Of a DNA stretch of 64,000 nucleotides, positions 1 through 64,000 are shown one piece after another (position 1 is the stretch's first letter; each line of letters starts with the position of its first letter). Source of the DNA: Gluconobacter cerinus (lineage in GTDB: Bacteria; Pseudomonadota; Alphaproteobacteria; Acetobacterales; Acetobacteraceae); contig NZ_BEWM01000002.1 of the NCBI RefSeq assembly GCF_002723935.1, positions 620,001 to 684,000 of the forward strand, given 5' to 3'. The position numbers and the translations under genes are program-made. The notes below the pieces were generated by a model, which was given only the letters and a program-made list of their open reading frames with translations, did not search any database and was not told the origin of the DNA.

Positions 1-1321
1 CGAAGTGCTGCCACATGGCGCCGACAGTATCGAGCGGACGGCCCCACGCTTTGCCCGTATCAATCATGCCGACCCATGTATGGTCTCGCATGGCGACGGT
101 CTTGCCGTCACTGTACATGGCGCCCGCCATAAGGATCAGACCGTTGGTATCACCGGGCCCGTTGCGCATCAGCATCTGATCCATGATCAGCCACGCACTG
201 TTTCGCCCGGCTTCATAGCGGCGAGGTAGGCCGGTCTGCTGCCACGAGTTCCCGTGAATGTCTTCGTACAGGTTCAGATAGCGTGAATTGTCGTAGGAAT
301 ATCCAAGCTCGTAATGACCAACGAGATGGTTTTTCCCAAAACGGGGAATCCAGCCGATTTCGACAGGCGTAGAGAACTTCCCTAGCCCCGATTGCGCCCA
401 GGACCAACCGGAAATGCCGCCGTTGTAAGCATGCGGGCTTACGGCGAAGAGGCCACCCATAATGTATGTATTGGCCGTTGGCATGACCCGGGCAATGGCT
501 GCAAGGTTACCGGACGGCCAGTCGCGGTTGCCTTCCGTGTACTTATTTGGTGCTGGATTTCCGCAGACGGCGACGTTCATGAAGTCGCAGAAAAGTGGCG
601 AGGCAGCAAAGAAAGAACCGACCGGAATCCAGCCAGCGCTGATGTCGATACGGTTATGGTAGAAGGATGCCTCTCCATACATCGACACGAGATGCGCTAC
701 GACGTTGCCACGTGCACCATAGATTTCCTGCACGGGCGCAATGGAATCCCCGAACATCCGGGAAACGTTCTGGCCATGTCCGTTGACGATCAGCGTATGC
801 GTCCAGAAGTTTTTGATACCGGCCATTTTGTCCCAGTCGATATCCACTTCGACGCCGACCTGCCCCGTATCCGAATAGGCGCGGTCTTTACCGCCCGTCA
901 CATTGCCGGCGAATTCTTCGTTAACTGCAGCGAGGAGATGAATGCCATGATTGACAAGCCACGGCTGGATGCCGCCCCAGTCTCCGAAGAAATGCTGTGA
1001 TCCCATGGGGGCTGCGAAAAACGCACCAGGGTCTTCAACTTCGTCAGGAGTGCCAGCGCTGCGTACGCCGCGCATGTTGTTTTGCAGGATGGGAACGCGT
1101 CGCCCTGTATCCATAGGGTGAGACGTCAGTTCGGATTTGCTGTTGCCTGCCGAGGGTTCCGCCGACGGGCCTGCCGTCGGGGTTGAACCTGAAGGCGAGG
1201 CCGACTGACCCCAGGCTTGGCCTGGCGCAAAAGCCAGTGTCGAGGCGGACAGGAGTCCCAGAAAAACGGTCCGCAGATGTCCGGAACGAAAAAGGCGAGC
1301 GTGATCAGTCAGCACGACCAT
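1..1321 (-). CDS. oprB: OprB-type carbohydrate-selective porin, partial (C-terminus beyond left edge)
   Basis: The frame is open on the minus strand from an ATG at 1321 to the window edge, about 440 codons, so the end of the gene is missing. The N-terminus has a basic start, a hydrophobic stretch (TVFLGLLSASTLAFA) and a likely signal peptidase site near residue 38, followed by a Ser/Pro/Gly-rich linker. The segment FFGDWGGIQPWLVNHGI matches the start of the OprB family barrel, and the rest alternates aromatic and polar residues as in outer-membrane strands. OprB porins admit glucose and other sugars or polyols through the outer membrane, which suits a sugar-oxidising acetic acid bacterium. 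Plus-strand frames over this stretch are shadows. Family assignment is firm; the exact substrate is inferred. Confidence 0.88.
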   Translation of the reverse strand, partial: MVVLTDHARLFRSGHLRTVFLGLLSASTLAFAPGQAWGQSASPSGSTPTAGPSAEPSAGNSKSELTSHPMDTGRRVPILQNNMRGVRSAGTPDEVEDPGAFFAAPMGSQHFFGDWGGIQPWLVNHGIHLLAAVNEEFAGNVTGGKDRAYSDTGQVGVEVDIDWDKMAGIKNFWTHTLIVNGHGQNVSRMFGDSIAPVQEIYGARGNVVAHLVSMYGEASFYHNRIDISAGWIPVGSFFAASPLFCDFMNVAVCGNPAPNKYTEGNRDWPSGNLAAIARVMPTANTYIMGGLFAVSPHAYNGGISGWSWAQSGLGKFSTPVEIGWIPRFGKNHLVGHYELGYSYDNSRYLNLYEDIHGNSWQQTGLPRRYEAGRNSAWLIMDQMLMRNGPGDTNGLILMAGAMYSDGKTVAMRDHTWVGMIDTGKAWGRPLDTVGAMWQHF

Positions 1322-1621
1322 AAGGCAGCGAATCTCTCTTCTGTCTGATGATGGCGAACAGGAAGACGGTCTTCTTCGAAGACTTTCCCACAGGGTGGGG
1401 CGAAGAAAATGAATTCCAATTTATGGAGTGAGAGGTGGTGTGTCGCAGACCGTCCGACCCGCTGTCAATGCGTGCAAGGGAACTAAAATGGTTTGGTCTT
1501 TGACCATGAGAAGTGTGACATTGTGTGGATGGAGACCATCATGGTCCAGATAAAGGGCAACTCCCGGAGCATTATGGCGTAAGACAATCTCTTGATTTTT
1601 TGTTTTTTTACAGGAGGCAGC
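1322..1621. promoter_or_regulatory. Divergent intergenic region between oprB and the POTRA gene
   Basis: These 300 bases separate the divergent oprB and POTRA-protein genes and have no convincing gene. Three copies of a hexamer lie at 1362-1383 as GAAGAC, G, GTCTTC, TTC, GAAGAC, forming two overlapping inverted repeats about 40 bases upstream of the oprB start. The POTRA gene side ends with an AT-rich, T-rich stretch and a strong ribosome binding site (AGGAGG at about 1612). Promoters for both genes are expected here, but no confident -35/-10 pair is called. Confidence 0.45.
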
Positions 1622-2278
1622 ATGAGGTTCTCTCGTTCCATGCTGACACGTGCAGGAGTGGGTCTTGCCGTGGGAGCGATTTTAACGACCGGTTCGGTTC
1701 TGGCCGAGCCCGCTACAGGTCCAGTCGCTCCCCCACCTGTTCCCGCTCTCGATTCCCCTCTTCAACTGGGCTCGGTGTCTGTGGAGGGAAACAAGCGTGT
1801 TCCATCTGCGGATATTCTCGCAGCATTCGGCTATCACGACGGTCAGAACGTCACACGTGCGAAGCTGGCAGACGCACAGAAGCAGGTCGCGACGCTGTAT
1901 CAGTCACGCGGCGTTGGGGCGGACCTTGGTGAGCAGTTGCATATCTCCGCCAACAAGGTGGATGTGAAGCTGCTGATGAGGGAGCACGATCAAAGGACTG
2001 CCGAGGTTGGCACTGCTGGGCTGATTGTGGATAAGGTCGCTTTCGAGGGGAACCGAAAAGTACCAACGCCTGCTCTGGCAGCAGCAACTACCCTTCAGGA
2101 TGGCGCAGCGATCTCGGATCAGGCTTTGGCTGCGGACGAAGTGGCGATCGAGAAAGTCTATCGGGAAAACAAGCTCGGCGCTCAGATCCAGCCACAGGTG
2201 GTTTATCCGAACCATGACAATCATCTGGTTCTGGTCTGGCAGATCCGTGAGCAGAGCCCGCGCTCAGACGGAGAGTAA
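1622..2278 (+). CDS. Exported protein with two POTRA-like domains and no beta-barrel
   Basis: The product has 218 residues. A signal peptide covers about residues 1-29, ending at SVLAEP, followed by a Pro-rich linker. Two POTRA-like repeats follow: residues 48-120 begin with LGSVSVEGNKRVPSADIL, and residues 135-212 begin with VDKVAFEGNRKVPTPAL. POTRA domains are periplasmic chaperone or docking modules of BamA, TamA and two-partner secretion transporters, normally fused to an outer-membrane barrel. No barrel is present here and the frame ends cleanly at residue 218. The start at 1622 is chosen because AGGAGG precedes it by a few bases and it gives a clean signal peptide. The gene stands alone between oprB and a converging gene. 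The function is not known; a periplasmic accessory of outer-membrane assembly is a guess. Confidence 0.75.
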   Translation: MRFSRSMLTRAGVGLAVGAILTTGSVLAEPATGPVAPPPVPALDSPLQLGSVSVEGNKRVPSADILAAFGYHDGQNVTRAKLADAQKQVATLYQSRGVGADLGEQLHISANKVDVKLLMREHDQRTAEVGTAGLIVDKVAFEGNRKVPTPALAAATTLQDGAAISDQALAADEVAIEKVYRENKLGAQIQPQVVYPNHDNHLVLVWQIREQSPRSDGE

Positions 2279-2291
2279 CCCACCTGAAGAA

Positions 2292-2900
2292 TTAGGTCAG
2301 GGTCTCCGGATCCAATGACTGGGGGGTCAGGACACCCGGAAGATAAAGTGGGTGCTCTGGCCGTCCTGTCTTGCTCAATCTTAATGCCGTCACCTTCACG
2401 CCATGGTGCGCCAGCATTCGGGCTACAGCAGTGCCCCGAGGTCTAAGTGCCTTGGCCTGAGGGGCGCCGTAAGCCAGCACGACAAGATCAGCTGCCTTCG
2501 CCATTTCAAGAAGATGCCTGTCGTTGTCGGGGCCAATGGGATCATCGACTTCCAGAAGGCGTTTCTGATCCGTGCAGCGATAGGCAAAACTGTTGCCGAC
2601 GAAAATTCCGCCATAACCCCATGCACGCGCATAGCGCTGGCATTTGGCGACCGTTCGGTCGTCCCCGAGTTCTGTGGCGACTGACGGGTTCATCATCAGC
2701 CACATGACCATGGGTTTCGTCTCGTCCCATACGCGCTTCAAGGTGTAACGGTAACAGTCGCCCGGGCCGTCGTAGAGGGCTGTACTGATGACGTCTTCCG
2801 AAAGACGAAGTGGCCGTGAATCACCAACGTGATGCTGCCCAAAAAGGTCAGCAGGCTCCCCTCCGCTCTGGAACGGTGTGGAGCGGGAAGGGCGCGACAT
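2292..2900 (-). CDS. DUF1643 family protein
   Basis: The product has 202 residues and matches the DUF1643 family. Visible family features are the central segment KPMVMWLMMNPSVAT, then GDDRTVAKCQRYARAWGYG, GGIFVGNSFAYRCTD, and a later Rossmann-like stretch DLVVLAYG. These proteins are small, cytosolic and of unknown biochemical role. There is no signal peptide. The gene converges with the POTRA gene, whose stop is 13 bases away, and lies downstream of the peroxiredoxin gene on the same strand with about 26 bases between, so it could be co-transcribed. The family call is reasonably sure; nothing in the sequence shows a function. Confidence 0.75.
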   Translation of the reverse strand: MSRPSRSTPFQSGGEPADLFGQHHVGDSRPLRLSEDVISTALYDGPGDCYRYTLKRVWDETKPMVMWLMMNPSVATELGDDRTVAKCQRYARAWGYGGIFVGNSFAYRCTDQKRLLEVDDPIGPDNDRHLLEMAKAADLVVLAYGAPQAKALRPRGTAVARMLAHHGVKVTALRLSKTGRPEHPLYLPGVLTPQSLDPETLT

Positions 2901-2926
2901 AGAAGATATTCCGATATTTGGTAAGC

Positions 2927-3472
2927 TTAGTGGGCAGCCTGAAGCGCCTTGACGGCAGCCAGTGTGCGCTCGACGTGGCCATCCGGGGACATGGATGCAT
3001 AGGAGAGGGCAACATGCCCATCCGGCGCAATCACGTAAGAGGTGCGGCTGGCCATATGCAGAAGAGGCATTTTGGCCTTGTAGGAATTGGTGATGGTCCC
3101 GTCAGGATCCGCGGCAACGGGAAATGCGCTCCGGCATTCACTGACGGAGAAACGGGTCAACTTGTCGATCGGGTCCATGGAGATCCCGATAACCGTTGCG
3201 CCCATCGCCTTGAATTCGGGAACAGCCTCGGCGAATTCATGCGCCTCGATGGTGCAGCCTTTGGTGAAGGCGGCAGGGTAAAAATAAAGGACGACCGGAC
3301 CCGTTTTTAAGGCCTCGGCCAGATGGTAGCTGAACTCATGTCCTGCCATGCTCGCCTTGGCAGTAAAGTCTGGAGCATGGGCTCCTGTTTCCAGAGCAGC
3401 GTGAGCTGGAGAAGGGAGGGTGCCAATCATGGCAAGGGCACAGAAAGCAGAAATTGGCAGAAAGCGACGCAT
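2927..3472 (-). CDS. Exported peroxiredoxin (AhpC/TSA, BCP-like)
   Basis: The product has 181 residues. The chosen start at 3472 (MRRFLPISAF) gives a signal peptide ending at about residue 25 (SPAHA/AL); the frame is open upstream but that extension would bury the signal. The thioredoxin-fold peroxiredoxin motif is FYPAAFTKGCTIEA, with the peroxidatic cysteine at about residue 73 and the family Thr three residues before it. A second cysteine at about 113 (SECRSAF) could be the resolving residue. Bcp/PrxQ-type enzymes reduce peroxides using thioredoxin-like partners. The gene lies 31 bases downstream of the lytic transglycosylase gene on the same strand, probably in one transcript. Export to the periplasm is unusual for Bcp-like enzymes and would protect the oxidising periplasm of an acetic acid bacterium. 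Confidence 0.85.
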   Translation of the reverse strand: MRRFLPISAFCALAMIGTLPSPAHAALETGAHAPDFTAKASMAGHEFSYHLAEALKTGPVVLYFYPAAFTKGCTIEAHEFAEAVPEFKAMGATVIGISMDPIDKLTRFSVSECRSAFPVAADPDGTITNSYKAKMPLLHMASRTSYVIAPDGHVALSYASMSPDGHVERTLAAVKALQAAH

Positions 3473-3503
3473 AGGATGTGCTCTGTTCCCTGAAAGTAAC
3501 GGT

Positions 3504-4898
3504 TTAGAATGCGCCGGGCGGAACCACGACGCATGGTGAACCGTGCGGCAGACGGTGGCAGGCCGCAAGAGCATTTTCATGTGTCAGGCCGGTCAGGCGG
3601 GCACGATAGAGGTGTCCCTTGCCTGTTTTGACGCTGGCAACCTGTGTTCTCGCAGACGCGACAACTGCTCCGCCCTGACTATGAGCCTGAGACGCGGCTG
3701 AAGTGGCCTGTCCGGAATTGGCAAATGCGCCGACCTGAATGGCCCATGTTTTGGGGCCACTCGTTTCCTGTGGTGCGGCGATGGTGGCGTGATGCATTGT
3801 CGGTGCAGGGGAAGACAGTCGGTACTGCTGTCGTGAAGCAGGCATGACGGCCATGATCGGCTGGGGCTGCAAATGGTGCCCCATCGGAATTTCCTGCGCC
3901 GTGACCTGGCTGTCGGCCAGTTCGGTATCCATGCTGTTTGCGACGGGTGGGTGATAGGCCACTTTCTGCACAGTGGGAGCTGGTGATGTGATACCCCGCG
4001 CTGCCCACGCCGCGCTGACACTGTTTGGTTCTACCGGTGCGGCAGAGGCTACAACCACAGGCGCTGCGGGAGCGGCGGGTGTGGCGGGTGTTTCGGACAC
4101 GGTCTCATCCGAAGACGAGCTATCGTCAGATGAACTGTCTGCTGATGAATCCTTGTGAGACCAGGCGGCCCGGATCGACTGGCTGGCAGGAGTGGTGGGT
4201 GCAGTATTTTCTGCGACCTGGATCTGGGCATTCGGATCATGCTGGGAGACCAAAAGGTCTGCGGCCGACCGGTTGTGAGGCGTTACGCCTGCGATGCGTG
4301 GACCGATTGCTGCCACATAGCGGCGTGTTTCGCGCGGCAGCGGACGTCCGCGACGCAGGTAGCTGTCGAGGCTTCCAGGGCCATCGTTGTAGGCAGCGAG
4401 AAATCCCGGAGAACCATAGATTTCGTACATCTGTCGAAGATATGCCGTGCCTGCGAGAATGTTATCATGCGGATCAAACGGGTCGTCGCCGAGGCCGTAT
4501 TGTTGGCGCATGTCATCATAAGTTGGCGGCATAAGCTGTAACAGGCCCATGGCACCCGGCGTCGAAGTGATGAAATTGCCATTATGGTCGTAAAGGTGGC
4601 CGCCAGACTCCTGCTGCATGACCGCCCTGATCCATGCTTCTGGAATATCGAACCGAGCAGAGGCTTCCTGAATGTATGGCCCCCATGGATCGCTGGGTGG
4701 GCCAGGCGGAGCGTAATAGGATTTCGCGTGAGCGCGATATTTCGCGGCTTCCTGAGAGACCGGAACCTGAGAGGTCGAACTCATGTCGGGTGTACCGGCG
4801 CAGGCCGCGAGAAGGCCGATCAGACCAAGTGCCAGACCGGAACGGAGAGCGGTCAACGGGCGAAGAGTGGTCTGGAACGGCACGGCGGGTCTGGGCAT
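3504..4898 (-). CDS. Lipoprotein lytic transglycosylase with SLT and SPOR domains
   Basis: The product has 464 residues. The start at 4898 places a hydrophobic segment and lipobox (LLAAC, Cys33) at the N-terminus. An SLT transglycosylase domain spans about residues 75-200, with the catalytic Glu97 in QQESGG and the typical GAMGLLQLMPPTY. A long Ser/Ala/Pro-rich, low-complexity region follows (about 230-385). A C-terminal SPOR domain begins at about 390 (KTWAIQVGAFANSGQA). SLT domains cleave peptidoglycan between MurNAc and GlcNAc, and SPOR domains bind denuded glycan at the septum. The protein is therefore probably an RlpA/MltC-like wall remodeller anchored in a membrane leaflet. The peroxiredoxin gene follows 31 bases later on the same strand. 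Confidence 0.9.
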   Translation of the reverse strand: MPRPAVPFQTTLRPLTALRSGLALGLIGLLAACAGTPDMSSTSQVPVSQEAAKYRAHAKSYYAPPGPPSDPWGPYIQEASARFDIPEAWIRAVMQQESGGHLYDHNGNFITSTPGAMGLLQLMPPTYDDMRQQYGLGDDPFDPHDNILAGTAYLRQMYEIYGSPGFLAAYNDGPGSLDSYLRRGRPLPRETRRYVAAIGPRIAGVTPHNRSAADLLVSQHDPNAQIQVAENTAPTTPASQSIRAAWSHKDSSADSSSDDSSSSDETVSETPATPAAPAAPVVVASAAPVEPNSVSAAWAARGITSPAPTVQKVAYHPPVANSMDTELADSQVTAQEIPMGHHLQPQPIMAVMPASRQQYRLSSPAPTMHHATIAAPQETSGPKTWAIQVGAFANSGQATSAASQAHSQGGAVVASARTQVASVKTGKGHLYRARLTGLTHENALAACHRLPHGSPCVVVPPGAF

Positions 4899-5107
4899 CG
4901 GGGCAGGGTACCTGACAAGGGAAGAACTGTCGCAACCCCCAGACAATACACAGGGATTACGGCAAAACTAGGAAAAATGACGAAAGGTTTACGTTTGTCG
5001 CCTACTTTTTCGCTTCGAAGCTGTTCGACGAGAGATGGTGAAAGGGTGCTTCTTCATCAAGGGGAAGACTGCTTGCGGGAACAGAGTCTATCGGCTAGGC
5101 GAACCAG

Positions 5108-5989
5108 ATGAACTCATCTGCCCCGGCCCCCAAAGAGCCAGAGATGCAACGGCTACCGAAGCATGATCTGAGCCCGCTGAAGTTCGACCAGCGTCGCGGG
5201 AGCCCCGCTGCCCGGGCCTGGGATGATTTTCGCGGAGCCTCCAAGCTCTGGCGTCTGGGCGTTATGCTGGGATGGTTGGACATCAAGCTTCGCTATCGCG
5301 GATCAGCGTTGGGTCCATTCTGGCTGACCATTACATCCGCCATCATGGTTGCATCCATGGGCGTTCTGTACAGTCGCCTCTTTCATCAGGATATGAAGGT
5401 TTACCTGCCGTTTCTGGCGCTCTCCCTGACGCTTTGGCAAACGGGGTTATCGAGCCTCCTTCAGGAATCCTGCACCAGTTTTCTGGATGCAGAAAGCATC
5501 ATACGCTCCAGTCGTCTTCCTTTGCTGCTTCAGGCCATTCGGGTTGTGGTCCGTAATGCGATCGTCTTTGCTCACAACATCATAGTGCCTGTGGGTGTTT
5601 TCGCGATCTACCATGTCTGGCCGGGGTCTACGGCGTTGTTGGCGCTTCCTTCACTCCTGCTATGGGGACTGGACGGATTTGCGGCCTGTATGCTGCTGGG
5701 CTCGCTCTGTGCGAGGTTTCGGGATGTGCCACCGATTATTGGGGCGCTCCTTCAGATCGTGTTCTACGTAACGCCTGTCATTTGGCAGCCGCAGCAGCTG
5801 GCGGGGAAAGCGCGGTATCTTCTGTACAATCCGTTTTATGCTCTGCTGGAAGTCGTTCGTGCTCCGCTGTTAGGGCACATTCCTTCGATCGGCGTCTGGC
5901 TTGTGGCTCTGCTGACGAGTGCTGTCTTCTGGGTTATCGCGATATGGGCTTTCGTCCGTGTGCGCTCACGGCTGGTATTCTGGATCTGA
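5108..5989 (+). CDS. wzm: ABC-2 type polysaccharide export permease (Wzm-like)
   Basis: The product has 293 residues. A cytoplasmic N-terminus is followed by about six membrane segments in the ABC-2 pattern, including the cytoplasmic-loop signature DIKLRYRGSALGPFWLTITS typical of Wzm/KpsM/TagG permeases. The C-terminal half has YVTPVIWQPQQL and YNPFYALLEVVRAPLLG, also family hallmarks. The ATPase gene follows after one base, so the two form an exporter for a polysaccharide such as an O-antigen or related glycan. An internal ATG at 5144 is an alternative start. No glycosyltransferase genes adjoin, so the exported polymer cannot be named. A second, unrelated exporter of this class lies at 43.9-46.9 kb. 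Confidence 0.88.
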   Translation: MNSSAPAPKEPEMQRLPKHDLSPLKFDQRRGSPAARAWDDFRGASKLWRLGVMLGWLDIKLRYRGSALGPFWLTITSAIMVASMGVLYSRLFHQDMKVYLPFLALSLTLWQTGLSSLLQESCTSFLDAESIIRSSRLPLLLQAIRVVVRNAIVFAHNIIVPVGVFAIYHVWPGSTALLALPSLLLWGLDGFAACMLLGSLCARFRDVPPIIGALLQIVFYVTPVIWQPQQLAGKARYLLYNPFYALLEVVRAPLLGHIPSIGVWLVALLTSAVFWVIAIWAFVRVRSRLVFWI

Positions 5990-5990
5990 C

Positions 5991-6773
5991 ATGACGCATA
6001 TCCGCCTTGAGAATCTCTCCCTGTCGTTCCCGGTTCTGCACGGGGCTTCTCGCTCTCTGAAGAAAACCCTGCTGGCGCGTGCCAAGGCCACCGTCACGAA
6101 GCCTGCATCTGTTGGCGGAAGAATGCGTCTCGGTGCAGTCGCCTCGGATGCCGTGCTCGTGCAGGCGCTGTCAGGGCTGACATTTCAGATCAATGGAGGT
6201 GAGCGCATCGGCCTGATCGGCCATAACGGCGCTGGTAAAACAACGCTCCTGCGTGTGCTGGCTGGTATCTATGAAACAGATGATGGCTATCTGGACATCG
6301 AGGGCGACAGTCATGCGCTCATTGATCCGCAGTCTGGCATGAACCCGGAGTTAAGTGGGCGCGAAAACCTCAATCTCTTTGCATGTCGCATTGGTTTGCC
6401 CAAAGGGCAGCTTCCAGCTTTGGAAGCCGACGTCGAAGCCTTTGCGGAGCTGGGACCGTTTTTTGATCTGCCCGTTCGACTCTACTCGTCCGGGATGAGC
6501 ATTCGGCTTGGATTTGCTCTGGCTACGGTTCCCCGTCCGCGCATTCTCCTGATGGATGAATGGTTCATGGCAGGGGACCAGCGCTTTCAGGAAAAGGCGA
6601 AGGAACGGATGGCAGGCATGGTTGATGCCGCTGAAATTCTTGTTGTGACATCGCATTCCCTGCCTGTGCTCAAGCAGTGGTGTACGCGCATCCTCTGGAT
6701 GGAAGAGGGGCAGATCCGCATGGATGGTCCGACGGACACTGTGCTTGAGGCATATGAGGCCTCACTGGCCTGA
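5991..6773 (+). CDS. wzt: ABC transporter ATP-binding protein for polysaccharide export (Wzt-like)
   Basis: The product has 260 residues. Walker A GHNGAGKT lies at about 77-84, the ABC signature in the form YSSGMSIRLGFALAT near 165, and Walker B ILLMDE near 185. The start at 5991 follows the permease stop by one base; frame upstream of it is open but overlaps the permease and lacks family similarity. It has no C-terminal carbohydrate-binding extension of the kind seen in Wzt proteins that read O-antigen termini, so it resembles KpsT/RfbB-type subunits of non-capped systems. It energises the permease encoded immediately upstream. Confidence 0.9.
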   Translation: MTHIRLENLSLSFPVLHGASRSLKKTLLARAKATVTKPASVGGRMRLGAVASDAVLVQALSGLTFQINGGERIGLIGHNGAGKTTLLRVLAGIYETDDGYLDIEGDSHALIDPQSGMNPELSGRENLNLFACRIGLPKGQLPALEADVEAFAELGPFFDLPVRLYSSGMSIRLGFALATVPRPRILLMDEWFMAGDQRFQEKAKERMAGMVDAAEILVVTSHSLPVLKQWCTRILWMEEGQIRMDGPTDTVLEAYEASLA

Positions 6774-6851
6774 GGTCAGCTGTTATTTGGTCTGGTCTCA
6801 AGGGTGCGGTAGGATCAACTTCGAGTTTGACCATCACCATGGAGACTAATC

Positions 6852-7070
6852 ATGTCTTATGCCGCTATTGATGCAGCCCGCGTTGCCAAAGCTGCGAAGT
6901 CTGCCCTTCAGACACTTGCCACCGTCAAGGAGCAGTCAGAAGCTCATCAGCGTAAGACGCTTATGATCGAGCGGATCGAAGCCCTCGCCACGGCTGCAGC
7001 TGAAACCAAAGATTGCAATGCGATTACCCTGACATCCGAAGAATTCTGGATGATCTCCAAAAATTGGTAA
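6852..7070 (+). CDS. Small hypothetical protein, 72 residues
   Basis: The start is supported by GGAGAC seven bases upstream of ATG. The protein is Ala- and Lys-rich at the N-terminus, is predicted helical through about residue 55, and ends in SEEFWMISKNW. It has no signal peptide, membrane segment or recognised domain. The gene lies between the Wzt-like gene and a converging VOC gene, with its own short upstream region. A small structural or regulatory protein is possible; no function is visible. Confidence 0.5.
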   Translation: MSYAAIDAARVAKAAKSALQTLATVKEQSEAHQRKTLMIERIEALATAAAETKDCNAITLTSEEFWMISKNW

Positions 7071-7104
7071 AAGCCGGCAGGGCAGGCGGGTCAACACCCG
7101 CCTG

Positions 7105-7497
7105 TTAGCCTTGGTAAGAGGCAATTTCCACAAGGTTGCCGTCCGGGTCCCGGCAATATACCGAAGTGATCGGTCCCAGTGCGCCCAGGCGCGAAACCGG
7201 ACCTTCCACAACGACAACACCGCATTTTTCGAGATGCCGCACCACATCGTCACTTGAGATAGCTGTTGTGAAGCAAAGGTCGGATGTGCCGGGCTGAGCG
7301 CCTTCGGCCGTTTCCCAACCTTCTGATCCTTCAGGGCGAAGATTGATCTTCTGGCCGCCGAAGCAGAGAGCAACACGGTTATTACGGCCGTATTCCTCAA
7401 TATCCATGCCCAGAACCCGCTGGTACCAGGATGCCGAAACAGTTCTGTCCCGTACGGTCAGAACGATATGGTCAAGGCGATCAACGGTAAAGCGCAT
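7105..7497 (-). CDS. VOC/glyoxalase-fold protein (GLOD5-like)
   Basis: The product has 130 residues and one vicinal-oxygen-chelate domain. The N-terminal LDHIVLTVRD carries the first metal-ligand His, and the C-terminal YCRDPDGNLVEIASY carries the terminal Glu. The spacing and the WYQRVLGM and FGGQKINL segments resemble the GLOD5 subgroup of VOC proteins, whose substrate is not settled. The protein is cytosolic and single-domain. It converges with the small gene at 6852-7070 and is transcribed away from sspB. The fold is sure; the reaction is unknown. Confidence 0.8.
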   Translation of the reverse strand: MRFTVDRLDHIVLTVRDRTVSASWYQRVLGMDIEEYGRNNRVALCFGGQKINLRPEGSEGWETAEGAQPGTSDLCFTTAISSDDVVRHLEKCGVVVVEGPVSRLGALGPITSVYCRDPDGNLVEIASYQG

Positions 7498-7597
7498 GAT
7501 GGTCCCTCAAGAAAACGGCGCCCGATGGTCCTGATAGTATCATCAGGACGCAGAAACCGTCAGGCCTCGGTGCCCTGTTCGGGCGGGAAAGAATAGC

Positions 7598-8170
7598 TCA
7601 GGTTGGTGGGCGCTTGCGGAATGCCGCCAAGCTGACGACCTCGGCATCTTTCTTCTCTTCCTGAGGGGGCTCTTCGATCGTCACTTCTGGGTGGTGCGCC
7701 GGATCGATGTCATCTGGCTCTACAGCGCCTTCAGGAATCTCGATGTCCTCGTCGTCATCGACCATGCTGCTGACGAAGCGCAGCGCCATCCGGATATGTG
7801 GATCTGCAAAGGCCGTAATGGCGGCAACCGGGATGACGAGGATGCTGCCAACGCCCCCGAACGACAGACCAACGGAAATGACATTCTTTTCGCGATCCAG
7901 CGCCAGATCCCAGAACTGGTGCTGAAGAACGATCGTCATTTCTTCCGGATACTGGGCGCGGAGACGGGACGGAATAATCACGTCCGGACGATTAGTGCGG
8001 AAGGTCAGGTAGAAATGGTGAGCACCGGGAAGTCCCTCAGCCGCAACGTGCTCAATGGCGCGCAGCATGACTTCACGATAGGCGTCTTCCACCCAGTCGT
8101 CATAGGGAAGAAGGCTTTCGGGCAGGTCGTGCTCAAGGCCGTCCTGGCCGGTGTGATCGTCGTCGCTCAT
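7598..8170 (-). CDS. sspB: SspB, ClpXP adaptor for SsrA-tagged proteins (alphaproteobacterial type)
   Basis: The product has 190 residues. The substrate-binding domain occupies about residues 22-140 and contains the family block AAEGLPGAHHFYLTFRT, then YPEEMTIVLQHQFWDL and VGLSFGGVGSILVIP. A long acidic linker follows, and the C-terminus (VVSLAAFRKRPP) resembles the ClpX-binding tail of alpha-type SspB. SspB captures proteins bearing the SsrA degradation tag and delivers them to ClpXP. The tmRNA gene that encodes this tag lies directly upstream on the same strand, separated by a terminator, so tag and adaptor are neighbours. The assignment is strong. Confidence 0.92.
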   Translation of the reverse strand: MSDDDHTGQDGLEHDLPESLLPYDDWVEDAYREVMLRAIEHVAAEGLPGAHHFYLTFRTNRPDVIIPSRLRAQYPEEMTIVLQHQFWDLALDREKNVISVGLSFGGVGSILVIPVAAITAFADPHIRMALRFVSSMVDDDEDIEIPEGAVEPDDIDPAHHPEVTIEEPPQEEKKDAEVVSLAAFRKRPPT

Positions 8171-8245
8171 GGTCGCAGGCCTGATGTTTCAGTCAATCAG
8201 GTCAGGGATGCGACAGACCAGCCAGAATGGCAAGACGTTTTGCAC

Positions 8246-8292
8246 AAAAGGAAAAATGAGGTGGGAGGGCTTCTGTTGCCCGGTGCCCTCCC
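8246..8292 (-). terminator. Terminator after tmRNA
   Basis: On the minus strand a perfect 8-bp stem GGGAGGGC/GCCCTCCC (8285-8292 and 8263-8270) has a 14-base loop, and T-rich sequence follows after about six bases. It sits just after the tmRNA coding piece and before sspB, so it should separate the two transcripts. Part of the hairpin could instead belong to the mature RNA's 3' structure. Confidence 0.6.
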
Positions 8293-8548
8293 GAACCGCG
8301 CTTATCGCTTATGCAGCGACAGCGAGCACCTCAGAGTTATCATTGGCACTTGTAAGTTTAGCCCGATGACGGTGGTACAATACCGGGCAAAAGATAAGTC
8401 TTTACCATGCGCGTCGAGCCTGTTTCGTCCCCACAGATCCCTCTTGCGAGAGATTTTTCCTGGTGGAGACGCCGGGCACTGCCCCCGGGTCCACAACACT
8501 TATTTCACTTACCGTTTATCGCCATAGCCGGGGACGAACCCCTTGCAC
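8293..8548 (-). ncRNA. ssrA: Two-piece (circularly permuted) tmRNA
   Basis: Read on the minus strand, the acceptor piece comes first. A T-stem CCGGG/CCCGG leads into CGTCTCC followed by ACCA, ending at 8461. A 28-base spacer (8433-8460) is followed by the coding piece, which starts at 8432 with GGGGACGAAACAGGCTCGAC; its first seven bases pair with CGTCTCC to make the acceptor stem. The tag reading frame lies at 8309-8347 and encodes ANDNSEVLAVAA then TAA. This order, with the acceptor half before the coding half, is the alphaproteobacterial permuted layout. The RNA rescues stalled ribosomes and tags the products for proteolysis. The tag is short and lacks the EEF stretch common in other alphaproteobacteria. 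The 5' end is set from the predicted promoter and is approximate. Confidence 0.92.
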
Positions 8549-8553
8549 TGCTG

Positions 8554-8582
8554 AACATAGGAGTGCTGTTGCCGTCCTGCAA
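8554..8582 (-). promoter_or_regulatory. Likely sigma-70 promoter of ssrA
   Basis: On the minus strand TTGCAG (8577-8582) and TATGTT (8554-8559) are separated by 17 bases. This predicts a start near 8547, just before the first stem of the acceptor piece. The match to consensus is moderate, and the placement relative to the RNA gives most of the support. Confidence 0.45.
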
Positions 8583-8669
8583 GGGGAAAAGACGAAGCGC
8601 ATGATGATGCCGCCCGGACTCGTCTCTTGCGGTGGCGGGAGATGTTTCGTCATGCTAGAGCCGCGGCCT

Positions 8670-9581
8670 ATGGCACTGACATCCGAACAGCGCGCTGAGA
8701 TCGAAGCTCAGCGCAACGAGCCCCAGCTGACCTCCCGCCCGACAGTTCCGGCGATGGAGAAACTTCTTTTCACGCCCATCGAGGTGCTGGATCATGGTTT
8801 CCTGCGCGTCGTCGATTATATGGGCGATGATGGAGCCGTCGTTCAGGCTGCCCGGGTGTCTTATGGGCGTGGCACCAAGAAGGTGTCTGAAGATGCCGGA
8901 CTGATCCGCTATCTGATGCGTCATCGGCATTCGACGCCGTTCGAGATGTGCGAAATCAAGTTCCACGTGAAGCTTCCGGTTTTCGTGGCACGGCAGTGGA
9001 TTCGTCATCGCATGGCGAGCGTGAACGAATATTCCGCGCGCTATTCGATTCTCGACCGTGAGTTCTATCTGCCAGCTCTGGATCAGGTTGCATCGCAGAG
9101 CGCCTCGAACCGTCAGGGACGCAGCGAAGCTCTTGATCCGGAAACAGCAGAGCGCGTGCTTGAGATTCTGCGTCGTGACGCCAGCCAGTGCTACGATGAT
9201 TATGAATCGATGCTGGACCCAGAGGGCACCGGCCTGGCCCGTGAACTGGCGCGCATGAACCTGACGCTGAACACCTATACCCAGTGGTATTGGAAGATCG
9301 ATCTGCACAATCTGATGCACTTCCTCGCCCTGCGCGCGGATCCGCATGCGCAGTACGAGATTCGCGTTTATGCAGAAAAGATGATTGAACTCCTGCATGC
9401 CTGGGTGCCGGCAACGGCTGCTGCATTCGAAGAATATCGTCGCGGAGCCTTCACGTTCTCAGCGGGGATGCTGAACGTGGTGCGCCGCCGTCTGGCGGGA
9501 GAGGCCGTGACACAGGAAACGTCCGGGCTTTCCAAGCGCGAATGGATCGAGATGAACGACATTCTCGAACCAGAAGCTTGA
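8670..9581 (+). CDS. thyX: Flavin-dependent thymidylate synthase ThyX
   Basis: The product has 303 residues. The ThyX signature is complete: [14 protein letters not shown] begins at about residue 112 and fits RHRxxSxNExSxRY, which binds FAD and dUMP. It makes dTMP from dUMP using methylenetetrahydrofolate and NAD(P)H, in place of ThyA. The start at 8670 (MALTSEQ) is chosen because further upstream the open frame overlaps the divergent tmRNA promoter region and reads as low-similarity sequence. An ATG at 8652 is also possible. A small membrane-protein gene follows 14 bases after the stop. The identification is secure. Confidence 0.94.
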
Positions 9582-9595
9582 GATAACCGAAAATC

Positions 9596-9832
9596 GTGAA
9601 CGATTTTGACAAGCTCCTGCGAGAAGCTCCTTCCGTGCAAAGTGAAACTTCGGCTGAAATAGAGCCGCAGTTGCCGCGGATCTGGCCTTGGGCGATTCTC
9701 GCAGGGCTGCTCATTCTTGCGTCCGTGTGCATCCACATTTTCTGGCCTGCACCGGCACACAAGCATATGGCCCTTTGTAAAAAGGGCCTGACTGAACACT
9801 GCTATAAAATTGACCCTACCGTCGAAAATTAA
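9596..9832 (+). CDS. Small single-span membrane protein
   Basis: The product has 78 residues and starts at GTG. A charged N-terminal region (about 1-28) is followed by one hydrophobic segment of about 20 residues (WPWAILAGLLILASVCIHIF). The C-terminal tail is short and contains two cysteines (CKKGLTEHCYKID), which would face the periplasm if the N-terminus is inside. The gene follows thyX by 14 bases and may be co-transcribed. A perfect 8-bp inverted repeat at 9769-9788 lies within its last third and could act as a transcript-end structure. No family is recognised. Confidence 0.55.
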   Translation: MNDFDKLLREAPSVQSETSAEIEPQLPRIWPWAILAGLLILASVCIHIFWPAPAHKHMALCKKGLTEHCYKIDPTVEN

Positions 9833-10060
9833 GTTCGTATTTCGGTGAGTAAAATGGTCGGTGGATTTCCTGTTTTCCGGAATCGCTGTTTCTGAACTGA
9901 TTCTACGGAGAACGAATGTGGAATCACGTCCGACTCACATTTCGTAGATCTTAATCAACAAACTTATCCACAGGCTTTGAACCCACAAAGTGGGGGTCGA
10001 CGGCGTGCACGGTTCTTTTTGGAGAATCGCGTAGAACGCTTGATTTTCTGGGAAAAATCG

Positions 10061-10135
10061 TGGTGCCGGGTGAGGGATTTGAACCCCCGACCTTCGGTTT
10101 ACAAAACCGCTGCACTACCACTGTGCTAACCCGGC
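10061..10135 (-). tRNA. tRNA-Thr (anticodon TGT)
   Basis: The minus-strand sequence folds into a full cloverleaf. The acceptor GCCGGGT pairs with ACCCGGC, the D-stem is GCAC/GTGC, the anticodon loop is TTTGTAA with anticodon TGT, and the T-arm contains GGTTCAAATCC. CCA is encoded at 10061-10063. The outermost anticodon-stem pair is G-A. It reads ACA threonine codons. Confidence 0.95.
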
Positions 10136-10203
10136 ATCCACAGCCCGGCTTTTTCCACGCCGAGACCCCTTTGGTCAAGCTCCTGAGTGTCGATTCTGTA
10201 ATT

Positions 10204-10362
10204 TTATCGTGTCGCAGGGGTCATGAGGCTTGGTGGCGGGGGAAGATGGGAGGAGTTATTCGTGAAGCCGTAGCCGTCTGAAGAAAGCCCATGATGGACT
10301 ACAGGCGGCTTAGCACAAGCCGACAGAAGTAGTGCTGTTCCCAGCAGGAGAAGACGGGTCAT
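10204..10362 (-). CDS. Small lipoprotein overlapping the mrp stop codon, 52 residues
   Basis: The ATG at 10362 overlaps the mrp stop as ATGA, which favours translational coupling. The product has a short signal peptide with the lipobox LLSAC (Cys16), then a small mature part that is Ser/Gly/His-rich and ends Pro-rich (HLPPPPSLMTPATR). It stops with TAA at 10204. No domain is recognised. The combination of overlap, lipobox and clean stop makes a real gene likely. Lipidation would place about 37 residues on a membrane face. Confidence 0.6.
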   Translation of the reverse strand: MTRLLLLGTALLLSACAKPPVVHHGLSSDGYGFTNNSSHLPPPPSLMTPATR

Positions 10363-11549
10363 GAGGAAGCCTTTTCATCAGAGTGGCTGAGGGCCTCGGC
10401 AATAGTCGTGGCGAGTGCCGTGTAGGCACGGGCAGCTTCGCTGTCAGGTGCCGAGAGGATAATGGGCGTGCCCTGATCACCGCTGGCCCGGATGTCAGCC
10501 AACAGGGGAATTTCGCCGAGGAAGGGTACGCCAAGGCGTTCAGCCTCTTCTCTGGCACCACCGTGGCCAAAAAGCTCAGTGCGGTGATTACAATTAGGGC
10601 AGCAGAAATAGGACATGTTCTCCACAACGCCGAGGATGGGAGTTTCCATCCGTTCGAACATGGAAACGCCACGTCGCGCATCTAGCAGCGCAATGTCCTG
10701 AGGCGTGGAGACAATAACAGCCCCACCCCTGGCCATCTTGGCTCCAAGCTTCTGGGCCAGTGTCAGTTGGGCATCACCGGTTCCGGGTGGCATGTCTATG
10801 ACAAGGACGTCCAGATCTCCCCAATCCACTTCTCCAAGGAACTGGGTGAGGGCGCCCATGACCATGGGGCCACGCCAGATCATGGCCTGATGCTCGTCCA
10901 CCAGATAGCCGATGGACATACTTTTCAGCCCCCAGGCTTCAATGGGAATGATCCGGCCTTCAATGACTTCGGGGCGTGTATTGCGGCCAAGCATCCGCGG
11001 CAGGGACGGGCCGTAGATGTCTGCATCCAGCAGTCCGGTCCGCACACCGAGTTTGGCCAGTCCGGCTGCAAGGTTCACAGCGGTTGTGGATTTGCCAACG
11101 CCTCCCTTGCCGGACGCAACAGCGACGACGGCTTTTACACCCGGCAGAAGCGTCTCTGGAGCATGACGGCTGGACGCATTCTGCCGTTTGCCGCCCAGAT
11201 TGAACGGCCGGTGACCGCCCCCGGCTGCTGGGGCTTGTGCGTTGGCCGGTGGTGGCGTGGTAGCGCGATGGGCTGTCAGGGAAATTGTTGCTCCCGTCAG
11301 GCCTGGAATGCGCGCGATCTCTGCTTCAACCTGAGGTCTGATCGGCTCCATGCGCGACACGTTGTCCCGCGAGGTGGCAAGGGTCACGTGCGCATGTCCA
11401 TCGCGAACTGAAACACCTTCCAGCGACGCAAAGGACAATACGTTCGATCCAAGGCCAGTTTGTTCGTTGTTCAGAATCTCGGAAATGCGTTTCTCGGCAT
11501 TGGCATGTGATTCGTCAGAAGAATTGGTCGGGGGGAGATGATCGGTCAT
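10359..11549 (-). CDS. mrp: Mrp/ApbC family iron-sulfur cluster carrier ATPase
   Basis: The product has 396 residues. An N-terminal DUF59/MIP18-like domain covers about 15-95, a variable Pro/Ala/Gly linker about 96-130, and the P-loop ATPase domain the rest. The deviant Walker A motif SGKGGVGKST is at 146-155, and a CxxC motif (CCPNC) near 316-320 is the cluster-binding site at the dimer interface. Mrp proteins bind and transfer [4Fe-4S] clusters. The start at 11549 is chosen because upstream frame is unrelated and crosses into the promoter of the divergent protease gene. A small lipoprotein gene overlaps the stop. Confidence 0.92.
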   Translation of the reverse strand: MTDHLPPTNSSDESHANAEKRISEILNNEQTGLGSNVLSFASLEGVSVRDGHAHVTLATSRDNVSRMEPIRPQVEAEIARIPGLTGATISLTAHRATTPPPANAQAPAAGGGHRPFNLGGKRQNASSRHAPETLLPGVKAVVAVASGKGGVGKSTTAVNLAAGLAKLGVRTGLLDADIYGPSLPRMLGRNTRPEVIEGRIIPIEAWGLKSMSIGYLVDEHQAMIWRGPMVMGALTQFLGEVDWGDLDVLVIDMPPGTGDAQLTLAQKLGAKMARGGAVIVSTPQDIALLDARRGVSMFERMETPILGVVENMSYFCCPNCNHRTELFGHGGAREEAERLGVPFLGEIPLLADIRASGDQGTPIILSAPDSEAARAYTALATTIAEALSHSDEKASS

Positions 11550-11666
11550 GCCAAGACTCTTTTTTCTGGGGGAACGGCCTGTCAGGAAGGAGAAACAGCG
11601 TAGCATATGCCCCTCCTGAACTACAGGATGGTGACGAATGACTGTCTTCTGCGTTAGCGTGTCACC

Positions 11667-13202
11667 ATGAGCAGATTGACCGCCAGCCTTGCCCTGTCCT
11701 GCGCCGTTTCCCTGGCGCTGTCCGTTACGACGGTACAGGCCCAGACCGCCCCGCAGCCCTCTCCGGCACCCGTACCAGTCCCGCGATCCGTTCCGTCCAG
11801 CTTCGCGGATCTGGCAAATCGCCTTCTTCCGTCCGTGGTGAACGTTTCGACGTCTGCTGTGCTCAAGCCTGGTAAGGATGAAGACAAGGGGCCGGACGCC
11901 AGTGGTCCGGATGGGCCGCAGGTGCCGCAGTTCCCGCAGGGCTCTCCACTGGAAAAATTCTTTCACGACTACATGACTCACAAGCCGGCACCGAACCGGC
12001 CGCCGCGGCGGATGCAGGCTCTGGGATCAGGCTTTATTGTCGATCCGGCAGGCATCATCGTGACGAACAATCACGTCATTGAAGGCGCAGATCAGGTCTC
12101 CGTGACACTTCAGGATGGTACCGAACTGCCGGCTAAGATTGTTGGGCGTGACAGTCAGGTTGATCTGGCCGTTCTGGAAGTCAAACCGAAACATCCGCTG
12201 CCGGCTGTTCCGTTAGGACACAGCGATGCCGCCAGGATCGGAGACTGGGTGGTGGCCATTGGCAATCCGTTCGGCCTGAACGGAACAGTCACGGCAGGTA
12301 TCATCTCGTCCCGCGGACGGAATGTCGAACACGGCCTGTATGATGACTATATCCAGACGGATGCAGCCATTAACCGGGGAAATTCTGGCGGCCCACTCTT
12401 TAATCTCTCGGGCGAAGTTATTGGCATCAACACCTTGATCTATGGTGGGGCCGGGGGTGATTCTATCGGGATCGGCTTTGCCATCCCGGCGGATGACGCG
12501 CGCGGCATCATTGATCAGCTTCGCAAGACAGGTCATGTGTCGCGCGGGTGGATGGGACTGAAGTTCCAGAATGTCTCCTACGACATTGCTGAGGATCTTG
12601 ATTTTCACCAGGCGGACGGCACGGTCGGCAAGGGCGCTCTGGTATCTGAAGTGGGGCCGAAAAGTCCGGCAGCCCAGGCTGGCCTGCAGGTTGGTGACAT
12701 CATCACTCGTGTGGGCAGTCAGGATGTGACGGGTCAGACCATGCCGCGCATCATTGCGTCCATTCTGCCTGGAACCAAGACAGAGCTGACCGTCTGGCAT
12801 AAGGGCAGCATCAAGACGCTTCCGATCACGCTGGCACAGTCGCCAAACGCGCCAGATATGCCACCGTCCGACACGCATCAACCAACGCATACGAAAGCGG
12901 CATTTGGCGAGCTGGGTCTGGCGGTGCGTTCCATCGATGCAGAAATGCGCACCCAATATGCTCTGACAGACGATCAGCGCGGCGTGCTGGTGGATCGGGT
13001 TGAACCGTCCAGTCCGGCCACATCTCGCGGGATTGCCGTTGGGAATGTGATTACGCAGGTTGGGCAGGATCAGATCGACACGCCGGATGCGTTTGCCAAA
13101 GCGGTGAGCCGCGCGCTGGAACAGAAGAAGAAAGAAGTTCTGCTGTTGGTGCAGGATGATGACGGGCTACGCTGGGTACCAGTTCCTTTTCTGGGGAACT
13201 GA
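11667..13202 (+). CDS. degP: Do/DegP-family periplasmic serine protease
   Basis: The product has 511 residues. A signal peptide ends near residue 25 (TTVQA/Q). The trypsin-like domain holds the catalytic triad His136 (TNNHVIEG), Asp166 (QVDLAVLEV) and Ser240 (RGNSGGPLFN). Two PDZ domains follow at about 300-375 and 415-500. Deg proteases degrade or refold misfolded envelope proteins and are often under envelope-stress control. A loop of about 45 residues before the catalytic domain is Pro/Gly/Asp-rich, as in LA loops. The gene is divergent from mrp with 117 bases between, and is followed at 30 bases by a GT25 gene. Degree of similarity cannot decide between DegP and DegQ/MucD naming. Confidence 0.92.
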   Translation: MSRLTASLALSCAVSLALSVTTVQAQTAPQPSPAPVPVPRSVPSSFADLANRLLPSVVNVSTSAVLKPGKDEDKGPDASGPDGPQVPQFPQGSPLEKFFHDYMTHKPAPNRPPRRMQALGSGFIVDPAGIIVTNNHVIEGADQVSVTLQDGTELPAKIVGRDSQVDLAVLEVKPKHPLPAVPLGHSDAARIGDWVVAIGNPFGLNGTVTAGIISSRGRNVEHGLYDDYIQTDAAINRGNSGGPLFNLSGEVIGINTLIYGGAGGDSIGIGFAIPADDARGIIDQLRKTGHVSRGWMGLKFQNVSYDIAEDLDFHQADGTVGKGALVSEVGPKSPAAQAGLQVGDIITRVGSQDVTGQTMPRIIASILPGTKTELTVWHKGSIKTLPITLAQSPNAPDMPPSDTHQPTHTKAAFGELGLAVRSIDAEMRTQYALTDDQRGVLVDRVEPSSPATSRGIAVGNVITQVGQDQIDTPDAFAKAVSRALEQKKKEVLLLVQDDDGLRWVPVPFLGN

Positions 13203-13232
13203 TCCGCTCAGCTTCTTAGGGTGTGAGGGGCG

Positions 13233-13985
13233 ATGAAGAATTACGTCATCAGTCTTGCTTCCAGGCCAGACCGGCTTGCGCAGTTCAATGTCATAAATGC
13301 GCCGTTCCTCGACCAGATTACCATTTTCCCTGCGACAGATAAAAATGATGTCAGCAAGCAGGCGTGTGTTGATGCCGGTATCGTTTTAAATGACGCCGAT
13401 TATGACGATACGGCGCTTGCCGTCGCGATGTCGCATCTGAGGCTATGGCAGCTCTGCCGGGACATCGGGGAGCCCATTATGGTCATGGAGGATGACGTTC
13501 ATCTGTCTCCAGATTTCTGGAAAGACCGAGAGCAGGCGCTGACCACCAATCCTGATTATGATTTTCTGGCTCTCGGGTTCAACACGGATTGGCCGTTGGA
13601 GGTGGCGTTTGTTCCGGGCTCCATGAAGGCGACAATCATTTTTGATGAAGAGCAGCCAAAGTTCTTAAAAGGGCGTGCGTTCTGTTACCCGCAACTCAGC
13701 GCCTTCGCAGGCTGTTGCTGCTACGTCATCACGCCTGCCTGCGCAAAATTCTTTATGGAAAATATCTTTCCGATAAAGGACGGGTATTACGCTCTGCGGT
13801 ATTTTACATCTCCCGTTTGCCGGGAATTTACCCGCATACGATGGACGAACGTTGGCATTGATGTTGCCATCAGCATGGTTCTGCAAGACGTCAGGTCCTA
13901 CGTGTGTCTCCCACCAATCGCCATTCCGGGGAATGACTGGTCCAGCTCTTCGTTTGAACGAGGCGGGCATCTGATCTCGCTCTGA
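13233..13985 (+). CDS. GT25-like glycosyltransferase (LPS type)
   Basis: The product has 250 residues. The N-terminus MKNYVISLASRPDRLAQF is the GT25 start pattern. It is followed by AMSHLRLWQLC and the acidic metal-binding motif IMVMEDDVHLSPDF, typical of LPS galactosyl- or glucosyl-type GT25 enzymes such as LgtB or Lex2B. It is cytosolic with no membrane span. Two cysteine-rich segments (GCCCYVITPACAKFF and the region of VCREF) are notable. The donor sugar is not deducible. The gene lies 30 bases downstream of the protease and is not part of a polysaccharide cluster. Confidence 0.75.
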   Translation: MKNYVISLASRPDRLAQFNVINAPFLDQITIFPATDKNDVSKQACVDAGIVLNDADYDDTALAVAMSHLRLWQLCRDIGEPIMVMEDDVHLSPDFWKDREQALTTNPDYDFLALGFNTDWPLEVAFVPGSMKATIIFDEEQPKFLKGRAFCYPQLSAFAGCCCYVITPACAKFFMENIFPIKDGYYALRYFTSPVCREFTRIRWTNVGIDVAISMVLQDVRSYVCLPPIAIPGNDWSSSSFERGGHLISL

Positions 13986-14014
13986 AACGGGTGGACGGAA
14001 GAACCGGGAAGCTC

Positions 14015-14046
14015 TTAAAGCGCTCATGATATGATGAGCGCTTTAA
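14015..14046. promoter_or_regulatory. Perfect 13-bp inverted repeat over the annotated start of the FUSC gene
   Basis: TTAAAGCGCTCAT (14015-14027) and ATGAGCGCTTTAA (14034-14046) are exact inverse complements separated by six bases. The ATG ATG that opens the next frame lies inside the loop and right arm. There is no T-run on the correct side of either strand for a simple terminator. It could be a repressor operator or an RNA hairpin that masks translation. Confidence 0.6.
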
Positions 14047-15101
14047 AAAAAATCACACAGGCTTGGCTGATGGTCCCGCCGAAGGGAAGCAGTTGGCGAG
14101 AGGTTCTGCGACCCGCCACGCGCCAGACTATTCGCGTTCTGGTTTCGATCGTCACAGCCTGGGTTGTGGGCATGACGCTCCATCTTCAGGAAACAATCTG
14201 GGCGCTCGTGACCGCGCTGATTGTTACGCAGTCCAGCATAACGCAGACAATGGCAACAGCCCGCGATCAGATTACCGGCACGCTGCTAGGCGCTGTCGCG
14301 GGGATCGTGGCGGTCTTGCTGGAAATGTGGACGGGTCTGCGGTGGCTGCCTTTCTGGATCGTTCTCGCGCCATTGGCCTTTCTCGCAGCCGTTCAGACCA
14401 ATCTGCGGTTTGCCTGTATCACCCTGATTATTGTGTATCTGTTTCCGAGCGAAGGCAGCCCGTTCCTGCCAATGGTGACGCGGCTGACGGCTATTATGAT
14501 TGGTGTGGTTGTCTCTCTGGTGGTGTCCTTCGTGGTATTGCACAGCAGTGCCCGAAAGCAGGCTTTCCACACATCCAGCCGTATCCTGCGACGTCTGGAC
14601 GGACTGCTGGAAGGCGCACTGGATCAGAAAACGGGCTGGCGGGAAATTGAAACCCGGAACGAAGCCTGTGTGGCCCTTCTGATCGAACTTGAAGGCGCAG
14701 TGGAAGAGGCCAGGCGCGAGCGTTTCAGTGATCTGGAGAAGCGCGATCCTGTGCTTGCGGCACTTCCAAGGTTGATGCGGCGGCTCCTGAACGATACGAT
14801 GCTGGTGGCTCGAGCAATCGCGACAGGCCGTGCAGCAGGGAATACAGGCCTTGTTCCACTCTACAAAAGCCTCAGCCACACGCTGAGAGCATTGGCTCAT
14901 AGCTGTGAACAAAGGTTTGTTCGCAAGCAGGACCGTCATCCGCATCAGCCGGAAGACAAGGATATTCTCGAACTTCTTCCACGGCTGGAAGAACAGACGC
15001 GGCCTGAAATGCGCTTCGTCATGTCTTTGTTCAAGGATGATCTGGAGCGCGCTGTAGGCGTTCTTATGCGGGATGATGCTAGTGCTGCCAAAGGGCTCTA
15101 G
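14031..15101 (+). CDS. FUSC-type membrane protein (aromatic acid exporter/fusaric acid resistance-like)
   Basis: The product has 356 residues. The N-terminal half has about six hydrophobic segments, including the FUSC motif region LVTALIVTQSSITQTMATARDQ and GTLLGAVAGIVAVLL. The C-terminal half (from about 175) is cytosolic, helical and rich in Arg/Glu. Members of this fold (YccS/AaeB/DUF939) are linked to export of aromatic acids or to envelope processes. The start is uncertain: 14031 lies within a 13-bp palindrome, and an in-frame ATG at 14070 would leave the palindrome upstream as an operator. The protein acts in the inner membrane. Family membership is well supported, the substrate is not. 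Confidence 0.75.
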   Translation: MMSALKKITQAWLMVPPKGSSWREVLRPATRQTIRVLVSIVTAWVVGMTLHLQETIWALVTALIVTQSSITQTMATARDQITGTLLGAVAGIVAVLLEMWTGLRWLPFWIVLAPLAFLAAVQTNLRFACITLIIVYLFPSEGSPFLPMVTRLTAIMIGVVVSLVVSFVVLHSSARKQAFHTSSRILRRLDGLLEGALDQKTGWREIETRNEACVALLIELEGAVEEARRERFSDLEKRDPVLAALPRLMRRLLNDTMLVARAIATGRAAGNTGLVPLYKSLSHTLRALAHSCEQRFVRKQDRHPHQPEDKDILELLPRLEEQTRPEMRFVMSLFKDDLERAVGVLMRDDASAAKGL

Positions 15102-15224
15102 GCGCCGGTTGATGGCGTTTTTTCGAAACCCGGTCGTGATCTCCCGCGTTTTCTGGAGAGCTCGGTGCATCTGCCCGGAAAACCGGCCCCCGTCAGAGGC
15201 TGGTCATTAGGAACGGAGAAATCC

Positions 15225-16682
15225 ATGATTACGCACGAAACCCTCAAGTCTCTTCCCGCCGGTGTGCAGGCTCCGCCCTACGACATCAACGGGATAAAGC
15301 CAGGGATCGTGCATTTTGGTGTGGGCAATTTCTTTCGTGCCCACGAGGCATTTTATGTTGAGCAAATTCTCAAGGATGATCCCAACTGGGGCATCATTGG
15401 CGTCGGTCTGACGGGCGGTGACCGCTCGAAGAAAAAAGCTGAAGAATTCAAAAAGCAGGATTGCCTCTTCTCCCTGACGGAAACGGCACCGTCCGGTAAA
15501 AGCACTGTCCGCGTCATGGGCGCATTGCGGGACTATCTGCTGGCTCCGGCAGATCCTGAAGCCGTACTGAAGCACCTCTCAGACCCTGCTATCCGGATTG
15601 TTTCCATGACGATCACGGAAGGTGGCTACAACATCAATGAATCGACGGGTGCGTTCGATCTTGAGAATGCGGCTGTTCAGCAGGATCTGAAGACGCCGGA
15701 AGCGCCGTCCACGATCTTCGGATACGTTGTGGAAGGACTCCGTCGCCGCCGGGATGCCGGGGGTAAGGCCTTTACGATCATGTCCTGCGATAATCTGCGG
15801 CACAATGGGAACGTCGCCCGCAAGGCGTTCCTGGGTTATGCAAAGGCGCGTGATCCGGAACTGGCTAAGTGGATTGAAGAAAACGCCACATTCCCCAACG
15901 GGATGGTGGATCGCATCACACCGACCGTGTCTTCAGAAATTGCCAAGCGCCTGAATGAGGCCAGTGGTCTGAGCGACGATCTTCCGCTCGTTGCTGAGGA
16001 TTTTCATCAGTGGGTGCTGGAAGACAGCTTTGCTGACGGACGCCCGGCACTGGAAAAGGCCGGCGTCCAGTTCGTCGATGATGTGACGGACTACGAACAT
16101 GTGAAGATCCGCATGCTGAATGCTGGCCACATCATGCTCTGCTTCCCTGCCGTTCTGGTCGGGTATGAAAATGTTGATGAGGCGGTTCGTGATGAGGATC
16201 TGCGCGGTAATCTGGAGAACTTCCTCAATAAGGATGTCATCCCGACCCTGGAAGCCCCGCCGGGCATGACGCTGGAAGGGTATCGTGACAGCGTGATCAG
16301 CCGCTTCTCCAATCCGGCGATGGCTGACCAGACACTGCGAATTTCAGGGGATGGTTCCTCGAAAATTCAGGTCTTCTGGACGGAAACGGTGCGTCAGGCC
16401 CTTGAAGGCAAGCGGGATCTATCCCGAATTGCGTTTGGCATGGCAGCGTACCTTGAGATGCTACGTGGGAAGAGCGAGAAGGGTGGAACGTATGAGCCGT
16501 TCGAGCCAACCTTCGGTGATCAGCAGAAGGCACTTGCGAAAGCAGACGACTTTGAGAGCGCTCTGAAACTTCCCGCTTTTGATGCCTGGCGTGACCTTGA
16601 TAATGCGACGCTTAACGAGAAGGTTATCGCGCTGCGCAAGATCATTCGCGAGAAGGGCGTCAAGGCTGCGCTTCCAGCCTGA
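15225..16682 (+). CDS. Long-chain polyol dehydrogenase (mannitol 2-dehydrogenase family)
   Basis: The product has 485 residues. The start at 15225 is preceded by CGGAGAA. The N-terminal Rossmann region begins IVHFGVGNFFRAHEAFY. The catalytic pattern KxxxxNxxH is visible as KIRMLNAGH, giving Lys294, Asn299 and His302, as in mannitol 2-dehydrogenases that lack a catalytic metal. These cytosolic enzymes interconvert mannitol and fructose (or related polyols and ketoses) with NAD(P). Acetic acid bacteria use them for soluble polyol metabolism and fructose reduction. The gene is monocistronic and ends at a strong terminator. Coenzyme preference cannot be read here. Confidence 0.9.
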   Translation: MITHETLKSLPAGVQAPPYDINGIKPGIVHFGVGNFFRAHEAFYVEQILKDDPNWGIIGVGLTGGDRSKKKAEEFKKQDCLFSLTETAPSGKSTVRVMGALRDYLLAPADPEAVLKHLSDPAIRIVSMTITEGGYNINESTGAFDLENAAVQQDLKTPEAPSTIFGYVVEGLRRRRDAGGKAFTIMSCDNLRHNGNVARKAFLGYAKARDPELAKWIEENATFPNGMVDRITPTVSSEIAKRLNEASGLSDDLPLVAEDFHQWVLEDSFADGRPALEKAGVQFVDDVTDYEHVKIRMLNAGHIMLCFPAVLVGYENVDEAVRDEDLRGNLENFLNKDVIPTLEAPPGMTLEGYRDSVISRFSNPAMADQTLRISGDGSSKIQVFWTETVRQALEGKRDLSRIAFGMAAYLEMLRGKSEKGGTYEPFEPTFGDQQKALAKADDFESALKLPAFDAWRDLDNATLNEKVIALRKIIREKGVKAALPA

Positions 16683-16707
16683 AACCGGGCAGCCTGATAG
16701 ATTTTTT

Positions 16708-16740
16708 AACCGCTTCTCTTTAGGGGGAAGCGGTTTTTTT
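16708..16740 (+). terminator. Intrinsic terminator of the polyol dehydrogenase gene
   Basis: A 9-bp stem AACCGCTTC/GAAGCGGTT (16708-16716 and 16727-16735) has a 10-base loop and is followed directly by a T run to 16740. It lies 25 bases after the stop codon. Confidence 0.9.
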
Positions 16741-16762
16741 ATGGGCTGGCGCCCATCCGTTT

Positions 16763-17647
16763 TTAGGTGCCGTTTTTCCGCGCCGAGATGATCTGCAAAA
16801 GAGCATCAGCGGCTTTGCTGCGATAGCGTTCTTTGTGTCGCAAACCGAAGAAGGTGCGGGGCCCAAGATCAAACGGAGCAGCATGAAGTTTTCCGCTGGC
16901 GAGGGATGGGGCAACTACAAGGGAAGAGAGAGCAGCCAGTCCGGCGCCTTCCTCAACAGCTGTTCTTACGCTTTCGTTTGATGGCAGAACCAGACCTTCC
17001 TTCAGGGCCTCCGGTCTTACGCCGACAGCCCGCAAACTGGTATCAAGCGATGAGCGTGTGCCCGAGCCGCGCTCTCGCATGATCCAGGTCGCACTTTGCA
17101 GCCAGCCAGCATCTACAGTTTGCGTTCCGAAAGGTTCAGCCTGTACGAGTTGCAGGCGATCTTCCGCGAGTGGCCACTGCGCGAGTGTTGGGTCATCCAC
17201 GTTACCTTCGACAATTCCAAGATCCGATTGTCCCTCGCGCACATGCGCTGCGGCCTGCGTCGTATTGCCGATTTCAAGCGCAACGGTGACGTTGGAAAAG
17301 GCGGCGCGAAAGGCGACCAGTATTGGTGGGAGCCAGTAGGCTGCGATGGTCTGGCTGGCGACAACCCGAAGACTGCCGCGGTTGAGTCCGCTGAGTTCAT
17401 CAAGTGTGTTTTGCGCCAAGGCTGCGCTCGCGAGAACATTGCGGGCTTCTTCCAGAAAAATCTGGCCAGCATCCGTTAGAGCGATGCCTCGCCCCACGCG
17501 ATGGAACAGCTTGATGCCATGCCGTTCTTCAAGAGCAGAAATTGCGGCTGAGGCCGTGGACTGCGTGACGTTTAGCGCTCGTGCAGCGGCCGTCATATGT
17601 TCGCGTTCGGCGACGCCAACGAAAATGCGTAACTGCTCTAGCGTCAT
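16763..17647 (-). CDS. LysR-family transcriptional regulator
   Basis: The product has 294 residues. The N-terminal winged helix starts MTLEQLRIFVGVAEREHMT, and RALNVTQSTASAAISALEE is the recognition region. The remainder is the periplasmic-binding-protein-like effector domain. It is divergent from the YeiH-type transporter gene across about 107 bases, the classic arrangement in which a LysR protein controls its neighbour and itself. This mirrors the YeiE/YeiH pairing in enterics, where the regulator responds to sulfite, so a sulfur-related signal is a reasonable inference. The start at 17647 is preferred because the helix-turn-helix begins directly after it. Confidence 0.88.
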   Translation of the reverse strand: MTLEQLRIFVGVAEREHMTAAARALNVTQSTASAAISALEERHGIKLFHRVGRGIALTDAGQIFLEEARNVLASAALAQNTLDELSGLNRGSLRVVASQTIAAYWLPPILVAFRAAFSNVTVALEIGNTTQAAAHVREGQSDLGIVEGNVDDPTLAQWPLAEDRLQLVQAEPFGTQTVDAGWLQSATWIMRERGSGTRSSLDTSLRAVGVRPEALKEGLVLPSNESVRTAVEEGAGLAALSSLVVAPSLASGKLHAAPFDLGPRTFFGLRHKERYRSKAADALLQIISARKNGT

Positions 17648-17754
17648 GATCGTCCTCGATAGCAATTAATCGTTTTTAACGAATGAAATGACTTAATCAA
17701 TTTGTTTTATTGATGATTTATGAGCGGATATCTGAAGGGCAGGAGAAAACGATC
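17648..17754. promoter_or_regulatory. LysR operator region between divergent regulator and transporter
   Basis: This AT-rich 107-base region contains ATCAA, nine bases, TTGAT (17696-17714), an inverted repeat that fits the T-N11-A rule for LysR boxes. A second, shorter inverted repeat, CGTT-TTT-AACG, lies about 25 bases closer to the regulator. Promoters for both genes must lie here. Confidence 0.55.
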
Positions 17755-18825
17755 ATGCCCCGATGTCTCGCTGTTCCGAAATTTCAGCCCGCTTATCGCA
17801 CCCTGCCGGGAATAGGATTGTGCCTTGCAGTGAGTGCTGCTGCATCATTGCTAGAAGCTGGTGAGCAGGTTCTTTTCGGCAAGGCATGGCTGGAGGCCCT
17901 CGTCTTGGCGATTTTGACCGGAATGGCCGTGCGCAGCCTCTGGTTGCCGGGGGATAGATACCAAGCCGGCATTGCTTTCACCGCGCGCTATTTTTTGGAG
18001 ATATCTGTTGTTCTGCTCGGAGCGTCAGTAAGTGCGGCAAACCTGCTGGCAGTCGGGCCTGTCCTGATTATTGGCATCGTGGTGCTCGTAGCGACATCAC
18101 TCATCATGAGCTTCGGGATTGGGCGGCTTATGGGGCTTCCACCCCGCATGGCGCTGCTCATTGCCTGCGGCAACTCGATCTGTGGAAACTCCGCAATTGC
18201 AGCTGTTGCGCCTGTTATTCTAGCAGACGGAAAAGACGTTGCCGCGGCGATTGCTTTCACTGCAGTGTGCGGCGTTCTCACGGTGTTGGGACTGCCATGT
18301 CTTGGCTTATTCTCAGGTATGAGTGGCAGTATGTTCGGCGCATTCGCTGGACTGACGGTCTATGCTGTCCCGCAGGTCGTCGCTGCCACGGCCCCGCTCG
18401 GTACCATTGCTGTGCAGACAGGCATGATCGTCAAACTGGTGCGCGTTCTGATGCTTGGGCCCGTGTGTTTCGGGCTTGGACTGGCCTCTCCCGTTTTCTT
18501 TTCCGAACGTAAAAATGAAACGTCAGAAAATATAAACGCATCAGTTAGGAAAGGCGGAATTTTCCAGTTTGTGCCGTGGTTTATTCTGGGTTTTCTCGCC
18601 TTGATAGCCGGCCGCTCACTTGGGCTAATTCCGTCGTCACTTGGCGCCCCAATCAGTCACATCGCAACAATTCTGACGGTAACGTCCATGGCGGCTCTGG
18701 GCCTCGGTGTTGATGCCCGCAGCGTTGCGAACGCTGGCTTGAGGGTGACAGGAGCCGTCATCCTGTCACTGCTGGGACTGGGCGCCATCAGCTACGGTAT
18801 GCTGGTATGTCTTCACTTCGGTTAA
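17755..18825 (+). CDS. YeiH/YadS-type putative sulfate exporter family membrane protein
   Basis: The product has 356 residues and about ten hydrophobic segments. The family marker is ACGNSICGNSAIAAVAPVI, followed by AIAFTAVCGVLTVLGLPCL and FGAFAGLTVYAVPQVVAA. This family (UPF0324, formerly Cons_hypoth698) is annotated as putative sulfate or sulfonate-related exporters. The start at 17755 has AGGAG upstream; the longer open frame begins within the operator and is rejected. It is controlled presumably by the divergent LysR protein. Its last four bases overlap the end of the converging DnaJ-type gene. The transported compound is inferred only from the family. Confidence 0.85.
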   Translation: MPRCLAVPKFQPAYRTLPGIGLCLAVSAAASLLEAGEQVLFGKAWLEALVLAILTGMAVRSLWLPGDRYQAGIAFTARYFLEISVVLLGASVSAANLLAVGPVLIIGIVVLVATSLIMSFGIGRLMGLPPRMALLIACGNSICGNSAIAAVAPVILADGKDVAAAIAFTAVCGVLTVLGLPCLGLFSGMSGSMFGAFAGLTVYAVPQVVAATAPLGTIAVQTGMIVKLVRVLMLGPVCFGLGLASPVFFSERKNETSENINASVRKGGIFQFVPWFILGFLALIAGRSLGLIPSSLGAPISHIATILTVTSMAALGLGVDARSVANAGLRVTGAVILSLLGLGAISYGMLVCLHFG

Positions 18826-19652
18826 AGCTGACGGTCCCGCTTGATGCGGTCCCATGCCGCATTGATCCGGGCCACGCGTTCCTGCGCACGCTTGCGCTCC
18901 AGATCCGTCATGGGTTTCTGGGCAATAACATCCGGATGATACTCGCGGATAAGCGTTCGCCACCGAACGCGGACTTCCTTGTCAGACGCTGTACGCGTGA
19001 TGCCGAGAACGCGATAGGCATCTGGCTCGCCGGTGCTGGCGGCACGGCTGTCGCCACTTTCTGCGCGCGTCCATGCTCCGGAAGACAGACCAAACGCACG
19101 ATGGACACGCTGAAGAAAATCAATTTCTTTTGGATGGAGCTCCCTGGATGCTCCGGCATCTGCACGGGCAATCCGGAAAAGGGCCACCATCAGGTTCTCC
19201 AGCGGTGCCTTGTCGTCTCCGTAAGCTGAGCCCATCTCGCGGGCGTACATTTCAAAATCGTCCGTTCGCTCCCGTGCGCGGTCGAACAACATGCCAACTT
19301 CACGCGTATTGTCGGGTGGAAACTGGAAGCAGGTTTTGAACGCGTTGATTTCGGAGCGATTGACCGGCCCGTCAACCTTTGCAAGCTTTGCGCACAGCGC
19401 CACAAGGCCAATGGCGTAAAGCTGGTCTTTTTTGCCCATGGCGGCTGCAATTTTTGCAGCGCCAAAAAACGCTGCACTGTTCGGGTCAGGACGACCCCGT
19501 GCAGGAAAGCGTTCGCTCCACCCCCCGGTGGAAGGATTAAGCAGAGAGCCACTGTCGGCGGCATGCCCAAGGGCTGCTCCCATCAGTGCCCCGAACGGGC
19601 CGCCGACTGCGAAGCCAGCAACACCACCGAACATTTTGCCCCAGATAGCCAT
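18822..19652 (-). CDS. DjlA-like co-chaperone with TerB-like and J domains
   Basis: The product has 276 residues. A Gly/Ala-rich hydrophobic N-terminus (FGGVAGFAVGGPFGALMGAALGHA) may insert in or associate with the membrane. Residues about 65-180 form a helical TerB-like domain (AAKIAAAMGKKDQLYAIGLVALCAKLAKVDG). A C-terminal J domain carries the HPD motif in IREYHPDV near residue 240. J proteins stimulate DnaK ATPase and target it to particular places. The gene ends in a 4-base overlap with the converging transporter gene. The domain assignments are good; the client is unknown. Confidence 0.85.
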   Translation of the reverse strand: MAIWGKMFGGVAGFAVGGPFGALMGAALGHAADSGSLLNPSTGGWSERFPARGRPDPNSAAFFGAAKIAAAMGKKDQLYAIGLVALCAKLAKVDGPVNRSEINAFKTCFQFPPDNTREVGMLFDRARERTDDFEMYAREMGSAYGDDKAPLENLMVALFRIARADAGASRELHPKEIDFLQRVHRAFGLSSGAWTRAESGDSRAASTGEPDAYRVLGITRTASDKEVRVRWRTLIREYHPDVIAQKPMTDLERKRAQERVARINAAWDRIKRDRQL

Positions 19653-19759
19653 ATCGACAATCTAGCATGGTCCCGGAAACCGGCAAATGACAGATCGGAC
19701 ATGTACCCTCCACAGAAAGAACTGGATCTCCCGCAGGCTTCGGGTGTTGAAGGAGCATC

Positions 19760-20128
19760 ATGAAAAACAAGGTCACCCCAGTTATGTCCGATCAGACGCA
19801 GCATCTCCCCGTCGCTCAGCCTTCGTCGGCAGACGACTATGAGGAGAAGATGCAGGCCCTGATTCGCAAACTTCCTGAATGGATGCAGAAGACCCTGAGC
19901 TGGCTACGGGAGCCAGAGCGTAAATGGATTCGGATTCCGGCCGGTATTTTGTTCATGCTTGGAGGCTGCATGGCGTTCCTACCCGTTCTGGGTGTGTGGA
20001 TGATTCCTGTAGGTATTCTGCTACTTTCCGAAGATATTCCGTTCTTCCGTCGTTTGATGGAGAAAGCTCTGAACTGGATCCAGAGAAAGCACCCTGACTG
20101 GATGGATCTGCCTCCGAACGCGAAGTGA
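19760..20128 (+). CDS. Two-span inner-membrane protein, hypothetical
   Basis: The product has 122 residues. An N-terminal cytosolic part is followed by IRIPAGILFMLGGCMAFLPVLGVWMIPVGILLLSEDIP, read here in two hydrophobic stretches with a proline-rich turn. It ends with a basic amphipathic helix (RRLMEKALNWIQRKHP). It resembles small proteins widespread in alphaproteobacteria with the pattern of two spans plus a Trp/Arg-rich tail. Two starts are possible, 19760 (with GGAG upstream) or the ATG encoding MSDQTQ at 19784. The function is not known. Confidence 0.65.
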   Translation: MKNKVTPVMSDQTQHLPVAQPSSADDYEEKMQALIRKLPEWMQKTLSWLREPERKWIRIPAGILFMLGGCMAFLPVLGVWMIPVGILLLSEDIPFFRRLMEKALNWIQRKHPDWMDLPPNAK

Positions 20129-20133
20129 CCCGA

Positions 20134-20358
20134 TCAGTCGTCGCCCGTTTTTCGCGCATCCATAAGGGCTGCAACACGGAGAGCTGAGGCCAGTGGGCGG
20201 TCTGGTGTGCGTTTGGCGTCAATCGACGCAACGAGGGCCGCAAAGCTCAAGGCCCGCTCCGTAGCCATCTGATCCAGGACTGCCCAGAATTCTGGTTCAA
20301 GCGCAACGGACGTCCGATGTCCTGAGAGCGAAAGGCTGCGTTTGACGAGGTCACTCAT
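20134..20358 (-). CDS. Ribbon-helix-helix domain protein (RHH_4 family)
   Basis: The product has 74 residues. It begins VKRSLSLSGHRTSVALEPEF, the beta-strand of a ribbon-helix-helix domain, followed by the two helices. This matches the alphaproteobacterial RHH_4 family, which is annotated as DNA-binding but often linked to small regulatory roles. Its ATG overlaps the queG stop by four bases (ATGA), so the two are probably translated together. It converges with the two-span membrane protein gene at a 5-base gap. Confidence 0.75.
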   Translation of the reverse strand: MSDLVKRSLSLSGHRTSVALEPEFWAVLDQMATERALSFAALVASIDAKRTPDRPLASALRVAALMDARKTGDD

Positions 20359-21419
20359 GTCAGGCGTTCCAAAGCCCAGCGGGCAGTTTCGGCAATATCG
20401 GGATCAGGGTCAGATTGAAGAGCCTGCGCTGAAGGTACGAGGGCAGGATCGTCCGAGTTGCCGATTGCGATCAGAACATTCCGGACAAACCGGTTGCGGC
20501 CAATGCGCTTGACGGGTGATCCCGAAAAAAGCGTGCGGAAAGCCGCATCATCCAAGGCCGCAAGGTCTGCAAGTTTTGGCTCGATCAATTCCGGTCGTGC
20601 CTGAAGCTTGATATGGCGGGAGGTCTCGGCAAAGCGGTTCCACGGGCAGGCAGAAATGCAGTCGTCGCAGCCATAGATGTGGTTGCCCATTTTTTCCCGC
20701 AGGTCGTGCGGGATCGGCCCTTTGTGTTCGATGGTCAGGTACGAAATGCAGCGCCGGGCATCCATACGATAGGGACCAATGAATGCGTCCGTCGGGCAGG
20801 CTGTCAGGCAGCTTGTGCAGGTGCCGCAGCTTCCGCCTTTTGGCTCGGACGGGCTTAAATCCAGCGTCGTGTAGAGTTCTCCCAGCAAAAGCCAAGAACC
20901 GTGAGTGCGGGAGACCAGACAGGTATGCTTGCCCTGCCAGCCCAGATGCGCCTTTTCCGCCAAAGCGCGTTCCGAAACCGGGGCCGTATCGACGAAGACC
21001 TTCACCTGCGTAGTCTCATCGCCCAGCTTCACGACGAACTGCGCCAGATGTTTCAGCATCCCTTTGATGACGTCATGGTAGTCCCGATTACGGGCATAGA
21101 CGGAGATATTGCCCCGATCCGGCTGACGCAGCGTTGCGTCCGGGTCTTCGGCGGGTGCGTAACAGACTGCAAGGGAAATGACGCTGCGGGCTTCAGGCCA
21201 GAGGGCCTGCGGGTGGCTGCGCTGTTCGATGCGCGTTTCCATCCATTCCATCGTTCCGTGATGGCCTTGGGCAACAAAAGCGCGCAGTCCGGCTTCCACA
21301 TCCGGGCCAAGCTCCGCCGCGCAGAAGCCCACGGCATCGAACCCCAGATGCCGGGCGTGGTCCTCGATCCGTTGCTCAAGGGAACGTCCGGGGCGGGAAG
21401 GGGACGGGCGTGATGTCAT
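20355..21419 (-). CDS. queG: Epoxyqueuosine reductase QueG
   Basis: The product has 354 residues. Two [4Fe-4S] ferredoxin-like motifs are visible: CGTCTSCLTACP and CDDCISACPW. A cobalamin-binding N-terminal domain precedes them, and a HEAT-like repeat tail (RNVLIAIGNSDDPALVPSAQ) follows. QueG reduces epoxyqueuosine to queuosine in tRNA wobble position 34, the last step of the pathway. The partner enzymes QueA and Tgt are encoded about 7 kb away at 27.0-29.3 kb on the same strand. The RHH gene overlaps the stop. The gene is divergent from phzF with a 109-base gap. Confidence 0.93.
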   Translation of the reverse strand: MTSRPSPSRPGRSLEQRIEDHARHLGFDAVGFCAAELGPDVEAGLRAFVAQGHHGTMEWMETRIEQRSHPQALWPEARSVISLAVCYAPAEDPDATLRQPDRGNISVYARNRDYHDVIKGMLKHLAQFVVKLGDETTQVKVFVDTAPVSERALAEKAHLGWQGKHTCLVSRTHGSWLLLGELYTTLDLSPSEPKGGSCGTCTSCLTACPTDAFIGPYRMDARRCISYLTIEHKGPIPHDLREKMGNHIYGCDDCISACPWNRFAETSRHIKLQARPELIEPKLADLAALDDAAFRTLFSGSPVKRIGRNRFVRNVLIAIGNSDDPALVPSAQALQSDPDPDIAETARWALERLT

Positions 21420-21528
21420 GCGCTCAGCAGATGGATGGAAAGCAGAATCAGCAGTTTACGCCATCTTTCCCCCAACGGGCCAATCAGACATGATGGGATG
21501 TCTTCATTCTCCGATGAGAGAACCGGTT

Positions 21529-22436
21529 ATGCGTCGTTCCTATGTCACCCTGGATGTTTTCACGGACCAGCTGTTCGGGGGCAATCCTCTGGCTGTCGTG
21601 CTGGATGCGGCGGGGCTTTCCACCGAACAGATGCAGAAGATTGCCATTGAGTTCGGCTATTCCGAGACAACCTTCGTGCTCCCTGCGGTAGAGGCGGATC
21701 ATACGGCGCATGTCCGTATCTTCACGCCAGCCGGAGAGCTGCCATTCGCTGGTCATCCGAATATCGGCACCGCTTTTGCCTTGGCGCGACAGGCCGAAGC
21801 GCAGGGGCAGGAGCTGCCAGAAACGCTTTTGTTTGAAGAAAAGGCCGGCTTGGTTCCTGTGCGGCTGGAGCGTGAGAACGGACGGGTCGTTCGGGCGGAA
21901 CTTATGGCGCCGGAAGCCATGACACGCCGGAGCCGGATGATTCCTGAAAATGCGGCTGCGTGTCTGGGGCTTGAACCCGCAGATATTCGTACGGATCACC
22001 ACGCGCCACAGGTTGTTTCGGTCGGGCTGCCGTTCCTGATTGTTGAGCTTGCGTCCCGCGACGCTCTGCGTCGCGCCCATGGAGAGCTTGCCGCGCATCG
22101 CAGGCTTCTCGCCTCCAACGGGATCAGTTCCGTGTATGCCTACACGCGCAATGCCGGGGAAGCGCCTTTGAAAAAGGCAGCGACATTCAGGGGCGCATGT
22201 TCTCGCCATTGGATGGCATTGCCGAAGATCCTGCCACGGGGAGCGCCACGGTTGCAGCCGTCGCGTTCCTGTCTGCGCTGGAGAATGGAGCGGATCTGTC
22301 CCTGACCTTCACGCAGGGTGTGGACATGGGACGACCAAGCCTTCTGGACGCCAGAACAGAAGCGGGCAAGGCTTACGTCGCCGGTTCCTGTGTCCCTGTC
22401 ATGGATGGATTTTTCACTTTGGAAAGCGAAGTCTGA
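21529..22436 (+). pseudogene. PhzF-family isomerase, split by a frameshift
   Basis: The N-terminal part is a good PhzF protein: MRRSYVTLDVFTDQLFGGNP, then FGYSETTFVLPA and FTPAGELPFAGHPNIGTAFA. Family similarity continues to about 22160 and then the frame changes. The C-terminal motif GRMFSPLDGIAEDPATGSAT lies in the next frame from about 22164 to the stop at 22436. Together both parts make a normal-length PhzF. The shift falls around CCTTTGAAAAAGG (22165-22177). PhzF-fold enzymes are isomerases or epimerases. It is either an inactivated gene, a sequencing error, or, less likely, a product of -1 ribosomal slippage on the A-run. Confidence 0.8.
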
Positions 22437-22511
22437 GAACGGTCTGTTGCAGAGTTTATAACGGTCTGAAAATGTCTTGTCAGGGGCGTGGGCAGTCGGC
22501 ATCGTGCCACC

Positions 22512-24056
22512 ATGCGATGCACCCTCCCTTCCGTTCTTGTAGCGGTTGCCCTCTCCCTGACGGCCCTGTCTCCTCTGGCAAGGGCCGAAGCTCCGTCTGC
22601 TGTTGAGCAGACTTACAACACCGTTCGAAATGATCCGGTTCGGCTTGGTCTGTTTCTGCGGGCCTTTCCAAAAGGCGCAGATCTGCACAATCATCTCGTA
22701 GGGGCGATCTACGCAGAGAACATGCTGAACTGGGCGGCCCAGGATGGCTTGTGCGTCTCTCTCAAAAGCCTTGAGATCCTCAGTCATGCATGTCCGCATC
22801 CGAAAGAGGGTGAGATGCCGGCAACGGCTCTGGCTGGAAATCCGGATGCTGAAAGTCGCCTGATTGATGCCATGTCCATGCGGGATTTTACGCCGTCTCC
22901 GGCTGACCGCTCAGGGCACGACCACTTCTTCGCAGCTTTCAGGCACTTTGGGTCGATCGATGCGGCGCATCAGGGCGATATGTTGGCAGAGGCCATGGAT
23001 CGTGCCGCCCACGATCATATCACCTATATCGAGCCCATGATTTCACCGGCTCTTCCCGCGATGATCCGTGCTGGCTTCAAACATCCGATGAATGGTGACG
23101 ATTTCGCCGCTGCTCATAAAGCGCTGGAGCCGGAGATTTCTGCTCTTGTGACGCAGGCCCGTCAGGAAACGGATGCCATGGACAAGCAGGCACAAACGGT
23201 TCTGAAATGCGGCACGCCCGAGGCTCATCCGGGTTGCAGCGTGAGTGTGCATTACCTTTTCCAGGTTCTTCGTACGCTGCCGCCACAGGCAGTCTATGCC
23301 CAGCTTGATGCCGGATATGCGGTCGTTAAGGCCGATCCCCGATTTGTCGGCCTTAATATTGTTGCACCGGAAGATGATGCCATCGCCATGCGGGATTACA
23401 CCCTGCATATGCGGATGTTCCAGTTTCTGTCGCAGGTCTATCCGGGTGTGAACCTCAGCCTTCATGCTGGTGAACTCACAGGCAAGCTCGTTCCGCCTGA
23501 AGGCCTGAAGCATCACATTCGGGAAGCCATCGAAATCGCTGGTGCCAAGCGCATCGGCCATGGCGTCGATATCGCATCGGAAGATGATGTTACCGGGCTG
23601 CTGGCCGAGATGGCTAAGAAGCACGTCATGGTGGAAATCAACCTGACGAGTAATGACGAGATCCTGAACGTGAAGGGCGCTGAACACCCGCTGCCGCTCT
23701 ACCGCCGGGCCGGGGTTCCCGTTGCGCTCTCCACGGATGACGAAGGCGTCTCCCGTGGTGATCTGACGCAGGAATATGTACGGGCCGCTCAAACCTACAA
23801 TCTGAGCTATGCGGACCTGAAACAGATGTCCCGGACGGGTCTGGAATATGCGTTTATTCCGGGGCAGAGCCTTTGGGACAACCATCAGGTCGGCAAGCCT
23901 GTAGCGGCCTGCCAGACCGTGTCTTCATCTCAGCCTGAGAGCGGCCCTTGTGCCGATCTGTTGAAAACCAGCGAGAAAGCCCGCCTTCAGTGGCAGCTTG
24001 AATCGCGGTTTGTCGCCTTTGAAACTTCCGCTCCACACGAAAGCCTCTATCAATGA
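22512..24056 (+). CDS. Exported adenosine deaminase-family protein
   Basis: The product has 514 residues. The start at 22512 gives a signal peptide ending near residue 25 (PLARA/EA). The metal-dependent deaminase core shows ADLHNHLVGA (His59, His61), LSLHAGELTG, RIGHGVDIA and ALSTDDEGVSR, which match adenosine deaminase active-site motifs. It is longer than typical cytosolic ADA (about 340), with insertions like those of secreted ADGF-type enzymes. The downstream nucleoside-cleaving gene overlaps it by four bases (ATGA). In the periplasm it would convert adenosine to inosine. Substrate is inferred from motifs and context. Confidence 0.85.
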   Translation: MRCTLPSVLVAVALSLTALSPLARAEAPSAVEQTYNTVRNDPVRLGLFLRAFPKGADLHNHLVGAIYAENMLNWAAQDGLCVSLKSLEILSHACPHPKEGEMPATALAGNPDAESRLIDAMSMRDFTPSPADRSGHDHFFAAFRHFGSIDAAHQGDMLAEAMDRAAHDHITYIEPMISPALPAMIRAGFKHPMNGDDFAAAHKALEPEISALVTQARQETDAMDKQAQTVLKCGTPEAHPGCSVSVHYLFQVLRTLPPQAVYAQLDAGYAVVKADPRFVGLNIVAPEDDAIAMRDYTLHMRMFQFLSQVYPGVNLSLHAGELTGKLVPPEGLKHHIREAIEIAGAKRIGHGVDIASEDDVTGLLAEMAKKHVMVEINLTSNDEILNVKGAEHPLPLYRRAGVPVALSTDDEGVSRGDLTQEYVRAAQTYNLSYADLKQMSRTGLEYAFIPGQSLWDNHQVGKPVAACQTVSSSQPESGPCADLLKTSEKARLQWQLESRFVAFETSAPHESLYQ

Positions 24057-25144
24057 ACCGCCTGAAAACTCTTCTCGGGGCCACTGCCCTGTCAGTTCTT
24101 GCTATTTCAGGCAGCGTCTCCAACGCCTCTGCCAAGAGCCGGCCCATTCCCGTCCGTGTGGTGGTGGTCACGACATTTGAGCTTGGCAAGGACACGGGCG
24201 ACACGCCGGGCGAGTACCAGAATTGGGTTGAGAAACTCCCGCTCTCGCAGGAAATTCCTGCGCCCGGTACGGATCATGATGTTATGCACTACAACCCGGA
24301 ACTGCATGTTCTGGGTATTGCGTCCGGGGAAGGGCCGGAGCACATGGCATCGGCCATCACGGCGCTCGTCCTTGATCCGCGGTTTGACCTGAAACACGCC
24401 TATTTCGTGTTGGCCGGAATTGGCGGTGTTGATCCGAAGTTCGGTACGGTCGGCTCTGCAATCTGGGCGCCACGCGTGATTAATGGCGGTCTGTCGCATC
24501 TGATTGATCCGCGGGAAATTCCGAGATCCTGGCCGGATGGGTTTACGCCGGTTCAGGGCAGTCTCCCGGATGAGAAGCCGCGTCCGCCTTTGCATTCTGT
24601 CAGCGGGGATATGGTTTACACGTTTAACCCGCAGTTCGTGCAGTGGGCCTATGGCCTGACGAAGAATATGACCCTGCCCGACACGCCGGGTCTTCAGGCA
24701 TCCCGCGCGCGTTACAAGGGTTATCCGGAAGCCCTGAAGGCACCGTCTGTCATGGTCGGCGACACCATTTCTGGTGAGACCTTCTGGGTTGGCGAGAAAA
24801 TGAATGCCTGGGCCGAGCGGTGGGTCCGCTACTGGACCGACAATCAGGGAACATTGGCCACGACAGCAGAAGAGGATGTTGCATTCTGTCAGGCACTTGC
24901 TGCACAGGCTAAGGCTGGTCGAGTAGATCCCCAGCGTGCTCTGATCCTTCGGACGACCAGCAATTTTGACATGCAGTATCCGGGCCAGACGGCGGCGGAA
25001 TTGCTGGCCGAAGAAGCGCACGAAGGCAGCTATTCGGCGTTTATTCCATCTGTTGAGGCCGCCTACACGGTCGGCAGTGTCGTGGTACGCGAGTTGGCCA
25101 CGCATTGGGACAAATACGAGAAAACCATGCCCGGTGCAGAATAA
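24053..25144 (+). CDS. Purine nucleoside permease (NUP) family protein, exported
   Basis: The product has 363 residues. A signal peptide ends near residue 27 (SVSNASA/KS). It belongs to the NUP family (PF06516), visible in VVVVTTFELGKDTGDTPGEYQ, YFVLAGIGGVDP and LRTTSNFDM. The family name comes from yeast nucleoside permeases, but the fold is of the nucleoside phosphorylase type, so cleavage of nucleosides is likely. With the deaminase just upstream it would continue adenosine to inosine to hypoxanthine outside the cytoplasm. A terminator follows at 25170. A diverged paralogue lies at 25930-27027 on the other strand. Confidence 0.85.
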   Translation: MNRLKTLLGATALSVLAISGSVSNASAKSRPIPVRVVVVTTFELGKDTGDTPGEYQNWVEKLPLSQEIPAPGTDHDVMHYNPELHVLGIASGEGPEHMASAITALVLDPRFDLKHAYFVLAGIGGVDPKFGTVGSAIWAPRVINGGLSHLIDPREIPRSWPDGFTPVQGSLPDEKPRPPLHSVSGDMVYTFNPQFVQWAYGLTKNMTLPDTPGLQASRARYKGYPEALKAPSVMVGDTISGETFWVGEKMNAWAERWVRYWTDNQGTLATTAEEDVAFCQALAAQAKAGRVDPQRALILRTTSNFDMQYPGQTAAELLAEEAHEGSYSAFIPSVEAAYTVGSVVVRELATHWDKYEKTMPGAE

Positions 25145-25169
25145 CGACCTGTCCCTGTGTTGAAAGGAA

Positions 25170-25203
25170 AATGCTCGCCAGATTGAACTGGCGGGCATTT
25201 TTT
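25170..25203 (+). terminator. Intrinsic terminator of the nucleoside operon
   Basis: AATGCTCGCCAG (25170-25181) pairs with CTGGCGGGCATT (25188-25199) across a 6-base loop, with one T-G wobble, and is followed by a T run. It lies 26 bases after the stop. Confidence 0.9.
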
Positions 25204-25270
25204 GCGTGTATGCGCTTAAGACATAGTTTGTCGTGAACAGAACGCTTTAGCTTCGATTGATTGGATTCCC

Positions 25271-25879
25271 ATGACTCTCGACGTTTCTTCCGCCATTCTT
25301 CAGCGCCGTGCGACCAAGCATTTCGATGCCGCGCACATCATGCCGGAGAAAGACCTCGAAACTATTCTCGGTCTGGCGCGCCGGATGCCGACGGCCTTCA
25401 ATATCCAGAACTGGCGCTTTGTGGCTCTCAAGGACCCGGAGTTGCGCAAGCAGGTTCGTGCCGTTTCATGGGATCAGGCTCAGGTGACGGATGCGTCTGC
25501 GCTGATCGTTCTGTGTGCGGACATCAAGGCCTGGGAAAAGTCGCCGGAGCGATACTGGGAAAACGCCCCGGATGCTGTTCGGGAGTACATGGTTGGCGCC
25601 ATCGACCAGTATTATCGGGGCCGCGAGCAGGTGCAGCGGGATGAGGGGATGCGGTCCTGTGGCATGGCGGCGGCTGCCATCATGCTGGTGGCCGAGAGCA
25701 TGGGGTATGGAACCTGCCCGATGGATGGTTTTGACTTCGATGCCGTCGGCAAGCTCATCAACCTGCCGGAAGACCATGAGATCGTTATGTTCGTGGCCAT
25801 CGGGAAGGCGGCGTCTGCTCCGAAGCCATCGGGCGCTGCGCTGCCGGTTTCCGAAATCATGATCGAAAACCGGTTCTGA
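25271..25879 (+). CDS. Nitroreductase-family oxidoreductase
   Basis: The product has 202 residues. FMN-binding features are visible: QRRATKHFDAAHIM at the N-terminus, ARRMPTAFNIQNWRFVALKD in the middle and GMAAAAIMLVAESMGYGTCPM near residue 135-155. It resembles the NfsB/YdfN-type nitroreductase subfamily, enzymes that reduce nitro compounds or quinones using NAD(P)H. It is cytosolic and appears to be transcribed alone. Its end faces the second NUP gene, with a shared hairpin between. Confidence 0.9.
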   Translation: MTLDVSSAILQRRATKHFDAAHIMPEKDLETILGLARRMPTAFNIQNWRFVALKDPELRKQVRAVSWDQAQVTDASALIVLCADIKAWEKSPERYWENAPDAVREYMVGAIDQYYRGREQVQRDEGMRSCGMAAAAIMLVAESMGYGTCPMDGFDFDAVGKLINLPEDHEIVMFVAIGKAASAPKPSGAALPVSEIMIENRF

Positions 25880-25887
25880 TAAAAATC

Positions 25888-25921
25888 GGCTCTGGACGGT
25901 GCTGCTGCATTGTCCAGAGCC
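25888..25921. terminator. Bidirectional hairpin between nitroreductase and NUP genes
   Basis: GGCTCTGGAC (25888-25897) and GTCCAGAGCC (25912-25921) form a perfect 10-bp stem with a 14-base loop. On the minus strand it is followed by GATTTTTATC, giving the NUP gene a good terminator. On the plus strand the T-rich stretch (TGATGGTTTT) is weaker. Confidence 0.8.
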
Positions 25922-25929
25922 TGATGGTT

Positions 25930-27027
25930 TTAGTCCTGTCCAGGAATATGCGTCCGGTACGTTGCCCAATGCGCGATCAGTTCATGGACAACCGGCTCAC
26001 CGGCACGCTCGTTATTATCGAACGCGAGCTTCTGGCCGGGCGCTTCGTCCCCGATGCTCTCGGTGATCGGCACGCCTGGAGGGGGCATATCAAAATTGCT
26101 CCCTGAGCGCAGAACCATGACGCGGTTCAGATCGACATATCCCAGACGGGCTAATGTCCGCATATCAAGCTGATAGGTCTGGCTTTCCTCATTGGTCATG
26201 ACGAATTGGCCCTGATCCTTCGTCCAGAGCTTGACCCATTTTTCCGCCCACTCGTTGCGGGACGGGCCGTGCCAGTAACGAAGCGCCCCAAGCGTCTCAC
26301 CCATAATGAGCATCGGCGGTTTCTGGGCGTTGGGGAAGCCTTTCCAGGCTTTCCGGCGCTCGGCGATGGCGGGGTCATCCGCCATCGGGGTGTGCTTGCT
26401 TAGGTTGAAGGCCCAGTTCGCCAGACCCTGATTGAGCGGATACGCTTTGCTGAGTTCCGCAACGTCCGTGACAGAGCCATAATGGTTTGCGTTGGCTGGC
26501 AGCGTGTCCGGCTTGTCCGCCCCGATGGCATACAAACCATACGGCCAGCCTTTTGGAACGGTGCGGTCATCGATTTCCCGCAATGCGTCTCCATCTACAA
26601 CCCAGCGTGCCCAGGCCACACTCCCAACAGACGCGACATTCGGGTTCACGCCAGAAATGCCGGTGAAAATCCAGTAGGTGTGCGTCAGATCGTAATGCGG
26701 ATCGAGGGCAAGAGCGTGCAGGTCAATGCTGCCGCTTTTCAGGGCGATGCCATAAACGCCATCCGCATTGCGGCGGAGCTTTTCCTGTACGCCACGAATG
26801 GGGCGCTCTTCGTCAAGATGGAGACGCTCCACCCAGTCCTGATATTCGCCAGGCTCATCGCCCTTGTCCGCGCCGACTTCCCAGTTGGCGACAACAAGGA
26901 CCTTGATTTCTTCCTTATGGGGCGCAGCCAGAGCACTGCCCGCACAGAGAAGCCCGGCAAGAGCCAGGCCTGCATTAAAGCGTTTCAAATCCGTATTCCC
27001 CAAAGCCGAAGGTCGTTGGGGAAACAC
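25930..27027 (-). CDS. Second NUP-family (purine nucleoside permease) protein, exported
   Basis: The product has 365 residues and opens at GTG (27027); no ATG occurs before the signal peptide, which ends at about residue 34 (CAGSALA/AP). NUP family features are VLVVANWEVGADKGDEPGEYQ, YWIFTGISGVNP and LRSGSNFDMPPPG. It shares the same layout as the protein at 24053-25144 but has clearly diverged, so the pair may handle different nucleosides. It is transcribed towards the nitroreductase gene and shares the hairpin at 25888. Role as a nucleoside-cleaving or binding protein is inferred from the family fold. Confidence 0.82.
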   Translation of the reverse strand: MFPQRPSALGNTDLKRFNAGLALAGLLCAGSALAAPHKEEIKVLVVANWEVGADKGDEPGEYQDWVERLHLDEERPIRGVQEKLRRNADGVYGIALKSGSIDLHALALDPHYDLTHTYWIFTGISGVNPNVASVGSVAWARWVVDGDALREIDDRTVPKGWPYGLYAIGADKPDTLPANANHYGSVTDVAELSKAYPLNQGLANWAFNLSKHTPMADDPAIAERRKAWKGFPNAQKPPMLIMGETLGALRYWHGPSRNEWAEKWVKLWTKDQGQFVMTNEESQTYQLDMRTLARLGYVDLNRVMVLRSGSNFDMPPPGVPITESIGDEAPGQKLAFDNNERAGEPVVHELIAHWATYRTHIPGQD

Positions 27028-27055
27028 ATTATTGGAACAGGATCAGAATGAAAAC

Positions 27056-28222
27056 TTACAAAGCGAGAGAGGGCATGGGCCATTCATCTTCGGTCCAGTC
27101 TCCCTTGGACCAGTCCTCGCGGAGTTTGATCGCCAGTTCGTTCAAAGTACCGTCCACGATAGCGGCACGGATCTGCCGCATCAGGCGCTGGTAGTAGGCC
27201 AGATTGTGCCATGTCAGCAGCATCGGGCCGAGCATCTCACCAGCACGGAACAGGTGATGCAGATAGGCGCGGGTGTAACGGCCAGCCATCGGGCTGTCGT
27301 CATATGGTGTCAGCGGGCGCGTGTCTTCGGCAAAGCGGGCGTTGCGCAAGTTGATGTAGCCGCGCTCCGTATAGGCTCGCGCCGTGCGGCCAGCACGCGA
27401 GGGCATCACGCAGTCGAACATGTCCACACCACGCATGACCGACCCCAGCAGATCGTCCGGCGTACCAACGCCCATCAGGTAGCGCGCCTTGTCCTGCGGA
27501 AGCATGGGCGTTGTGAAATCAAGGGTCGAGAACATGAGTTCCTGACCTTCACCTACAGCCAGACCGCCAATCGCGTAGCCTTCAAAGCCGATCTCCGTCA
27601 GCGCCTTGATGGAATATTCGCGCAAGTCTCGCTCGGTGCCGCCTTGCACGATGCCGAACTGGCCATAGCCCTCACGTGCTACAAACGCCTCACGGGAGCG
27701 GGCCGCCCAGCGCATGGAGAGTTCCATGGATTTGCGGAGCGCTTCCGGCGTGGCGGGGAGGGCCGGGCACTCATCAAACGCCATGCTGATCGTGGCGTCC
27801 AGCTTGTACTGGATCTCCGTTGAGATCTCAGGAGACAGGCGATGCTTGCTGCCATCAATATGGGACTGGAACGTCACGCCGTCCTGATCGAGCTTGCGCA
27901 GTGCACCCAAGGACATAACCTGGAATCCGCCAGAATCCGTCAGGATCGGGCCGGACCAGTCCATCATCTTGTGCAGCCCGCCCAGCTTTTGCACGCGGTC
28001 CGCCGTCGGGCGCAGCATCAGATGGTAGGTGTTGCCCAGAACAATGCCTGCGCCCGTGGAGCGAACGGCATCCATGGTCATGCCCTTCACGGTGCCAACG
28101 GTGCCAACGGGCATGAAGGTTGGGGTCGGGACAGTGCCGTGACGAGTGTGTAGATGGCCGGCGCGGGCCTGTCCGCAGGTTGCTTCCGGAACCCACGTCA
28201 TTTTTGTGGCCTGTTCGGTCAT
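27056..28222 (-). CDS. tgt: tRNA-guanine transglycosylase (Tgt) lacking the zinc cysteines
   Basis: The product has 388 residues. Catalytic features are present: the nucleophile region [14 protein letters not shown], later QFGIVQGG and IGGLAVGEG, and the base-recognition segment [17 protein letters not shown]. Tgt swaps guanine for preQ1 at tRNA position 34. The zinc site is abnormal. Family members carry CxCxxC just before YSRAYLHHL, but here the segment (27275-27310) reads [20 protein letters not shown], with Asp, Ser and Ala in place of the three cysteines; the later His (TWHN) is kept. The gene begins inside queA (4-base overlap) and is co-translated. Activity without the canonical metal site is uncertain. 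Confidence 0.92.
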
Positions 28223-29262
28223 GGTGCTCGCTCCAGAAGGCAGGCATCGCCATAGGAATAGAACCTCAGTCCGTTGGCGATGGCGTAGGCATAGGCCTCA
28301 CGCATGGTGTCGGTGCCGTTGAACGCGCAGACCAGCATGAAGAGCGTCGAGCGCGGCAGATGGAAATTGGTCATGAGCAGGTCCACCGCCTTGAAGCGAT
28401 AGCCCGGCTTGATGAAAATGGACGTCTCGCCCCGCCAGGGCTGAACCGTACCGTCTTCCTGCGCCGCACTTTCCAGCAGGCGGAGAGACGTGGTTCCGAC
28501 AGCAACAACACGGCCACCGCGGGCGCGTGTTTCATTGATGGCCTGCGCCGTTTCCGCGTCGATCTCGCCCCATTCTGCATGCATGCGATGCTCGGCGATG
28601 GAGGATCGGACGGGCAGGAACGTGCCAGCGCCCACATGAAGCGTCAGCGTTCGGCGCTGGATACCTTTTGCGTCAAGCGCGGCCAGAAGATCCGGCGTGA
28701 AATGCAGACCAGCAGTGGGAGCCGCCACAGCCCCGCGATGCTCGGAAAAGATCGTCCGGTAATCGCTGTCATCCTGCGCGGTCGGCCCGAAAGGACGGTC
28801 GATATAAGGCGGCAGGGCCAATGCTCCCACGCGCTCAAGGAATGCATCGAACGCATCCCCTTCGACGGAAAAGCGGATGCTGACGGCACCATCGCCTTCG
28901 TTTTCCACAACGGATGCCGTGACCGGATCATCGCCAAAGTTCAGCGTATCGTTCGGCTTCAGCTTGCGGGAGTTGCGGGCGAGCGCATGCCAGCTTCCGT
29001 CAGCCAGAATCCGGTCCAGTGTAATGCCGATTTTTGCCTCGCCGCGCGTGGCGGAGAGCTGGGCACGGATGACGGCAGTATTGTTGGCAATCAGCAGATC
29101 GCCTTCCCGCAGCAGGCCGGGCAAATCGCGTATGATCCGAAGATCGGGGGCTTCCCCGGACCGCACATGCAGCAGCTTTGCGCTGTCACGCGGTCTGGCG
29201 GGTTCGGTCGCAATATGGTCGCGGGGCAGTTCGAAATCGAACGTGGCGAGTTCATCCGTCAT
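28219..29262 (-). CDS. queA: S-adenosylmethionine:tRNA ribosyltransferase-isomerase QueA
   Basis: The product has 347 residues. The start at 29262 ([13 protein letters not shown]) matches the usual N-terminus. Family features are [29 protein letters not shown], then [23 protein letters not shown] and the C-terminal [14 protein letters not shown]. QueA builds the epoxycyclopentane ring of queuosine on preQ1-tRNA from SAM. Its stop overlaps the tgt start, so the two steps are one operon. A terminator of the upstream OsmC-like gene lies just before it. Confidence 0.94.
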
Positions 29263-29297
29263 GGGATGCTCTCTAGCAGGTTCAGCCAACATGAAAA

Positions 29298-29319
29298 CGC
29301 CGGACTGGGCAGCCCGGCG
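29298..29319 (-). terminator. Hairpin terminator after the OsmC-like gene
   Basis: On the minus strand CGCCGG and CCGGCG (29314-29319 and 29298-29303) pair with a 10-base loop and are followed by TTTTC. It separates the OsmC-like gene from queA. Confidence 0.6.
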
Positions 29320-29377
29320 CATCTTTTCGGTCAAAAGGCGATTTTTTTTGGCTTCCACCCGTCGAGGATGATGCCTT

Positions 29378-29866
29378 TCAGGCGTCGTGTTCGGCCTCAT
29401 GAACGATAACAGGCTCGTTCATGACCAGGAAATTGACCGATCGTGCGATGAAGCACATGTCGTGCGCCTTGTGATGCAGCTCCAGTGCTTTCTCTGCGTC
29501 TGATGTGGCAGACAGGATGACGCGGGGATGAAGCGTTACGGATGTGAACTGCCCAGCGGCGGTGCGTTCTTCTTCCATTTCGCCGGTGGCATGGTCTTCG
29601 TATGCTGTGACGACGATGCCTGCCTGCGCACAGAGCCCCAGAAACCAGAGTTTGTGACAGGCCGACAGGGACGCCAGAAGCAGCTCTTCAGGATTCCATC
29701 GGGCAGGGTCTCCGCGAAAAGAAGGATCAGACGAACCTTCAATCGTGGGCTTGCCGGGCGCCGTAATATCGTAATCGCGCGTGTAACTGCGAGCAGAGGA
29801 TGTGCCGGTTCCCGTATTGCCGGTCCAGACAACCTTCACGGAATAAGTGTGCTGTTTCCCGGCCAT
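29378..29866 (-). CDS. OsmC/Ohr-family thiol peroxidase-like protein
   Basis: The product has 162 residues. Start at 29866 (MAGKQHTYSV) is chosen because the open upstream frame crosses the hairpin after glucose dehydrogenase. The OsmC fold is visible in WNPEELLLASLSACHKLWF, with one redox cysteine (SACH), and AHDMCFIARSVNF, with the second. These two cysteines form the peroxidatic site in the OsmC/Ohr family, which reduces organic peroxides. It resembles the YhfA/OsmC subgroup. The gene lies 55 bases from the end of glucose dehydrogenase on the same strand, separated by a strong hairpin. Confidence 0.85.
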   Translation of the reverse strand: MAGKQHTYSVKVVWTGNTGTGTSSARSYTRDYDITAPGKPTIEGSSDPSFRGDPARWNPEELLLASLSACHKLWFLGLCAQAGIVVTAYEDHATGEMEEERTAAGQFTSVTLHPRVILSATSDAEKALELHHKAHDMCFIARSVNFLVMNEPVIVHEAEHDA

Positions 29867-29884
29867 GGTTAATCCTGCCTCCTG

Positions 29885-29916
29885 CTGTCTTCCTGCCCTG
29901 ATGGGCAGGAAGACAG
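29885..29916. terminator. Perfect 14-bp hairpin between glucose dehydrogenase and OsmC-like genes
   Basis: CTGTCTTCCTGCCC (29885-29898) and GGGCAGGAAGACAG (29903-29916) are exact inverse complements with a 4-base loop. There is no T-tract on either side, so termination would not be of the classic intrinsic kind. It may stabilise the dehydrogenase mRNA 3' end. Confidence 0.65.
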
Positions 29917-29921
29917 TATGC

Positions 29922-32351
29922 TCATGGGGCTTTGGGTAATGCAAAGGCCACGACTTCATCGCTGTTGCGTGTTTTCAGCCCGCCATGGCCACCCACAGCC
30001 AGCACGACATATTGCCGGCCGTCTTCGCCCATATAGGTCAGCGGCGTGGCATTGCCGCCGGCATCCAGTTCTGTCTTGAAAAGCGTATGGCCGTCATGCC
30101 CATCAAGAACATGGAAGCTTTGATCGGCCAGCGCCCCCATGAATACCAGACCATTCGGCGTGGTCACGCTGCCGCCCATGGAGAAGACGCTGGTAGGCAG
30201 GCCAACGGGCATCCGCAGCATGTTCGTCGGGCCAACATTCTTCGTTGTGCCCAGAGCCCGCTCCCAGATGACCCGACGGTGAACAAGATCAATCGCCTGC
30301 ATCTTGCCCCAGGGCGGTGCGAGGCAAGGGGCACCAAACGGGCCAAGCCATGGCTTCACGACGGCCGCGAAGGGCAGGCCATGCTGTGGGTTGTTTGTGA
30401 AAACAGGTTCTGGATAAGGCTGGGTCCAGTCATGCCAGGATTTGTAGAGCCCTTTGGCAAGAGCTTTTTCCTGCGGCACCAGCGTCATCAGGAACGGAAT
30501 GAACGTGGTGTTGATATACATGACACCGTGCGTCGGATCGACGGTGCCGCCATACCAGTCTGCCACGCCATCAAACGCTGGAAAGCCTACGGTGCCCTGC
30601 TGGCTCGGTGGTGTGAAAAGGCCCTTGTCCCGCATGGAGCGGAAAGCAATGCGGCAGAACATCTGATCATACGGGGTTGCGCCCCACATATCGTCTTCCG
30701 TCAGATTAGGGCGGCGCAGATTGGGCATATCGACGGAGAGTGGCTGCGTCGGCGAATAGTGCTCGCCCGGCGTATCCCCGGCAGGTACGGGTGTTTCCTG
30801 AACGCGATAGAATGGGGCTCCGGTTCGACGGTCCAGCACGAAGAGTTCGCCCTGCTTGGTTGTTTGTACCAGGGCGGGCGTCAGGGTGCCGTGGGCATCT
30901 GGCAGATCTACTAACGATGGGCCGACGGGAAGGTCAAAATCCCACAGATCATGATGAACGGTCTGGAAATGCCAGCGCTCTTCGCCCGTCGTGATATCCA
31001 AGGCGACAAGGGAGCTGTCATACTTCTCGTCAAAGCTCCGGCGCTTGCCACCGAAATAGTCAGGCGTGGCAATCCCGAGCGGGACGTAAACCATGTTCAG
31101 CCCGGAATCGGCCGTATAAACACCCCAGCCATTGGCGGTGCCACGGGTAAAGACTTCGCCCGGATCCAGAGGTTTGTTGGTCGGTGTACGGCCCATGTCC
31201 CAGGCCCAGGCCAGTTGGCCCGTAATAGCATCAAAGCCACGAATAACGCCGGAAGGTTCGCCAACCGTCTGATCATCATAAACCCAGCCACTCGTCATGA
31301 TGCGGTTATGCAGCACCATGGGGGGGGACGTGATGAAGTGAAAGCCGGGCGGAATGGCACCCATCCCACCCCGGAGATCCACAACGCCATGATCGCCAAA
31401 ACTCTCACAGAGTTTTCCCGTGTCTGCATCGACTTCAAACAGGGTTGGAGGGGAGCTGGAGTTTGTTGAGACGATGCGATGGGCGCAATCCGTTCCCGGC
31501 GCATTGACGTAGGACACGCCACGGCAGGCCTGATAGATATTCTTGCCGAATTCCCCACCTGGCGAATATCGCCAGATTTCCTTTCCGGATGTTGCATCAA
31601 GCGCCACGACATCTCGGTGCGGCGTGCAGAAAAACAGCCGGTTGCCGATCTTGATGGGGGTTGCTTCAAAGCTGAATTCCCGCCCGCGGGAGTTCTCGCC
31701 CGCGCGTGGCAGATCCTTGCTGTGATAGACCCACGCCACTTTCAGATCGTGAGCGTTGGAAGCGTTGATCTGGGTGGGCATAGCAAAGCGGTCTCCGGCC
31801 GGAGTGCCGCCATAGAACTGCCAGTCATTGGCAGCCTGCTGGTCTGCGCCCGGAAGGGCCGCACCGGTCTCCCCGGGGAACGGATTGAACTGGTGGTCGC
31901 GTGAGGCGGTAATGTGCCAGCCGCAGGCAAACACGAAGACAAACAGTGCCGCGCAGAATGCCATGCCGCCTGCAACAACGGGTTTGTCGAAGGAGCGACC
32001 CTCCGTGCCCTGGAGCAGTCGTCCCGTAATCCATGGACTGAATACCCACAGGCCCATCCCTGCTGGCAGGGCAAGAGGCGGGAGAAGGCGCCAGCCATCA
32101 AGGCCCACGCGCCCCAATGCCCAAACAAGCGTATAAAGCAGGAGGGCGGCATAAACTGCGGAAGCACCGGGGTGAAGCCGGATCATCAGAATGCCGGACG
32201 CCACTATGAGGACGCCTGCGACGGCGTAGTAGAAAGAGCCTCCCAGCCCAATCAGCCAGAAACCGGGCAAGGCCAGACCCAAGCCGAGCAGAACGAGTAA
32301 GATGCCAGTTACAAGGGGCAGGAACGAACTGCGTCGAGGCGTAGGCGGCAT
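29922..32351 (-). CDS. gcd: Membrane-bound PQQ-dependent glucose dehydrogenase
   Basis: The product has 809 residues, the usual length. The N-terminal part (about 1-150) has five membrane segments that anchor the protein and accept electrons into ubiquinone. The rest is a periplasmic eight-bladed quinoprotein propeller, with markers such as WQFYGGTPAGDRFAMPTQIN at its start, WRYSPGGEF and VGGHGGLKTRNSDEVVAFAL at the end. It oxidises glucose to gluconolactone at the outer face of the inner membrane, the main first step of glucose use in Gluconobacter. A C8 run in the coding strand (31320-31327) encodes SPPM and is a potential slippage site; the frame is intact here. The upstream 97 bases should hold its promoter. 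Confidence 0.95.
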   Translation of the reverse strand: MPPTPRRSSFLPLVTGILLVLLGLGLALPGFWLIGLGGSFYYAVAGVLIVASGILMIRLHPGASAVYAALLLYTLVWALGRVGLDGWRLLPPLALPAGMGLWVFSPWITGRLLQGTEGRSFDKPVVAGGMAFCAALFVFVFACGWHITASRDHQFNPFPGETGAALPGADQQAANDWQFYGGTPAGDRFAMPTQINASNAHDLKVAWVYHSKDLPRAGENSRGREFSFEATPIKIGNRLFFCTPHRDVVALDATSGKEIWRYSPGGEFGKNIYQACRGVSYVNAPGTDCAHRIVSTNSSSPPTLFEVDADTGKLCESFGDHGVVDLRGGMGAIPPGFHFITSPPMVLHNRIMTSGWVYDDQTVGEPSGVIRGFDAITGQLAWAWDMGRTPTNKPLDPGEVFTRGTANGWGVYTADSGLNMVYVPLGIATPDYFGGKRRSFDEKYDSSLVALDITTGEERWHFQTVHHDLWDFDLPVGPSLVDLPDAHGTLTPALVQTTKQGELFVLDRRTGAPFYRVQETPVPAGDTPGEHYSPTQPLSVDMPNLRRPNLTEDDMWGATPYDQMFCRIAFRSMRDKGLFTPPSQQGTVGFPAFDGVADWYGGTVDPTHGVMYINTTFIPFLMTLVPQEKALAKGLYKSWHDWTQPYPEPVFTNNPQHGLPFAAVVKPWLGPFGAPCLAPPWGKMQAIDLVHRRVIWERALGTTKNVGPTNMLRMPVGLPTSVFSMGGSVTTPNGLVFMGALADQSFHVLDGHDGHTLFKTELDAGGNATPLTYMGEDGRQYVVLAVGGHGGLKTRNSDEVVAFALPKAP

Positions 32352-32448
32352 GGAATTTTCCTTCGGGGTAACCGAAAGGATTAATCCCGCACGGGGGAGC
32401 GCAGTTTCCTAAAAAAGAAGATAGGGCGCTCTTTTACTCAAGACTGTT

Positions 32449-33237
32449 TCAGATCGACTTCAGTGCGCCACCATCAACACGGATCATGCTGCCGGTTATA
32501 TAGGCAGCAGCCGTACTGGTGAGGAAAGCCGCGGTCGCGCCGAACTCTTCAACAGTCCCGTAACGTCCAACGGGGATATTGCGGGCCTTTTCTTCCTGAA
32601 CGGCTTCCTGCGTTTTGCCCGTCTTGCGAGCTTCAGCCTCTGCCAGGAAATGGGTTCGATCCGTTGTGATATGGCCGGGCAGAAGCATGTTGACCGTCAC
32701 GCCATGGGGCGCCACTTCCGTCGCAAGCGTTTTGGACCAGCCCGCGAGTGCCGAGCGTAATGTGACGGAGACGCCGAGCCTGATATTCGGCTCAACCACA
32801 ACAGCCGAAGCGATGGTGAGGATGCGCCCCCACCGGCGCTCCTTCATACCGGGCAGTACCGCATCCGTAATCCTGAACAGGCTCAGAACCATGGTTTCAA
32901 ACTGCTGTTTCCATGTGTGCCCGGAGATGCCCTCGACACCTGATGGAGAGGGGCCGCCAGTATTGTTTACGAGAATGGAAATATCCGGGTGCTGCGTACG
33001 GATGGCCTGAACGAATTCTTCGACGGAGGCGCTGTCCGACAGGTCAACTGGCAGTGTAACCGTCTGAACGCCGTGCTGACTGGCAATCGCTGTTGCCGCG
33101 TCTGTCAGCCTGTCACTGGCGCGCGCAGCCAGAACGATATGAACGCCTTCTGCTGCCAGTGCCTCCGCAACGCCCCGGCCCAGACCCGAAGATGCGCCAA
33201 GAACAAGAGCTTTGCGGCCTGAAATCTGGAGGTCCAT
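32449..33237 (-). CDS. SDR-superfamily oxidoreductase with atypical active site
   Basis: The product has 262 residues. The nucleotide-binding motif is VLGASSGLGRGVAEAL and the NNTGG segment (LVNNTGGP) fits the classical SDR NNAG motif. The catalytic Ser region ASAVVVEPN is present, but the expected YxxxK is replaced by a stretch reading GVSVTLRSALAG, with no Tyr or Lys in the right place. This matches a 3-ketoacyl-reductase-like SDR subgroup that lacks the normal tetrad. The reaction is therefore unclear. It lies upstream of glucose dehydrogenase on the same strand, separated by about 97 bases, and downstream of mazG. Confidence 0.82.
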   Translation of the reverse strand: MDLQISGRKALVLGASSGLGRGVAEALAAEGVHIVLAARASDRLTDAATAIASQHGVQTVTLPVDLSDSASVEEFVQAIRTQHPDISILVNNTGGPSPSGVEGISGHTWKQQFETMVLSLFRITDAVLPGMKERRWGRILTIASAVVVEPNIRLGVSVTLRSALAGWSKTLATEVAPHGVTVNMLLPGHITTDRTHFLAEAEARKTGKTQEAVQEEKARNIPVGRYGTVEEFGATAAFLTSTAAAYITGSMIRVDGGALKSI

Positions 33238-33290
33238 ATCAAAGTATCCTTAGGGGCGAGGTAAAATTGAGGAAGATGATCGGGGAACGA

Positions 33291-34076
33291 TCAGCGCATC
33301 CCCGGCTGTTTCTTGACCATCTGCCAAAGCGTTTCCAGTGTTTCCAGATTTTGCTCGCCCATTGTTTTGCCCTCAGAGGCCAGGCTGGCTTCCATGGCTT
33401 CGAAACGGCGCGTGAACTTCCGGTTGCTGCGGCGCAATGCGGCCTCCGGGTCAATGCCCAGCTTGCGTGCCAGACTGGCGACAGTGAACAGGACATCCCC
33501 CAGTTCGTCTTCGATCCGGTCGCGGTCTCCGTCCAGTTCGGCTTTAAGTTCGCCAATTTCCTCCTGAACCTTTTCCAACACGCCCGACGCATCATCCCAG
33601 TCGAACCCGACGCGCGCTGCACGGCGGCACAGCTTGGCGGCTCTGACCAAGGCGGGCAGGTGCTGGGCCACACCAGCGAGTGCGCCATATTCTGCTTTGG
33701 CGTGGCGCTCGGTTTCTTTCGTGCGTTCCCACAGGTCTTCGTCGTGTTCTACATCGCTGAAGATGTTGGGATGGCGGCGGACCATCTTGTCAGCGATCTT
33801 TCCAGCAACGGTTTCGAAGTCAAATTGGCCCTTTTCTTCAGCCATTTGAGCTTGGAACACGACTTGTAGCAGCAGATCCCCGAGTTCATCCGGCAAGGAA
33901 TCACTGTCATCCCGGGCGATGGCATCCATCACCTCATACGCTTCTTCTATGGCGAAGGGCGCAATGGTTTCGGGTGTCTGTGCCACGTCCCACGGGCAAC
34001 CGCTCTGCGGGTCGCGCAGGCGCTTCATGATGTCCAGAAGGCGGTCAATCTGACGGACGGGGTGGGTCTGGGTCAT
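33291..34076 (-). CDS. mazG: MazG nucleoside triphosphate pyrophosphohydrolase
   Basis: The product has 261 residues. The N-terminal MazG domain shows LLDIMKRLRDPQSGCPWDVAQ, then IEEAYEVMDAI with the Glu cluster that binds Mg2+, and ELGDLLLQVVFQ. A second half-domain near the C-terminus repeats EEIGELKAELDG and EDELGDVLFTVAS. MazG hydrolyses NTPs to NMP and pyrophosphate, helping keep non-canonical nucleotides low. The start at 34076 is preferred; the open upstream sequence is unrelated. It precedes the SDR gene on the same strand with a 53-base gap. Confidence 0.93.
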   Translation of the reverse strand: MTQTHPVRQIDRLLDIMKRLRDPQSGCPWDVAQTPETIAPFAIEEAYEVMDAIARDDSDSLPDELGDLLLQVVFQAQMAEEKGQFDFETVAGKIADKMVRRHPNIFSDVEHDEDLWERTKETERHAKAEYGALAGVAQHLPALVRAAKLCRRAARVGFDWDDASGVLEKVQEEIGELKAELDGDRDRIEDELGDVLFTVASLARKLGIDPEAALRRSNRKFTRRFEAMEASLASEGKTMGEQNLETLETLWQMVKKQPGMR

Positions 34077-34263
34077 AACAGCTCCTGGGTAATGATCTGG
34101 CGTCTGGCCTGACCCAAAAGCATACTCTTTCGTTGCACAGACAGAAAGCACAGAGCGCACGAACCGCTCTCACGGGATGACAGCACCAAGGGTAACGCGA
34201 TAAGAAGGCCAGCCCGGCTGCTTGGACAGGCCGGACATTTTTTGCAGACCGGATTTTAAATAC

Positions 34264-35169
34264 ATGGCCAGGATCTTTATCGACGGAGAAGCAGGAACCA
34301 CGGGGCTTGGCATACGCCAGCGTATCGAGGCCCTGCCGGAAAGTTACGGTTTCGAACTGCTATCGATTGATCCGGCTCTGCGAAAAGATGCTGAGGCACG
34401 GCGTGCCCTGCTGGCGCAGGCGGATATTGCCATTCTCTGTCTGCCAGACGATGCCGCGCGTGAAACTGTTGCTCTGGCAGAGGGTCTGAACGTCCGTATT
34501 CTGGATGCCAGTACGGCGCACCGGATTGCCGATGGCTGGGTTTATGGTCTGCCGGAACTGGATGAAGATCAGGGCGCTCTGATCCGCGGTGCGACCCATG
34601 TTGCGAATCCTGGCTGTTATCCGACGGGTGCAATTGCACTGTTGCGGCCGCTGGTTCGCGCTGGCCTTGTCCCAGCAGATCACTCCATCTCCATCAATGC
34701 CGTTTCGGGTTACAGTGGGGCAGGGCGCTCCGCGATCGAGGCGCATGAACGGGATGGCGGCCCGGCATTCTTTCTTTACGGGCTGACGCTGGAACACAAA
34801 CATCTTCCAGAAATCCAGCACTACTCCGGCCTGACGCGCCAGCCGGTGTTCGTACCGTCTGTAGGGCACTTTCCGCAGGGCATGATTGTGTCCATCCCGC
34901 TTCACCTTGCGGATCTGCCCGGCCATCCGACGCCGCGCGATCTGGAGGCGACGCTTGAAAAAGCTTATCGCGGGTGTGACCATGTCCGGGTTCTGCCGTC
35001 TGAACCCAAACTCCTGGCAGATGCGCTGGCCAATACGGACAATATGGAGCTCCGTGTGCACGGCAATGCGCAGGGAGAAAAAGTGGTTCTGACCGCGCGT
35101 CTCGATAATCTGGGCAAAGGAGCCTCTGGCGCTGCGATCCAGAATCTGCTTTTGATGCTGGGTCTCTGA
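34264..35169 (+). CDS. argC: N-acetyl-gamma-glutamyl-phosphate reductase, short type
   Basis: The product has 301 residues, typical of the short (type 2) ArgC of alphaproteobacteria. The N-terminus [19 protein letters not shown] binds NADP, and the active-site cysteine lies in [15 protein letters not shown]. His near [11 protein letters not shown] is also conserved. It performs the third step of arginine synthesis. The start at 34264 is chosen over 34222 because family similarity begins at MARIFIDG. It stands divergent from mazG and is followed by a tRNA gene. Confidence 0.93.
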
Positions 35170-35244
35170 TTTTCCACGGTTTGGGATTTTTTTTTCACGG
35201 TCTGGTCCTTTGCTCAGGAATGCACTAGGGTCTGGGCCGTTCGC

Positions 35245-35328
35245 GCGAGAGTGGCGGAACGGTAGACGCAGTCGGCTCAAAATCGACCGCCGAAAGGCAT
35301 GGGGGTTCGAATCCCCCCTCTCGCACCA
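35245..35328 (+). tRNA. tRNA-Leu (anticodon CAA)
   Basis: The 84-base gene has acceptor GCGAGAG pairing with CTCTCGC and encoded CCA. The anticodon loop is CTCAAAA with anticodon CAA, and the variable arm (CGCCGAAAGGCAT) is long, as class II Leu tRNAs require. The T-arm is GGGGGTTCGAATCCCCC. It reads UUG codons. Confidence 0.95.
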
Positions 35329-35383
35329 CAAACCGGGCGCACCAGTCTGGCTGCACCCGAGGACCGTTTAGCCCGGAACGAGC

Positions 35384-36541
35384 ATGTCCAAGCCGACTGT
35401 CAGACCTTCCCGCCCGTTCTTTTCCTCTGGTCCGTGCGCAAAACGCCCTGGCTGGTCCCTCTCGGCTCTGGATCAGGCCCTGGTGGGACGGTCACATCGT
35501 GCCCCTGAAGGCCGTGCGCGCCTAAAGGAAGTCATCACCCGCTCAAAAAATATCCTAGGCATTCCCGCAGACTGGCGTCTGGCTGTTGTTCCGGCTTCGG
35601 ACACCGGTGCGGTTGAGATGATTCTCTGGGCGATTGCCGGTGAGCGCGGCATGGATGTGCTGTCTTTTGAAAGTTTTTCCGGAACATGGGCGCAGGATCT
35701 GCGGGACGTTCTGAAAATCGAAGATCTCCGCGTGCTGGACGCGCCTTATGGAGAGCTTCCGGATCTGGCGGCTGTAGACTGGTCCCGCGATGTCGTCCTG
35801 ACCTGGAACGGTACAACGTCAGGCGTTCGCATTCCGAATGCAGAGGCTATTCCCGTCGAGCATGACGGTTTGATCATCTGTGATGCAACATCCGCTGCTT
35901 TCGCCATGGACCTTCCGTGGGATCGTCTGGATGTTGTCACTTGGTCCTGGCAGAAGGCCCTCGGCGGCGAAGCGGCTCATGGCATGGTGGCCATCAGCCC
36001 CCGTGCTGCCGCTCGTCTGACAGAGGCATCCCCACGTCCGCTGCCCAAAATTTTCCGTCTGACGGGAAAGAAGGGCCTGCTGGAGGCTGTGTTTGAAGGG
36101 GATACCATCAACACGCCCTCCATGCTGTGCGTCGAAGATGCGCTGGATGGTTTGCGGTGGGCAGAATCTGCGGGTGGTCTCCCTGCTCTCAAGGCGCGCT
36201 CGCAAGCCAGTCTGGCCGTCGTAGCGGAATGGGTGGAAAAGACGGATTGGGTGTCCTTTCTTGCGTCTGATCCCGCAACGCGGTCCTGCACGTCAATCTG
36301 CCTAAAAATCGTAGCACCCTGGTTCGAGGCCTTGGCGCCTGAAGCCCGGGCCAAGGCCGTCAAGCACTTGACCGGGCTGGTCGCGCAGGAAGGTGCAGGC
36401 TATGACCTCGCGTCTTATCGAGACGCCCCTGCTGGTTTGCGGATCTGGGGAGGAGCCACCGTTGATGCAGCGGATATTCAGGCTCTCCTACCGTGGCTGG
36501 ACTGGGCGTATGAGTGCACGCGCGAGGAGTTTGCTGCATGA
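35384..36541 (+). CDS. serC: Phosphoserine aminotransferase
   Basis: The product has 385 residues and resembles the alphaproteobacterial type. It begins [20 protein letters not shown], a family signature, and the PLP-binding lysine sits in [16 protein letters not shown]. The enzyme converts 3-phosphohydroxypyruvate to phosphoserine in serine synthesis. Its stop overlaps the hisZ start as ATGA, so hisZ translation is likely coupled. No serA was seen here. The gene lies downstream of tRNA-Leu with about 55 bases between. Confidence 0.93.
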
Positions 36542-37677
36542 GCCTGTATTCCGAGACCCCGAGCGCTGCCCTTCTGCCGTCTGGCTTCTCCGACCTTCTT
36601 CCGGGTGAAGCCGAAGCTGAGGCGCGGGGTATTGCCTGCGTCATGGAAGCCTTTTCCCGGCATGGTTATGAGCGTGTACGCCCGCCCATGCTGGAGTTTG
36701 AAACCTCCCTTCTGAATGGTTCAGGCGGTGCGCTCTCCACTCAGACGTTCCGTCTGATGGACCCAAGTTCTCATCGTATGATGGCTCTTCGGCCAGACAT
36801 GACGACGCAGATTGCCCGTATCGCCAGCGTCCGCCTTCAGGATGCACCGCGCCCGCTGCGTCTCTCTTATTCCGGAAGCTGTATCGTCATCGGTACTCCG
36901 GGACGTGAAGCTGACCGTCAGGTTTCCCAGGCTGGTATCGAACTGATCGGCCCGGATTCCGCACAGGCTGATGCTGAAGTAGTGGCGCTGGGCGCCAGAG
37001 CACTTGAGGAACTGGGCATCAAGGGTGTGTCCTTTGACCTCTCGATGCCAGCTCTGGCTCTGGGCCTGATCGAGACTGCCATTCCTGAAGCGGACCGGGA
37101 AGATCTGATCCAGGCGCTGAACCGCAAGGATGCAGCATCTGTTGCTGAACTGGGCGGCTCAATCGCGGACACTCTGGCGGTTATGCTTCAGGCCGCAGGT
37201 CCTGCCAGTCGCGCGCTTGATCTGCTCGCTTCTCTCGATTTTCCGGCTTCCGTCCGTCCGCATTTCGAGCGTCTGGTTGCCTCCGTTGCCGCTATTCGCG
37301 AGCGCGCACCGTCCTTGCGTCTGACGGTAGATCCCGTGGATTTCCGCGGATGGCAGTATCATACCGGACTATGCATCACGGTCTTTTCCACCACCTCGCG
37401 TGAAGAACTGGGTCGTGGTGGACGGTATATTGCGGGTCAGGAGCCAGCCTGTGGTTTGACGTTGCGTCCGCAGGCGCTGTTGCGTGCGGCTCCTGTGCCT
37501 CCGTCCCGTCCGCGGTGCTATGTGCCCGTTCGGCTGGAGGATGAGGCCATGGCAGCCCTCCATGCTCAAGGTTTTGCGACGGTTTCTGCACTTGAAGTAG
37601 ATGCAGAGCCTGATGCCGAAGCGCGCCATCTGCGCTGCACCCATGTCTGGCGGAATGGCGCAGCGCACGCGCTCTGA
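36538..37677 (+). CDS. hisZ: ATP phosphoribosyltransferase regulatory subunit HisZ
   Basis: The product has 379 residues, with the class II aminoacyl-tRNA synthetase-like fold of His[21 protein letters not shown] at the start, [33 protein letters not shown] and, near the C-terminus, [14 protein letters not shown]. HisZ has lost synthetase activity and is needed by the short HisG for histidine synthesis. hisG is not in the window. It overlaps serC and is followed by purA with a 53-base gap, suggesting an amino acid and purine biosynthesis operon. The start at 36538 is set by the family N-terminus. Confidence 0.92.
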
Positions 37678-37730
37678 CCCCCAGTTTTTTCTAATTTCTG
37701 CTCTGCATACCAAGTTGAGGAAGCCAGCTC

Positions 37731-39020
37731 ATGTCCAACGTCACCGTGATCGGAACCCAGTGGGGGGACGAGGGTAAAGGCAAGATCGTGGACTGGCTTG
37801 CCAGCCGCGCTGATATCGTTGTCCGGTTTCAGGGTGGTCACAACGCCGGTCATACGCTGGTTGTCGGTGATCAGGTCTACAAGCTGTCACTGCTGCCATC
37901 AGGTCTCGTGCGTGGGCAGATTGGCGTGATCGGCAATGGCGTTGTCATTGATCCGAAGGCGCTGATGTCTGAAATTGACCGCGTAACGGCGCAGGGCCTG
38001 AAGGTCACGCCGGAAACGCTGTGGATTGCCGAGAATGCTCCGCTGATCCTCCCAGTCCATGGTGCGCTGGATCGTGCGCGTGAAGCTGCTCGCGGTGATC
38101 GCAAGATCGGCACAACGGGCCGCGGTATCGGCCCGGCTTACGAAGACAAGGTTGCCCGTCGCGCCATTCGTGTCTGTGATCTGGCCGAGCCGGAGACGCT
38201 GGACTGGAAGCTGGACGAAGTCCTGCTGCACCACAACACGTTGCTGGCGGGTCTGGGTGCTGAGACTTTCACGAAGGAAGAGCTCAAGGACTTCCTGACG
38301 GAATTCACGCCGCGCCTCATGTCCTTTGCCTGCCCGGTCTGGGACCGTCTGGACGAAGCGCGTCGTGCTGGTCGTCGTATCCTGTTCGAAGGTGCGCAGG
38401 CCGTCATGCTGGACGTCGATCACGGCACCTATCCGTTCGTGACGAGCTCCAACACGGTTGCTGCGGTTGCTGCGTCTGGCAGTGGTGTCAGCCCGTCTTC
38501 CATCGGCTTCGTTCTGGGTATTGCCAAGGCATACACAACCCGTGTGGGCGAAGGTCCGTTCCCGAGCGAACTGTTCGATGACGTTGGCCGCACGATCGGT
38601 GAGCGTGGTCATGAGTTCGGCACGGTTACTGGCCGTCCGCGTCGTTGTGGCTGGTTCGACGCGGTCATGCTGCGTCGTGCAGCGCGTGTGGGCGGCGTCA
38701 CGGGTATTGCCCTGACGAAGCTGGACGTGCTGGATGGTCTGGAAGAAATCTCGATTTGCGTTGGCTATGAGCTGGACGGCAAAAAGATCGATACCTTCCC
38801 ATCCGCTCCGGGTGCACAGGCTCGCGTAAAGCCGATTTACGAGACAATGCCAGGCTGGCAGGAAACCACAGCGGGTGCCCGTTCGTGGGGTGAGCTGCCG
38901 GCACAGGCCATCAAGTATGTTCGTCGCATTGAAGAGCTGATTGAAGCTCCGGTTACGCTGCTGTCCACCAGCCCGGAGCGTGATGACACGATCCTGATGC
39001 GTGACCCGTTCGAAGACTGA
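37731..39020 (+). CDS. purA: Adenylosuccinate synthetase
   Basis: The product has 429 residues. The GTP-binding N-terminus is [20 protein letters not shown], and the other family marks [38 protein letters not shown] in two parts, and [11 protein letters not shown] are all intact. It joins aspartate to IMP in AMP synthesis. Codon use is strongly biased, as expected for a well expressed gene. It lies after hisZ, probably in the same transcript. Confidence 0.96.
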
Positions 39021-39111
39021 GTTTTTTCTGAACAGGAAACCGCCTGTCCGTTAACGAAGCCTCAATTCCTGTCCGGCATAGAATGTCAGACAGGAATTTG
39101 ATGGAACGGAC

Positions 39112-41082
39112 ATGGATTACACTCAGGGAGATGACAGCCCCGAACTGCTGATCGCAGACCGTTACCTGGTGAATACGAGCCAGAAACAACCTGACCTCAG
39201 CGGCTGTCCTGCCTGGGTGGCTCAGGATATTACGGCCACAGGTTCAACCTGGCTGGCTCTGGCACCGTCCATGCCATCTCCCCATTTCTCTGATCTTATG
39301 TTTTTCCGACATGAGAGTGTTATCGGCCTGCATGCTCATGAATATCATGCAGGCTCGCTCTGGGTGCTATGTCCGCACCCTCCCGGACCGTCCCTGAAAG
39401 ACAATCTGGGTGTCTGGTCTGAAAGCCAGATTATTGAAGGGGTTATACGCCCTATTGCCGATGCTCTTGAGAAGCTCTCCTCCATGGGGCTGACCTGTCG
39501 CGGGATCCGGCCAGATAATCTGTTTGTTGGGCAGGGGCTGCATCAGGTGGTCGTTGGCCCGCTGGGGGTTGCCTGTAATGCAGAAGCGCAGCCTGTCCTG
39601 TTCGAGCCTTTGTCTTCCGCAGTCTGTCATCCAACGGCGCGGGGAGGCGGGACGATTGCCTGTGATATCTTCTCATTGGGAGTACTGGTTCTCTCCCTTT
39701 GCATCGGGGAACTGCCCCTGAGGGGCATGTCAGATAACGAAATTCTGCAACGACGTTTTGAGGTGGGTTCTGCTGAGGCCTACATGCAGGGGCATAATGT
39801 TCCCGCAGGTCTGGTCTCCCTTCTGGAGGCCATGCTTTCAGACAGGCCCGAAAACAGACCCTCTCCCAATGACCTTATAACGATTGCGCCGAGCAAGCTG
39901 TTTTCAATTCGGCCAGATATTCCCGCGCGCTCGCCTCTGGTCATTGGCGGTGTGGAGGTCAGAACACCACAGGCACTGGCATGGTATGCCGGGACATATC
40001 CTAATGAGTTCCTGTCTCTGCTTCAGCGAAAAATTGTCAGCCAATGGTTACATCGAGAGCTGGAGCTGTCGGTCATGTCCAGCCTGATCGAACAGGCTGG
40101 AATTGCGTTTTTGCCATCCAGCGGAAACAAAGCCGTAGACCCGACGACAATGGTTGTGACACGGGCCATTGCCATTCTGGACTCTGCCGCTCCAATGTTC
40201 TGGGCCGGACACTGGTTCTGGCCATCCGCCATTCCTCATATGTTGGCGTGTGCCGAAGCCGGACGGTTCCCGCCTGAAGAGCAGCGCAATATTCGTGGGA
40301 TAGCGGGCTTCCTGATGACGAGCCCAGAAGTGTTTGATGTTCCTTCGCTGCCCGCATTGCAGGCAAAGCAGATCAATGATCTCGCGACTGATGCCCGGCG
40401 AACAGGTGCAAAGGGAATGGAGCAGATCCGTCGTGTACCTTACGACGTGAATGTCTATCAGCCCTGCCTGTCTTCTCGTTGCCTGAAAGAACGGATCTCG
40501 TTGTCAGCGGGTCTGTTGCAATGGCTGGATAGGCACGTTTCGGAACAGGAGCTTTCTGCCGACGACCTGGGGCGTTCAGGTTTTCTGGACGAGCAGATGC
40601 GGACTTTTCTGGAAAGTCATTGCGCGCGCCAGGGGATCATCCCACTTGCGCAGTCCCAGAAAGCGGGTCTTCCGTCCTGGCTTTCGGATCTGACATTGAT
40701 GGCTGCGGCCCAGCGCCGTTTCGACAAGACACCCCTCAGTGCTGTGGCAAAGCGGGCGCTTTCCTTGCTGGAAAACGAGCTTAAGCAGTGGCGAAGCAAA
40801 ACGACGAGAGCAAAGCGTCGTGCCCGGCTTTTTCAGCTGGCCGAAACGGGAAATCTTACGAAGTTTCTTGATAACGTCACTGACCCTGCGGGTTTGCAGT
40901 ATGATCGCAAGCTGGCTCGGCAGGCTGAAGCAGAGATTGCACATCTTGAGAAAGTTCTGGAGCAGGAGCCTGTCCGCAAAGCTGTCCATGAAAAACAGGC
41001 CCGCAATGCTGGAGAGTTCTTCTCACTCTTGATCGGGATTGCTGTCGCGATGACTAGTATCTGGCTGGAGTTTTGTGAATGA
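39112..41082 (+). CDS. Membrane-anchored pseudokinase-like protein
   Basis: The product has 656 residues. Residues about 20-260 resemble a Ser/Thr kinase fold: GLTCRGIRPDNLFV takes the place of the HRDxxxxN catalytic loop, and DIFSLGVLVLSLCIGELPL fits the kinase F-helix region. The HRD Asp position reads as Ile or Arg, and the DFG motif is replaced by GPLG, so catalysis is doubtful. A long helical region (about 270-620) follows, ending in a hydrophobic C-terminal segment (FFSLLIGIAVAMTSIWL). Its last codons overlap the start of the next gene. The role is unknown; a signalling scaffold is a guess. Confidence 0.65.
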   Translation: MDYTQGDDSPELLIADRYLVNTSQKQPDLSGCPAWVAQDITATGSTWLALAPSMPSPHFSDLMFFRHESVIGLHAHEYHAGSLWVLCPHPPGPSLKDNLGVWSESQIIEGVIRPIADALEKLSSMGLTCRGIRPDNLFVGQGLHQVVVGPLGVACNAEAQPVLFEPLSSAVCHPTARGGGTIACDIFSLGVLVLSLCIGELPLRGMSDNEILQRRFEVGSAEAYMQGHNVPAGLVSLLEAMLSDRPENRPSPNDLITIAPSKLFSIRPDIPARSPLVIGGVEVRTPQALAWYAGTYPNEFLSLLQRKIVSQWLHRELELSVMSSLIEQAGIAFLPSSGNKAVDPTTMVVTRAIAILDSAAPMFWAGHWFWPSAIPHMLACAEAGRFPPEEQRNIRGIAGFLMTSPEVFDVPSLPALQAKQINDLATDARRTGAKGMEQIRRVPYDVNVYQPCLSSRCLKERISLSAGLLQWLDRHVSEQELSADDLGRSGFLDEQMRTFLESHCARQGIIPLAQSQKAGLPSWLSDLTLMAAAQRRFDKTPLSAVAKRALSLLENELKQWRSKTTRAKRRARLFQLAETGNLTKFLDNVTDPAGLQYDRKLARQAEAEIAHLEKVLEQEPVRKAVHEKQARNAGEFFSLLIGIAVAMTSIWLEFCE

Positions 41083-41540
41083 CCCGCCAGTCAGTGCGTT
41101 TGCGCGTGACAGAGGCGAGTTTCAAATGGTGGCACGGCCTCATTCTTGGCCTGCTTTTGGCATATGTGCCGGGCAGTCTGCTTGTGGGCGGTGTTCTGCT
41201 GCTGCCTCTGATCGTGCTTCGATTCATCGATCCGGATGCTGATCGGCAGCGGATCATGATTGTTCTGTTTTATCTGGGGGCTGTCATGGTTCATCCCTTG
41301 AGGGAAGCATGGTTGTCACATGGGGATTGGGAGGCCTGTACCCAGCAAATTATGCAGCCAATGCTGCTTGTGATGGACTGGATGGCCGTTGGTGTGGCGT
41401 GGCTGGTCGCTGAAGCGTCTGCCATTGGTGCCAGACTTTGGTATGCGGATTATGTTCGCAGAGAGCGCAGGGCCATCGAAAAGAAGATCGACGCCCTGCG
41501 AGAGGAATGGCTGACTTCAGACGGTGAGAGACAGCCCTGA
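41079..41540 (+). CDS. Small membrane protein paired with the pseudokinase
   Basis: The product has 153 residues. Its start overlaps the pseudokinase stop by four bases (ATGA). Hydrophobic segments fall at about 22-50 (LILGLLLAYVPGSLLVGGVLLLP, read in two parts), 58-72, and 90-112, followed by a basic helical tail ending in RREERAIEKK-like charge clusters. It probably lies in the inner membrane next to the pseudokinase. No family is recognised. The tail (from about 128) is strongly Arg/Glu-rich. Confidence 0.6.
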   Translation: MTRQSVRLRVTEASFKWWHGLILGLLLAYVPGSLLVGGVLLLPLIVLRFIDPDADRQRIMIVLFYLGAVMVHPLREAWLSHGDWEACTQQIMQPMLLVMDWMAVGVAWLVAEASAIGARLWYADYVRRERRAIEKKIDALREEWLTSDGERQP

Positions 41541-41553
41541 AAGGGCCGGCTCT

Positions 41554-42519
41554 TCAATCTTCCGGGGTTTCTTCTTCTGAGGGGCTCTCGACAAGCCGGG
41601 AGGCAAGATCTCCCGTAGCTCCACCCACAAGACCGCGCGCATAATCCTGAGCTGAGAACGGGCGCAGGTCTTCGGCCTGTTCGCCGACCCCGACCATGTG
41701 CACGGGCAGTTTGAACTGTTCTGCTAGTGCGACCACAATTCCGCCGCGGGCAGAACCGTCCAGTTTGGTCACGATCAGGCCTGTCACGTTCACCAGCTCA
41801 CGGAACACGCGCACCTGCTCAATGGCGTTCTGACCGGTCGTTGCATCCAGCACCAGCAATACGGAATGCGGGGCGGTTGGGTCGAATTTCTGCATGACGC
41901 GGATGATCTTGGCCAACTCTTCCATAAGCGCGCCCTTATTATGCAGGCGGCCGGCCGTATCGATGAAGAGAAGATCTTTGCCCTCTTCCGTCGCGCGTTT
42001 GATGCCGTCATAGGCAAGACCCGCAGCATCTGCTCCGTGTTTTCCCGCGATAACGGGCACATCTGAGCGTTGCCCCCAGACCTGAAGCTGTTCGACAGCC
42101 GCAGCACGGAAGGTATCTCCCGCCACGAGCATGACGGATTTGCCTTCTTCGCTGTAATGGCGGGCCATTTTGCCGATGGTTGTGGTCTTGCCTACACCGT
42201 TGACGCCCACCACGAGAACGACATGTGGCTTCTTCTTCGGATCAGGTTCAAACGGGATCGCAACGGGCTCCAGAACCCGTGCAATCTCTTCGGCCAGGGC
42301 ATCGCGAATTTCGTCACTTGTGACGTCCTTACCAAAACGGGAGCTGCGAAAGCTCTCGATGACACGCTCTGCCACGACAGGCCCTAGATCTGCCGCGATC
42401 AGTTCGTCTTCGAGTTCTTCAAGAGCAGCATCGTCCAGCTTGCGATGCGTGAACACAGCTCCGAGACGTGAGCTCGAGCGTGAAAGACCCTGTTTGAGTC
42501 GTGAGAAAAATCCAGCCAT
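41554..42519 (-). CDS. ftsY: Signal recognition particle receptor FtsY
   Basis: The product has 321 residues. It has a short N-terminal region, without the acidic A domain of enterics, then the N domain and the GTPase G domain. GTP-binding motifs are GVNGVGKTTTIGK, DTFRAAAVEQL, DTAGR and TKLDG. FtsY docks SRP-ribosome complexes at the inner membrane. In many alphaproteobacteria mtaB lies directly upstream on the same strand; here mtaB is 20 kb away, beyond a polysaccharide block. The identification is secure. Confidence 0.96.
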   Translation of the reverse strand: MAGFFSRLKQGLSRSSSRLGAVFTHRKLDDAALEELEDELIAADLGPVVAERVIESFRSSRFGKDVTSDEIRDALAEEIARVLEPVAIPFEPDPKKKPHVVLVVGVNGVGKTTTIGKMARHYSEEGKSVMLVAGDTFRAAAVEQLQVWGQRSDVPVIAGKHGADAAGLAYDGIKRATEEGKDLLFIDTAGRLHNKGALMEELAKIIRVMQKFDPTAPHSVLLVLDATTGQNAIEQVRVFRELVNVTGLIVTKLDGSARGGIVVALAEQFKLPVHMVGVGEQAEDLRPFSAQDYARGLVGGATGDLASRLVESPSEEETPED

Positions 42520-42682
42520 TTACGGGAGTTCGGACAGGTCAGGCCCAACGTCAAGTCTGTAGCGTCGATTTCCTGAGAGTAAATGGGCTGTTGGGCGATT
42601 GTTTCACACATTTACAGTCTGACAGCCTTCTAGTTTTCTGTAAGGGCGTATGGTTCTTCATCCCGGTTTCGTGGCTTGCGCC

Positions 42683-43377
42683 ATGCTTAGGAGTCATAAT
42701 CTTCTTGTAGGAATCTGTTTTCAGGCTCCGTGAGGTGGCTGGATAAGCGCCCTAATATTGGCTAGCAGACGAATAGATGGATCGTTTGCGCCCTTGTTTC
42801 CCGAAGAGCCACGGCAGACCGAATTGATGCCTGCCGTGTGCTGAGCGGCATTATTTTTGTCAATCGGAACGGCCTGCGCGGGCCTAAAAATATGCGCTGC
42901 AAAAGACGCTTTATAACAGCGGGAAACATTGAGGCTACATGGGTGCTTCATGGGAGGAATGGCCTATCTGCCAAAAGGCAGCGCCGCAGACCATGGTGAT
43001 TGATGCGGCTTCTCTCAAAATATACTGCACGGCTTTGAGCCCGTGCGTAAAAAAGAATTCAGGGCGACTGCCTTGCTGGGCAGCCTCTGTAAGGGAAGAA
43101 TGGCTTTAGGCAGCCCAGGGTTATGATGCTGACTGGTTTTGGGGCTGTTCTGGAGTAAAAAGGGATAAACCCTTGCATTCTGGGACGAAGGTCTCTGGAA
43201 ATCCGCATCGGGTACTATAAGCAACACAGATAAAAATGCCTTAATCGCATCGAAATCATGTTCTCAGGTCTCAAGGATTGGAGGCGTCTCGCAACGCACT
43301 ATAATAGATGCCCGAATGTCTTCTTCTCAGGCATTTGTCTTTCTGCAACCGTCATGTTCGGACTATGTGTCTTGAGC
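42683..43377 (+). mobile_element. Degenerate IS5-group element, left copy
   Basis: This stretch holds broken transposase pieces in several frames. A piece reading RVLSGIIFVNRNGLR lies near 42830-42885, TMVIDAASLK near 42990, GYDADWF near 43120, and RIEIMFSGLKDWRRLATHY then FFSGICLSATVMFGL near 43240-43370. These are in the order of an IS5-type DDE transposase, with a gap and stops, so it is inactive. The ends share sequence with the copy at 62413-62774: both start ATGCT, AGGAG, CATAATCTTCTT and end TATGTGTCTTGAGC. It marks the left border of the polysaccharide block. Confidence 0.85.
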
Positions 43378-43956
43378 TAGGTATTGGTGTCACCTTTTGG
43401 CCGTTGAAGTATCTGCCCGCATAGAATGCGTGTCCAGCCATCAGGGGGGGGGCTGGAGATCCGCTTTTTTCTTTATTGGTGTTGCGTTGCTTTGGCGCCC
43501 CCACCGAAATTGTATCTAGAATCTTGCCTGACTTTGGGTGCCCGGTGCGATAGGCCCGGACAACGCAAATAAAGACAGGTAGTTGTTGATCAGATATTCC
43601 GTGTGCTCGTTAGAAAGAGCCGCGTGTTCAACGTCTGGAACACTAGGATTTGAGCATCGGAACCAGATTAAAGGGGGGACATCAGCTTTTGCTCTCATCC
43701 GCATGAGCCATAGCTTTGTCTAGATTTAGGTCAAGATACCTTAAAATCCACAGTCCACAAGATGCCTAGAGCTGATTGTCAAGCCCACGCCAACGAGAAA
43801 GCCTCTTCTCAACATCAAAAAATGACTGTCTCATTTTATCCATCCAATCATCAAAGGAAAAATGAAATCATAGATACCTTCTAAAAACCAAAGGATTTTT
43901 TGAACCCTCTAGTTAGCGACTCTTGCGATGATCTTCCTGTTGAGGGATGATGTTTC
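43378..43956. other. Intergenic region upstream of kpsM, no gene seen
   Basis: This is AT-richer than the surrounding chromosome. It has a run of nine G at 43444-43452. A 62-codon minus-strand frame at 43516-43704 has no recognisable features. A promoter for kpsM is expected in the final 150 bases, which are A/T-rich, but none is called. Confidence 0.4.
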
Positions 43957-44751
43957 ATGCATCAAAATCGTCAAACTCTTCTGCAACTCTTTCTAACCCA
44001 GCTTCGGGTTATCGGCGCCTTGATGCTGCGCGAATTGCATACACGATTCGGACGTGAAAATCTCGGATATCTTTGGATCGTAGGTGAGCCGATCCTTTTC
44101 TGTGCAGGCGTCGCCATCGCTTGGACAGCCATCCGCCCCTCATACGAACATGGCCTACAGACTACAGCTGTTGTAATTACAGGCTATGTCCCCCTGACGA
44201 TGTGGCGGCACTGCCTAGCAAGTTCCGTTCGGGCATTTGAAGCGAACGGAAGTTTACTCTTTCATCGACAAGTAACGCCTCTTGACATCATTACGGCTAG
44301 AAGCATTCTCGAAATAGCAGGAACGATCATTGCAGGGGTTATCGTTTGCTCGGGGGCAATGTTGCTAGGGTATATGACGCCCCCGAAGGATTACGGACTT
44401 CTTTACATAGGAATTTTTTACCAAAGCCTTTTTTCTTATGCGACGGCTTTGCTTGTCGCCGCTCTGAGCCAACGATCAGAATTAGTCGAAAAATCTATAA
44501 CTGTTTTTTCTTATCTTTCTTTGCCGTTTTCTGGTGCTTTTATTTTGGAAAGCTGGCTGCCGCTTAAGGCAAGGAACCTTCTTCTCTGGTCTCCATCAGT
44601 CAATAATATTGAAATGATTCGTGGTGGGCAATTCGGAAATAATATTCATCCATACTACGACATGGTTTATAATTCATACGCAACAGCATTCATGCTTATT
44701 TTGGGAATTTCACTCACGCTTAGAAGTAGAAAATACATTAATGTCCAGTGA
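43957..44751 (+). CDS. kpsM: Capsule-type polysaccharide ABC exporter permease (KpsM-like)
   Basis: The product has 264 residues and six hydrophobic segments. The ABC-2 signature loop is LMLRELHTRFGRENLGYLW, typical of KpsM-type permeases. Later LSLPFSGAFILESWLP and WSPSVNNIEMIRGGQFG match the family C-terminus. It forms the inner-membrane channel for capsule export. Base composition is clearly more A/T-rich than in neighbouring chromosome genes, which supports transfer. The matching ATPase gene is not adjacent but lies two genes away at 46262. Confidence 0.88.
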   Translation: MHQNRQTLLQLFLTQLRVIGALMLRELHTRFGRENLGYLWIVGEPILFCAGVAIAWTAIRPSYEHGLQTTAVVITGYVPLTMWRHCLASSVRAFEANGSLLFHRQVTPLDIITARSILEIAGTIIAGVIVCSGAMLLGYMTPPKDYGLLYIGIFYQSLFSYATALLVAALSQRSELVEKSITVFSYLSLPFSGAFILESWLPLKARNLLLWSPSVNNIEMIRGGQFGNNIHPYYDMVYNSYATAFMLILGISLTLRSRKYINVQ

Positions 44752-45087
44752 TTTTCTGAGAAAGGATCTTCAATTTATTAGGGTATTTTTATTCGTATTT
44801 GGTTGGTGAGTAACATCGGTTATTCCTCTTTTCAGGGAGCGGGTTTGCAGATCCGTTGAAAGGATCGTCCCGCCTTCCTGTCGCATCGCCTGCGTAACCC
44901 CTCTTGACCAGTGGATATACTGGCTCGTGCAGTAGTCTCTTCTGAATGTTCGAATGGATCGAAAGTTTCAAGGAGAACTCTTCACAAGGTGTAATACGTT
45001 AGCGTGGTAAAAAATATATTCTCCTGATGGAATAAAGGGTGGGGAAGCTACGTTGCCTTCCTGTGATGTTTGAGGCAAAGCAGACCT
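44752..45087. other. Intergenic region between kpsM and kpsE, no gene seen
   Basis: These 336 bases contain no supported gene. A 60-codon minus-strand frame at 44789-44971 has no family features. The stretch could be a scar from a lost gene, since these exporter genes are usually contiguous. Confidence 0.4.
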
Positions 45088-46251
45088 ATGGCTAAATTGT
45101 TCATCACCTCGTCTTCCAGATCCGATGCAAAATTTGGGCTTAGCATCAGACAGATAAGTGCCTGGGCCAAGCGTCGCGTGGTTTTTCTCATGATGGTGAT
45201 TCTGCCGACGCTGTTGGCTATTATCTATTATGGCCTTATCGCGTCTCCTCAATATGTCTCGCAGGCCGATTTCGTCGTTCGCGGGCAGGCGCCGCAGACC
45301 CCAGGGCTGCTGGCGGGGATTTTGTCTTCTGGCGGCGCAGCAGGTGGTAGCGAGGACACGTATGCCGTCCAAGACTACGTCATGTCGCGCGACGCAGCGC
45401 AGCTTTTGCTGAAAACGCAGGATCTCGCTAATGTTTTCGACATTTCCGAGGCAGATGCTCTGGCGCGGTTTCCGAATTTCTATTCGGGGCGTACGTTCGA
45501 GCATTTCTATCGCTACTATAAGAGGCATGTGAAAGCCGAGCTCGATACGACGACCGGCCTTTCTACGCTTACTGTTCGCACCTTCGGGGCGGCGACTTCC
45601 CAACGTATTGCCCGCTCGCTCCTTACAGCCGCTGAGCAGCTTGTCAACGAGATGAATGCGCGACAGCGCGAAAATACCATTGCAGCATCTCTGCGCGAGC
45701 GAGATGCTGCCATCAGCCGTCTGCAGGCACTTAATACCCGGATCGATGCATATCGCAATCAGACAGGCTTGCTCGATCCACAGCGTCAGTCCCTGCCGCT
45801 TCTGACCGATCTTGCCGGTCTCGATACGGCGAGAATGACCACTCGCGTACAACTCGAGCAGCTTCGGCGCTCCACGCCCAGTAGCCCTTTGATCGAGGTG
45901 CTGACACGACGACTGAGTGCGCTGGATCAGGAGATTGCCAATTCGGCGACCAAGGTGACAGGCGACGGCAAATCATTCGTGCCGAAGATCAGCAAATATG
46001 AGGATCTGGTCTTTCAACGGCAGCTTTTGGAGCGGGAAGTCAGCGCGGCTGATGCGGCGCTCGACGCTGCACGAATTCAGGCCGACCGGCAGCAGCTTTA
46101 TCTGGAAGAGATCTCCCAACCTGATCTGCCCGACTATCCCATCTATCCACGAAGTGTTGCAGACATCGCCATCGTTTTCGTAACCATGCTCGGATTGTAT
46201 TTCATTGGTGCGTTACTGGTTGCAGGTGCCCGTGAGCATAAAAGCATGTGA
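45088..46251 (+). CDS. kpsE: Capsule export inner-membrane protein (KpsE/Wzz-like, PCP family)
   Basis: The product has 387 residues. One membrane segment lies near residues 33-55 (VVFLMMVILPTLLAIIYYGLI) and a second near the C-terminus (SVADIAIVFVTMLGLYFIGALLVAG region). The large periplasmic part between is helical and coiled-coil-like (for example RLQALNTRIDAYRNQTG). This is the layout of polysaccharide co-polymerase/export adaptor proteins such as KpsE and BexC, which link the ABC exporter to the outer-membrane pore. It precedes the ATPase gene by 10 bases. The start at 45088 is preferred over 45070 for its better ribosome binding site. Confidence 0.88.
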   Translation: MAKLFITSSSRSDAKFGLSIRQISAWAKRRVVFLMMVILPTLLAIIYYGLIASPQYVSQADFVVRGQAPQTPGLLAGILSSGGAAGGSEDTYAVQDYVMSRDAAQLLLKTQDLANVFDISEADALARFPNFYSGRTFEHFYRYYKRHVKAELDTTTGLSTLTVRTFGAATSQRIARSLLTAAEQLVNEMNARQRENTIAASLRERDAAISRLQALNTRIDAYRNQTGLLDPQRQSLPLLTDLAGLDTARMTTRVQLEQLRRSTPSSPLIEVLTRRLSALDQEIANSATKVTGDGKSFVPKISKYEDLVFQRQLLEREVSAADAALDAARIQADRQQLYLEEISQPDLPDYPIYPRSVADIAIVFVTMLGLYFIGALLVAGAREHKSM

Positions 46252-46261
46252 AAGCTGACTG

Positions 46262-46909
46262 ATGTTGCAATGCATTGATCTTATAAAGGACTATCCGGTC
46301 CATGGAGGAAGGCGCCGCATACTTAACGGCGTTAATTTCACCCTTAAAAAGGGCGAAAAACTCGGGATTCTTGGGCGTAACGGTGCAGGAAAGTCGACTT
46401 TGATCCGCATCATTGGGGGGGTAGAGCACCTTACGGGGGGGAGAATCGAGCGGGATATGACTGTTTCGTGGCCCCTCGCCTTTGGGGGAGCGTTTCAGGG
46501 TAGCTTGAGCGGGTTAGATAACCTGAAATTTATTTGCCGGATCTACAATCTCGATTATGCGGATACCCGAGCTTTTGTGGATGATTTTGCCGAACTTGGG
46601 CATCAGCTTACCGAGCCTGTCAAAACTTATTCGTCAGGAATGCGGGCACGATTGGCTTTTGCCCTTTCGATCGTCATCGAGTTCGACTGTTATTTGATAG
46701 ACGAAGTAATAATGGTTGGAGATGCGCGTTTCCATGCGCGTTGCCAGGAAGAACTCTTTGGGAAGCGCGATGAACGGGCAATGATCGTTGTCTCACACGA
46801 TATGGGTTTTATGAGAGAGACGTGCAACCGAGTTGCAGTTCTTGATCAGGGGGAACTGACTCCTTACGATAGCATGGATGAAGCCATTTCTACCTACGAA
46901 TCTCTGTAG
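46262..46909 (+). CDS. kpsT: Capsule export ATPase (KpsT-like)
   Basis: The product has 215 residues, the short KpsT length. Walker A GRNGAGKST is at about 38-46, the signature is YSSGMRARLAFALSI and Walker B YLIDEVIMVGD. It powers the KpsM channel. Two G7 tracts (46415-46421 and 46435-46441), encoding IGGVEHLTGGR, lie within 27 bases and could slip; the frame is intact here. It follows kpsE closely. Confidence 0.9.
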   Translation: MLQCIDLIKDYPVHGGRRRILNGVNFTLKKGEKLGILGRNGAGKSTLIRIIGGVEHLTGGRIERDMTVSWPLAFGGAFQGSLSGLDNLKFICRIYNLDYADTRAFVDDFAELGHQLTEPVKTYSSGMRARLAFALSIVIEFDCYLIDEVIMVGDARFHARCQEELFGKRDERAMIVVSHDMGFMRETCNRVAVLDQGELTPYDSMDEAISTYESL

Positions 46910-47299
46910 TGAATGTCTTTAGTGAGGTTTTTGCATGGCGGTGGGATGGACATGGAATGTGAGGAGAGCGACGCTAAAATAACCAGACATTTTTCTTGCA
47001 GCGGTCTGTGACGATATATGGCTTTTTAATTGAAGCCACTGTTGCTCCGTTTGATCGAGGTAAGATCTTTTTATATCTTCTAGGGTGCTTCAAAAGTCAC
47101 AATTTCTCAGAAGGATTCAAGTGAATTCTCTGGTGGGTTCCAATGCGTCAAGTTATTCGGACCATAAAACCGGCTGTTTCATTTTCTCGTTCTTTGTTGT
47201 GTCCTAAAGAATGGAATAACGGGGCTTATTTTATATTTAAAGGATTTTTCAAACCCTTCACCTGTTGCAACAAGTGGAAAACCAGACCAGAAAGAGTAC
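46910..47299. other. A/T-rich intergenic region before the outer-membrane export gene, no gene seen
   Basis: These 390 bases hold no convincing reading frame, although a weak plus-strand frame runs from 47143 to 47340. They presumably contain a promoter for the outer-membrane lipoprotein gene at 47300. Confidence 0.4.
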
Positions 47300-48556
47300 A
47301 TGATCGTATATCCCAAGCAACGAGCTGCTATGCCGACTAATTCTCTTATAGGTTCTTCCCGGTGTTCCAGCGTTCTTGGCCTGTCGCAGGTGGCGCTTCT
47401 TCTGATACTTGGTGGGTGCTCGGCACTTCCTGACAGTGGTCCGACAGAGCGTGGCGTGCTTTCAGAAGCCCGGGATACGAAACGAAATCCGCTTGATTTT
47501 GCGGTTGTACGTCTGTCTCCCGATGTTGCAGCTATTCTGGCGGCTGAGGTGACACCACTCGTTTCGAGCCTAGATACGGCAAATAACCCACCAGCTCATA
47601 ACGACCGGATCGGCGCTGGTGACGTTCTTACGATAGCGGTTTTTGAGCTCGGCAATGGACTGTTCTCCTCCAGCGGTTCAATGTCGGCGGCAGGACAGAG
47701 TGGCGATGTCGGGGCGATCTCGCATGGAACAACGGGCGTCACGACGTCTAATCTACCTCCCACAGAGGTCGAGTCGGACGGGACGATCGCCATTCCGTAT
47801 GCCGGTCGTTTGTATGTTTCGGGTCTTACGCCTCAGCAAGCCGCCGCGTCGATCCGAGCACGCCTTATTGGCAAATCACAGAATGCGGAAGTCATGGTTC
47901 GCATCGCCAGCGATATTTCCAATACCGTTATCGTGTCTGGCTCGGTCCATCATCCGGGGCGCGTCGTGCTGAGTACGGCGCAGGAACGACTATCGGATGT
48001 AGTGGCCATCGCCGGAGGCGCGATGTATCCGCCGGAGGATACGCAAATTCAGGTTGTGCGCGGCAATCGTGCTGCCCAGACGGATCTGGGAACGCTGGAA
48101 ACATACCCTGCTGAAGATCTTCGAGCCCGGCCAGGGGACCGCCTGCATGTCGTTTATCAGCCCCGGAGCTATACGGTATTTGGAGCTGCTGGCAAGCAAG
48201 CGACGGAAGTGCGTTTTGAAACGCCGCATGTCTCCTTAGCGGAAGCGCTTGCGCGTGTTGGGGGGCCTGCGGATGAGCGGGCGGACCCGAATGCTGCGTT
48301 TCTGTTCCGCTTCGAAACTCCTGAGACTGCGCGGCGGCTAGGTCTTACGACGGCTGCGACGCCGAAAGGCGTTCCTGTCGTGTATCAGGTCGATCTGATG
48401 AGCCCGACATCCTATTTTCTGACGCAGCAGATCCCGGTAAAAAGCAAGGATGTTCTCCTCGTCGCCAATGCACGAACGAACCGTTTCTACAAATTCAACC
48501 AGCTGATCAGCACGCTGGTTAGCCCAGCAATCACGGCGGCATGGATCGCCAAGTAA
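47300..48556 (+). CDS. Outer-membrane polysaccharide export lipoprotein (Wza/KpsD-like)
   Basis: The product has 418 residues. A signal peptide with lipobox ILGGC places the lipid-bearing cysteine at about residue 40. The polysaccharide export domain begins at about 102 (RIGAGDVLTIAVFELGNGLF), and SLBB-type repeats include TVIVSGSVHHPGRVVLSTAQ and YTVFGAAGKQATEVRF. A hydrophobic helix near the C-terminus (LISTLVSPAITAAWIAK) resembles the Wza outer-membrane helix. It forms the exit pore for the capsule. The 47300 start has AAGAG about 6 bases upstream; an internal ATG at 47330 is also possible. Confidence 0.88.
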   Translation: MIVYPKQRAAMPTNSLIGSSRCSSVLGLSQVALLLILGGCSALPDSGPTERGVLSEARDTKRNPLDFAVVRLSPDVAAILAAEVTPLVSSLDTANNPPAHNDRIGAGDVLTIAVFELGNGLFSSSGSMSAAGQSGDVGAISHGTTGVTTSNLPPTEVESDGTIAIPYAGRLYVSGLTPQQAAASIRARLIGKSQNAEVMVRIASDISNTVIVSGSVHHPGRVVLSTAQERLSDVVAIAGGAMYPPEDTQIQVVRGNRAAQTDLGTLETYPAEDLRARPGDRLHVVYQPRSYTVFGAAGKQATEVRFETPHVSLAEALARVGGPADERADPNAAFLFRFETPETARRLGLTTAATPKGVPVVYQVDLMSPTSYFLTQQIPVKSKDVLLVANARTNRFYKFNQLISTLVSPAITAAWIAK

Positions 48557-48668
48557 CCCCCAGATGCTGCATCCTGTCCTGCCAGCGGAGTATGTCGGAA
48601 GTCCGGAAGGTAAGGGGTCACTGATGCGGTCTTTACTCTTTGTTTGTGATTTTCCGACAGATTTGATC

Positions 48669-48700
48669 GCCCCGTTGCGCTATCGGCAGCGCAACGGGGC
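48669..48700. other. Perfect 12-bp inverted repeat between export and hldE genes
   Basis: GCCCCGTTGCGC (48669-48680) and GCGCAACGGGGC (48689-48700) are exact inverse complements across 8 bases. No T-run follows. It lies in the 290-base gap before hldE and may end or stabilise the exporter transcript or serve as an operator. Confidence 0.6.
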
Positions 48701-48846
48701 CCGGCAGGTATGTGTGTGCACAGGCCTCTTTCGGGGATCTCACGTCGCGCGGGGGATGTCTGGTTGTCCTGCGGGCCATCTTTATTTCGAGAGGTCCATT
48801 CAGTTTCGTCCCTCTTTTCTTCCACGGCAATCACGAGAATGTGGTC

Positions 48847-50301
48847 ATGATTGATAATTTCGCGTTCGGCCGGGTGGCTATTATCGGCGATCTCCTGCTC
48901 GACTGTTATATCAACGGCTCTGTCGGCCGTATTTCTCCCGAGGCTCCCGTTCCAGTCCTTCTACGGGCCAATCATACTGCAGTGCCAGGAGGCGCAGCCA
49001 ATGTGGCGTTGAATGCCGCTACTCTGGGAAGCAGTGTGGCACTCGTCGGGCTAGTGGGTGACGATGAATCGGCAAATAGGCTGCGCGCGGCTCTGAGTGT
49101 TCAGCCAGGCATTGATATCAGTGGTCTTGTAGTGGACTCCGCATGGACGACGATCACCAAGACTCGTGTGCTGAGCGGGCGCCAGCAGATCGTGCGGATT
49201 GACGAGGAACGAGTTGAGACGACCGCCGCCTCTACGCGCCGCCGTCTCGTGGAGGCCAGTCAGGCCGCGATCGCTGGGGCGGATGTCGTCATCTGCTCGG
49301 ACTACGCCAAGGGCGTCCTGACGGACGAGGTTCTGGCTGCGATTTTCGAAGCCGCGAAACAGCATGGTGTTCCGGTGATCGTCGATCCCAAGCGGCGGGA
49401 TTTCACGGCTTATCGTGGTGCCGATCTCATTACGCCCAACCGGAGTGAGCTTGGCGTGGCCACAGACATGCCCTTGCGTGACGATGCGGAAATCGAACTG
49501 GCCGCACATGTTGCGTCTGAGCAATTCGGCGGCCATGTTCTGGTGACACGTTCGGAAGAAGGGATGACACTCTTCCGCCGAGACGGGCGGATTACGCATG
49601 CGCAGGTCCGTAAATCAGAGGTTTATGACGTGTCCGGAGCCGGCGATACAGTTGTGGCAACGGTGGCGAGCGTGCTTTCGGCCGGGCAGGATCTTGAGAC
49701 CGCTGTCGTTATCGCGACCAGCGCGGCGTCGATCGTCGTGGGAAAGCTTGGGACGGCGACCGTCTCGCGTGCGGAATTGAGTGCGGCGCTGATAGACGAG
49801 ATGAAAGAGGATGGAGCCATCGTTTCGCTCGAAGGCGCCCGCTCCATAATCGAGCAGTGGCATCATCATGGTGCGCGAGTGGTGTTCACCAATGGCTGCT
49901 TTGACCTTGTCCATCCGGGGCATGTCGCTCTGATCCGGGCTGCTGCGAGCCAAGGGGACAAGCTTATCGTGGCCCTTAACAGCGATACGTCCGTTCGGCG
50001 TCTGAAAGGGGAGCAGCGTCCGCTTCAGGATGAACGGGCCCGCGCGACCGTCATGGGGGCGCTGCGTGACGTCGATATGGTCGTAATCTTCGACGAGGAC
50101 ACGCCACTTGAAACCATTCAGGCTTTGCGGCCCGATGTTGTCGTCAAGGGGGCTGACTACCAAGAGCACCAGGTCGTGGGCGGGGATTTCGTAAAGTCCT
50201 ACGGTGGGTCAGTCGTTCTCGTGGATATCGTATCTGGTCGTTCCACGACGTCCATCGTTAGGAAAATGCAGACAGCACCGGCACCATCGCCTTTCATCTG
50301 A
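48847..50301 (+). CDS. hldE: Bifunctional heptose-7-phosphate kinase/heptose-1-phosphate adenylyltransferase HldE
   Basis: The product has 484 residues. The N-terminal ribokinase-type domain shows GGAANVALNAATLGS, DPKRRDFTAYRGADLITPN in two parts, and the catalytic VSGAGDTVVATVAS. The C-terminal nucleotidyltransferase domain shows FTNGCFDLVHPGHVALI. It phosphorylates D-glycero-D-manno-heptose 7-phosphate and later attaches AMP, giving ADP-heptose after GmhB acts between the two steps. The start at 48847 follows the family N-terminus; upstream open frame is unrelated. GmhB-like and HldD genes lie at the far end of the block. Confidence 0.93.
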   Translation: MIDNFAFGRVAIIGDLLLDCYINGSVGRISPEAPVPVLLRANHTAVPGGAANVALNAATLGSSVALVGLVGDDESANRLRAALSVQPGIDISGLVVDSAWTTITKTRVLSGRQQIVRIDEERVETTAASTRRRLVEASQAAIAGADVVICSDYAKGVLTDEVLAAIFEAAKQHGVPVIVDPKRRDFTAYRGADLITPNRSELGVATDMPLRDDAEIELAAHVASEQFGGHVLVTRSEEGMTLFRRDGRITHAQVRKSEVYDVSGAGDTVVATVASVLSAGQDLETAVVIATSAASIVVGKLGTATVSRAELSAALIDEMKEDGAIVSLEGARSIIEQWHHHGARVVFTNGCFDLVHPGHVALIRAAASQGDKLIVALNSDTSVRRLKGEQRPLQDERARATVMGALRDVDMVVIFDEDTPLETIQALRPDVVVKGADYQEHQVVGGDFVKSYGGSVVLVDIVSGRSTTSIVRKMQTAPAPSPFI

Positions 50302-51542
50302 TGATCCGCTCCATTGCCCGTTCATCCAAGGACACATTCATGACGGTTTCTGACAAGCTTTCCTTTTCGACCGACACGAAGAGCGCAGGCTCCGGTGAAG
50401 TCTGGAGGGACTGGCTGAGCGCGAGGGCGCTCCCGCTTTGGAGTGTTGCGGGATTCGATAGGAAGCGAAATCTTTATCATGAGCGACTAAACTGGGACGG
50501 CTGTCCTGTGCCCATGAGTGGGCTGCGCCTGATGGTACAGGCGCGCCAGATTTCGACTTATTGCCGCGCCACGCTCGACGGGTTTTACGATGCCTCCGCA
50601 CAGGCGCTGCAATGTCTCGACGTCGTTGAGCGCGCCTATCATGGCAGCGATGGGGATGCCGGGTGGGTTTTTTCCCTTGCGCCCAACGGTAAGCCTGCCG
50701 ATTCCCGACGTGATCTTTATGCTCATGCATTCATACTGTTCGCCTATGGGTGGGCAATTCGGCTGACCGGGGAAGAACGATACCGGAAAATCGCCCGTCA
50801 GACGGCGGAAGAGGTGGAGCGTATCTTTGCCGCGCCCGACACGGGTTATCTCGATACGGTCCCTTCCACGGATTCCCTGCGGCGGCAAAATCCGCACATG
50901 CACCTGCTCGAAGCCTATCTCGTCCTGTTCGAAGCCACAGGAGACGAGTATTACCTTGATAGGCTGCGCGGTCTGATGACGCTCACGCGGAACCATCTTC
51001 TCGACCGGCGCTCCGGCCTGCTCCTAGAGTTCTTCGATTCTTCTTGGAAGCCGTTGGAACCCGCATCCCGTAATCGTGTTGAGCCCGGCCATCTGTTCGA
51101 ATGGGCATGGCTGATCGGCGAATATGAGCGGCTCGTCTCTCCGTCGGGAGAGGATATGGCTGGGCTGAGGGATGTGACGGAGCGGCTGTTCCGTTCCGGC
51201 CTGTCACTCGGGACCGACCCGAAGACGGGATTCGTCTTCGACGCGATGACCGAGGATGGAGTTGTTTTCGAGCGGATGACGCGGATTTGGCCGCAGACAG
51301 AACTCCTTCGCCTGCTGTGCACGCATCATGTTTCGGGTAAACGGGAGAGCATCTCAGCTCACGATCTGGGCACGACATTTCTCGCACGATTTGCTCCGTC
51401 ACGCCTCGCCGGTGGATGGATAGACCGTTTCGACGAGGTTGGTTCGCCGTTGGTGGACTACATGCCCGCCAGTTCGCTCTATCATATTTATGGCGCGGCG
51501 CGGCTGCTTTCGGGCTGTGTGCCGGAGACGGGTCATGGCTGA
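50301..51542 (+). CDS. AGE-family epimerase/isomerase
   Basis: The product has 413 residues from an ATG that overlaps the hldE stop by one base; an ATG at 50340 with AAGGA upstream is an alternative giving 400 residues. The (alpha/alpha)6 barrel family is seen in LPLWSVAGFDRKRNLYHERL, DLYAHAFILFAYGWAIRLTG, NPHMHLLEAYLVLFEATGD and RVEPGHLFEWAWLIGEY, including the histidines that act in N-acylglucosamine 2-epimerase and mannose isomerase. These enzymes interconvert aldoses and ketoses or epimerise at C2. Position directly after hldE suggests it makes or recycles a sugar for the heptose polymer, but the substrate is not deducible. Confidence 0.82.
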   Translation: MIRSIARSSKDTFMTVSDKLSFSTDTKSAGSGEVWRDWLSARALPLWSVAGFDRKRNLYHERLNWDGCPVPMSGLRLMVQARQISTYCRATLDGFYDASAQALQCLDVVERAYHGSDGDAGWVFSLAPNGKPADSRRDLYAHAFILFAYGWAIRLTGEERYRKIARQTAEEVERIFAAPDTGYLDTVPSTDSLRRQNPHMHLLEAYLVLFEATGDEYYLDRLRGLMTLTRNHLLDRRSGLLLEFFDSSWKPLEPASRNRVEPGHLFEWAWLIGEYERLVSPSGEDMAGLRDVTERLFRSGLSLGTDPKTGFVFDAMTEDGVVFERMTRIWPQTELLRLLCTHHVSGKRESISAHDLGTTFLARFAPSRLAGGWIDRFDEVGSPLVDYMPASSLYHIYGAARLLSGCVPETGHG

Positions 51543-52419
51543 GATACGCAAAAGCACGGCGAAAAAGACAGGTCGATCCGCCGCGACGGACACATTCCCG
51601 GCGCATGTGCTAGCCTTTCTGGATAGGCTCACGGATGGCGCGGGCAAGGCGCTCCTCGCCCGGATCAATAGTCAGAATGCGGACATGGAGGCGATTGTAC
51701 GCGAGATCGCCTCAGGCGCAGCCGTAGAAGAGCTTGCCAAACTCGCCCGGACAGGAACAGACGCGGACGGCATCGCGTGGGTCACGCAGGCGGATTACGA
51801 TTATGTCGGCCTGCCCTCCGAAGCGGCGGACTGCGATTTTAGGTCGGGATTCGACATCTATCTGCGTGAGCGTCTCGGCAAGCGCGCCGACGGGTTTGCG
51901 ACAATTTTTGAAGCGCTTGACCAGCACGAAGCGCCCTTCATTATCGAGACCGGATGCCTGCGTGTGCCGCGCAACTGGGACGGCGATGGGCAGAGTACTT
52001 TTCAGTTCGACTGGTATGCGCGCGAAAGGCGGGGGCGGGTCATAACCATCGACGTCAATCCCCAGAGCATTGACAGTGCTCGCCGTGCGTGTAGCAGCGT
52101 CACTAGCACCATCCTCAACGATTCCGTCGCCACTCTCGACGCTCTGGGCGCGGCTGGTATGGGGCCAGCGGCCTTGATCTATCTCGATTCCTTCGATCTG
52201 GACCTCGATAATCCGATGCCTAGCGCCATTCATCACTCCATGGAACTGATGGCCGCGCGTCGTCTTCTTGGCCCAGGAACGATCCTGTGCATCGACGATT
52301 TTGACGTCGCGCCGCTGGGGCCGGGCGGCAAGGGGCTGATCGTCGACCGGTTCTTCGATACGATCCGCGCGGAGGTTCTTTACTCAGGATATCAGAAAGT
52401 GTGGCGCATCTCCGTATAA
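51535..52419 (+). CDS. SAM-dependent methyltransferase-like protein
   Basis: The product has 294 residues and overlaps the preceding gene by 8 bases. After a basic N-terminus and a helical region, a Rossmann-type core shows FIIETGCLRVPRNW in place of motif I, then GRVITIDVNPQSIDSARRA (acidic loop binding SAM ribose) and AALIYLDSFDLDLDN. The later GTILCIDDFDVAP is also methyltransferase-like. It is probably a class I methyltransferase acting on a sugar or lipid in this locus. A Gly-poor motif I (ETGCLR) is unusual. The start at 51535 is chosen because upstream open frame overlaps the AGE gene deeply. Confidence 0.7.
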   Translation: MAEIRKSTAKKTGRSAATDTFPAHVLAFLDRLTDGAGKALLARINSQNADMEAIVREIASGAAVEELAKLARTGTDADGIAWVTQADYDYVGLPSEAADCDFRSGFDIYLRERLGKRADGFATIFEALDQHEAPFIIETGCLRVPRNWDGDGQSTFQFDWYARERRGRVITIDVNPQSIDSARRACSSVTSTILNDSVATLDALGAAGMGPAALIYLDSFDLDLDNPMPSAIHHSMELMAARRLLGPGTILCIDDFDVAPLGPGGKGLIVDRFFDTIRAEVLYSGYQKVWRISV

Positions 52420-52437
52420 GAAGGCGCGCCACGCCCG

Positions 52438-53766
52438 TCAGGGGTGCTTCATTGGCGCCCGCATGACATCGGCGTAAAATGCTTTCAGCCGTATTTGATA
52501 GCAACTCATGTCAAAGCGTGCCGCTTGGTTGGGCCCTGCGGCGCGCAGCGCAGCGCAGAGTGAGTCGTCCCTGTCCAACCGCTCGATGGCCGCTGTGATC
52601 TGCGGAATGTCATATGCATCCACGGTTAGGACTGCATCTCCACCGACTTCCGGAAGGGCGCCCTCGCATGAGGTCATGACGGGCGTGCCGAGTGTCATAG
52701 CTTCTATGACCGGGAGGCCGAAACCTTCCGCTAGAGAGGGAAACAGCAATGCACGTGCACCACGCACGAGCGTCATTAGGTCCCGCTCCGGCAGATATTC
52801 CATGCGAATTACCCGTCCGGTATTCAGGCAGCGCTCGAGCAGCCTGAGTTCGCCTGTCGCCTTCCAGGCCATCGCGCCCACGATGACCAGCGGCCGCTCA
52901 GCGGACGATGAGAGCATTGCTTCCAGAAGGCGGCCAATGTTCTTTTTCGGCTCGATCGAACCGAAAAACAGGTAGTAACCGTCCCGACGTAGGCCATAAA
53001 GCCGTTCGAGAACATCCTTCAGCGTTTCCTCGTTGATTTTCAGAGAGGCCGCGGGACTGCGGATTGTCTGATACGTGTTGTGAACGAGCGGTGCGACCTG
53101 GGAAGAAAATGCGATGATATCGCGCTTCGAAGCCTCGGAGACCGTGCAGATCGCGTCCGCGTGCCGGCAAAGATCCGTCATCAGGCGAAAATAATAGCTC
53201 TTATCGTCGAGCGTAGCGTGCGGCAGCCGCAAAGGGACAAGGTCATGGACCGTATAGACGTTTCGTGCGCCCCTGACGCGGATCGGGAAAGGATAGGTCC
53301 AGTGCATCACGTCAGGCGTTACCGGTAGATTCACCGTCATGAAACGGCGTGTGGCCCGGTAGCGCTGCGCAGCGACGAAAAAGAGATCCCGCGCGTTTAA
53401 CAACTGGTCGAAGGCCGGCATGCGTTCGCTAAAGGAACGGGCGTCAATCTGTGAGTCTGCAGGTACCGTCTGGGCCGTGCATCCTGTCAAAGTGCTGCGC
53501 TGACGTGCTTTCCAGCGTTCCGACAGGAAGCTGGCCTTCGTCTTTGGCTCTTCTTCGCCCAGCCGGTCATAAAACAGGACTTCCCGGAGGGCGGCGGGCG
53601 TATGGGAAGGAATGTTAAAGCCATAAAGCACGTCGACCTGCGCAGACATTCCCTTCAGAGCCTCACTCAGGGTTCTGGCGTAGGTAGCGACACCTGTCCC
53701 GCGGGGAAGAGCGAGATTGAAACCATCAAGGGTCACATGGAAAGGGGGTGATACGGCAACGGTCAT
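52438..53766 (-). CDS. GT4-family glycosyltransferase
   Basis: The product has 442 residues. The C-terminal GT-B domain shows FFGSIEPKKNIGRLLEAM, LVIVGAMAWKATGE and the GT4 ExxxxxxxE motif in AEGFGLPVIEAMTLGTPVM. The N-terminus is FNLALPRGTGVATYARTLSEAL, as in mannosyl- or rhamnosyl-type GT4 enzymes. It is the only gene in the polysaccharide block on the minus strand, converging with the methyltransferase gene. It would add a residue to the growing glycan in the cytosol. Donor is unknown. Confidence 0.88.
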   Translation of the reverse strand: MTVAVSPPFHVTLDGFNLALPRGTGVATYARTLSEALKGMSAQVDVLYGFNIPSHTPAALREVLFYDRLGEEEPKTKASFLSERWKARQRSTLTGCTAQTVPADSQIDARSFSERMPAFDQLLNARDLFFVAAQRYRATRRFMTVNLPVTPDVMHWTYPFPIRVRGARNVYTVHDLVPLRLPHATLDDKSYYFRLMTDLCRHADAICTVSEASKRDIIAFSSQVAPLVHNTYQTIRSPAASLKINEETLKDVLERLYGLRRDGYYLFFGSIEPKKNIGRLLEAMLSSSAERPLVIVGAMAWKATGELRLLERCLNTGRVIRMEYLPERDLMTLVRGARALLFPSLAEGFGLPVIEAMTLGTPVMTSCEGALPEVGGDAVLTVDAYDIPQITAAIERLDRDDSLCAALRAAGPNQAARFDMSCYQIRLKAFYADVMRAPMKHP

Positions 53767-54225
53767 TCTTTTACTCCTGCGGGGAGGGGATGAAACATTC
53801 TGCGGCGTTACACCAGCACCTTAATTGATCGGCGACGGAAACATTGCCGGACATCGTTTGGCTAAGCCCCCGGAGGGTTTTTTCGATGACAGTCATGAAC
53901 AATTAAAAGTCCATACGAATGAATTTATGTCTGCCGGTAATGTCCGGTAAAGTCTCAAGACCTCAAACAGCTGTGCTTCCTGTGAACTGTCAGTAGAATC
54001 TGGACTTCAGAACCAGAGCGACTCACCCCAAATGCAATCCGTTATAACATCGGACAACGGCTCTTCGATCCATTCATTTGTTGTAACCTCGCCTAATGCT
54101 CTTCACGAATGCCTCCGACGAGGGCAAGATAAAAACGTGGGCAGACTTTATCATGCCGCAACTCATTCGGTCTTAACTGTCCGGATGACCTTACCGCCGC
54201 TAGAACGAAGTACAGAGAAGAACGT
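53767..54225. other. Divergent intergenic region between GT4 and first TPR-GT9 gene
   Basis: This 459-base divergent region must hold the promoters for the GT4 gene and for the GT9 operon. A 66-codon frame at 54032-54232 overlaps the first GT9 gene and looks like noise. No clear promoter motifs are called. Confidence 0.4.
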
Positions 54226-56433
54226 ATGGTAAAGATGGGAAAGTTCCTTGAGGTCGTCCGGCGTCGTTCGGGCGCGCGCTTGCAGCCGGATAAGACAGCA
54301 GGTTCTCGGAACCAGGATAGGACCTCTTCGTCCATTGACGCCGATTCCATACGGGTACTCGCCAAGGAAGCCGAACAGGGCAAGAAGCTGGCGCTGGCCG
54401 TTCTGTATTACAAGAAAATCATAGAACTTTGGGGTGAAACTCCAGAGCTGTGGATCTCCATTGCGCGGCTTCAGCGCGATATGGGTCGATACGACGCATC
54501 TCGCGACAGCTTGGACAAGGCTCTGCGGATCGAGCCCGGCAATGTGCAGATTCACTTTGAGTGGGGCGAACTCGAGTTTTGCCAGAAGCACTACCTTCAG
54601 GCCATTCAGCATTATGACAGCGCGCTTCTTCTTCACCCCGGCTGGCCCTTAGCGGCTGCTCGACGCGCCGATGTCAAGGCACAGATGGTTTTTGAGAAAA
54701 AACGCGATTTCGAGGATGAACGCGAGAAGATCGCTCAGGCTGCCCAGCTCGACGCACTGAACCGTCTGGATGTGGATCAGCGGATCGACCCCGCGCTTTT
54801 TCATCCCACCCGACATGAACTAACGCAAAATCATTCTCCTCAGTTCGTACGCACCTTCAATGGCGTTTATCAAAGAACGCGCTGGGGTGCCGGCGACGTG
54901 GTGCGCGGTGTAGGAAGCCTGCGCGGCCATATTCTCTCGATTGTGCCCTATCATCACATCGAGATCTATATCGACGGACAGCTTGTGCACGAAGGACCGC
55001 TGACCGTCGGGCCGGTACAGAACGAACAATCAGATGAGCGTTTGCGCAAATACGCTTACAATGTGTGGGTTGATTTTTCGCGCTTCTCATTCGGATGGCA
55101 TAAAATCTACTATCGAGCAGTCGGCACCGGGAACAGCGTCGAGGTCAATATCAACTGGCGTATCGACGATATTATCGTGGACGCTCCCATTGCCGACGGA
55201 TTTTTCCAAGATGCGACGGCGCGCGTACCTGTCGCCGGTCTTGATCCGTCCCGTTCCCTTGTCGAGCAGGTGCGGGCCCTGCCTACAGTCGTTTCCGAGG
55301 CGAGCCCCAATTCCTATCCCGGCCCCATACGCAACGTCGCCATTCTCAGGCTTGATGGTTTGGGTGATGTTGCTGTCTCAGTGCCATTCTTCCTGCATGT
55401 GAGGAAGCTTCTTCCTTCGGCCAGACTAGTCGTTCTCGCGTCGGCGGATAATGCCGATGGCTGCCGGGCACTTGAGATTTTTGATGAGGTCATCGAGATT
55501 GATTTCCCGGAAAATCCTTATGAACAGGGCCGATATCTAACCGAAGATCAGCAGCTTGAACTTATGGAGCAACTCGCTTCCTACAAGTTCGATCTGGCGA
55601 TCACCGGCATGGTAAGCGACAGGCCGAGGCAGCTTTCAGTGATGACTGGCGCCCCGGTGACTATCGGCTTTGACGGTGAAGATCACAAAACCCTTAACAT
55701 TTATTACACCTCGCGCGACGCAATTTCTGGCGCAAATATCCTTAACTATGCCGCCCGATATGGGCTTCTGGCCAAGGCACTGGAAGTGTGGCTCGATAGT
55801 GGCGCACGTGTTCAGCGGCGCGATGACCTGAGCCGTGACTTATTACGGCTTTACGGAATTGGACCTAATGACGATTTCGTTGTCATGCATACAGGTTCGC
55901 GCATCAAGGCTACGGAATGGCCAGGTTATACCGAACTTGCCAACCGAATTGTCGAGCAGATGGGACTGAAGGTTGTATATATTGCTCATGATGAGAGCCA
56001 GCGCCCAAATCTTTCCGAAGAAGCTCTTTTAGATGGACGGATCATCTTTTTGGCTGGCTTGATTCCGTTCGATCACTTTGATGCATTCTTGTCTTACTGT
56101 TCAAGCTTTGTAGGCAATGATAGCGGCCCGGGTCATCTTGCCACTCTGCGGGGCGCGAAAGCCGTCAGAATACTTTCTGCACGTCTAGGCGCAACCGAAT
56201 GGAAATCCGAGCTAGCGGGTGTGTGCCTCTACCGGCGCGTCCCCTGCGCGGGATGTGGCCCAATTCCCATCTCTCGTCAGGAGGAGTGCACTTACGACAT
56301 CGCATGCGTGAAAGATATTACTGTCGACGAGGTGTTCTTCCAGGTCGCTAAACAGATTGCACGCCCGGATAATGCGCCAGAGACCTCCACCGAGTCACCA
56401 ACACCCGTCCTCGCATTAGGAGACATGGCATGA
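54226..56433 (+). CDS. TPR-containing GT9-family (heptosyltransferase-like) glycosyltransferase 1
   Basis: The product has 735 residues. Residues about 47-150 are TPR repeats (ELWISIARLQRDMGRYDASR; QIHFEWGELEFCQKHYLQAI). About 195-325 is a beta-rich module containing GDVVRGVGSLRGHILSIVP. About 345-715 is a GT9 domain with LRLDGLGDVAVSVPF, HTGSRIKATEWPGY and FVGNDSGPGHLATLRGA. A four-cysteine motif near the end reads RVPCAGCG, then C and C with spacing C-x2-C-x10-C-x5-C. GT9 enzymes move heptose or related sugars from ADP donors, which the nearby hld genes would supply. It is followed by a paralogue whose start overlaps this stop by four bases. Confidence 0.85.
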   Translation: MVKMGKFLEVVRRRSGARLQPDKTAGSRNQDRTSSSIDADSIRVLAKEAEQGKKLALAVLYYKKIIELWGETPELWISIARLQRDMGRYDASRDSLDKALRIEPGNVQIHFEWGELEFCQKHYLQAIQHYDSALLLHPGWPLAAARRADVKAQMVFEKKRDFEDEREKIAQAAQLDALNRLDVDQRIDPALFHPTRHELTQNHSPQFVRTFNGVYQRTRWGAGDVVRGVGSLRGHILSIVPYHHIEIYIDGQLVHEGPLTVGPVQNEQSDERLRKYAYNVWVDFSRFSFGWHKIYYRAVGTGNSVEVNINWRIDDIIVDAPIADGFFQDATARVPVAGLDPSRSLVEQVRALPTVVSEASPNSYPGPIRNVAILRLDGLGDVAVSVPFFLHVRKLLPSARLVVLASADNADGCRALEIFDEVIEIDFPENPYEQGRYLTEDQQLELMEQLASYKFDLAITGMVSDRPRQLSVMTGAPVTIGFDGEDHKTLNIYYTSRDAISGANILNYAARYGLLAKALEVWLDSGARVQRRDDLSRDLLRLYGIGPNDDFVVMHTGSRIKATEWPGYTELANRIVEQMGLKVVYIAHDESQRPNLSEEALLDGRIIFLAGLIPFDHFDAFLSYCSSFVGNDSGPGHLATLRGAKAVRILSARLGATEWKSELAGVCLYRRVPCAGCGPIPISRQEECTYDIACVKDITVDEVFFQVAKQIARPDNAPETSTESPTPVLALGDMA

Positions 56434-58445
56434 GCGCAACGATCAGCGCAGGCAAATGGCGCAGCGAAGTTCAGAAAATGGCGGACGAGGCTCGGGACGG
56501 TGGAGACTACCTTGCCGCCGCCGAACTCTACGAAAAAGTCATAGCTCTTGGAGGGCCGTCGTCCATTTCAATGGCTGCTGGGCATATGCGCAAGGAGGCC
56601 AAGGACTTTGTTGCGGCTGAACGGCATTATCAGAACGTCCGCGAGGCCAATCCTGATGACCCGGAAATTTACATGCAGCTCGGGCATTTCTACAAAACGG
56701 TTGGCCGGTATGGCGATGCCCAACACCATTACATGCGGGCAATGCAGAATCATTATCCCAATTTCGACGAAGTCAGGCACGAGCTTCGCGCAATTCATGA
56801 AAGCGAGGAGCTTTCCCGCGAGCAGGAGCGGTGTGATTCCCTTGAAGACGCAGACTTCAAGGGGCTCGTCTCGGAGCGGCTGTTCCCAAGGCAGCTCGAC
56901 CAGCTTCAGCGGGACTATCATGAGACCTTCACCATTTCGCGTCTTGGCAACCACCGCAAGACAAGCTCGGGAAAAGGCCGTGTGATCCGCGGTGTTGACG
57001 CGGTGCGCGGTCATGTCATCACGTCAATGCCGTGCGACAGCATCGACATTTTCCTTGATGACGAGCTAATTTACTCCGCACCTTTGCAGGTCGTTCCGTT
57101 GCGTTGGGAAAAAAACCGCTCCAACCTGCGCAAATACGTCTTCAATGCCTGGATTGATTTCAGTGATTTCCCTGTCGGGAAGCACGAGATCGTCCTATTC
57201 GCGAACCCCCTTCAGGGCGAGCCGCGTGAAGGCATCGAATGGAAACGTGAGACAATCCTCGTCGCCGAGCGACTGCCGGAAGGATTCGATGAGCAGAGTC
57301 CTGCCCTGATTCCGCCGCTGGACCCTGAGTCACCACTAACGGTAGTCGAACAGGTCAACCGCCTCCCGAGCCTTGTGCGAAAAGTCACGCCAGGATCCTT
57401 CCCGGGCAAGCTCGATACGATCGCGATCATCAGACCTGATCAACTCGGGGATATGGTTATTACGCTGCCGGCAGTACGGCGTATCAGGGAACTTGCGCCT
57501 AAATCCCGGATCGTTGGTCTTCTCAGCCCTGCCAATGCCGATCTGGCGGCTACGCTTGGAGTGTTCGATGATATTGTCGTCATTCGTTTTCCTGATGACA
57601 AGTATCAGGACAGGCGTGTCATGGACAAGCGTGCGCAGGAAGCATTTGCAGCGCAGTGCAAGCCCTATAACTTCGACCTCGCGATCGACTTCCTCTACAG
57701 TGAGCATGCCAACAAACTGCTCCCTCTGACCGGGGCGCCGGTCACCATGACCGTCGCGCGCTCTGACCAAGTCGAAGATCTGGAGGTTGTTTTTGACGCC
57801 CGTTCACCGAATGGCGGCCTAAGTCTCTCCCCCATGGCGCATACGGCCCGCGCTCGCGCGCTCTCGGAAGCACTTGGGCTCTGGCTGGATAATAACGCGC
57901 GTCCTCTCCCCCGGACCAAGCCGAACGCCGAGCCTCTGGCCCGGTACGGCCTGTCCGAGAATGACCGTTATGTCGTCTTGCATACCGGATCGAGCTTCGC
58001 CCAGTTTCTTCGCTGGCCCCATTATCCCGAATTGACGGCACGGCTCCTAAGGGCTGGATACAAGGTCGTCTACATGGGCAGTGACGAACAGCAAAAGGCA
58101 CGCCTCTCCAACGAAGCCCGTGAGGATGGGCGGATCGTCTATCTCGACCGGAAGATCCCGTTCGACGACCTCGATGCGCTGCTCTCCTGTGCCTCACTGA
58201 TGATCGGCAACGATTCCGGCCCCAAGCACTGGGCGAGTCTTCGCGGGACACGGGTTGTTAGCCTTCATCCGGGCCGCGACGACCTGCGCGAATGGGGACA
58301 GGTCTTCGGCGGCGTGGTACTTGCTCGCCGGGTGCCCTGCGCGGGCTGTGGCATACGTTATGACGAAACGGAATGCGGTCAGGACTTCGCTTGCATCAGA
58401 CAGATCACCATCGAAGAGGTACTCCGGGAGGCTCTGTCTCCATAA
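56430..58445 (+). CDS. TPR-containing GT9-family glycosyltransferase 2
   Basis: The product has 671 residues and the same three-part layout: TPR-like repeats at about 18-125 (AAELYEKVIALGGPSSISMA; EIYMQLGHFYKTVGRYGDAQ), a beta-rich module at about 170-285 (GRVIRGVDAVRGHVITSMP) and a GT9 domain at about 305-670 (IRPDQLGDMVITLPAV; HTGSSFAQFLRWPHY; MIGNDSGPKHWASLRG). The cysteine motif is VPCAGCG with spacing C-x2-C-x8-C-x5-C. Its ATG overlaps the stop of the first copy, so translation is coupled. Similarity to copy 1 is clear but diverged, suggesting different acceptors or linkages. Confidence 0.85.
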   Translation: MSATISAGKWRSEVQKMADEARDGGDYLAAAELYEKVIALGGPSSISMAAGHMRKEAKDFVAAERHYQNVREANPDDPEIYMQLGHFYKTVGRYGDAQHHYMRAMQNHYPNFDEVRHELRAIHESEELSREQERCDSLEDADFKGLVSERLFPRQLDQLQRDYHETFTISRLGNHRKTSSGKGRVIRGVDAVRGHVITSMPCDSIDIFLDDELIYSAPLQVVPLRWEKNRSNLRKYVFNAWIDFSDFPVGKHEIVLFANPLQGEPREGIEWKRETILVAERLPEGFDEQSPALIPPLDPESPLTVVEQVNRLPSLVRKVTPGSFPGKLDTIAIIRPDQLGDMVITLPAVRRIRELAPKSRIVGLLSPANADLAATLGVFDDIVVIRFPDDKYQDRRVMDKRAQEAFAAQCKPYNFDLAIDFLYSEHANKLLPLTGAPVTMTVARSDQVEDLEVVFDARSPNGGLSLSPMAHTARARALSEALGLWLDNNARPLPRTKPNAEPLARYGLSENDRYVVLHTGSSFAQFLRWPHYPELTARLLRAGYKVVYMGSDEQQKARLSNEAREDGRIVYLDRKIPFDDLDALLSCASLMIGNDSGPKHWASLRGTRVVSLHPGRDDLREWGQVFGGVVLARRVPCAGCGIRYDETECGQDFACIRQITIEEVLREALSP

Positions 58446-58548
58446 TGCGCGTCCACCTTGGGCCGGCGCTGGCCTTAATCCAGCCGGCACCGGCCTTTCA
58501 ATGCGGGTTCCAGCATGGAATCTGGGACGAAAAAGAAAGTTTTGAAGC

Positions 58549-60357
58549 ATGACGGGGGTGTACACCGTTCCGGACGACGTCGAACGTCTTCCGGGTCTGA
58601 CATCCGACCGGAATATAGGGCATCGCGACCTGTATACTGACGAGGACGCGCTTTTTCCCCATCTGTCGCAGCAGGCAGGCCCGACCCGCGCGGCGGCCCT
58701 GCTTGATGGTGTCATTTTCCACCATGTCGGCTGGCTGGCCAAGCAGTTGATTGCATGGTCGCGGAACGGGAACCCGCTTGTCGGGCCCGTTCTCCGTCCG
58801 CTGGGGAATTCCGTTGCTGCCCTTTTGGCTGTGAGCCGGACACGCTTTTCGATTGTCCAAATCGGCTGGATGAAAACCAGAATGGGCGTGCCGGTCCTTT
58901 CCGGCGTGGTGGCGTTCCGTGTGCTCGTTCATTCGCGCCACGACCTTACGGAGGTGCTGGCCTGCTCGGACGACACAGGAGAGGTCATTGGCCGCATTAC
59001 CCCGGTACGCCTGACGACGATCGGCGCTGTATCCACCTGGTCGGCCAATCTCTGGATCGATACGTCCTGTCTCAGGACAGGCCGACAGAAGATTCATGTT
59101 CGCGCTTGGGCCGGCTCGCGTCTAGCCGGGCAGATGCGTCGCTTCGTCATGGTGCAGAACGAGGATACGACCCTGCACGCGGTCCCCGATGCGGTGCAGT
59201 CTTCTTCTTACATCCAGTCGCCCGACTCCCCGACGGATGATGCTACGTCTTGGGTGCTCTCGCGCCCGGTCGAGCGCCATCACCCTCCGGGTGCTCTGTT
59301 CTCAGGCCCTGTAAACTCGATCCTCGTCCTGCGAACCGACCAGCTTGGTGACGTCGCCGCTTCGCTTCCCGCGATGGCCCGCCTCAGGAAACTTTTCCCT
59401 CAGGCCCACGTGACCATGCTTCTTCAGAAGGCCAATGTGCCTGTAGCCCGCGCCTCGGGTGTTGCGGACGAGTATCTTGACCTGACACTGCGCTACGATT
59501 CAAAGACAGAACGCCGCTATCTCGACGCAGAGGCGGACGCCCATCTGCGCACCCAGCTTCGCGGGCGCAGCTTCGATCTGGCTATCGACCTCTCCCCTGG
59601 TGCTGAAAGTCAGCACCTTCTCCTTCTTTGCTCGGCACGCCGTCGGGTGGGCTTTAAGCCCGAGCAGTTTCCGTTCCTTGACTTCGGAATCGAGGTGATA
59701 TCCCGCGAGGTAATTAACCGTAAGCCTGTCATATCCCACGCCGCCCATGTTGAACTCCTTGTCTCTTCCCTTGGGCAACTTATGGACCAGCGGCGTGAAG
59801 TTGTTCCTCGCCGTGAACCTGCCCCATCGCAACTGGGCATGACGCGTCTTCGCGATCGCCCTATCATCGTCCATTCAGGCGCGCGCCATCCTATCAATCG
59901 GTGGCCGATCGAGAATTTCCTGCAACTCTGCGGCGTCCTTGCGGCAGCTAGTGGGCGCGAGGTTCTGTTTTTCGTTGACGGTCATGCGCTTAACGATGCA
60001 GTACGCTCACGTTGTACCGAACTCCCTGGCGTGACGCTCATGGACTGCCTGCCGATGGATGCATTCGATGCCCTGGTCGCGAGCGCCGTTCTGTTCGTGG
60101 CTAATGATACCGGCCCCAAACATTTGGCTGCTGCACGCGGTGTCCCGGTCGTAAGTATTGCCATTCCTCGTTTGAATTGGGAAGAATGGGGACAGAATCA
60201 GGGGGGCGTGATCCTCTCTCGTACTGTTCCATGTGCGGGATGCGGACTAAATAACCGTGATGCTTGTGGGCGGGATGCAGCGTGCATTACCACAATATCT
60301 GTCGAGACCGTTCTCAAGGTCGCACTGGACGTGTTCGAACAGTCGAAGACCGAATAA
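58549..60357 (+). CDS. GT9-family glycosyltransferase 3, without TPR repeats
   Basis: The product has 602 residues. It lacks clear TPR repeats but keeps a related beta-rich module at about 100-210 (LSGVVAFRVLVHSRHDLTEV; WSANLWIDTSCLRTGRQKIH) and the GT9 domain at about 245-600 (LRTDQLGDVAASLPAMARL; HSGARHPINRWPIENF; FVANDTGPKHLAAARG). The cysteine motif is VPCAGCG with spacing C-x2-C-x7-C-x5-C. It begins 103 bases after copy 2. Loss of the TPR part sets it apart from its two neighbours; it may initiate or cap the chain, but this is inference. Confidence 0.82.
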   Translation: MTGVYTVPDDVERLPGLTSDRNIGHRDLYTDEDALFPHLSQQAGPTRAAALLDGVIFHHVGWLAKQLIAWSRNGNPLVGPVLRPLGNSVAALLAVSRTRFSIVQIGWMKTRMGVPVLSGVVAFRVLVHSRHDLTEVLACSDDTGEVIGRITPVRLTTIGAVSTWSANLWIDTSCLRTGRQKIHVRAWAGSRLAGQMRRFVMVQNEDTTLHAVPDAVQSSSYIQSPDSPTDDATSWVLSRPVERHHPPGALFSGPVNSILVLRTDQLGDVAASLPAMARLRKLFPQAHVTMLLQKANVPVARASGVADEYLDLTLRYDSKTERRYLDAEADAHLRTQLRGRSFDLAIDLSPGAESQHLLLLCSARRRVGFKPEQFPFLDFGIEVISREVINRKPVISHAAHVELLVSSLGQLMDQRREVVPRREPAPSQLGMTRLRDRPIIVHSGARHPINRWPIENFLQLCGVLAAASGREVLFFVDGHALNDAVRSRCTELPGVTLMDCLPMDAFDALVASAVLFVANDTGPKHLAAARGVPVVSIAIPRLNWEEWGQNQGGVILSRTVPCAGCGLNNRDACGRDAACITTISVETVLKVALDVFEQSKTE

Positions 60358-60512
60358 AGCAAAATGGTCCCAGGACGGGGAGGGAGCGATCCCCGTCTGA
60401 TAGTAGGCCGTTCGAGTTGCCGTCTTATCGAAATGATCGCACGGTTCTATGGTCGGGGCATCAAGTTGAAAGACAGGTTAAAATCCCTTTTCCCATTGAG
60501 TGAATAGAGAAT

Positions 60513-61514
60513 ATGCGCAAACGTATCATTGTAACTGGTGCCGCCGGCTTTATCGGCAGTAATATTGTGCGAGGACTTAATGCTCGCGGGTATACCAATA
60601 TTATCGCAGTCGATAATCTCGCAAAATCGGAGAAATTTCATAATCTCGTTGATCTTGGAATTAGCGACTATGTGGACAAGACGACATTTTACGATTCTTT
60701 TGCGGCAGGAAAGTTCGGTTCGGTAGACGCCATTTTCCACGAGGGTGCGTGTTCCGATACGATGGAGCATGACGGTCGCTACATGCTGGCCAATAACTAT
60801 GCTACGAGCAAGATGTTGCTCGATACCTGCGCTTCTTCGGGCACGCGCTTGCTGTATGCGTCCAGCGCCGCGACCTATGGTGGCTCATCGCAATTCATCG
60901 AGGATCCTCGATTCGAGCGTCCGTTGAATGTATACGGCTATTCGAAACTGCTTTTCGATCAGGTTGTCCGTCAGTCTCTGCCGCGGATCCGGAGTCAGGT
61001 TGCAGGATTTCGTTACTTTAACGTTTATGGTCCGCATGAGCAGCATAAAGGACGTATGGCGTCGGTCGCGTATCACCAATTCAACCAGTTCCGTGCGGAC
61101 GGAAAGGTCAAGCTGTTCGGCTCTTATGACGGTTACGCACCTGGCCAGCAACTTCGTGATTTTGTCTATGTTGACGATGTCGTGGCGGTCAATCTCTGGT
61201 TTTTTGATAATCCAGGACAGAGCGGTGTTTTCAACCTCGGTTCCGGGCGGGCGCAGGCGTTTAATGACGTGACCCATGCGGTGGTGAATAGCTTGCGCAG
61301 CGCACAGGACCAGCCCGCTATTACGCTGGAGCAGATGGTCAGTAACGGGATTTTGGAATATATTGACTTTCCCCAAGCTCTGATGGGTAAATACCAGAGC
61401 TTCACACAGGCCGATCTGACGTGCCTGCGCGCCACCGGTTGCGACCATGTATTTGCTGATGTCGCAGCAGGAGTCTCGGACTATGTCCGGTTTCTGTTAA
61501 CTAAAGAGTCCTGA
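60513..61514 (+). CDS. hldD: ADP-glyceromanno-heptose 6-epimerase
   Basis: The product has 333 residues. The NADP-binding motif is [16 protein letters not shown], the catalytic Tyr-Lys pair lies in [11 protein letters not shown], and the Ser/Thr active region in [12 protein letters not shown]. Family marks [15 protein letters not shown] and [19 protein letters not shown] are clear. It converts the D,D to the L,D form of ADP-heptose, the donor used by heptosyltransferases. It lies downstream of the GT9 genes with a 155-base gap. Confidence 0.95.
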
Positions 61515-61646
61515 TGACCATTTTGGGCAACGCTAACTCGTTGACGCGCTCGTATGTTCGGGCAGAACACAGGCTGCTGCGGATCCTTACGCGCGTCTTC
61601 AAACATGGCCGCGGCATGACGACAATACTAGATAAGAAACGTCATC

Positions 61647-62255
61647 ATGCCGCACGGTAGTAATGTCATGCTGGTGCGGCGGCCGATCGCTCCTGGCACG
61701 CCAGCGCTGTTTCTGGATCGAGACGGCGTCGTCAATATCGATACGGGCTATCTCGCGGACCCAGAAAGCGTGACGCTTCGCGATGGCGCCGCGACGATGA
61801 TCGCGGCCTTCAATGCTGCGGCTTGGCCGGTAGTTATCGTCTCAAACCAGAGCGGTCTCGGTCGCGGTTATTTCGACCTGTGCACCATGCTGGCTGTGCA
61901 GGAACAGATCGAGGTATTGCTTCTGCACGAAGGAGCATATGTCAACGCCGTGTTTCTCTGCGGCACAGCCCCTAACGATGTCAGCCCCCTTGCCGAATGG
62001 CGTAAGCCGGCACCAGGAATGTTGACGACAGCGGGGCAGTTGTATGACATTGATCTGACGCGAAGTGTGCTGGTGGGCGACAAGATCACTGACATGCAAG
62101 CTGCTGCCGCCGCCGGATTGCTTCTGGGTTTTCTAGTTGATGATGGCTTTGTCGCAGACATCCAGACAGTTCCGTTTCCGATTCACACCGTAGATCATTT
62201 GGCGGATATTTCCCCTGCCGCTTTACTCTCATGGCAAACCCTTGAAAGCTCGTAG
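61647..62255 (+). CDS. gmhB: GmhB-like heptose-1,7-bisphosphate phosphatase without the zinc loop
   Basis: The product has 202 residues. It is a HAD phosphatase with ALFLDRDGVVNIDTGYLADP (nucleophile Asp), VVIVSNQSGLGRGYFD and the C-terminal SVLVGDKITDMQAAAAAG. These match GmhB and the related HisB-N group. GmhB removes the C7 phosphate between the two HldE reactions. The zinc loop with three or four Cys/His residues usual in GmhB is not present: the segment before WRKPAPGML holds just one Cys. Its placement after hldD supports the heptose role. gmhA was not found in the window. Confidence 0.82.
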   Translation: MPHGSNVMLVRRPIAPGTPALFLDRDGVVNIDTGYLADPESVTLRDGAATMIAAFNAAAWPVVIVSNQSGLGRGYFDLCTMLAVQEQIEVLLLHEGAYVNAVFLCGTAPNDVSPLAEWRKPAPGMLTTAGQLYDIDLTRSVLVGDKITDMQAAAAAGLLLGFLVDDGFVADIQTVPFPIHTVDHLADISPAALLSWQTLESS

Positions 62256-62412
62256 ATCCTTCCGAAGGCTTGTCTGGGATGTTCTGTTCAAGGTTCAAAC
62301 ATCATGGCCGATTCTTTGCCGTAACGGATCGGCCGTGGCGCTGCCTCTGGCCGGTCCCCTCAAGGCGTGAGGTCAGGATCCCCGAGTGAGGTTTTGTTTG
62401 AAAACGTACATT

Positions 62413-62774
62413 ATGCTCAGGAGCCATAATCTTCTTATAGAAAACTCGTTCTGGCTCCGTGAGGAGACTGAAGATGAGCGACCGAGCAGCCTCTCTAGGG
62501 GCAGAACGGCTTCTTGCAGATCAGGGATGCCGACTGGTTTAGTGATGCTCTAAAGTAAAAAGGGATAAAGCCTTGCATTCTAGGATGAGGATCCTTGGTA
62601 ATCCGCATCAGGCACGACAAACACAGATACAAACGCCGTAACCGTATCGAAATCATGTTTGCACGTCTCAAGGATTGGCGGTTTGTCAGAACATACCATG
62701 ATAGATGCACGAATTTCTTCTTCTCGACCATCTGTCTAGCTGCGACCTTTATGTTCGGACTATGTGTCTTGAGC
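62413..62774 (+). mobile_element. Degenerate IS5-group element, right copy
   Basis: The left part keeps the start of the transposase frame (ATGAGCGACC, MSDR, near 62474). The next piece reads LLADQGCDADWFSDALK, then YKRRNRIEIMFARLKDWRF and FFSTICLAATFMFGL up to about 62760, so most of the central DDE region is deleted. Both ends match the left copy at 42683-43377 and have the same orientation. It marks the right border of the polysaccharide block, next to mtaB. Confidence 0.85.
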
Positions 62775-62913
62775 CTGACGTCTTCGATGCGCATGCGTAA
62801 GCGGCACAATATGCGTATAACTATCGCCTGACACTGGGGTCTGCTGCGCAGAGCGGCACAACAGGTCATTCGCTGGAGCCAGTTTCTGCCCGCTTTGCCC
62901 TGACCGCAGGTTT

Positions 62914-64000
62914 TTAGGCAGGGCTGCGTCCCAGAAGATGCCCTTCTGAGACACTGTAGATCGACATGGGAATGATGCTCCCTCTGACTGCGGGGGAGGC
63001 GTCGGCAGCGAAGCGCACAGGCGCAAATTCCGGAGAATGGCCTCGGTCAGGTGTCTCGATCAGGACGTTCACAGTCTGACCCACAAATTTTTCAAGAAAC
63101 GTATCCCGGTTTGCCTCGCCAACAGCTCTAAGCTGGGCTGCTCTGGCTTGACGTTCTCCGTTCGGCACCGCGGGCATTCGGGCGGCAGGTGTGCCGGGGC
63201 GTTCGCTGTAGGGAAAGACATGCAGAAACGGGATAGCCTGCTCTTCGATGAAGGAGAGTGTTTCGTTGAAAAGCGTGTCTGTTTCTGTCGGGAAGCCCGC
63301 TATGAGATCTGCACCAACACCAATATTGGGGCGTAAGGCGCGAGCATGCTGGAGCATGGACGCGACCTGCGTGGTGGTGTGTCGGCGTTTCATGCGCTTG
63401 AGGATGAGGTCGGAACCAGCCTGAAGAGACAGATGCAGATGTGGCATCAGGCGGGGCTCGTTTTCCAGAAGCCACCAAAGGTCCCGATCTCCCGTTTCCG
63501 GATCAAGAATGACAGGGTCGATGGACGACAGGCGCAGGCGTTCGATGGCGGGAACGTCCTGCAGGAGCGTCCGGCACATCCGGCCCAGACCCTCGCCGTC
63601 TGTGCCTTGCCACGAAGCAATATCAACACCCGTGAGAACGATTTCACGATGTCCGGCTTCAGTCAGGGCGCGAGCTCTCGAAATAGCTTCCGCTGTGGGG
63701 GTGGAGCGGGAGTCTCCCCGGCCATAGGGGATGATGCAGAACGTGCAGCGATGATCGCATCCCTGCTGGACCTGAAGAAGAGCACGGGCATGCCGTGATG
63801 GCGGAAGGCCGGGCTTGCTGTCTCCCCATGTGGTGGGCTTGAGCTTGTCAGCATTGGGCACAACCCGCACCACGCCGGGCAGCTCCATCCAGCGCTTGGC
63901 GTCAATTTCCGACGCGCAGCCTGTCACGACTATTTTTGCATCCGGGCGCTCGCGGTGAGCGCGGCGGATGGCCTGCCTCGCCTGTCGCTCGGCTGTGGTC
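62914..64000 (-). CDS. mtaB: MtaB-type tRNA methylthiotransferase, partial (N-terminus beyond right edge)
   Basis: The frame is open to the window end, so the first part of the gene is missing; about 361 codons are visible. The radical SAM motif is CDHRCTFCIIPYGRGDSRS (CxxxCxxC), preceded by VVTGCASEIDAKRW from the N-terminal cluster-binding domain, and a TRAM-like end. MtaB adds a methylthio group to t6A37 in tRNAs reading ANN codons. In alphaproteobacteria it usually lies next to ftsY; here the ftsY gene is 20 kb away in the same orientation. The family call is secure, though MiaB cannot be fully excluded without the missing N-terminus. Confidence 0.9.
   Translation of the reverse strand, partial: TTAERQARQAIRRAHRERPDAKIVVTGCASEIDAKRWMELPGVVRVVPNADKLKPTTWGDSKPGLPPSRHARALLQVQQGCDHRCTFCIIPYGRGDSRSTPTAEAISRARALTEAGHREIVLTGVDIASWQGTDGEGLGRMCRTLLQDVPAIERLRLSSIDPVILDPETGDRDLWWLLENEPRLMPHLHLSLQAGSDLILKRMKRRHTTTQVASMLQHARALRPNIGVGADLIAGFPTETDTLFNETLSFIEEQAIPFLHVFPYSERPGTPAARMPAVPNGERQARAAQLRAVGEANRDTFLEKFVGQTVNVLIETPDRGHSPEFAPVRFAADASPAVRGSIIPMSIYSVSEGHLLGRSPA

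Follow-up and report, generated by a model that had tools for sequence, protein, structure and literature searches.

Three tandem GT9 proteins, two with TPRs, sharing a middle module and a four-cysteine finger in a putative heptose-glycan export locus of Gluconobacter cerinus

Glycosyltransferases of family GT9 are best known for the addition of single heptoses to the LPS core, for which GT9 enzymes together with HldE, HldD and GmhB are the usual supply. The BAHT enzymes TibC and AAH, which act on autotransporters, are GT-B heptosyltransferases with a four-cysteine iron finger in their C-lobe (C339/342/358/370 in TibC), and TibC has an extra beta domain before GT-B; bound iron and a dodecameric assembly are further traits of the family. 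The combination of an N-terminal TPR region and a C-terminal glycosyltransferase is found in OGT, which has a protein acceptor. It is also found in FlmG, whose acceptor is a protein and whose sugar is pseudaminic acid, the TPR domain recruiting flagellin to the glycosyltransferase (PMC7591256). TPRs occur, moreover, in ABC-dependent capsule polymerases: in the TagF-like Cps3D, Cps7D and Cps1B they are fused to the transferase, catalysis is TagF-like plus GT-A or GT-B, and the glycan is ABC-exported (PMC11666461, PMC5974469).

We have analysed a stretch of 64,000 nucleotides from Gluconobacter cerinus, hereafter the window, in which three consecutive genes encode GT9 proteins, P1, P2 and P3 (Table 1). 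Open reading frames and Pfam agree with the first-pass annotation that two of them carry TPRs and that the third does not: TPR families are matched in P1 and P2 and none in P3, while Glyco_transf_9 (PF01075) is matched with 41.2, 54.1 and 56.5 bits, respectively, for a cut-off of 22. At E 0.01, GT9 and TPR families, one of them TPR_Slam, are the only Pfam matches in the trio, which is devoid of any TagF-like catalytic domain at this threshold and in this respect differs from the Cps enzymes, as it does by its finger and module. The start of P2 overlaps the stop of P1 by four bases. P1 and P2 are 34% identical over 668 aligned columns, and P2 and P3 31% over 440; with the invariant finger cysteines (see below), these values indicate that the likeness is not due to chance.

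Table 1. Features of the trio and its neighbourhood (window positions; P1-P3 residue numbers refer to each protein)
Feature	Position	Strand	Basis
ABC-2 membrane subunit, polysaccharide exporter, KpsM-like by position	43957..44751	+	Pfam ABC2_membrane
BexC/CtrB/KpsE-family inner-membrane export protein	45070..46251	+	TIGR01010, 261 bits, below cut-off 437.5
ABC ATPase, KpsT-like by position	46262..46909	+	Pfam ABC_tran
Outer-membrane polysaccharide export protein, Wza/KpsD-like	47300..48556	+	Poly_export, SLBB
HldE, bifunctional heptose kinase/adenylyltransferase	48712..50301	+	TIGR02198, TIGR02199, above cut-off
AGE-family epimerase/isomerase, candidate GmhA replacement	50301..51542	+	GlcNAc_2-epim; gmhA anti-correlation
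Conserved protein, methyltransferase-like by eye (inference)	51439..52419	+	No Pfam/NCBIfam match
GT4 glycosyltransferase	52438..53766	-	Glycos_transf_1
P1: TPR - middle module - GT9 - Cys finger, 735 aa	54226..56433	+	
P1 TPR region, about residues 42-138	54349..54639	+	TPR_2 and related models
P1 middle module and linker, residues 200-356	54823..55293	+	Module alignment
P1 finger C-x2-C-x10-C-x5-C, C674/677/688/694	56245..56307	+	
P2: TPR - middle module - GT9 - Cys finger, 671 aa	56430..58445	+	
P2 TPR region, about residues 17-112	56478..56765	+	TPR_19, TPR_14; known-structure TPR proteins matched
P2 middle module and linker, residues 160-316	56907..57377	+	Module alignment
P2 finger C-x2-C-x8-C-x5-C, C637/640/649/655	58338..58394	+	
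P3: middle module - GT9 - Cys finger, without TPR, 602 aa	58549..60357	+	
P3 middle module and linker, residues 93-243	58825..59277	+	Module alignment
P3 finger C-x2-C-x7-C-x5-C, C562/565/573/579	60232..60285	+	
HldD, ADP-heptose 6-epimerase	60513..61514	+	TIGR02197, 417 bits, above cut-off
GmhB-like heptose 1,7-bisphosphate 7-phosphatase	61647..62255	+	PRK08942, 130 bits, below cut-off 178

In a quick tree with SH-aLRT support only, from which eight short rows and six BAHTs (no HMM hit) were omitted, the trio represents three distinct paralogue lineages. Gluconobacter, Komagataeibacter and Pararobbsia are represented in both the P1 and the P2 clade, and P3 belongs to a separate clade of Acetobacteraceae and sphingomonads; owing to the great length of the WaaC and WaaQ branches, the tree does not root the family. 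P2 is 93-94% identical to its counterparts in G. aidae and G. sphaericus. The three lineages have a patchy distribution that takes in Acetobacteraceae, sphingomonads, Methylobacteriaceae, Bosea and one Burkholderiaceae.

The GT9 domain and the catalytic residues are shared with the LPS enzymes WaaC, WaaF and WaaQ. Asp13, Asp261 and His266 of WaaC align with D381/D632/H637 of P1, D341/D595/H600 of P2 and D268/D520/H525 of P3, and are retained in 57, 56 and 56, respectively, of the 57 sequences aligned, those of the window among them. All three proteins also contain the consensus signature of heptosyltransferases, D(T/S)(G/A)xxH (PMC3559599). The LPS enzymes are, however, about half as long, and E. 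coli K-12 WaaC, WaaU, WaaQ and the compared part of WaaF have no TPR, module or finger. NCBIfam LPS heptosyltransferase models match P1-P3 only far below cut-off, and solved structures match them only distantly, so the trio has no close homologue among LPS core enzymes in these comparisons. WaaC Lys192, which contacts heptose O5/O6 (PMC3559599), is replaced by T, L and N in P1, P2 and P3, and Glu222 by D, D and G, so that donor or stereochemistry may differ; neither position is defining, since only Asp13 and His266 are common to all enzymes compared in the available part of that study (PMC3559599).

The four-cysteine tail C-x2-C-x7-10-C-x5-C described in the first-pass annotation is exact in all three proteins, in its VPCAGCG context, and none of its cysteines varies across the 57 aligned sequences, P1-P3 among them. 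Comparison with the TibC finger, suggested in that annotation, gives a likeness in register and a difference in spacing. In a profile comparison, all four cysteines align with those of the TibC-type enzymes of the same genome (hhalign probability 54, and 6 with the P3 type alone), which makes a metal finger plausible, whereas the spacing is 2/10/5, 2/8/5 and 2/7/5 in P1, P2 and P3 versus 2/15/11 in BAHTs.

The middle module does align across P1, P2, P3 and relatives, as had been proposed, but the GxVxRGVxxxRGHxxxxxP pattern given for it is found in P1 and P2 and is homologous but degenerate in P3 (GVPVLSGVVAFRV). In the alignment, the module is missing from WaaC and WaaQ of E. coli, so that it does not look like an ordinary part of GT9. 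An alignment of 50 module sequences has four invariant columns, G, G, W and D. Its profile matched none of 177635 PDB sequences at E up to 10, and the P2 module had no Pfam match. Among the 50 members, Pfam matches were weak and scattered (TcfC E-set domain in four, best E 0.0032; ArgoL1 in four, best E 0.012) and hint, if anything, at an Ig/E-set sandwich. The module is probably an accessory domain in its own right, possibly a beta-sandwich. It precedes GT9 as the extra beta domain of TibC precedes GT-B, but a profile comparison with BAHTs gave a probability of 0.2, so that the two are not recognisably related by sequence, which lends no support to identity with the TibC barrel. The hydrophobic stretch of P3-type proteins is too weak to argue for a membrane anchor replacing the TPRs: the best 19-residue mean is 1.2-1.8 in 8 of the 11 Acetobacteraceae proteins examined, the remaining three having 0.15, 0.51 and 1.11, and 0.45-0.86 in the four sphingomonad ones.

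The trio lies among genes for polysaccharide export and ADP-heptose synthesis, which supports its reading as GT9 enzymes within a heptose locus. ABC-dependent (group 2) capsule genes of KpsM, KpsT, KpsE and Wza/KpsD types are all present in the locus, the KpsE-family protein having no Pfam match. Two PF05159 frames (KpsC/KpsS family) are found on another contig (C5:62.5-64.6 kb) along with other glycosyltransferases and may thus serve another polymer. Among 33 contigs encoding the module, HldE is linked in 18, AGE in 15, GmhB in 12, HldD in 9, KpsE and ABC-2 in 11 each, and ABC ATPase and Wza in 10 each; in 10, partly because contigs end, the available part has neither HldE nor KpsE/ABC-2/Wza. 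Any of KpsE, ABC-2 and Wza occurs on 14 of these 33 contigs versus 0 of 32 in a related class of long GT9 proteins (Fisher p 2e-5, uncorrected for kinship). HldD/GmhB directly follow P3 in L028, L029 and L034, which are three further Gluconobacter genomes. Overlapping loci (L044/L056, L046/L054, L045/L048) were counted as one each, L063 was reassigned to the long class, and the 33 contigs are fewer than 33 genomes, as three pairs (L036/L061, L038/L043 and L042/L058) each come from a single genome or MAG. L053, which carries HldE, AGE, ABC ATPase, Wza and GT4, was omitted, its GT9 frame having probably been lost by removal of overlapping frames. Short frames labelled P3 (L037, L039, L040, L041, L043, L047, L050) match P3 from no earlier than its residue 227, and are thus GT9s without an aligned module rather than true P3. 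A plasmid DNA search gave no match, and the papers listed by literature searches included no glycan structure or biochemistry for the trio locus.

The long class, mostly from Acetobacteraceae, comprises GT2-GT9 proteins of 1342-1696 aa where complete, with a related GT9 domain and a C-x2-C-x7-C-x5-C finger like that of the trio. A GT2-like domain precedes GT9 in the three that were scanned (L067, L079, L080). Their BLAST matches to P3 begin at residue 201 or later, so that the module is not aligned, and, unlike the trio, they have no export genes alongside.

The AGE-family gene next to hldE deserves separate mention. Among 195 hldE genomes, 99 have gmhA only, 69 AGE only, 8 both and 19 neither, where gmhA stands for GmhA-like matches counted at E 1e-20, nearly all below the curated cut-off (above it in 2 of 200 genomes). 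This near mutual exclusion suggests that the AGE protein is a replacement sedoheptulose-7-phosphate isomerase. The presence comparison used all 78 AGE genomes, while that of AGE-HldE adjacency used 63 of 84 AGE places and 59 HldE places in 58 genomes, with a figure of at least 29. The AGE superfamily profile matches 50301-51542 with 202 bits, and H201, H264 and H395, which we take to be the catalytic histidines, are invariant in 17 of 17 sequences; PDB relatives include cellobiose 2-epimerases and YihS. AGE is not considered the sole such isomerase of the strain, whose genome encodes a GmhA-like protein (171.8 bits, cut-off 209).

Protein modification, also raised in the first-pass annotation, would imply that P1-P3 are protein O-heptosyltransferases whose TPRs recruit a protein to which GT9 adds heptose, as TibC and AAH do on autotransporters. 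The genome does encode BAHTs, as six complete frames (568-629 bits) and a fragment that all exceed the TIGR04414 cut-off, together with AIDA-like frames that contain target repeats for O-heptosylation, one of them adjoining a second HldE-AGE pair, so that protein heptosylation probably exists in this bacterium; the register of the finger cysteines and the recruiting TPR domain of FlmG (PMC7591256) point in the same direction. TIGR04414, however, does not match P1-P3 at E 0.01, the D..H motif of P1-P3 is missing from BAHTs, and no adhesin-like match is found among 20 window frames scanned by Pfam (33.3-62.3 kb), where the neighbours are polysaccharide-export genes whose linkage recurs across module contigs. 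Finger spacing and the catalytic motif of the six own-genome BAHTs rule out that the trio are TibC/BAHT enzymes, from which the TPRs of P1 and P2 and the lack of an autotransporter among the scanned frames also set it apart, and the genomic setting of FlmG is unlike that of the trio. A protein-heptosylating role is therefore unlikely.

It is also improbable that P1-P3 are unusually long heptosyltransferases of the LPS core or O-antigen, even though GT9 with HldE, HldD and GmhB is the established core supply and the Asp/Asp/His residues are conserved. Two further GT9 proteins of the same genome (L001, L002; 307 and 314 aa), without finger, resemble ordinary core enzymes, and contig 4 carries an HldE that stands alone, while a second HldD is encoded elsewhere; the export genes of the locus are of capsule type, and homologous loci occur in Sphingomonas, a group not known to have LPS. 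The replaced Lys192 and Glu222, and three HldE copies in the genome that leave heptose supply not tied to this locus alone, would rather fit a GT9 fold using another sugar nucleotide, the heptose genes serving other nearby enzymes. The presence of HldE on 18 of 33 module contigs and the position of HldD/GmhB right after P3 in L028, L029 and L034 argue against such a donor, to which we give little credence.

With its ADP-heptose and capsule-export genes, the locus most likely endows the trio with a role in building a heptose-containing surface polysaccharide. P1-P3 probably assemble a heptose-containing glycan, ABC-exported and of capsule type, with the TPRs serving assembly, as in Cps3D, Cps7D and Cps1B. 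Given the capsule-export genes, the "heptose-polymer synthase" of the first-pass annotation, partly supported as a whole, comes close to this reading. Domain content, conservation, also of the catalytic residues, the three separate lineages and the gene linkage are observed directly; donor, acceptor, linkage, metal, fold and order of action are inferred. P1, P2 and P3 would be cytoplasmic GT9 glycosyltransferases, most likely heptosyltransferases, acting one after another or with P1 and P2 alternating, on ADP-heptose supplied by HldE, HldD and the GmhB-like phosphatase, AGE or GmhA performing the first step. The TPRs could tether P1 and P2 to partners, to each other or to the growing chain, and the TPR-less P3 may be responsible for the first residue or for a branch. 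For the middle module, binding of the chain or of a partner is conceivable; the finger would brace the C-lobe and may aid oligomerisation. The product would then leave as a capsule-like polysaccharide through the ABC-2/ABC ATPase/KpsE/Wza-type machinery encoded just upstream. More tentatively, the locus could be a self-contained heptose-capsule factory of novel design, combining a conserved TPR-GT9 polymerase pair and a TPR-less GT9 partner, each with a new domain and a metal finger, with an AGE protein that replaces GmhA at the first step by isomerising sedoheptulose 7-phosphate.

If the trio does assemble an exported heptose glycan, GT9 would extend to modular enzymes, equipped with TPRs, that serve ABC-exported polysaccharides, and the TibC-type finger would be a wider GT9 feature and no mark of protein heptosylation. 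Heptose synthesis has attracted study both as a target for antibacterials and as an origin of innate immune signals, and the AGE/gmhA exclusion would provide a simple, directly testable second route into it.

P1, P2 and P3 are arranged head to tail, P1 and P2 overlapping by four bases, and all three carry a GT9 domain, TPR repeats being restricted to P1 and P2 (Pfam). Each protein ends with VPCAGCG and two further cysteines, forming a finger with spacings of 2/10/5, 2/8/5 and 2/7/5, respectively. Frames, Pfam matches and cysteine spacings thus bear out the tandem GT9 trio with TPR repeats in two members and four-cysteine tails described in the first-pass annotation. P1 and P2 share 34% identity, with homology across almost their full length. 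The BLAST match of P3 to both begins inside the middle module, the extra domain preceding GT9, and runs to the end; when a multiple alignment is used, it covers the entire module.

Coordinates of the trio and of two further genes in the window
Feature	Coordinates	Length	Description
P1	54226-56433	735 aa	open frame
P2	56430-58445	671 aa	open frame
P3	58549-60357	602 aa	open frame
AGE	50301-51542		AGE-family epimerase/isomerase gene, after HldE
Conserved protein	51439-52419		no Pfam or NCBIfam match; resembles a SAM methyltransferase by eye

The gene order HldE, AGE, unknown, GT4, P1, P2, P3, HldD, GmhB is identical in Gluconobacter aidae and G. sphaericus, whose proteins are 93-94% identical to P2. 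The trio is real and conserved. Relatives of the conserved protein without family match are present in the loci of these two species and of Gluconacetobacter takamatsuzukensis. The upstream genes encode an ABC-2 membrane subunit, a KpsE-family protein (scoring under the cut-off of its model), an ABC ATPase and a Wza/KpsD-like protein. Elsewhere in the G. cerinus genome (3.58 Mb in 49 contigs) are found a second HldD and, on contig 5, two KpsC/KpsS-family frames (PF05159) adjoining other glycosyltransferases.

The P2 middle module is found in six of 200 genomes of the family, including this one, and a 50-row module profile matches this genome alone among 385 sampled across the class. A whole-protein alignment (two GT9 peptide patterns), scanned against the genomes of 84,980 species, matched 400 stretches, of which 219 are relatives; the best 80 of these represent 69 loci, namely 36 module loci, L053 (left out) and 32 loci of related long GT2-GT9 proteins. 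Module carriers among these best 80 of 219 belong to Acetobacteraceae, Sphingomonas, Sphingopyxis, Bosea, MAGs of Methylobacteriaceae and Caulobacteraceae, a Roseiarcus and a Paracraurococcus MAG, and Pararobbsia alpina (Burkholderiaceae); so patchy a distribution suggests horizontal transfer. Two TPR proteins and a true P3 co-occur on seven of 33 contigs (L028, L029, L032, L034, L037, L044/L056 and L046/L054), and likewise in genome G136.

In a quick GT9-domain tree (98 rows, SH-aLRT support), P1 clusters with proteins from Pararobbsia, Komagataeibacter melaceti and G. wancherniae, and P2 with their neighbouring proteins from the same three (both groups starred, 97 and 99). The P3 proteins, from Acetobacteraceae and sphingomonads, cluster by themselves in another starred group (99). 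As the P1 and P2 groups span the same three genomes and P3 stands apart, the P1/P2 pair probably predates its arrival in these genomes and P3, judging from this tree, did not arise by shortening of P1 or P2. Single proteins of 1061-1132 aa (L051, L055, L064, L071) diverge near the base of the P3 branch; their module and GT9 are preceded by an extended N-terminal region, which is weakly TPR-like in L064, the only one scanned, and they are perhaps an ancestral or fused form.

Heptose genes accompany the module on the 33 distinct contigs (HldE on at least 18, GmhB 12, HldD 9), as do AGE (at least 15), export genes (KpsE and ABC-2 on at least 11 each, ABC ATPase and Wza 10 each; KpsE, ABC-2 or Wza on at least 14) and GT4 (at least 9). 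All are lower bounds, because many contigs stop inside the 10 kb searched. The 32 long-class loci from the same scan show HldE in 14, AGE in one and KpsE, ABC-2 or Wza in none. These proteins (L063, L065-L070, L072-L096), mostly from Acetobacteraceae, measure 1342-1696 aa in their complete forms; the three that were scanned have a GT2-like domain, and the GT9 domain with its C-x2-C-x7-C-x5-C finger is C-terminal.

The overall plan of TibC truly resembles the module-GT9-finger plan of the trio. Six complete proteins of the same genome have the exact 2/15/11 finger (L005, L008, L009, L010, L011 and L012, on C21, C11, C4, C2:284.6 kb, C14 and C8) and, together with a seventh, the fragment L007, score above the cut-off of TIGR04414, the family of TibC/AAH-type autotransporter heptosyltransferases. 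Two of the seven, L005 and L007, adjoin frames whose O-heptosylation target repeats score above cut-off; none were found in the frame adjoining L008. In a profile comparison the GT9 domains can be aligned with those of the TibC-type enzymes so that all four cysteines coincide (probability 54, E 1.2e-4; probability 6 for P3-type proteins alone), but P1, P2 and P3 do not match TIGR04414 and the module does not align. Such a finger is absent from E. coli K-12 WaaC, WaaU, WaaQ and the examined part of WaaF, and from the two short GT9s of this genome. Being present in the trio and the TibC-type enzymes and absent from WaaC-type and short GT9s, the finger is thus a feature of certain GT9 branches, and alone is no marker of protein heptosylation.

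In the alignment, equivalents of WaaC D13, D261 and H266 are present in P1, P2 and P3, and those of K192 and E222 are absent. D13 is found in 57 of 57 aligned sequences, D261 and H266 in 56 each; D(T/S)(G/A)xxH is given as the heptosyltransferase signature (PMC3559599).

AGE could bear on the first step of the heptose pathway. HldE is found in 195 of 200 genomes of the family: 99 of these have only a GmhA-like protein, 69 only AGE, eight both and 19 neither, a near-exclusion (Fisher p 8e-26, genomes treated as independent) that persists with one genome per genus (n=99; 46, 36, 6 and 11, respectively; p 4e-11). Swaps between species, one having only GmhA and another only AGE, occur in six (g4, g19, g31, g72, g76, g99) of 14 genera chosen by eye. 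A GmhA-like protein above 25 bits is absent from 17 of the 21 named module-locus genomes, a count covering GmhA-like proteins only, and present in G202, G205, G206 and G208. In at least 29 genomes AGE and HldE are no more than 3 kb apart, and the AGE protein of the window retains histidines conserved in this fold. Most simply, AGE would stand in for GmhA, as a candidate non-orthologous sedoheptulose-7-phosphate isomerase. Against this, the G. cerinus genome has both AGE and a GmhA-like gene (contig 6), and in 19 HldE genomes both are missing at the thresholds applied. One of the three HldE copies of the G. cerinus genome forms a second HldE-AGE pair on contig 26 (L108, 6.8 kb), adjoining an AIDA-like adhesin frame with O-heptosylation target repeats (TIGR04415). 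No paper joining acylglucosamine 2-epimerase, heptose and gmhA was found in a search of mostly open-access literature; the terms '2-epimerase' and 'HldE' both occur in PMC13078787.

Among the matches listed, no title or abstract opening concerned such a trio, whether for TPR combined with heptosyltransferase, GT9 and capsule or for Gluconobacter with heptose or capsule export. In TagF-like capsule polymerases, TPR domains are described as serving oligomerisation in one case and as required for linker elongation in others (PMC5974469, PMC11666461), and those of P1 and P2 are proposed, by analogy, to work alike. HldD adjoining the trio suggests ADP-L,D-heptose as the donor. Taken together, the three distinct GT9s and the accompanying genes for export and ADP-heptose supply suggest a heptose-containing glycan that would be assembled stepwise in the cytoplasm and then exported by the ABC transporter. 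We infer this function with such support; in its architecture the trio is a novel form of GT9 glycosyltransferase, encoded within a polysaccharide locus of the ABC-dependent kind.
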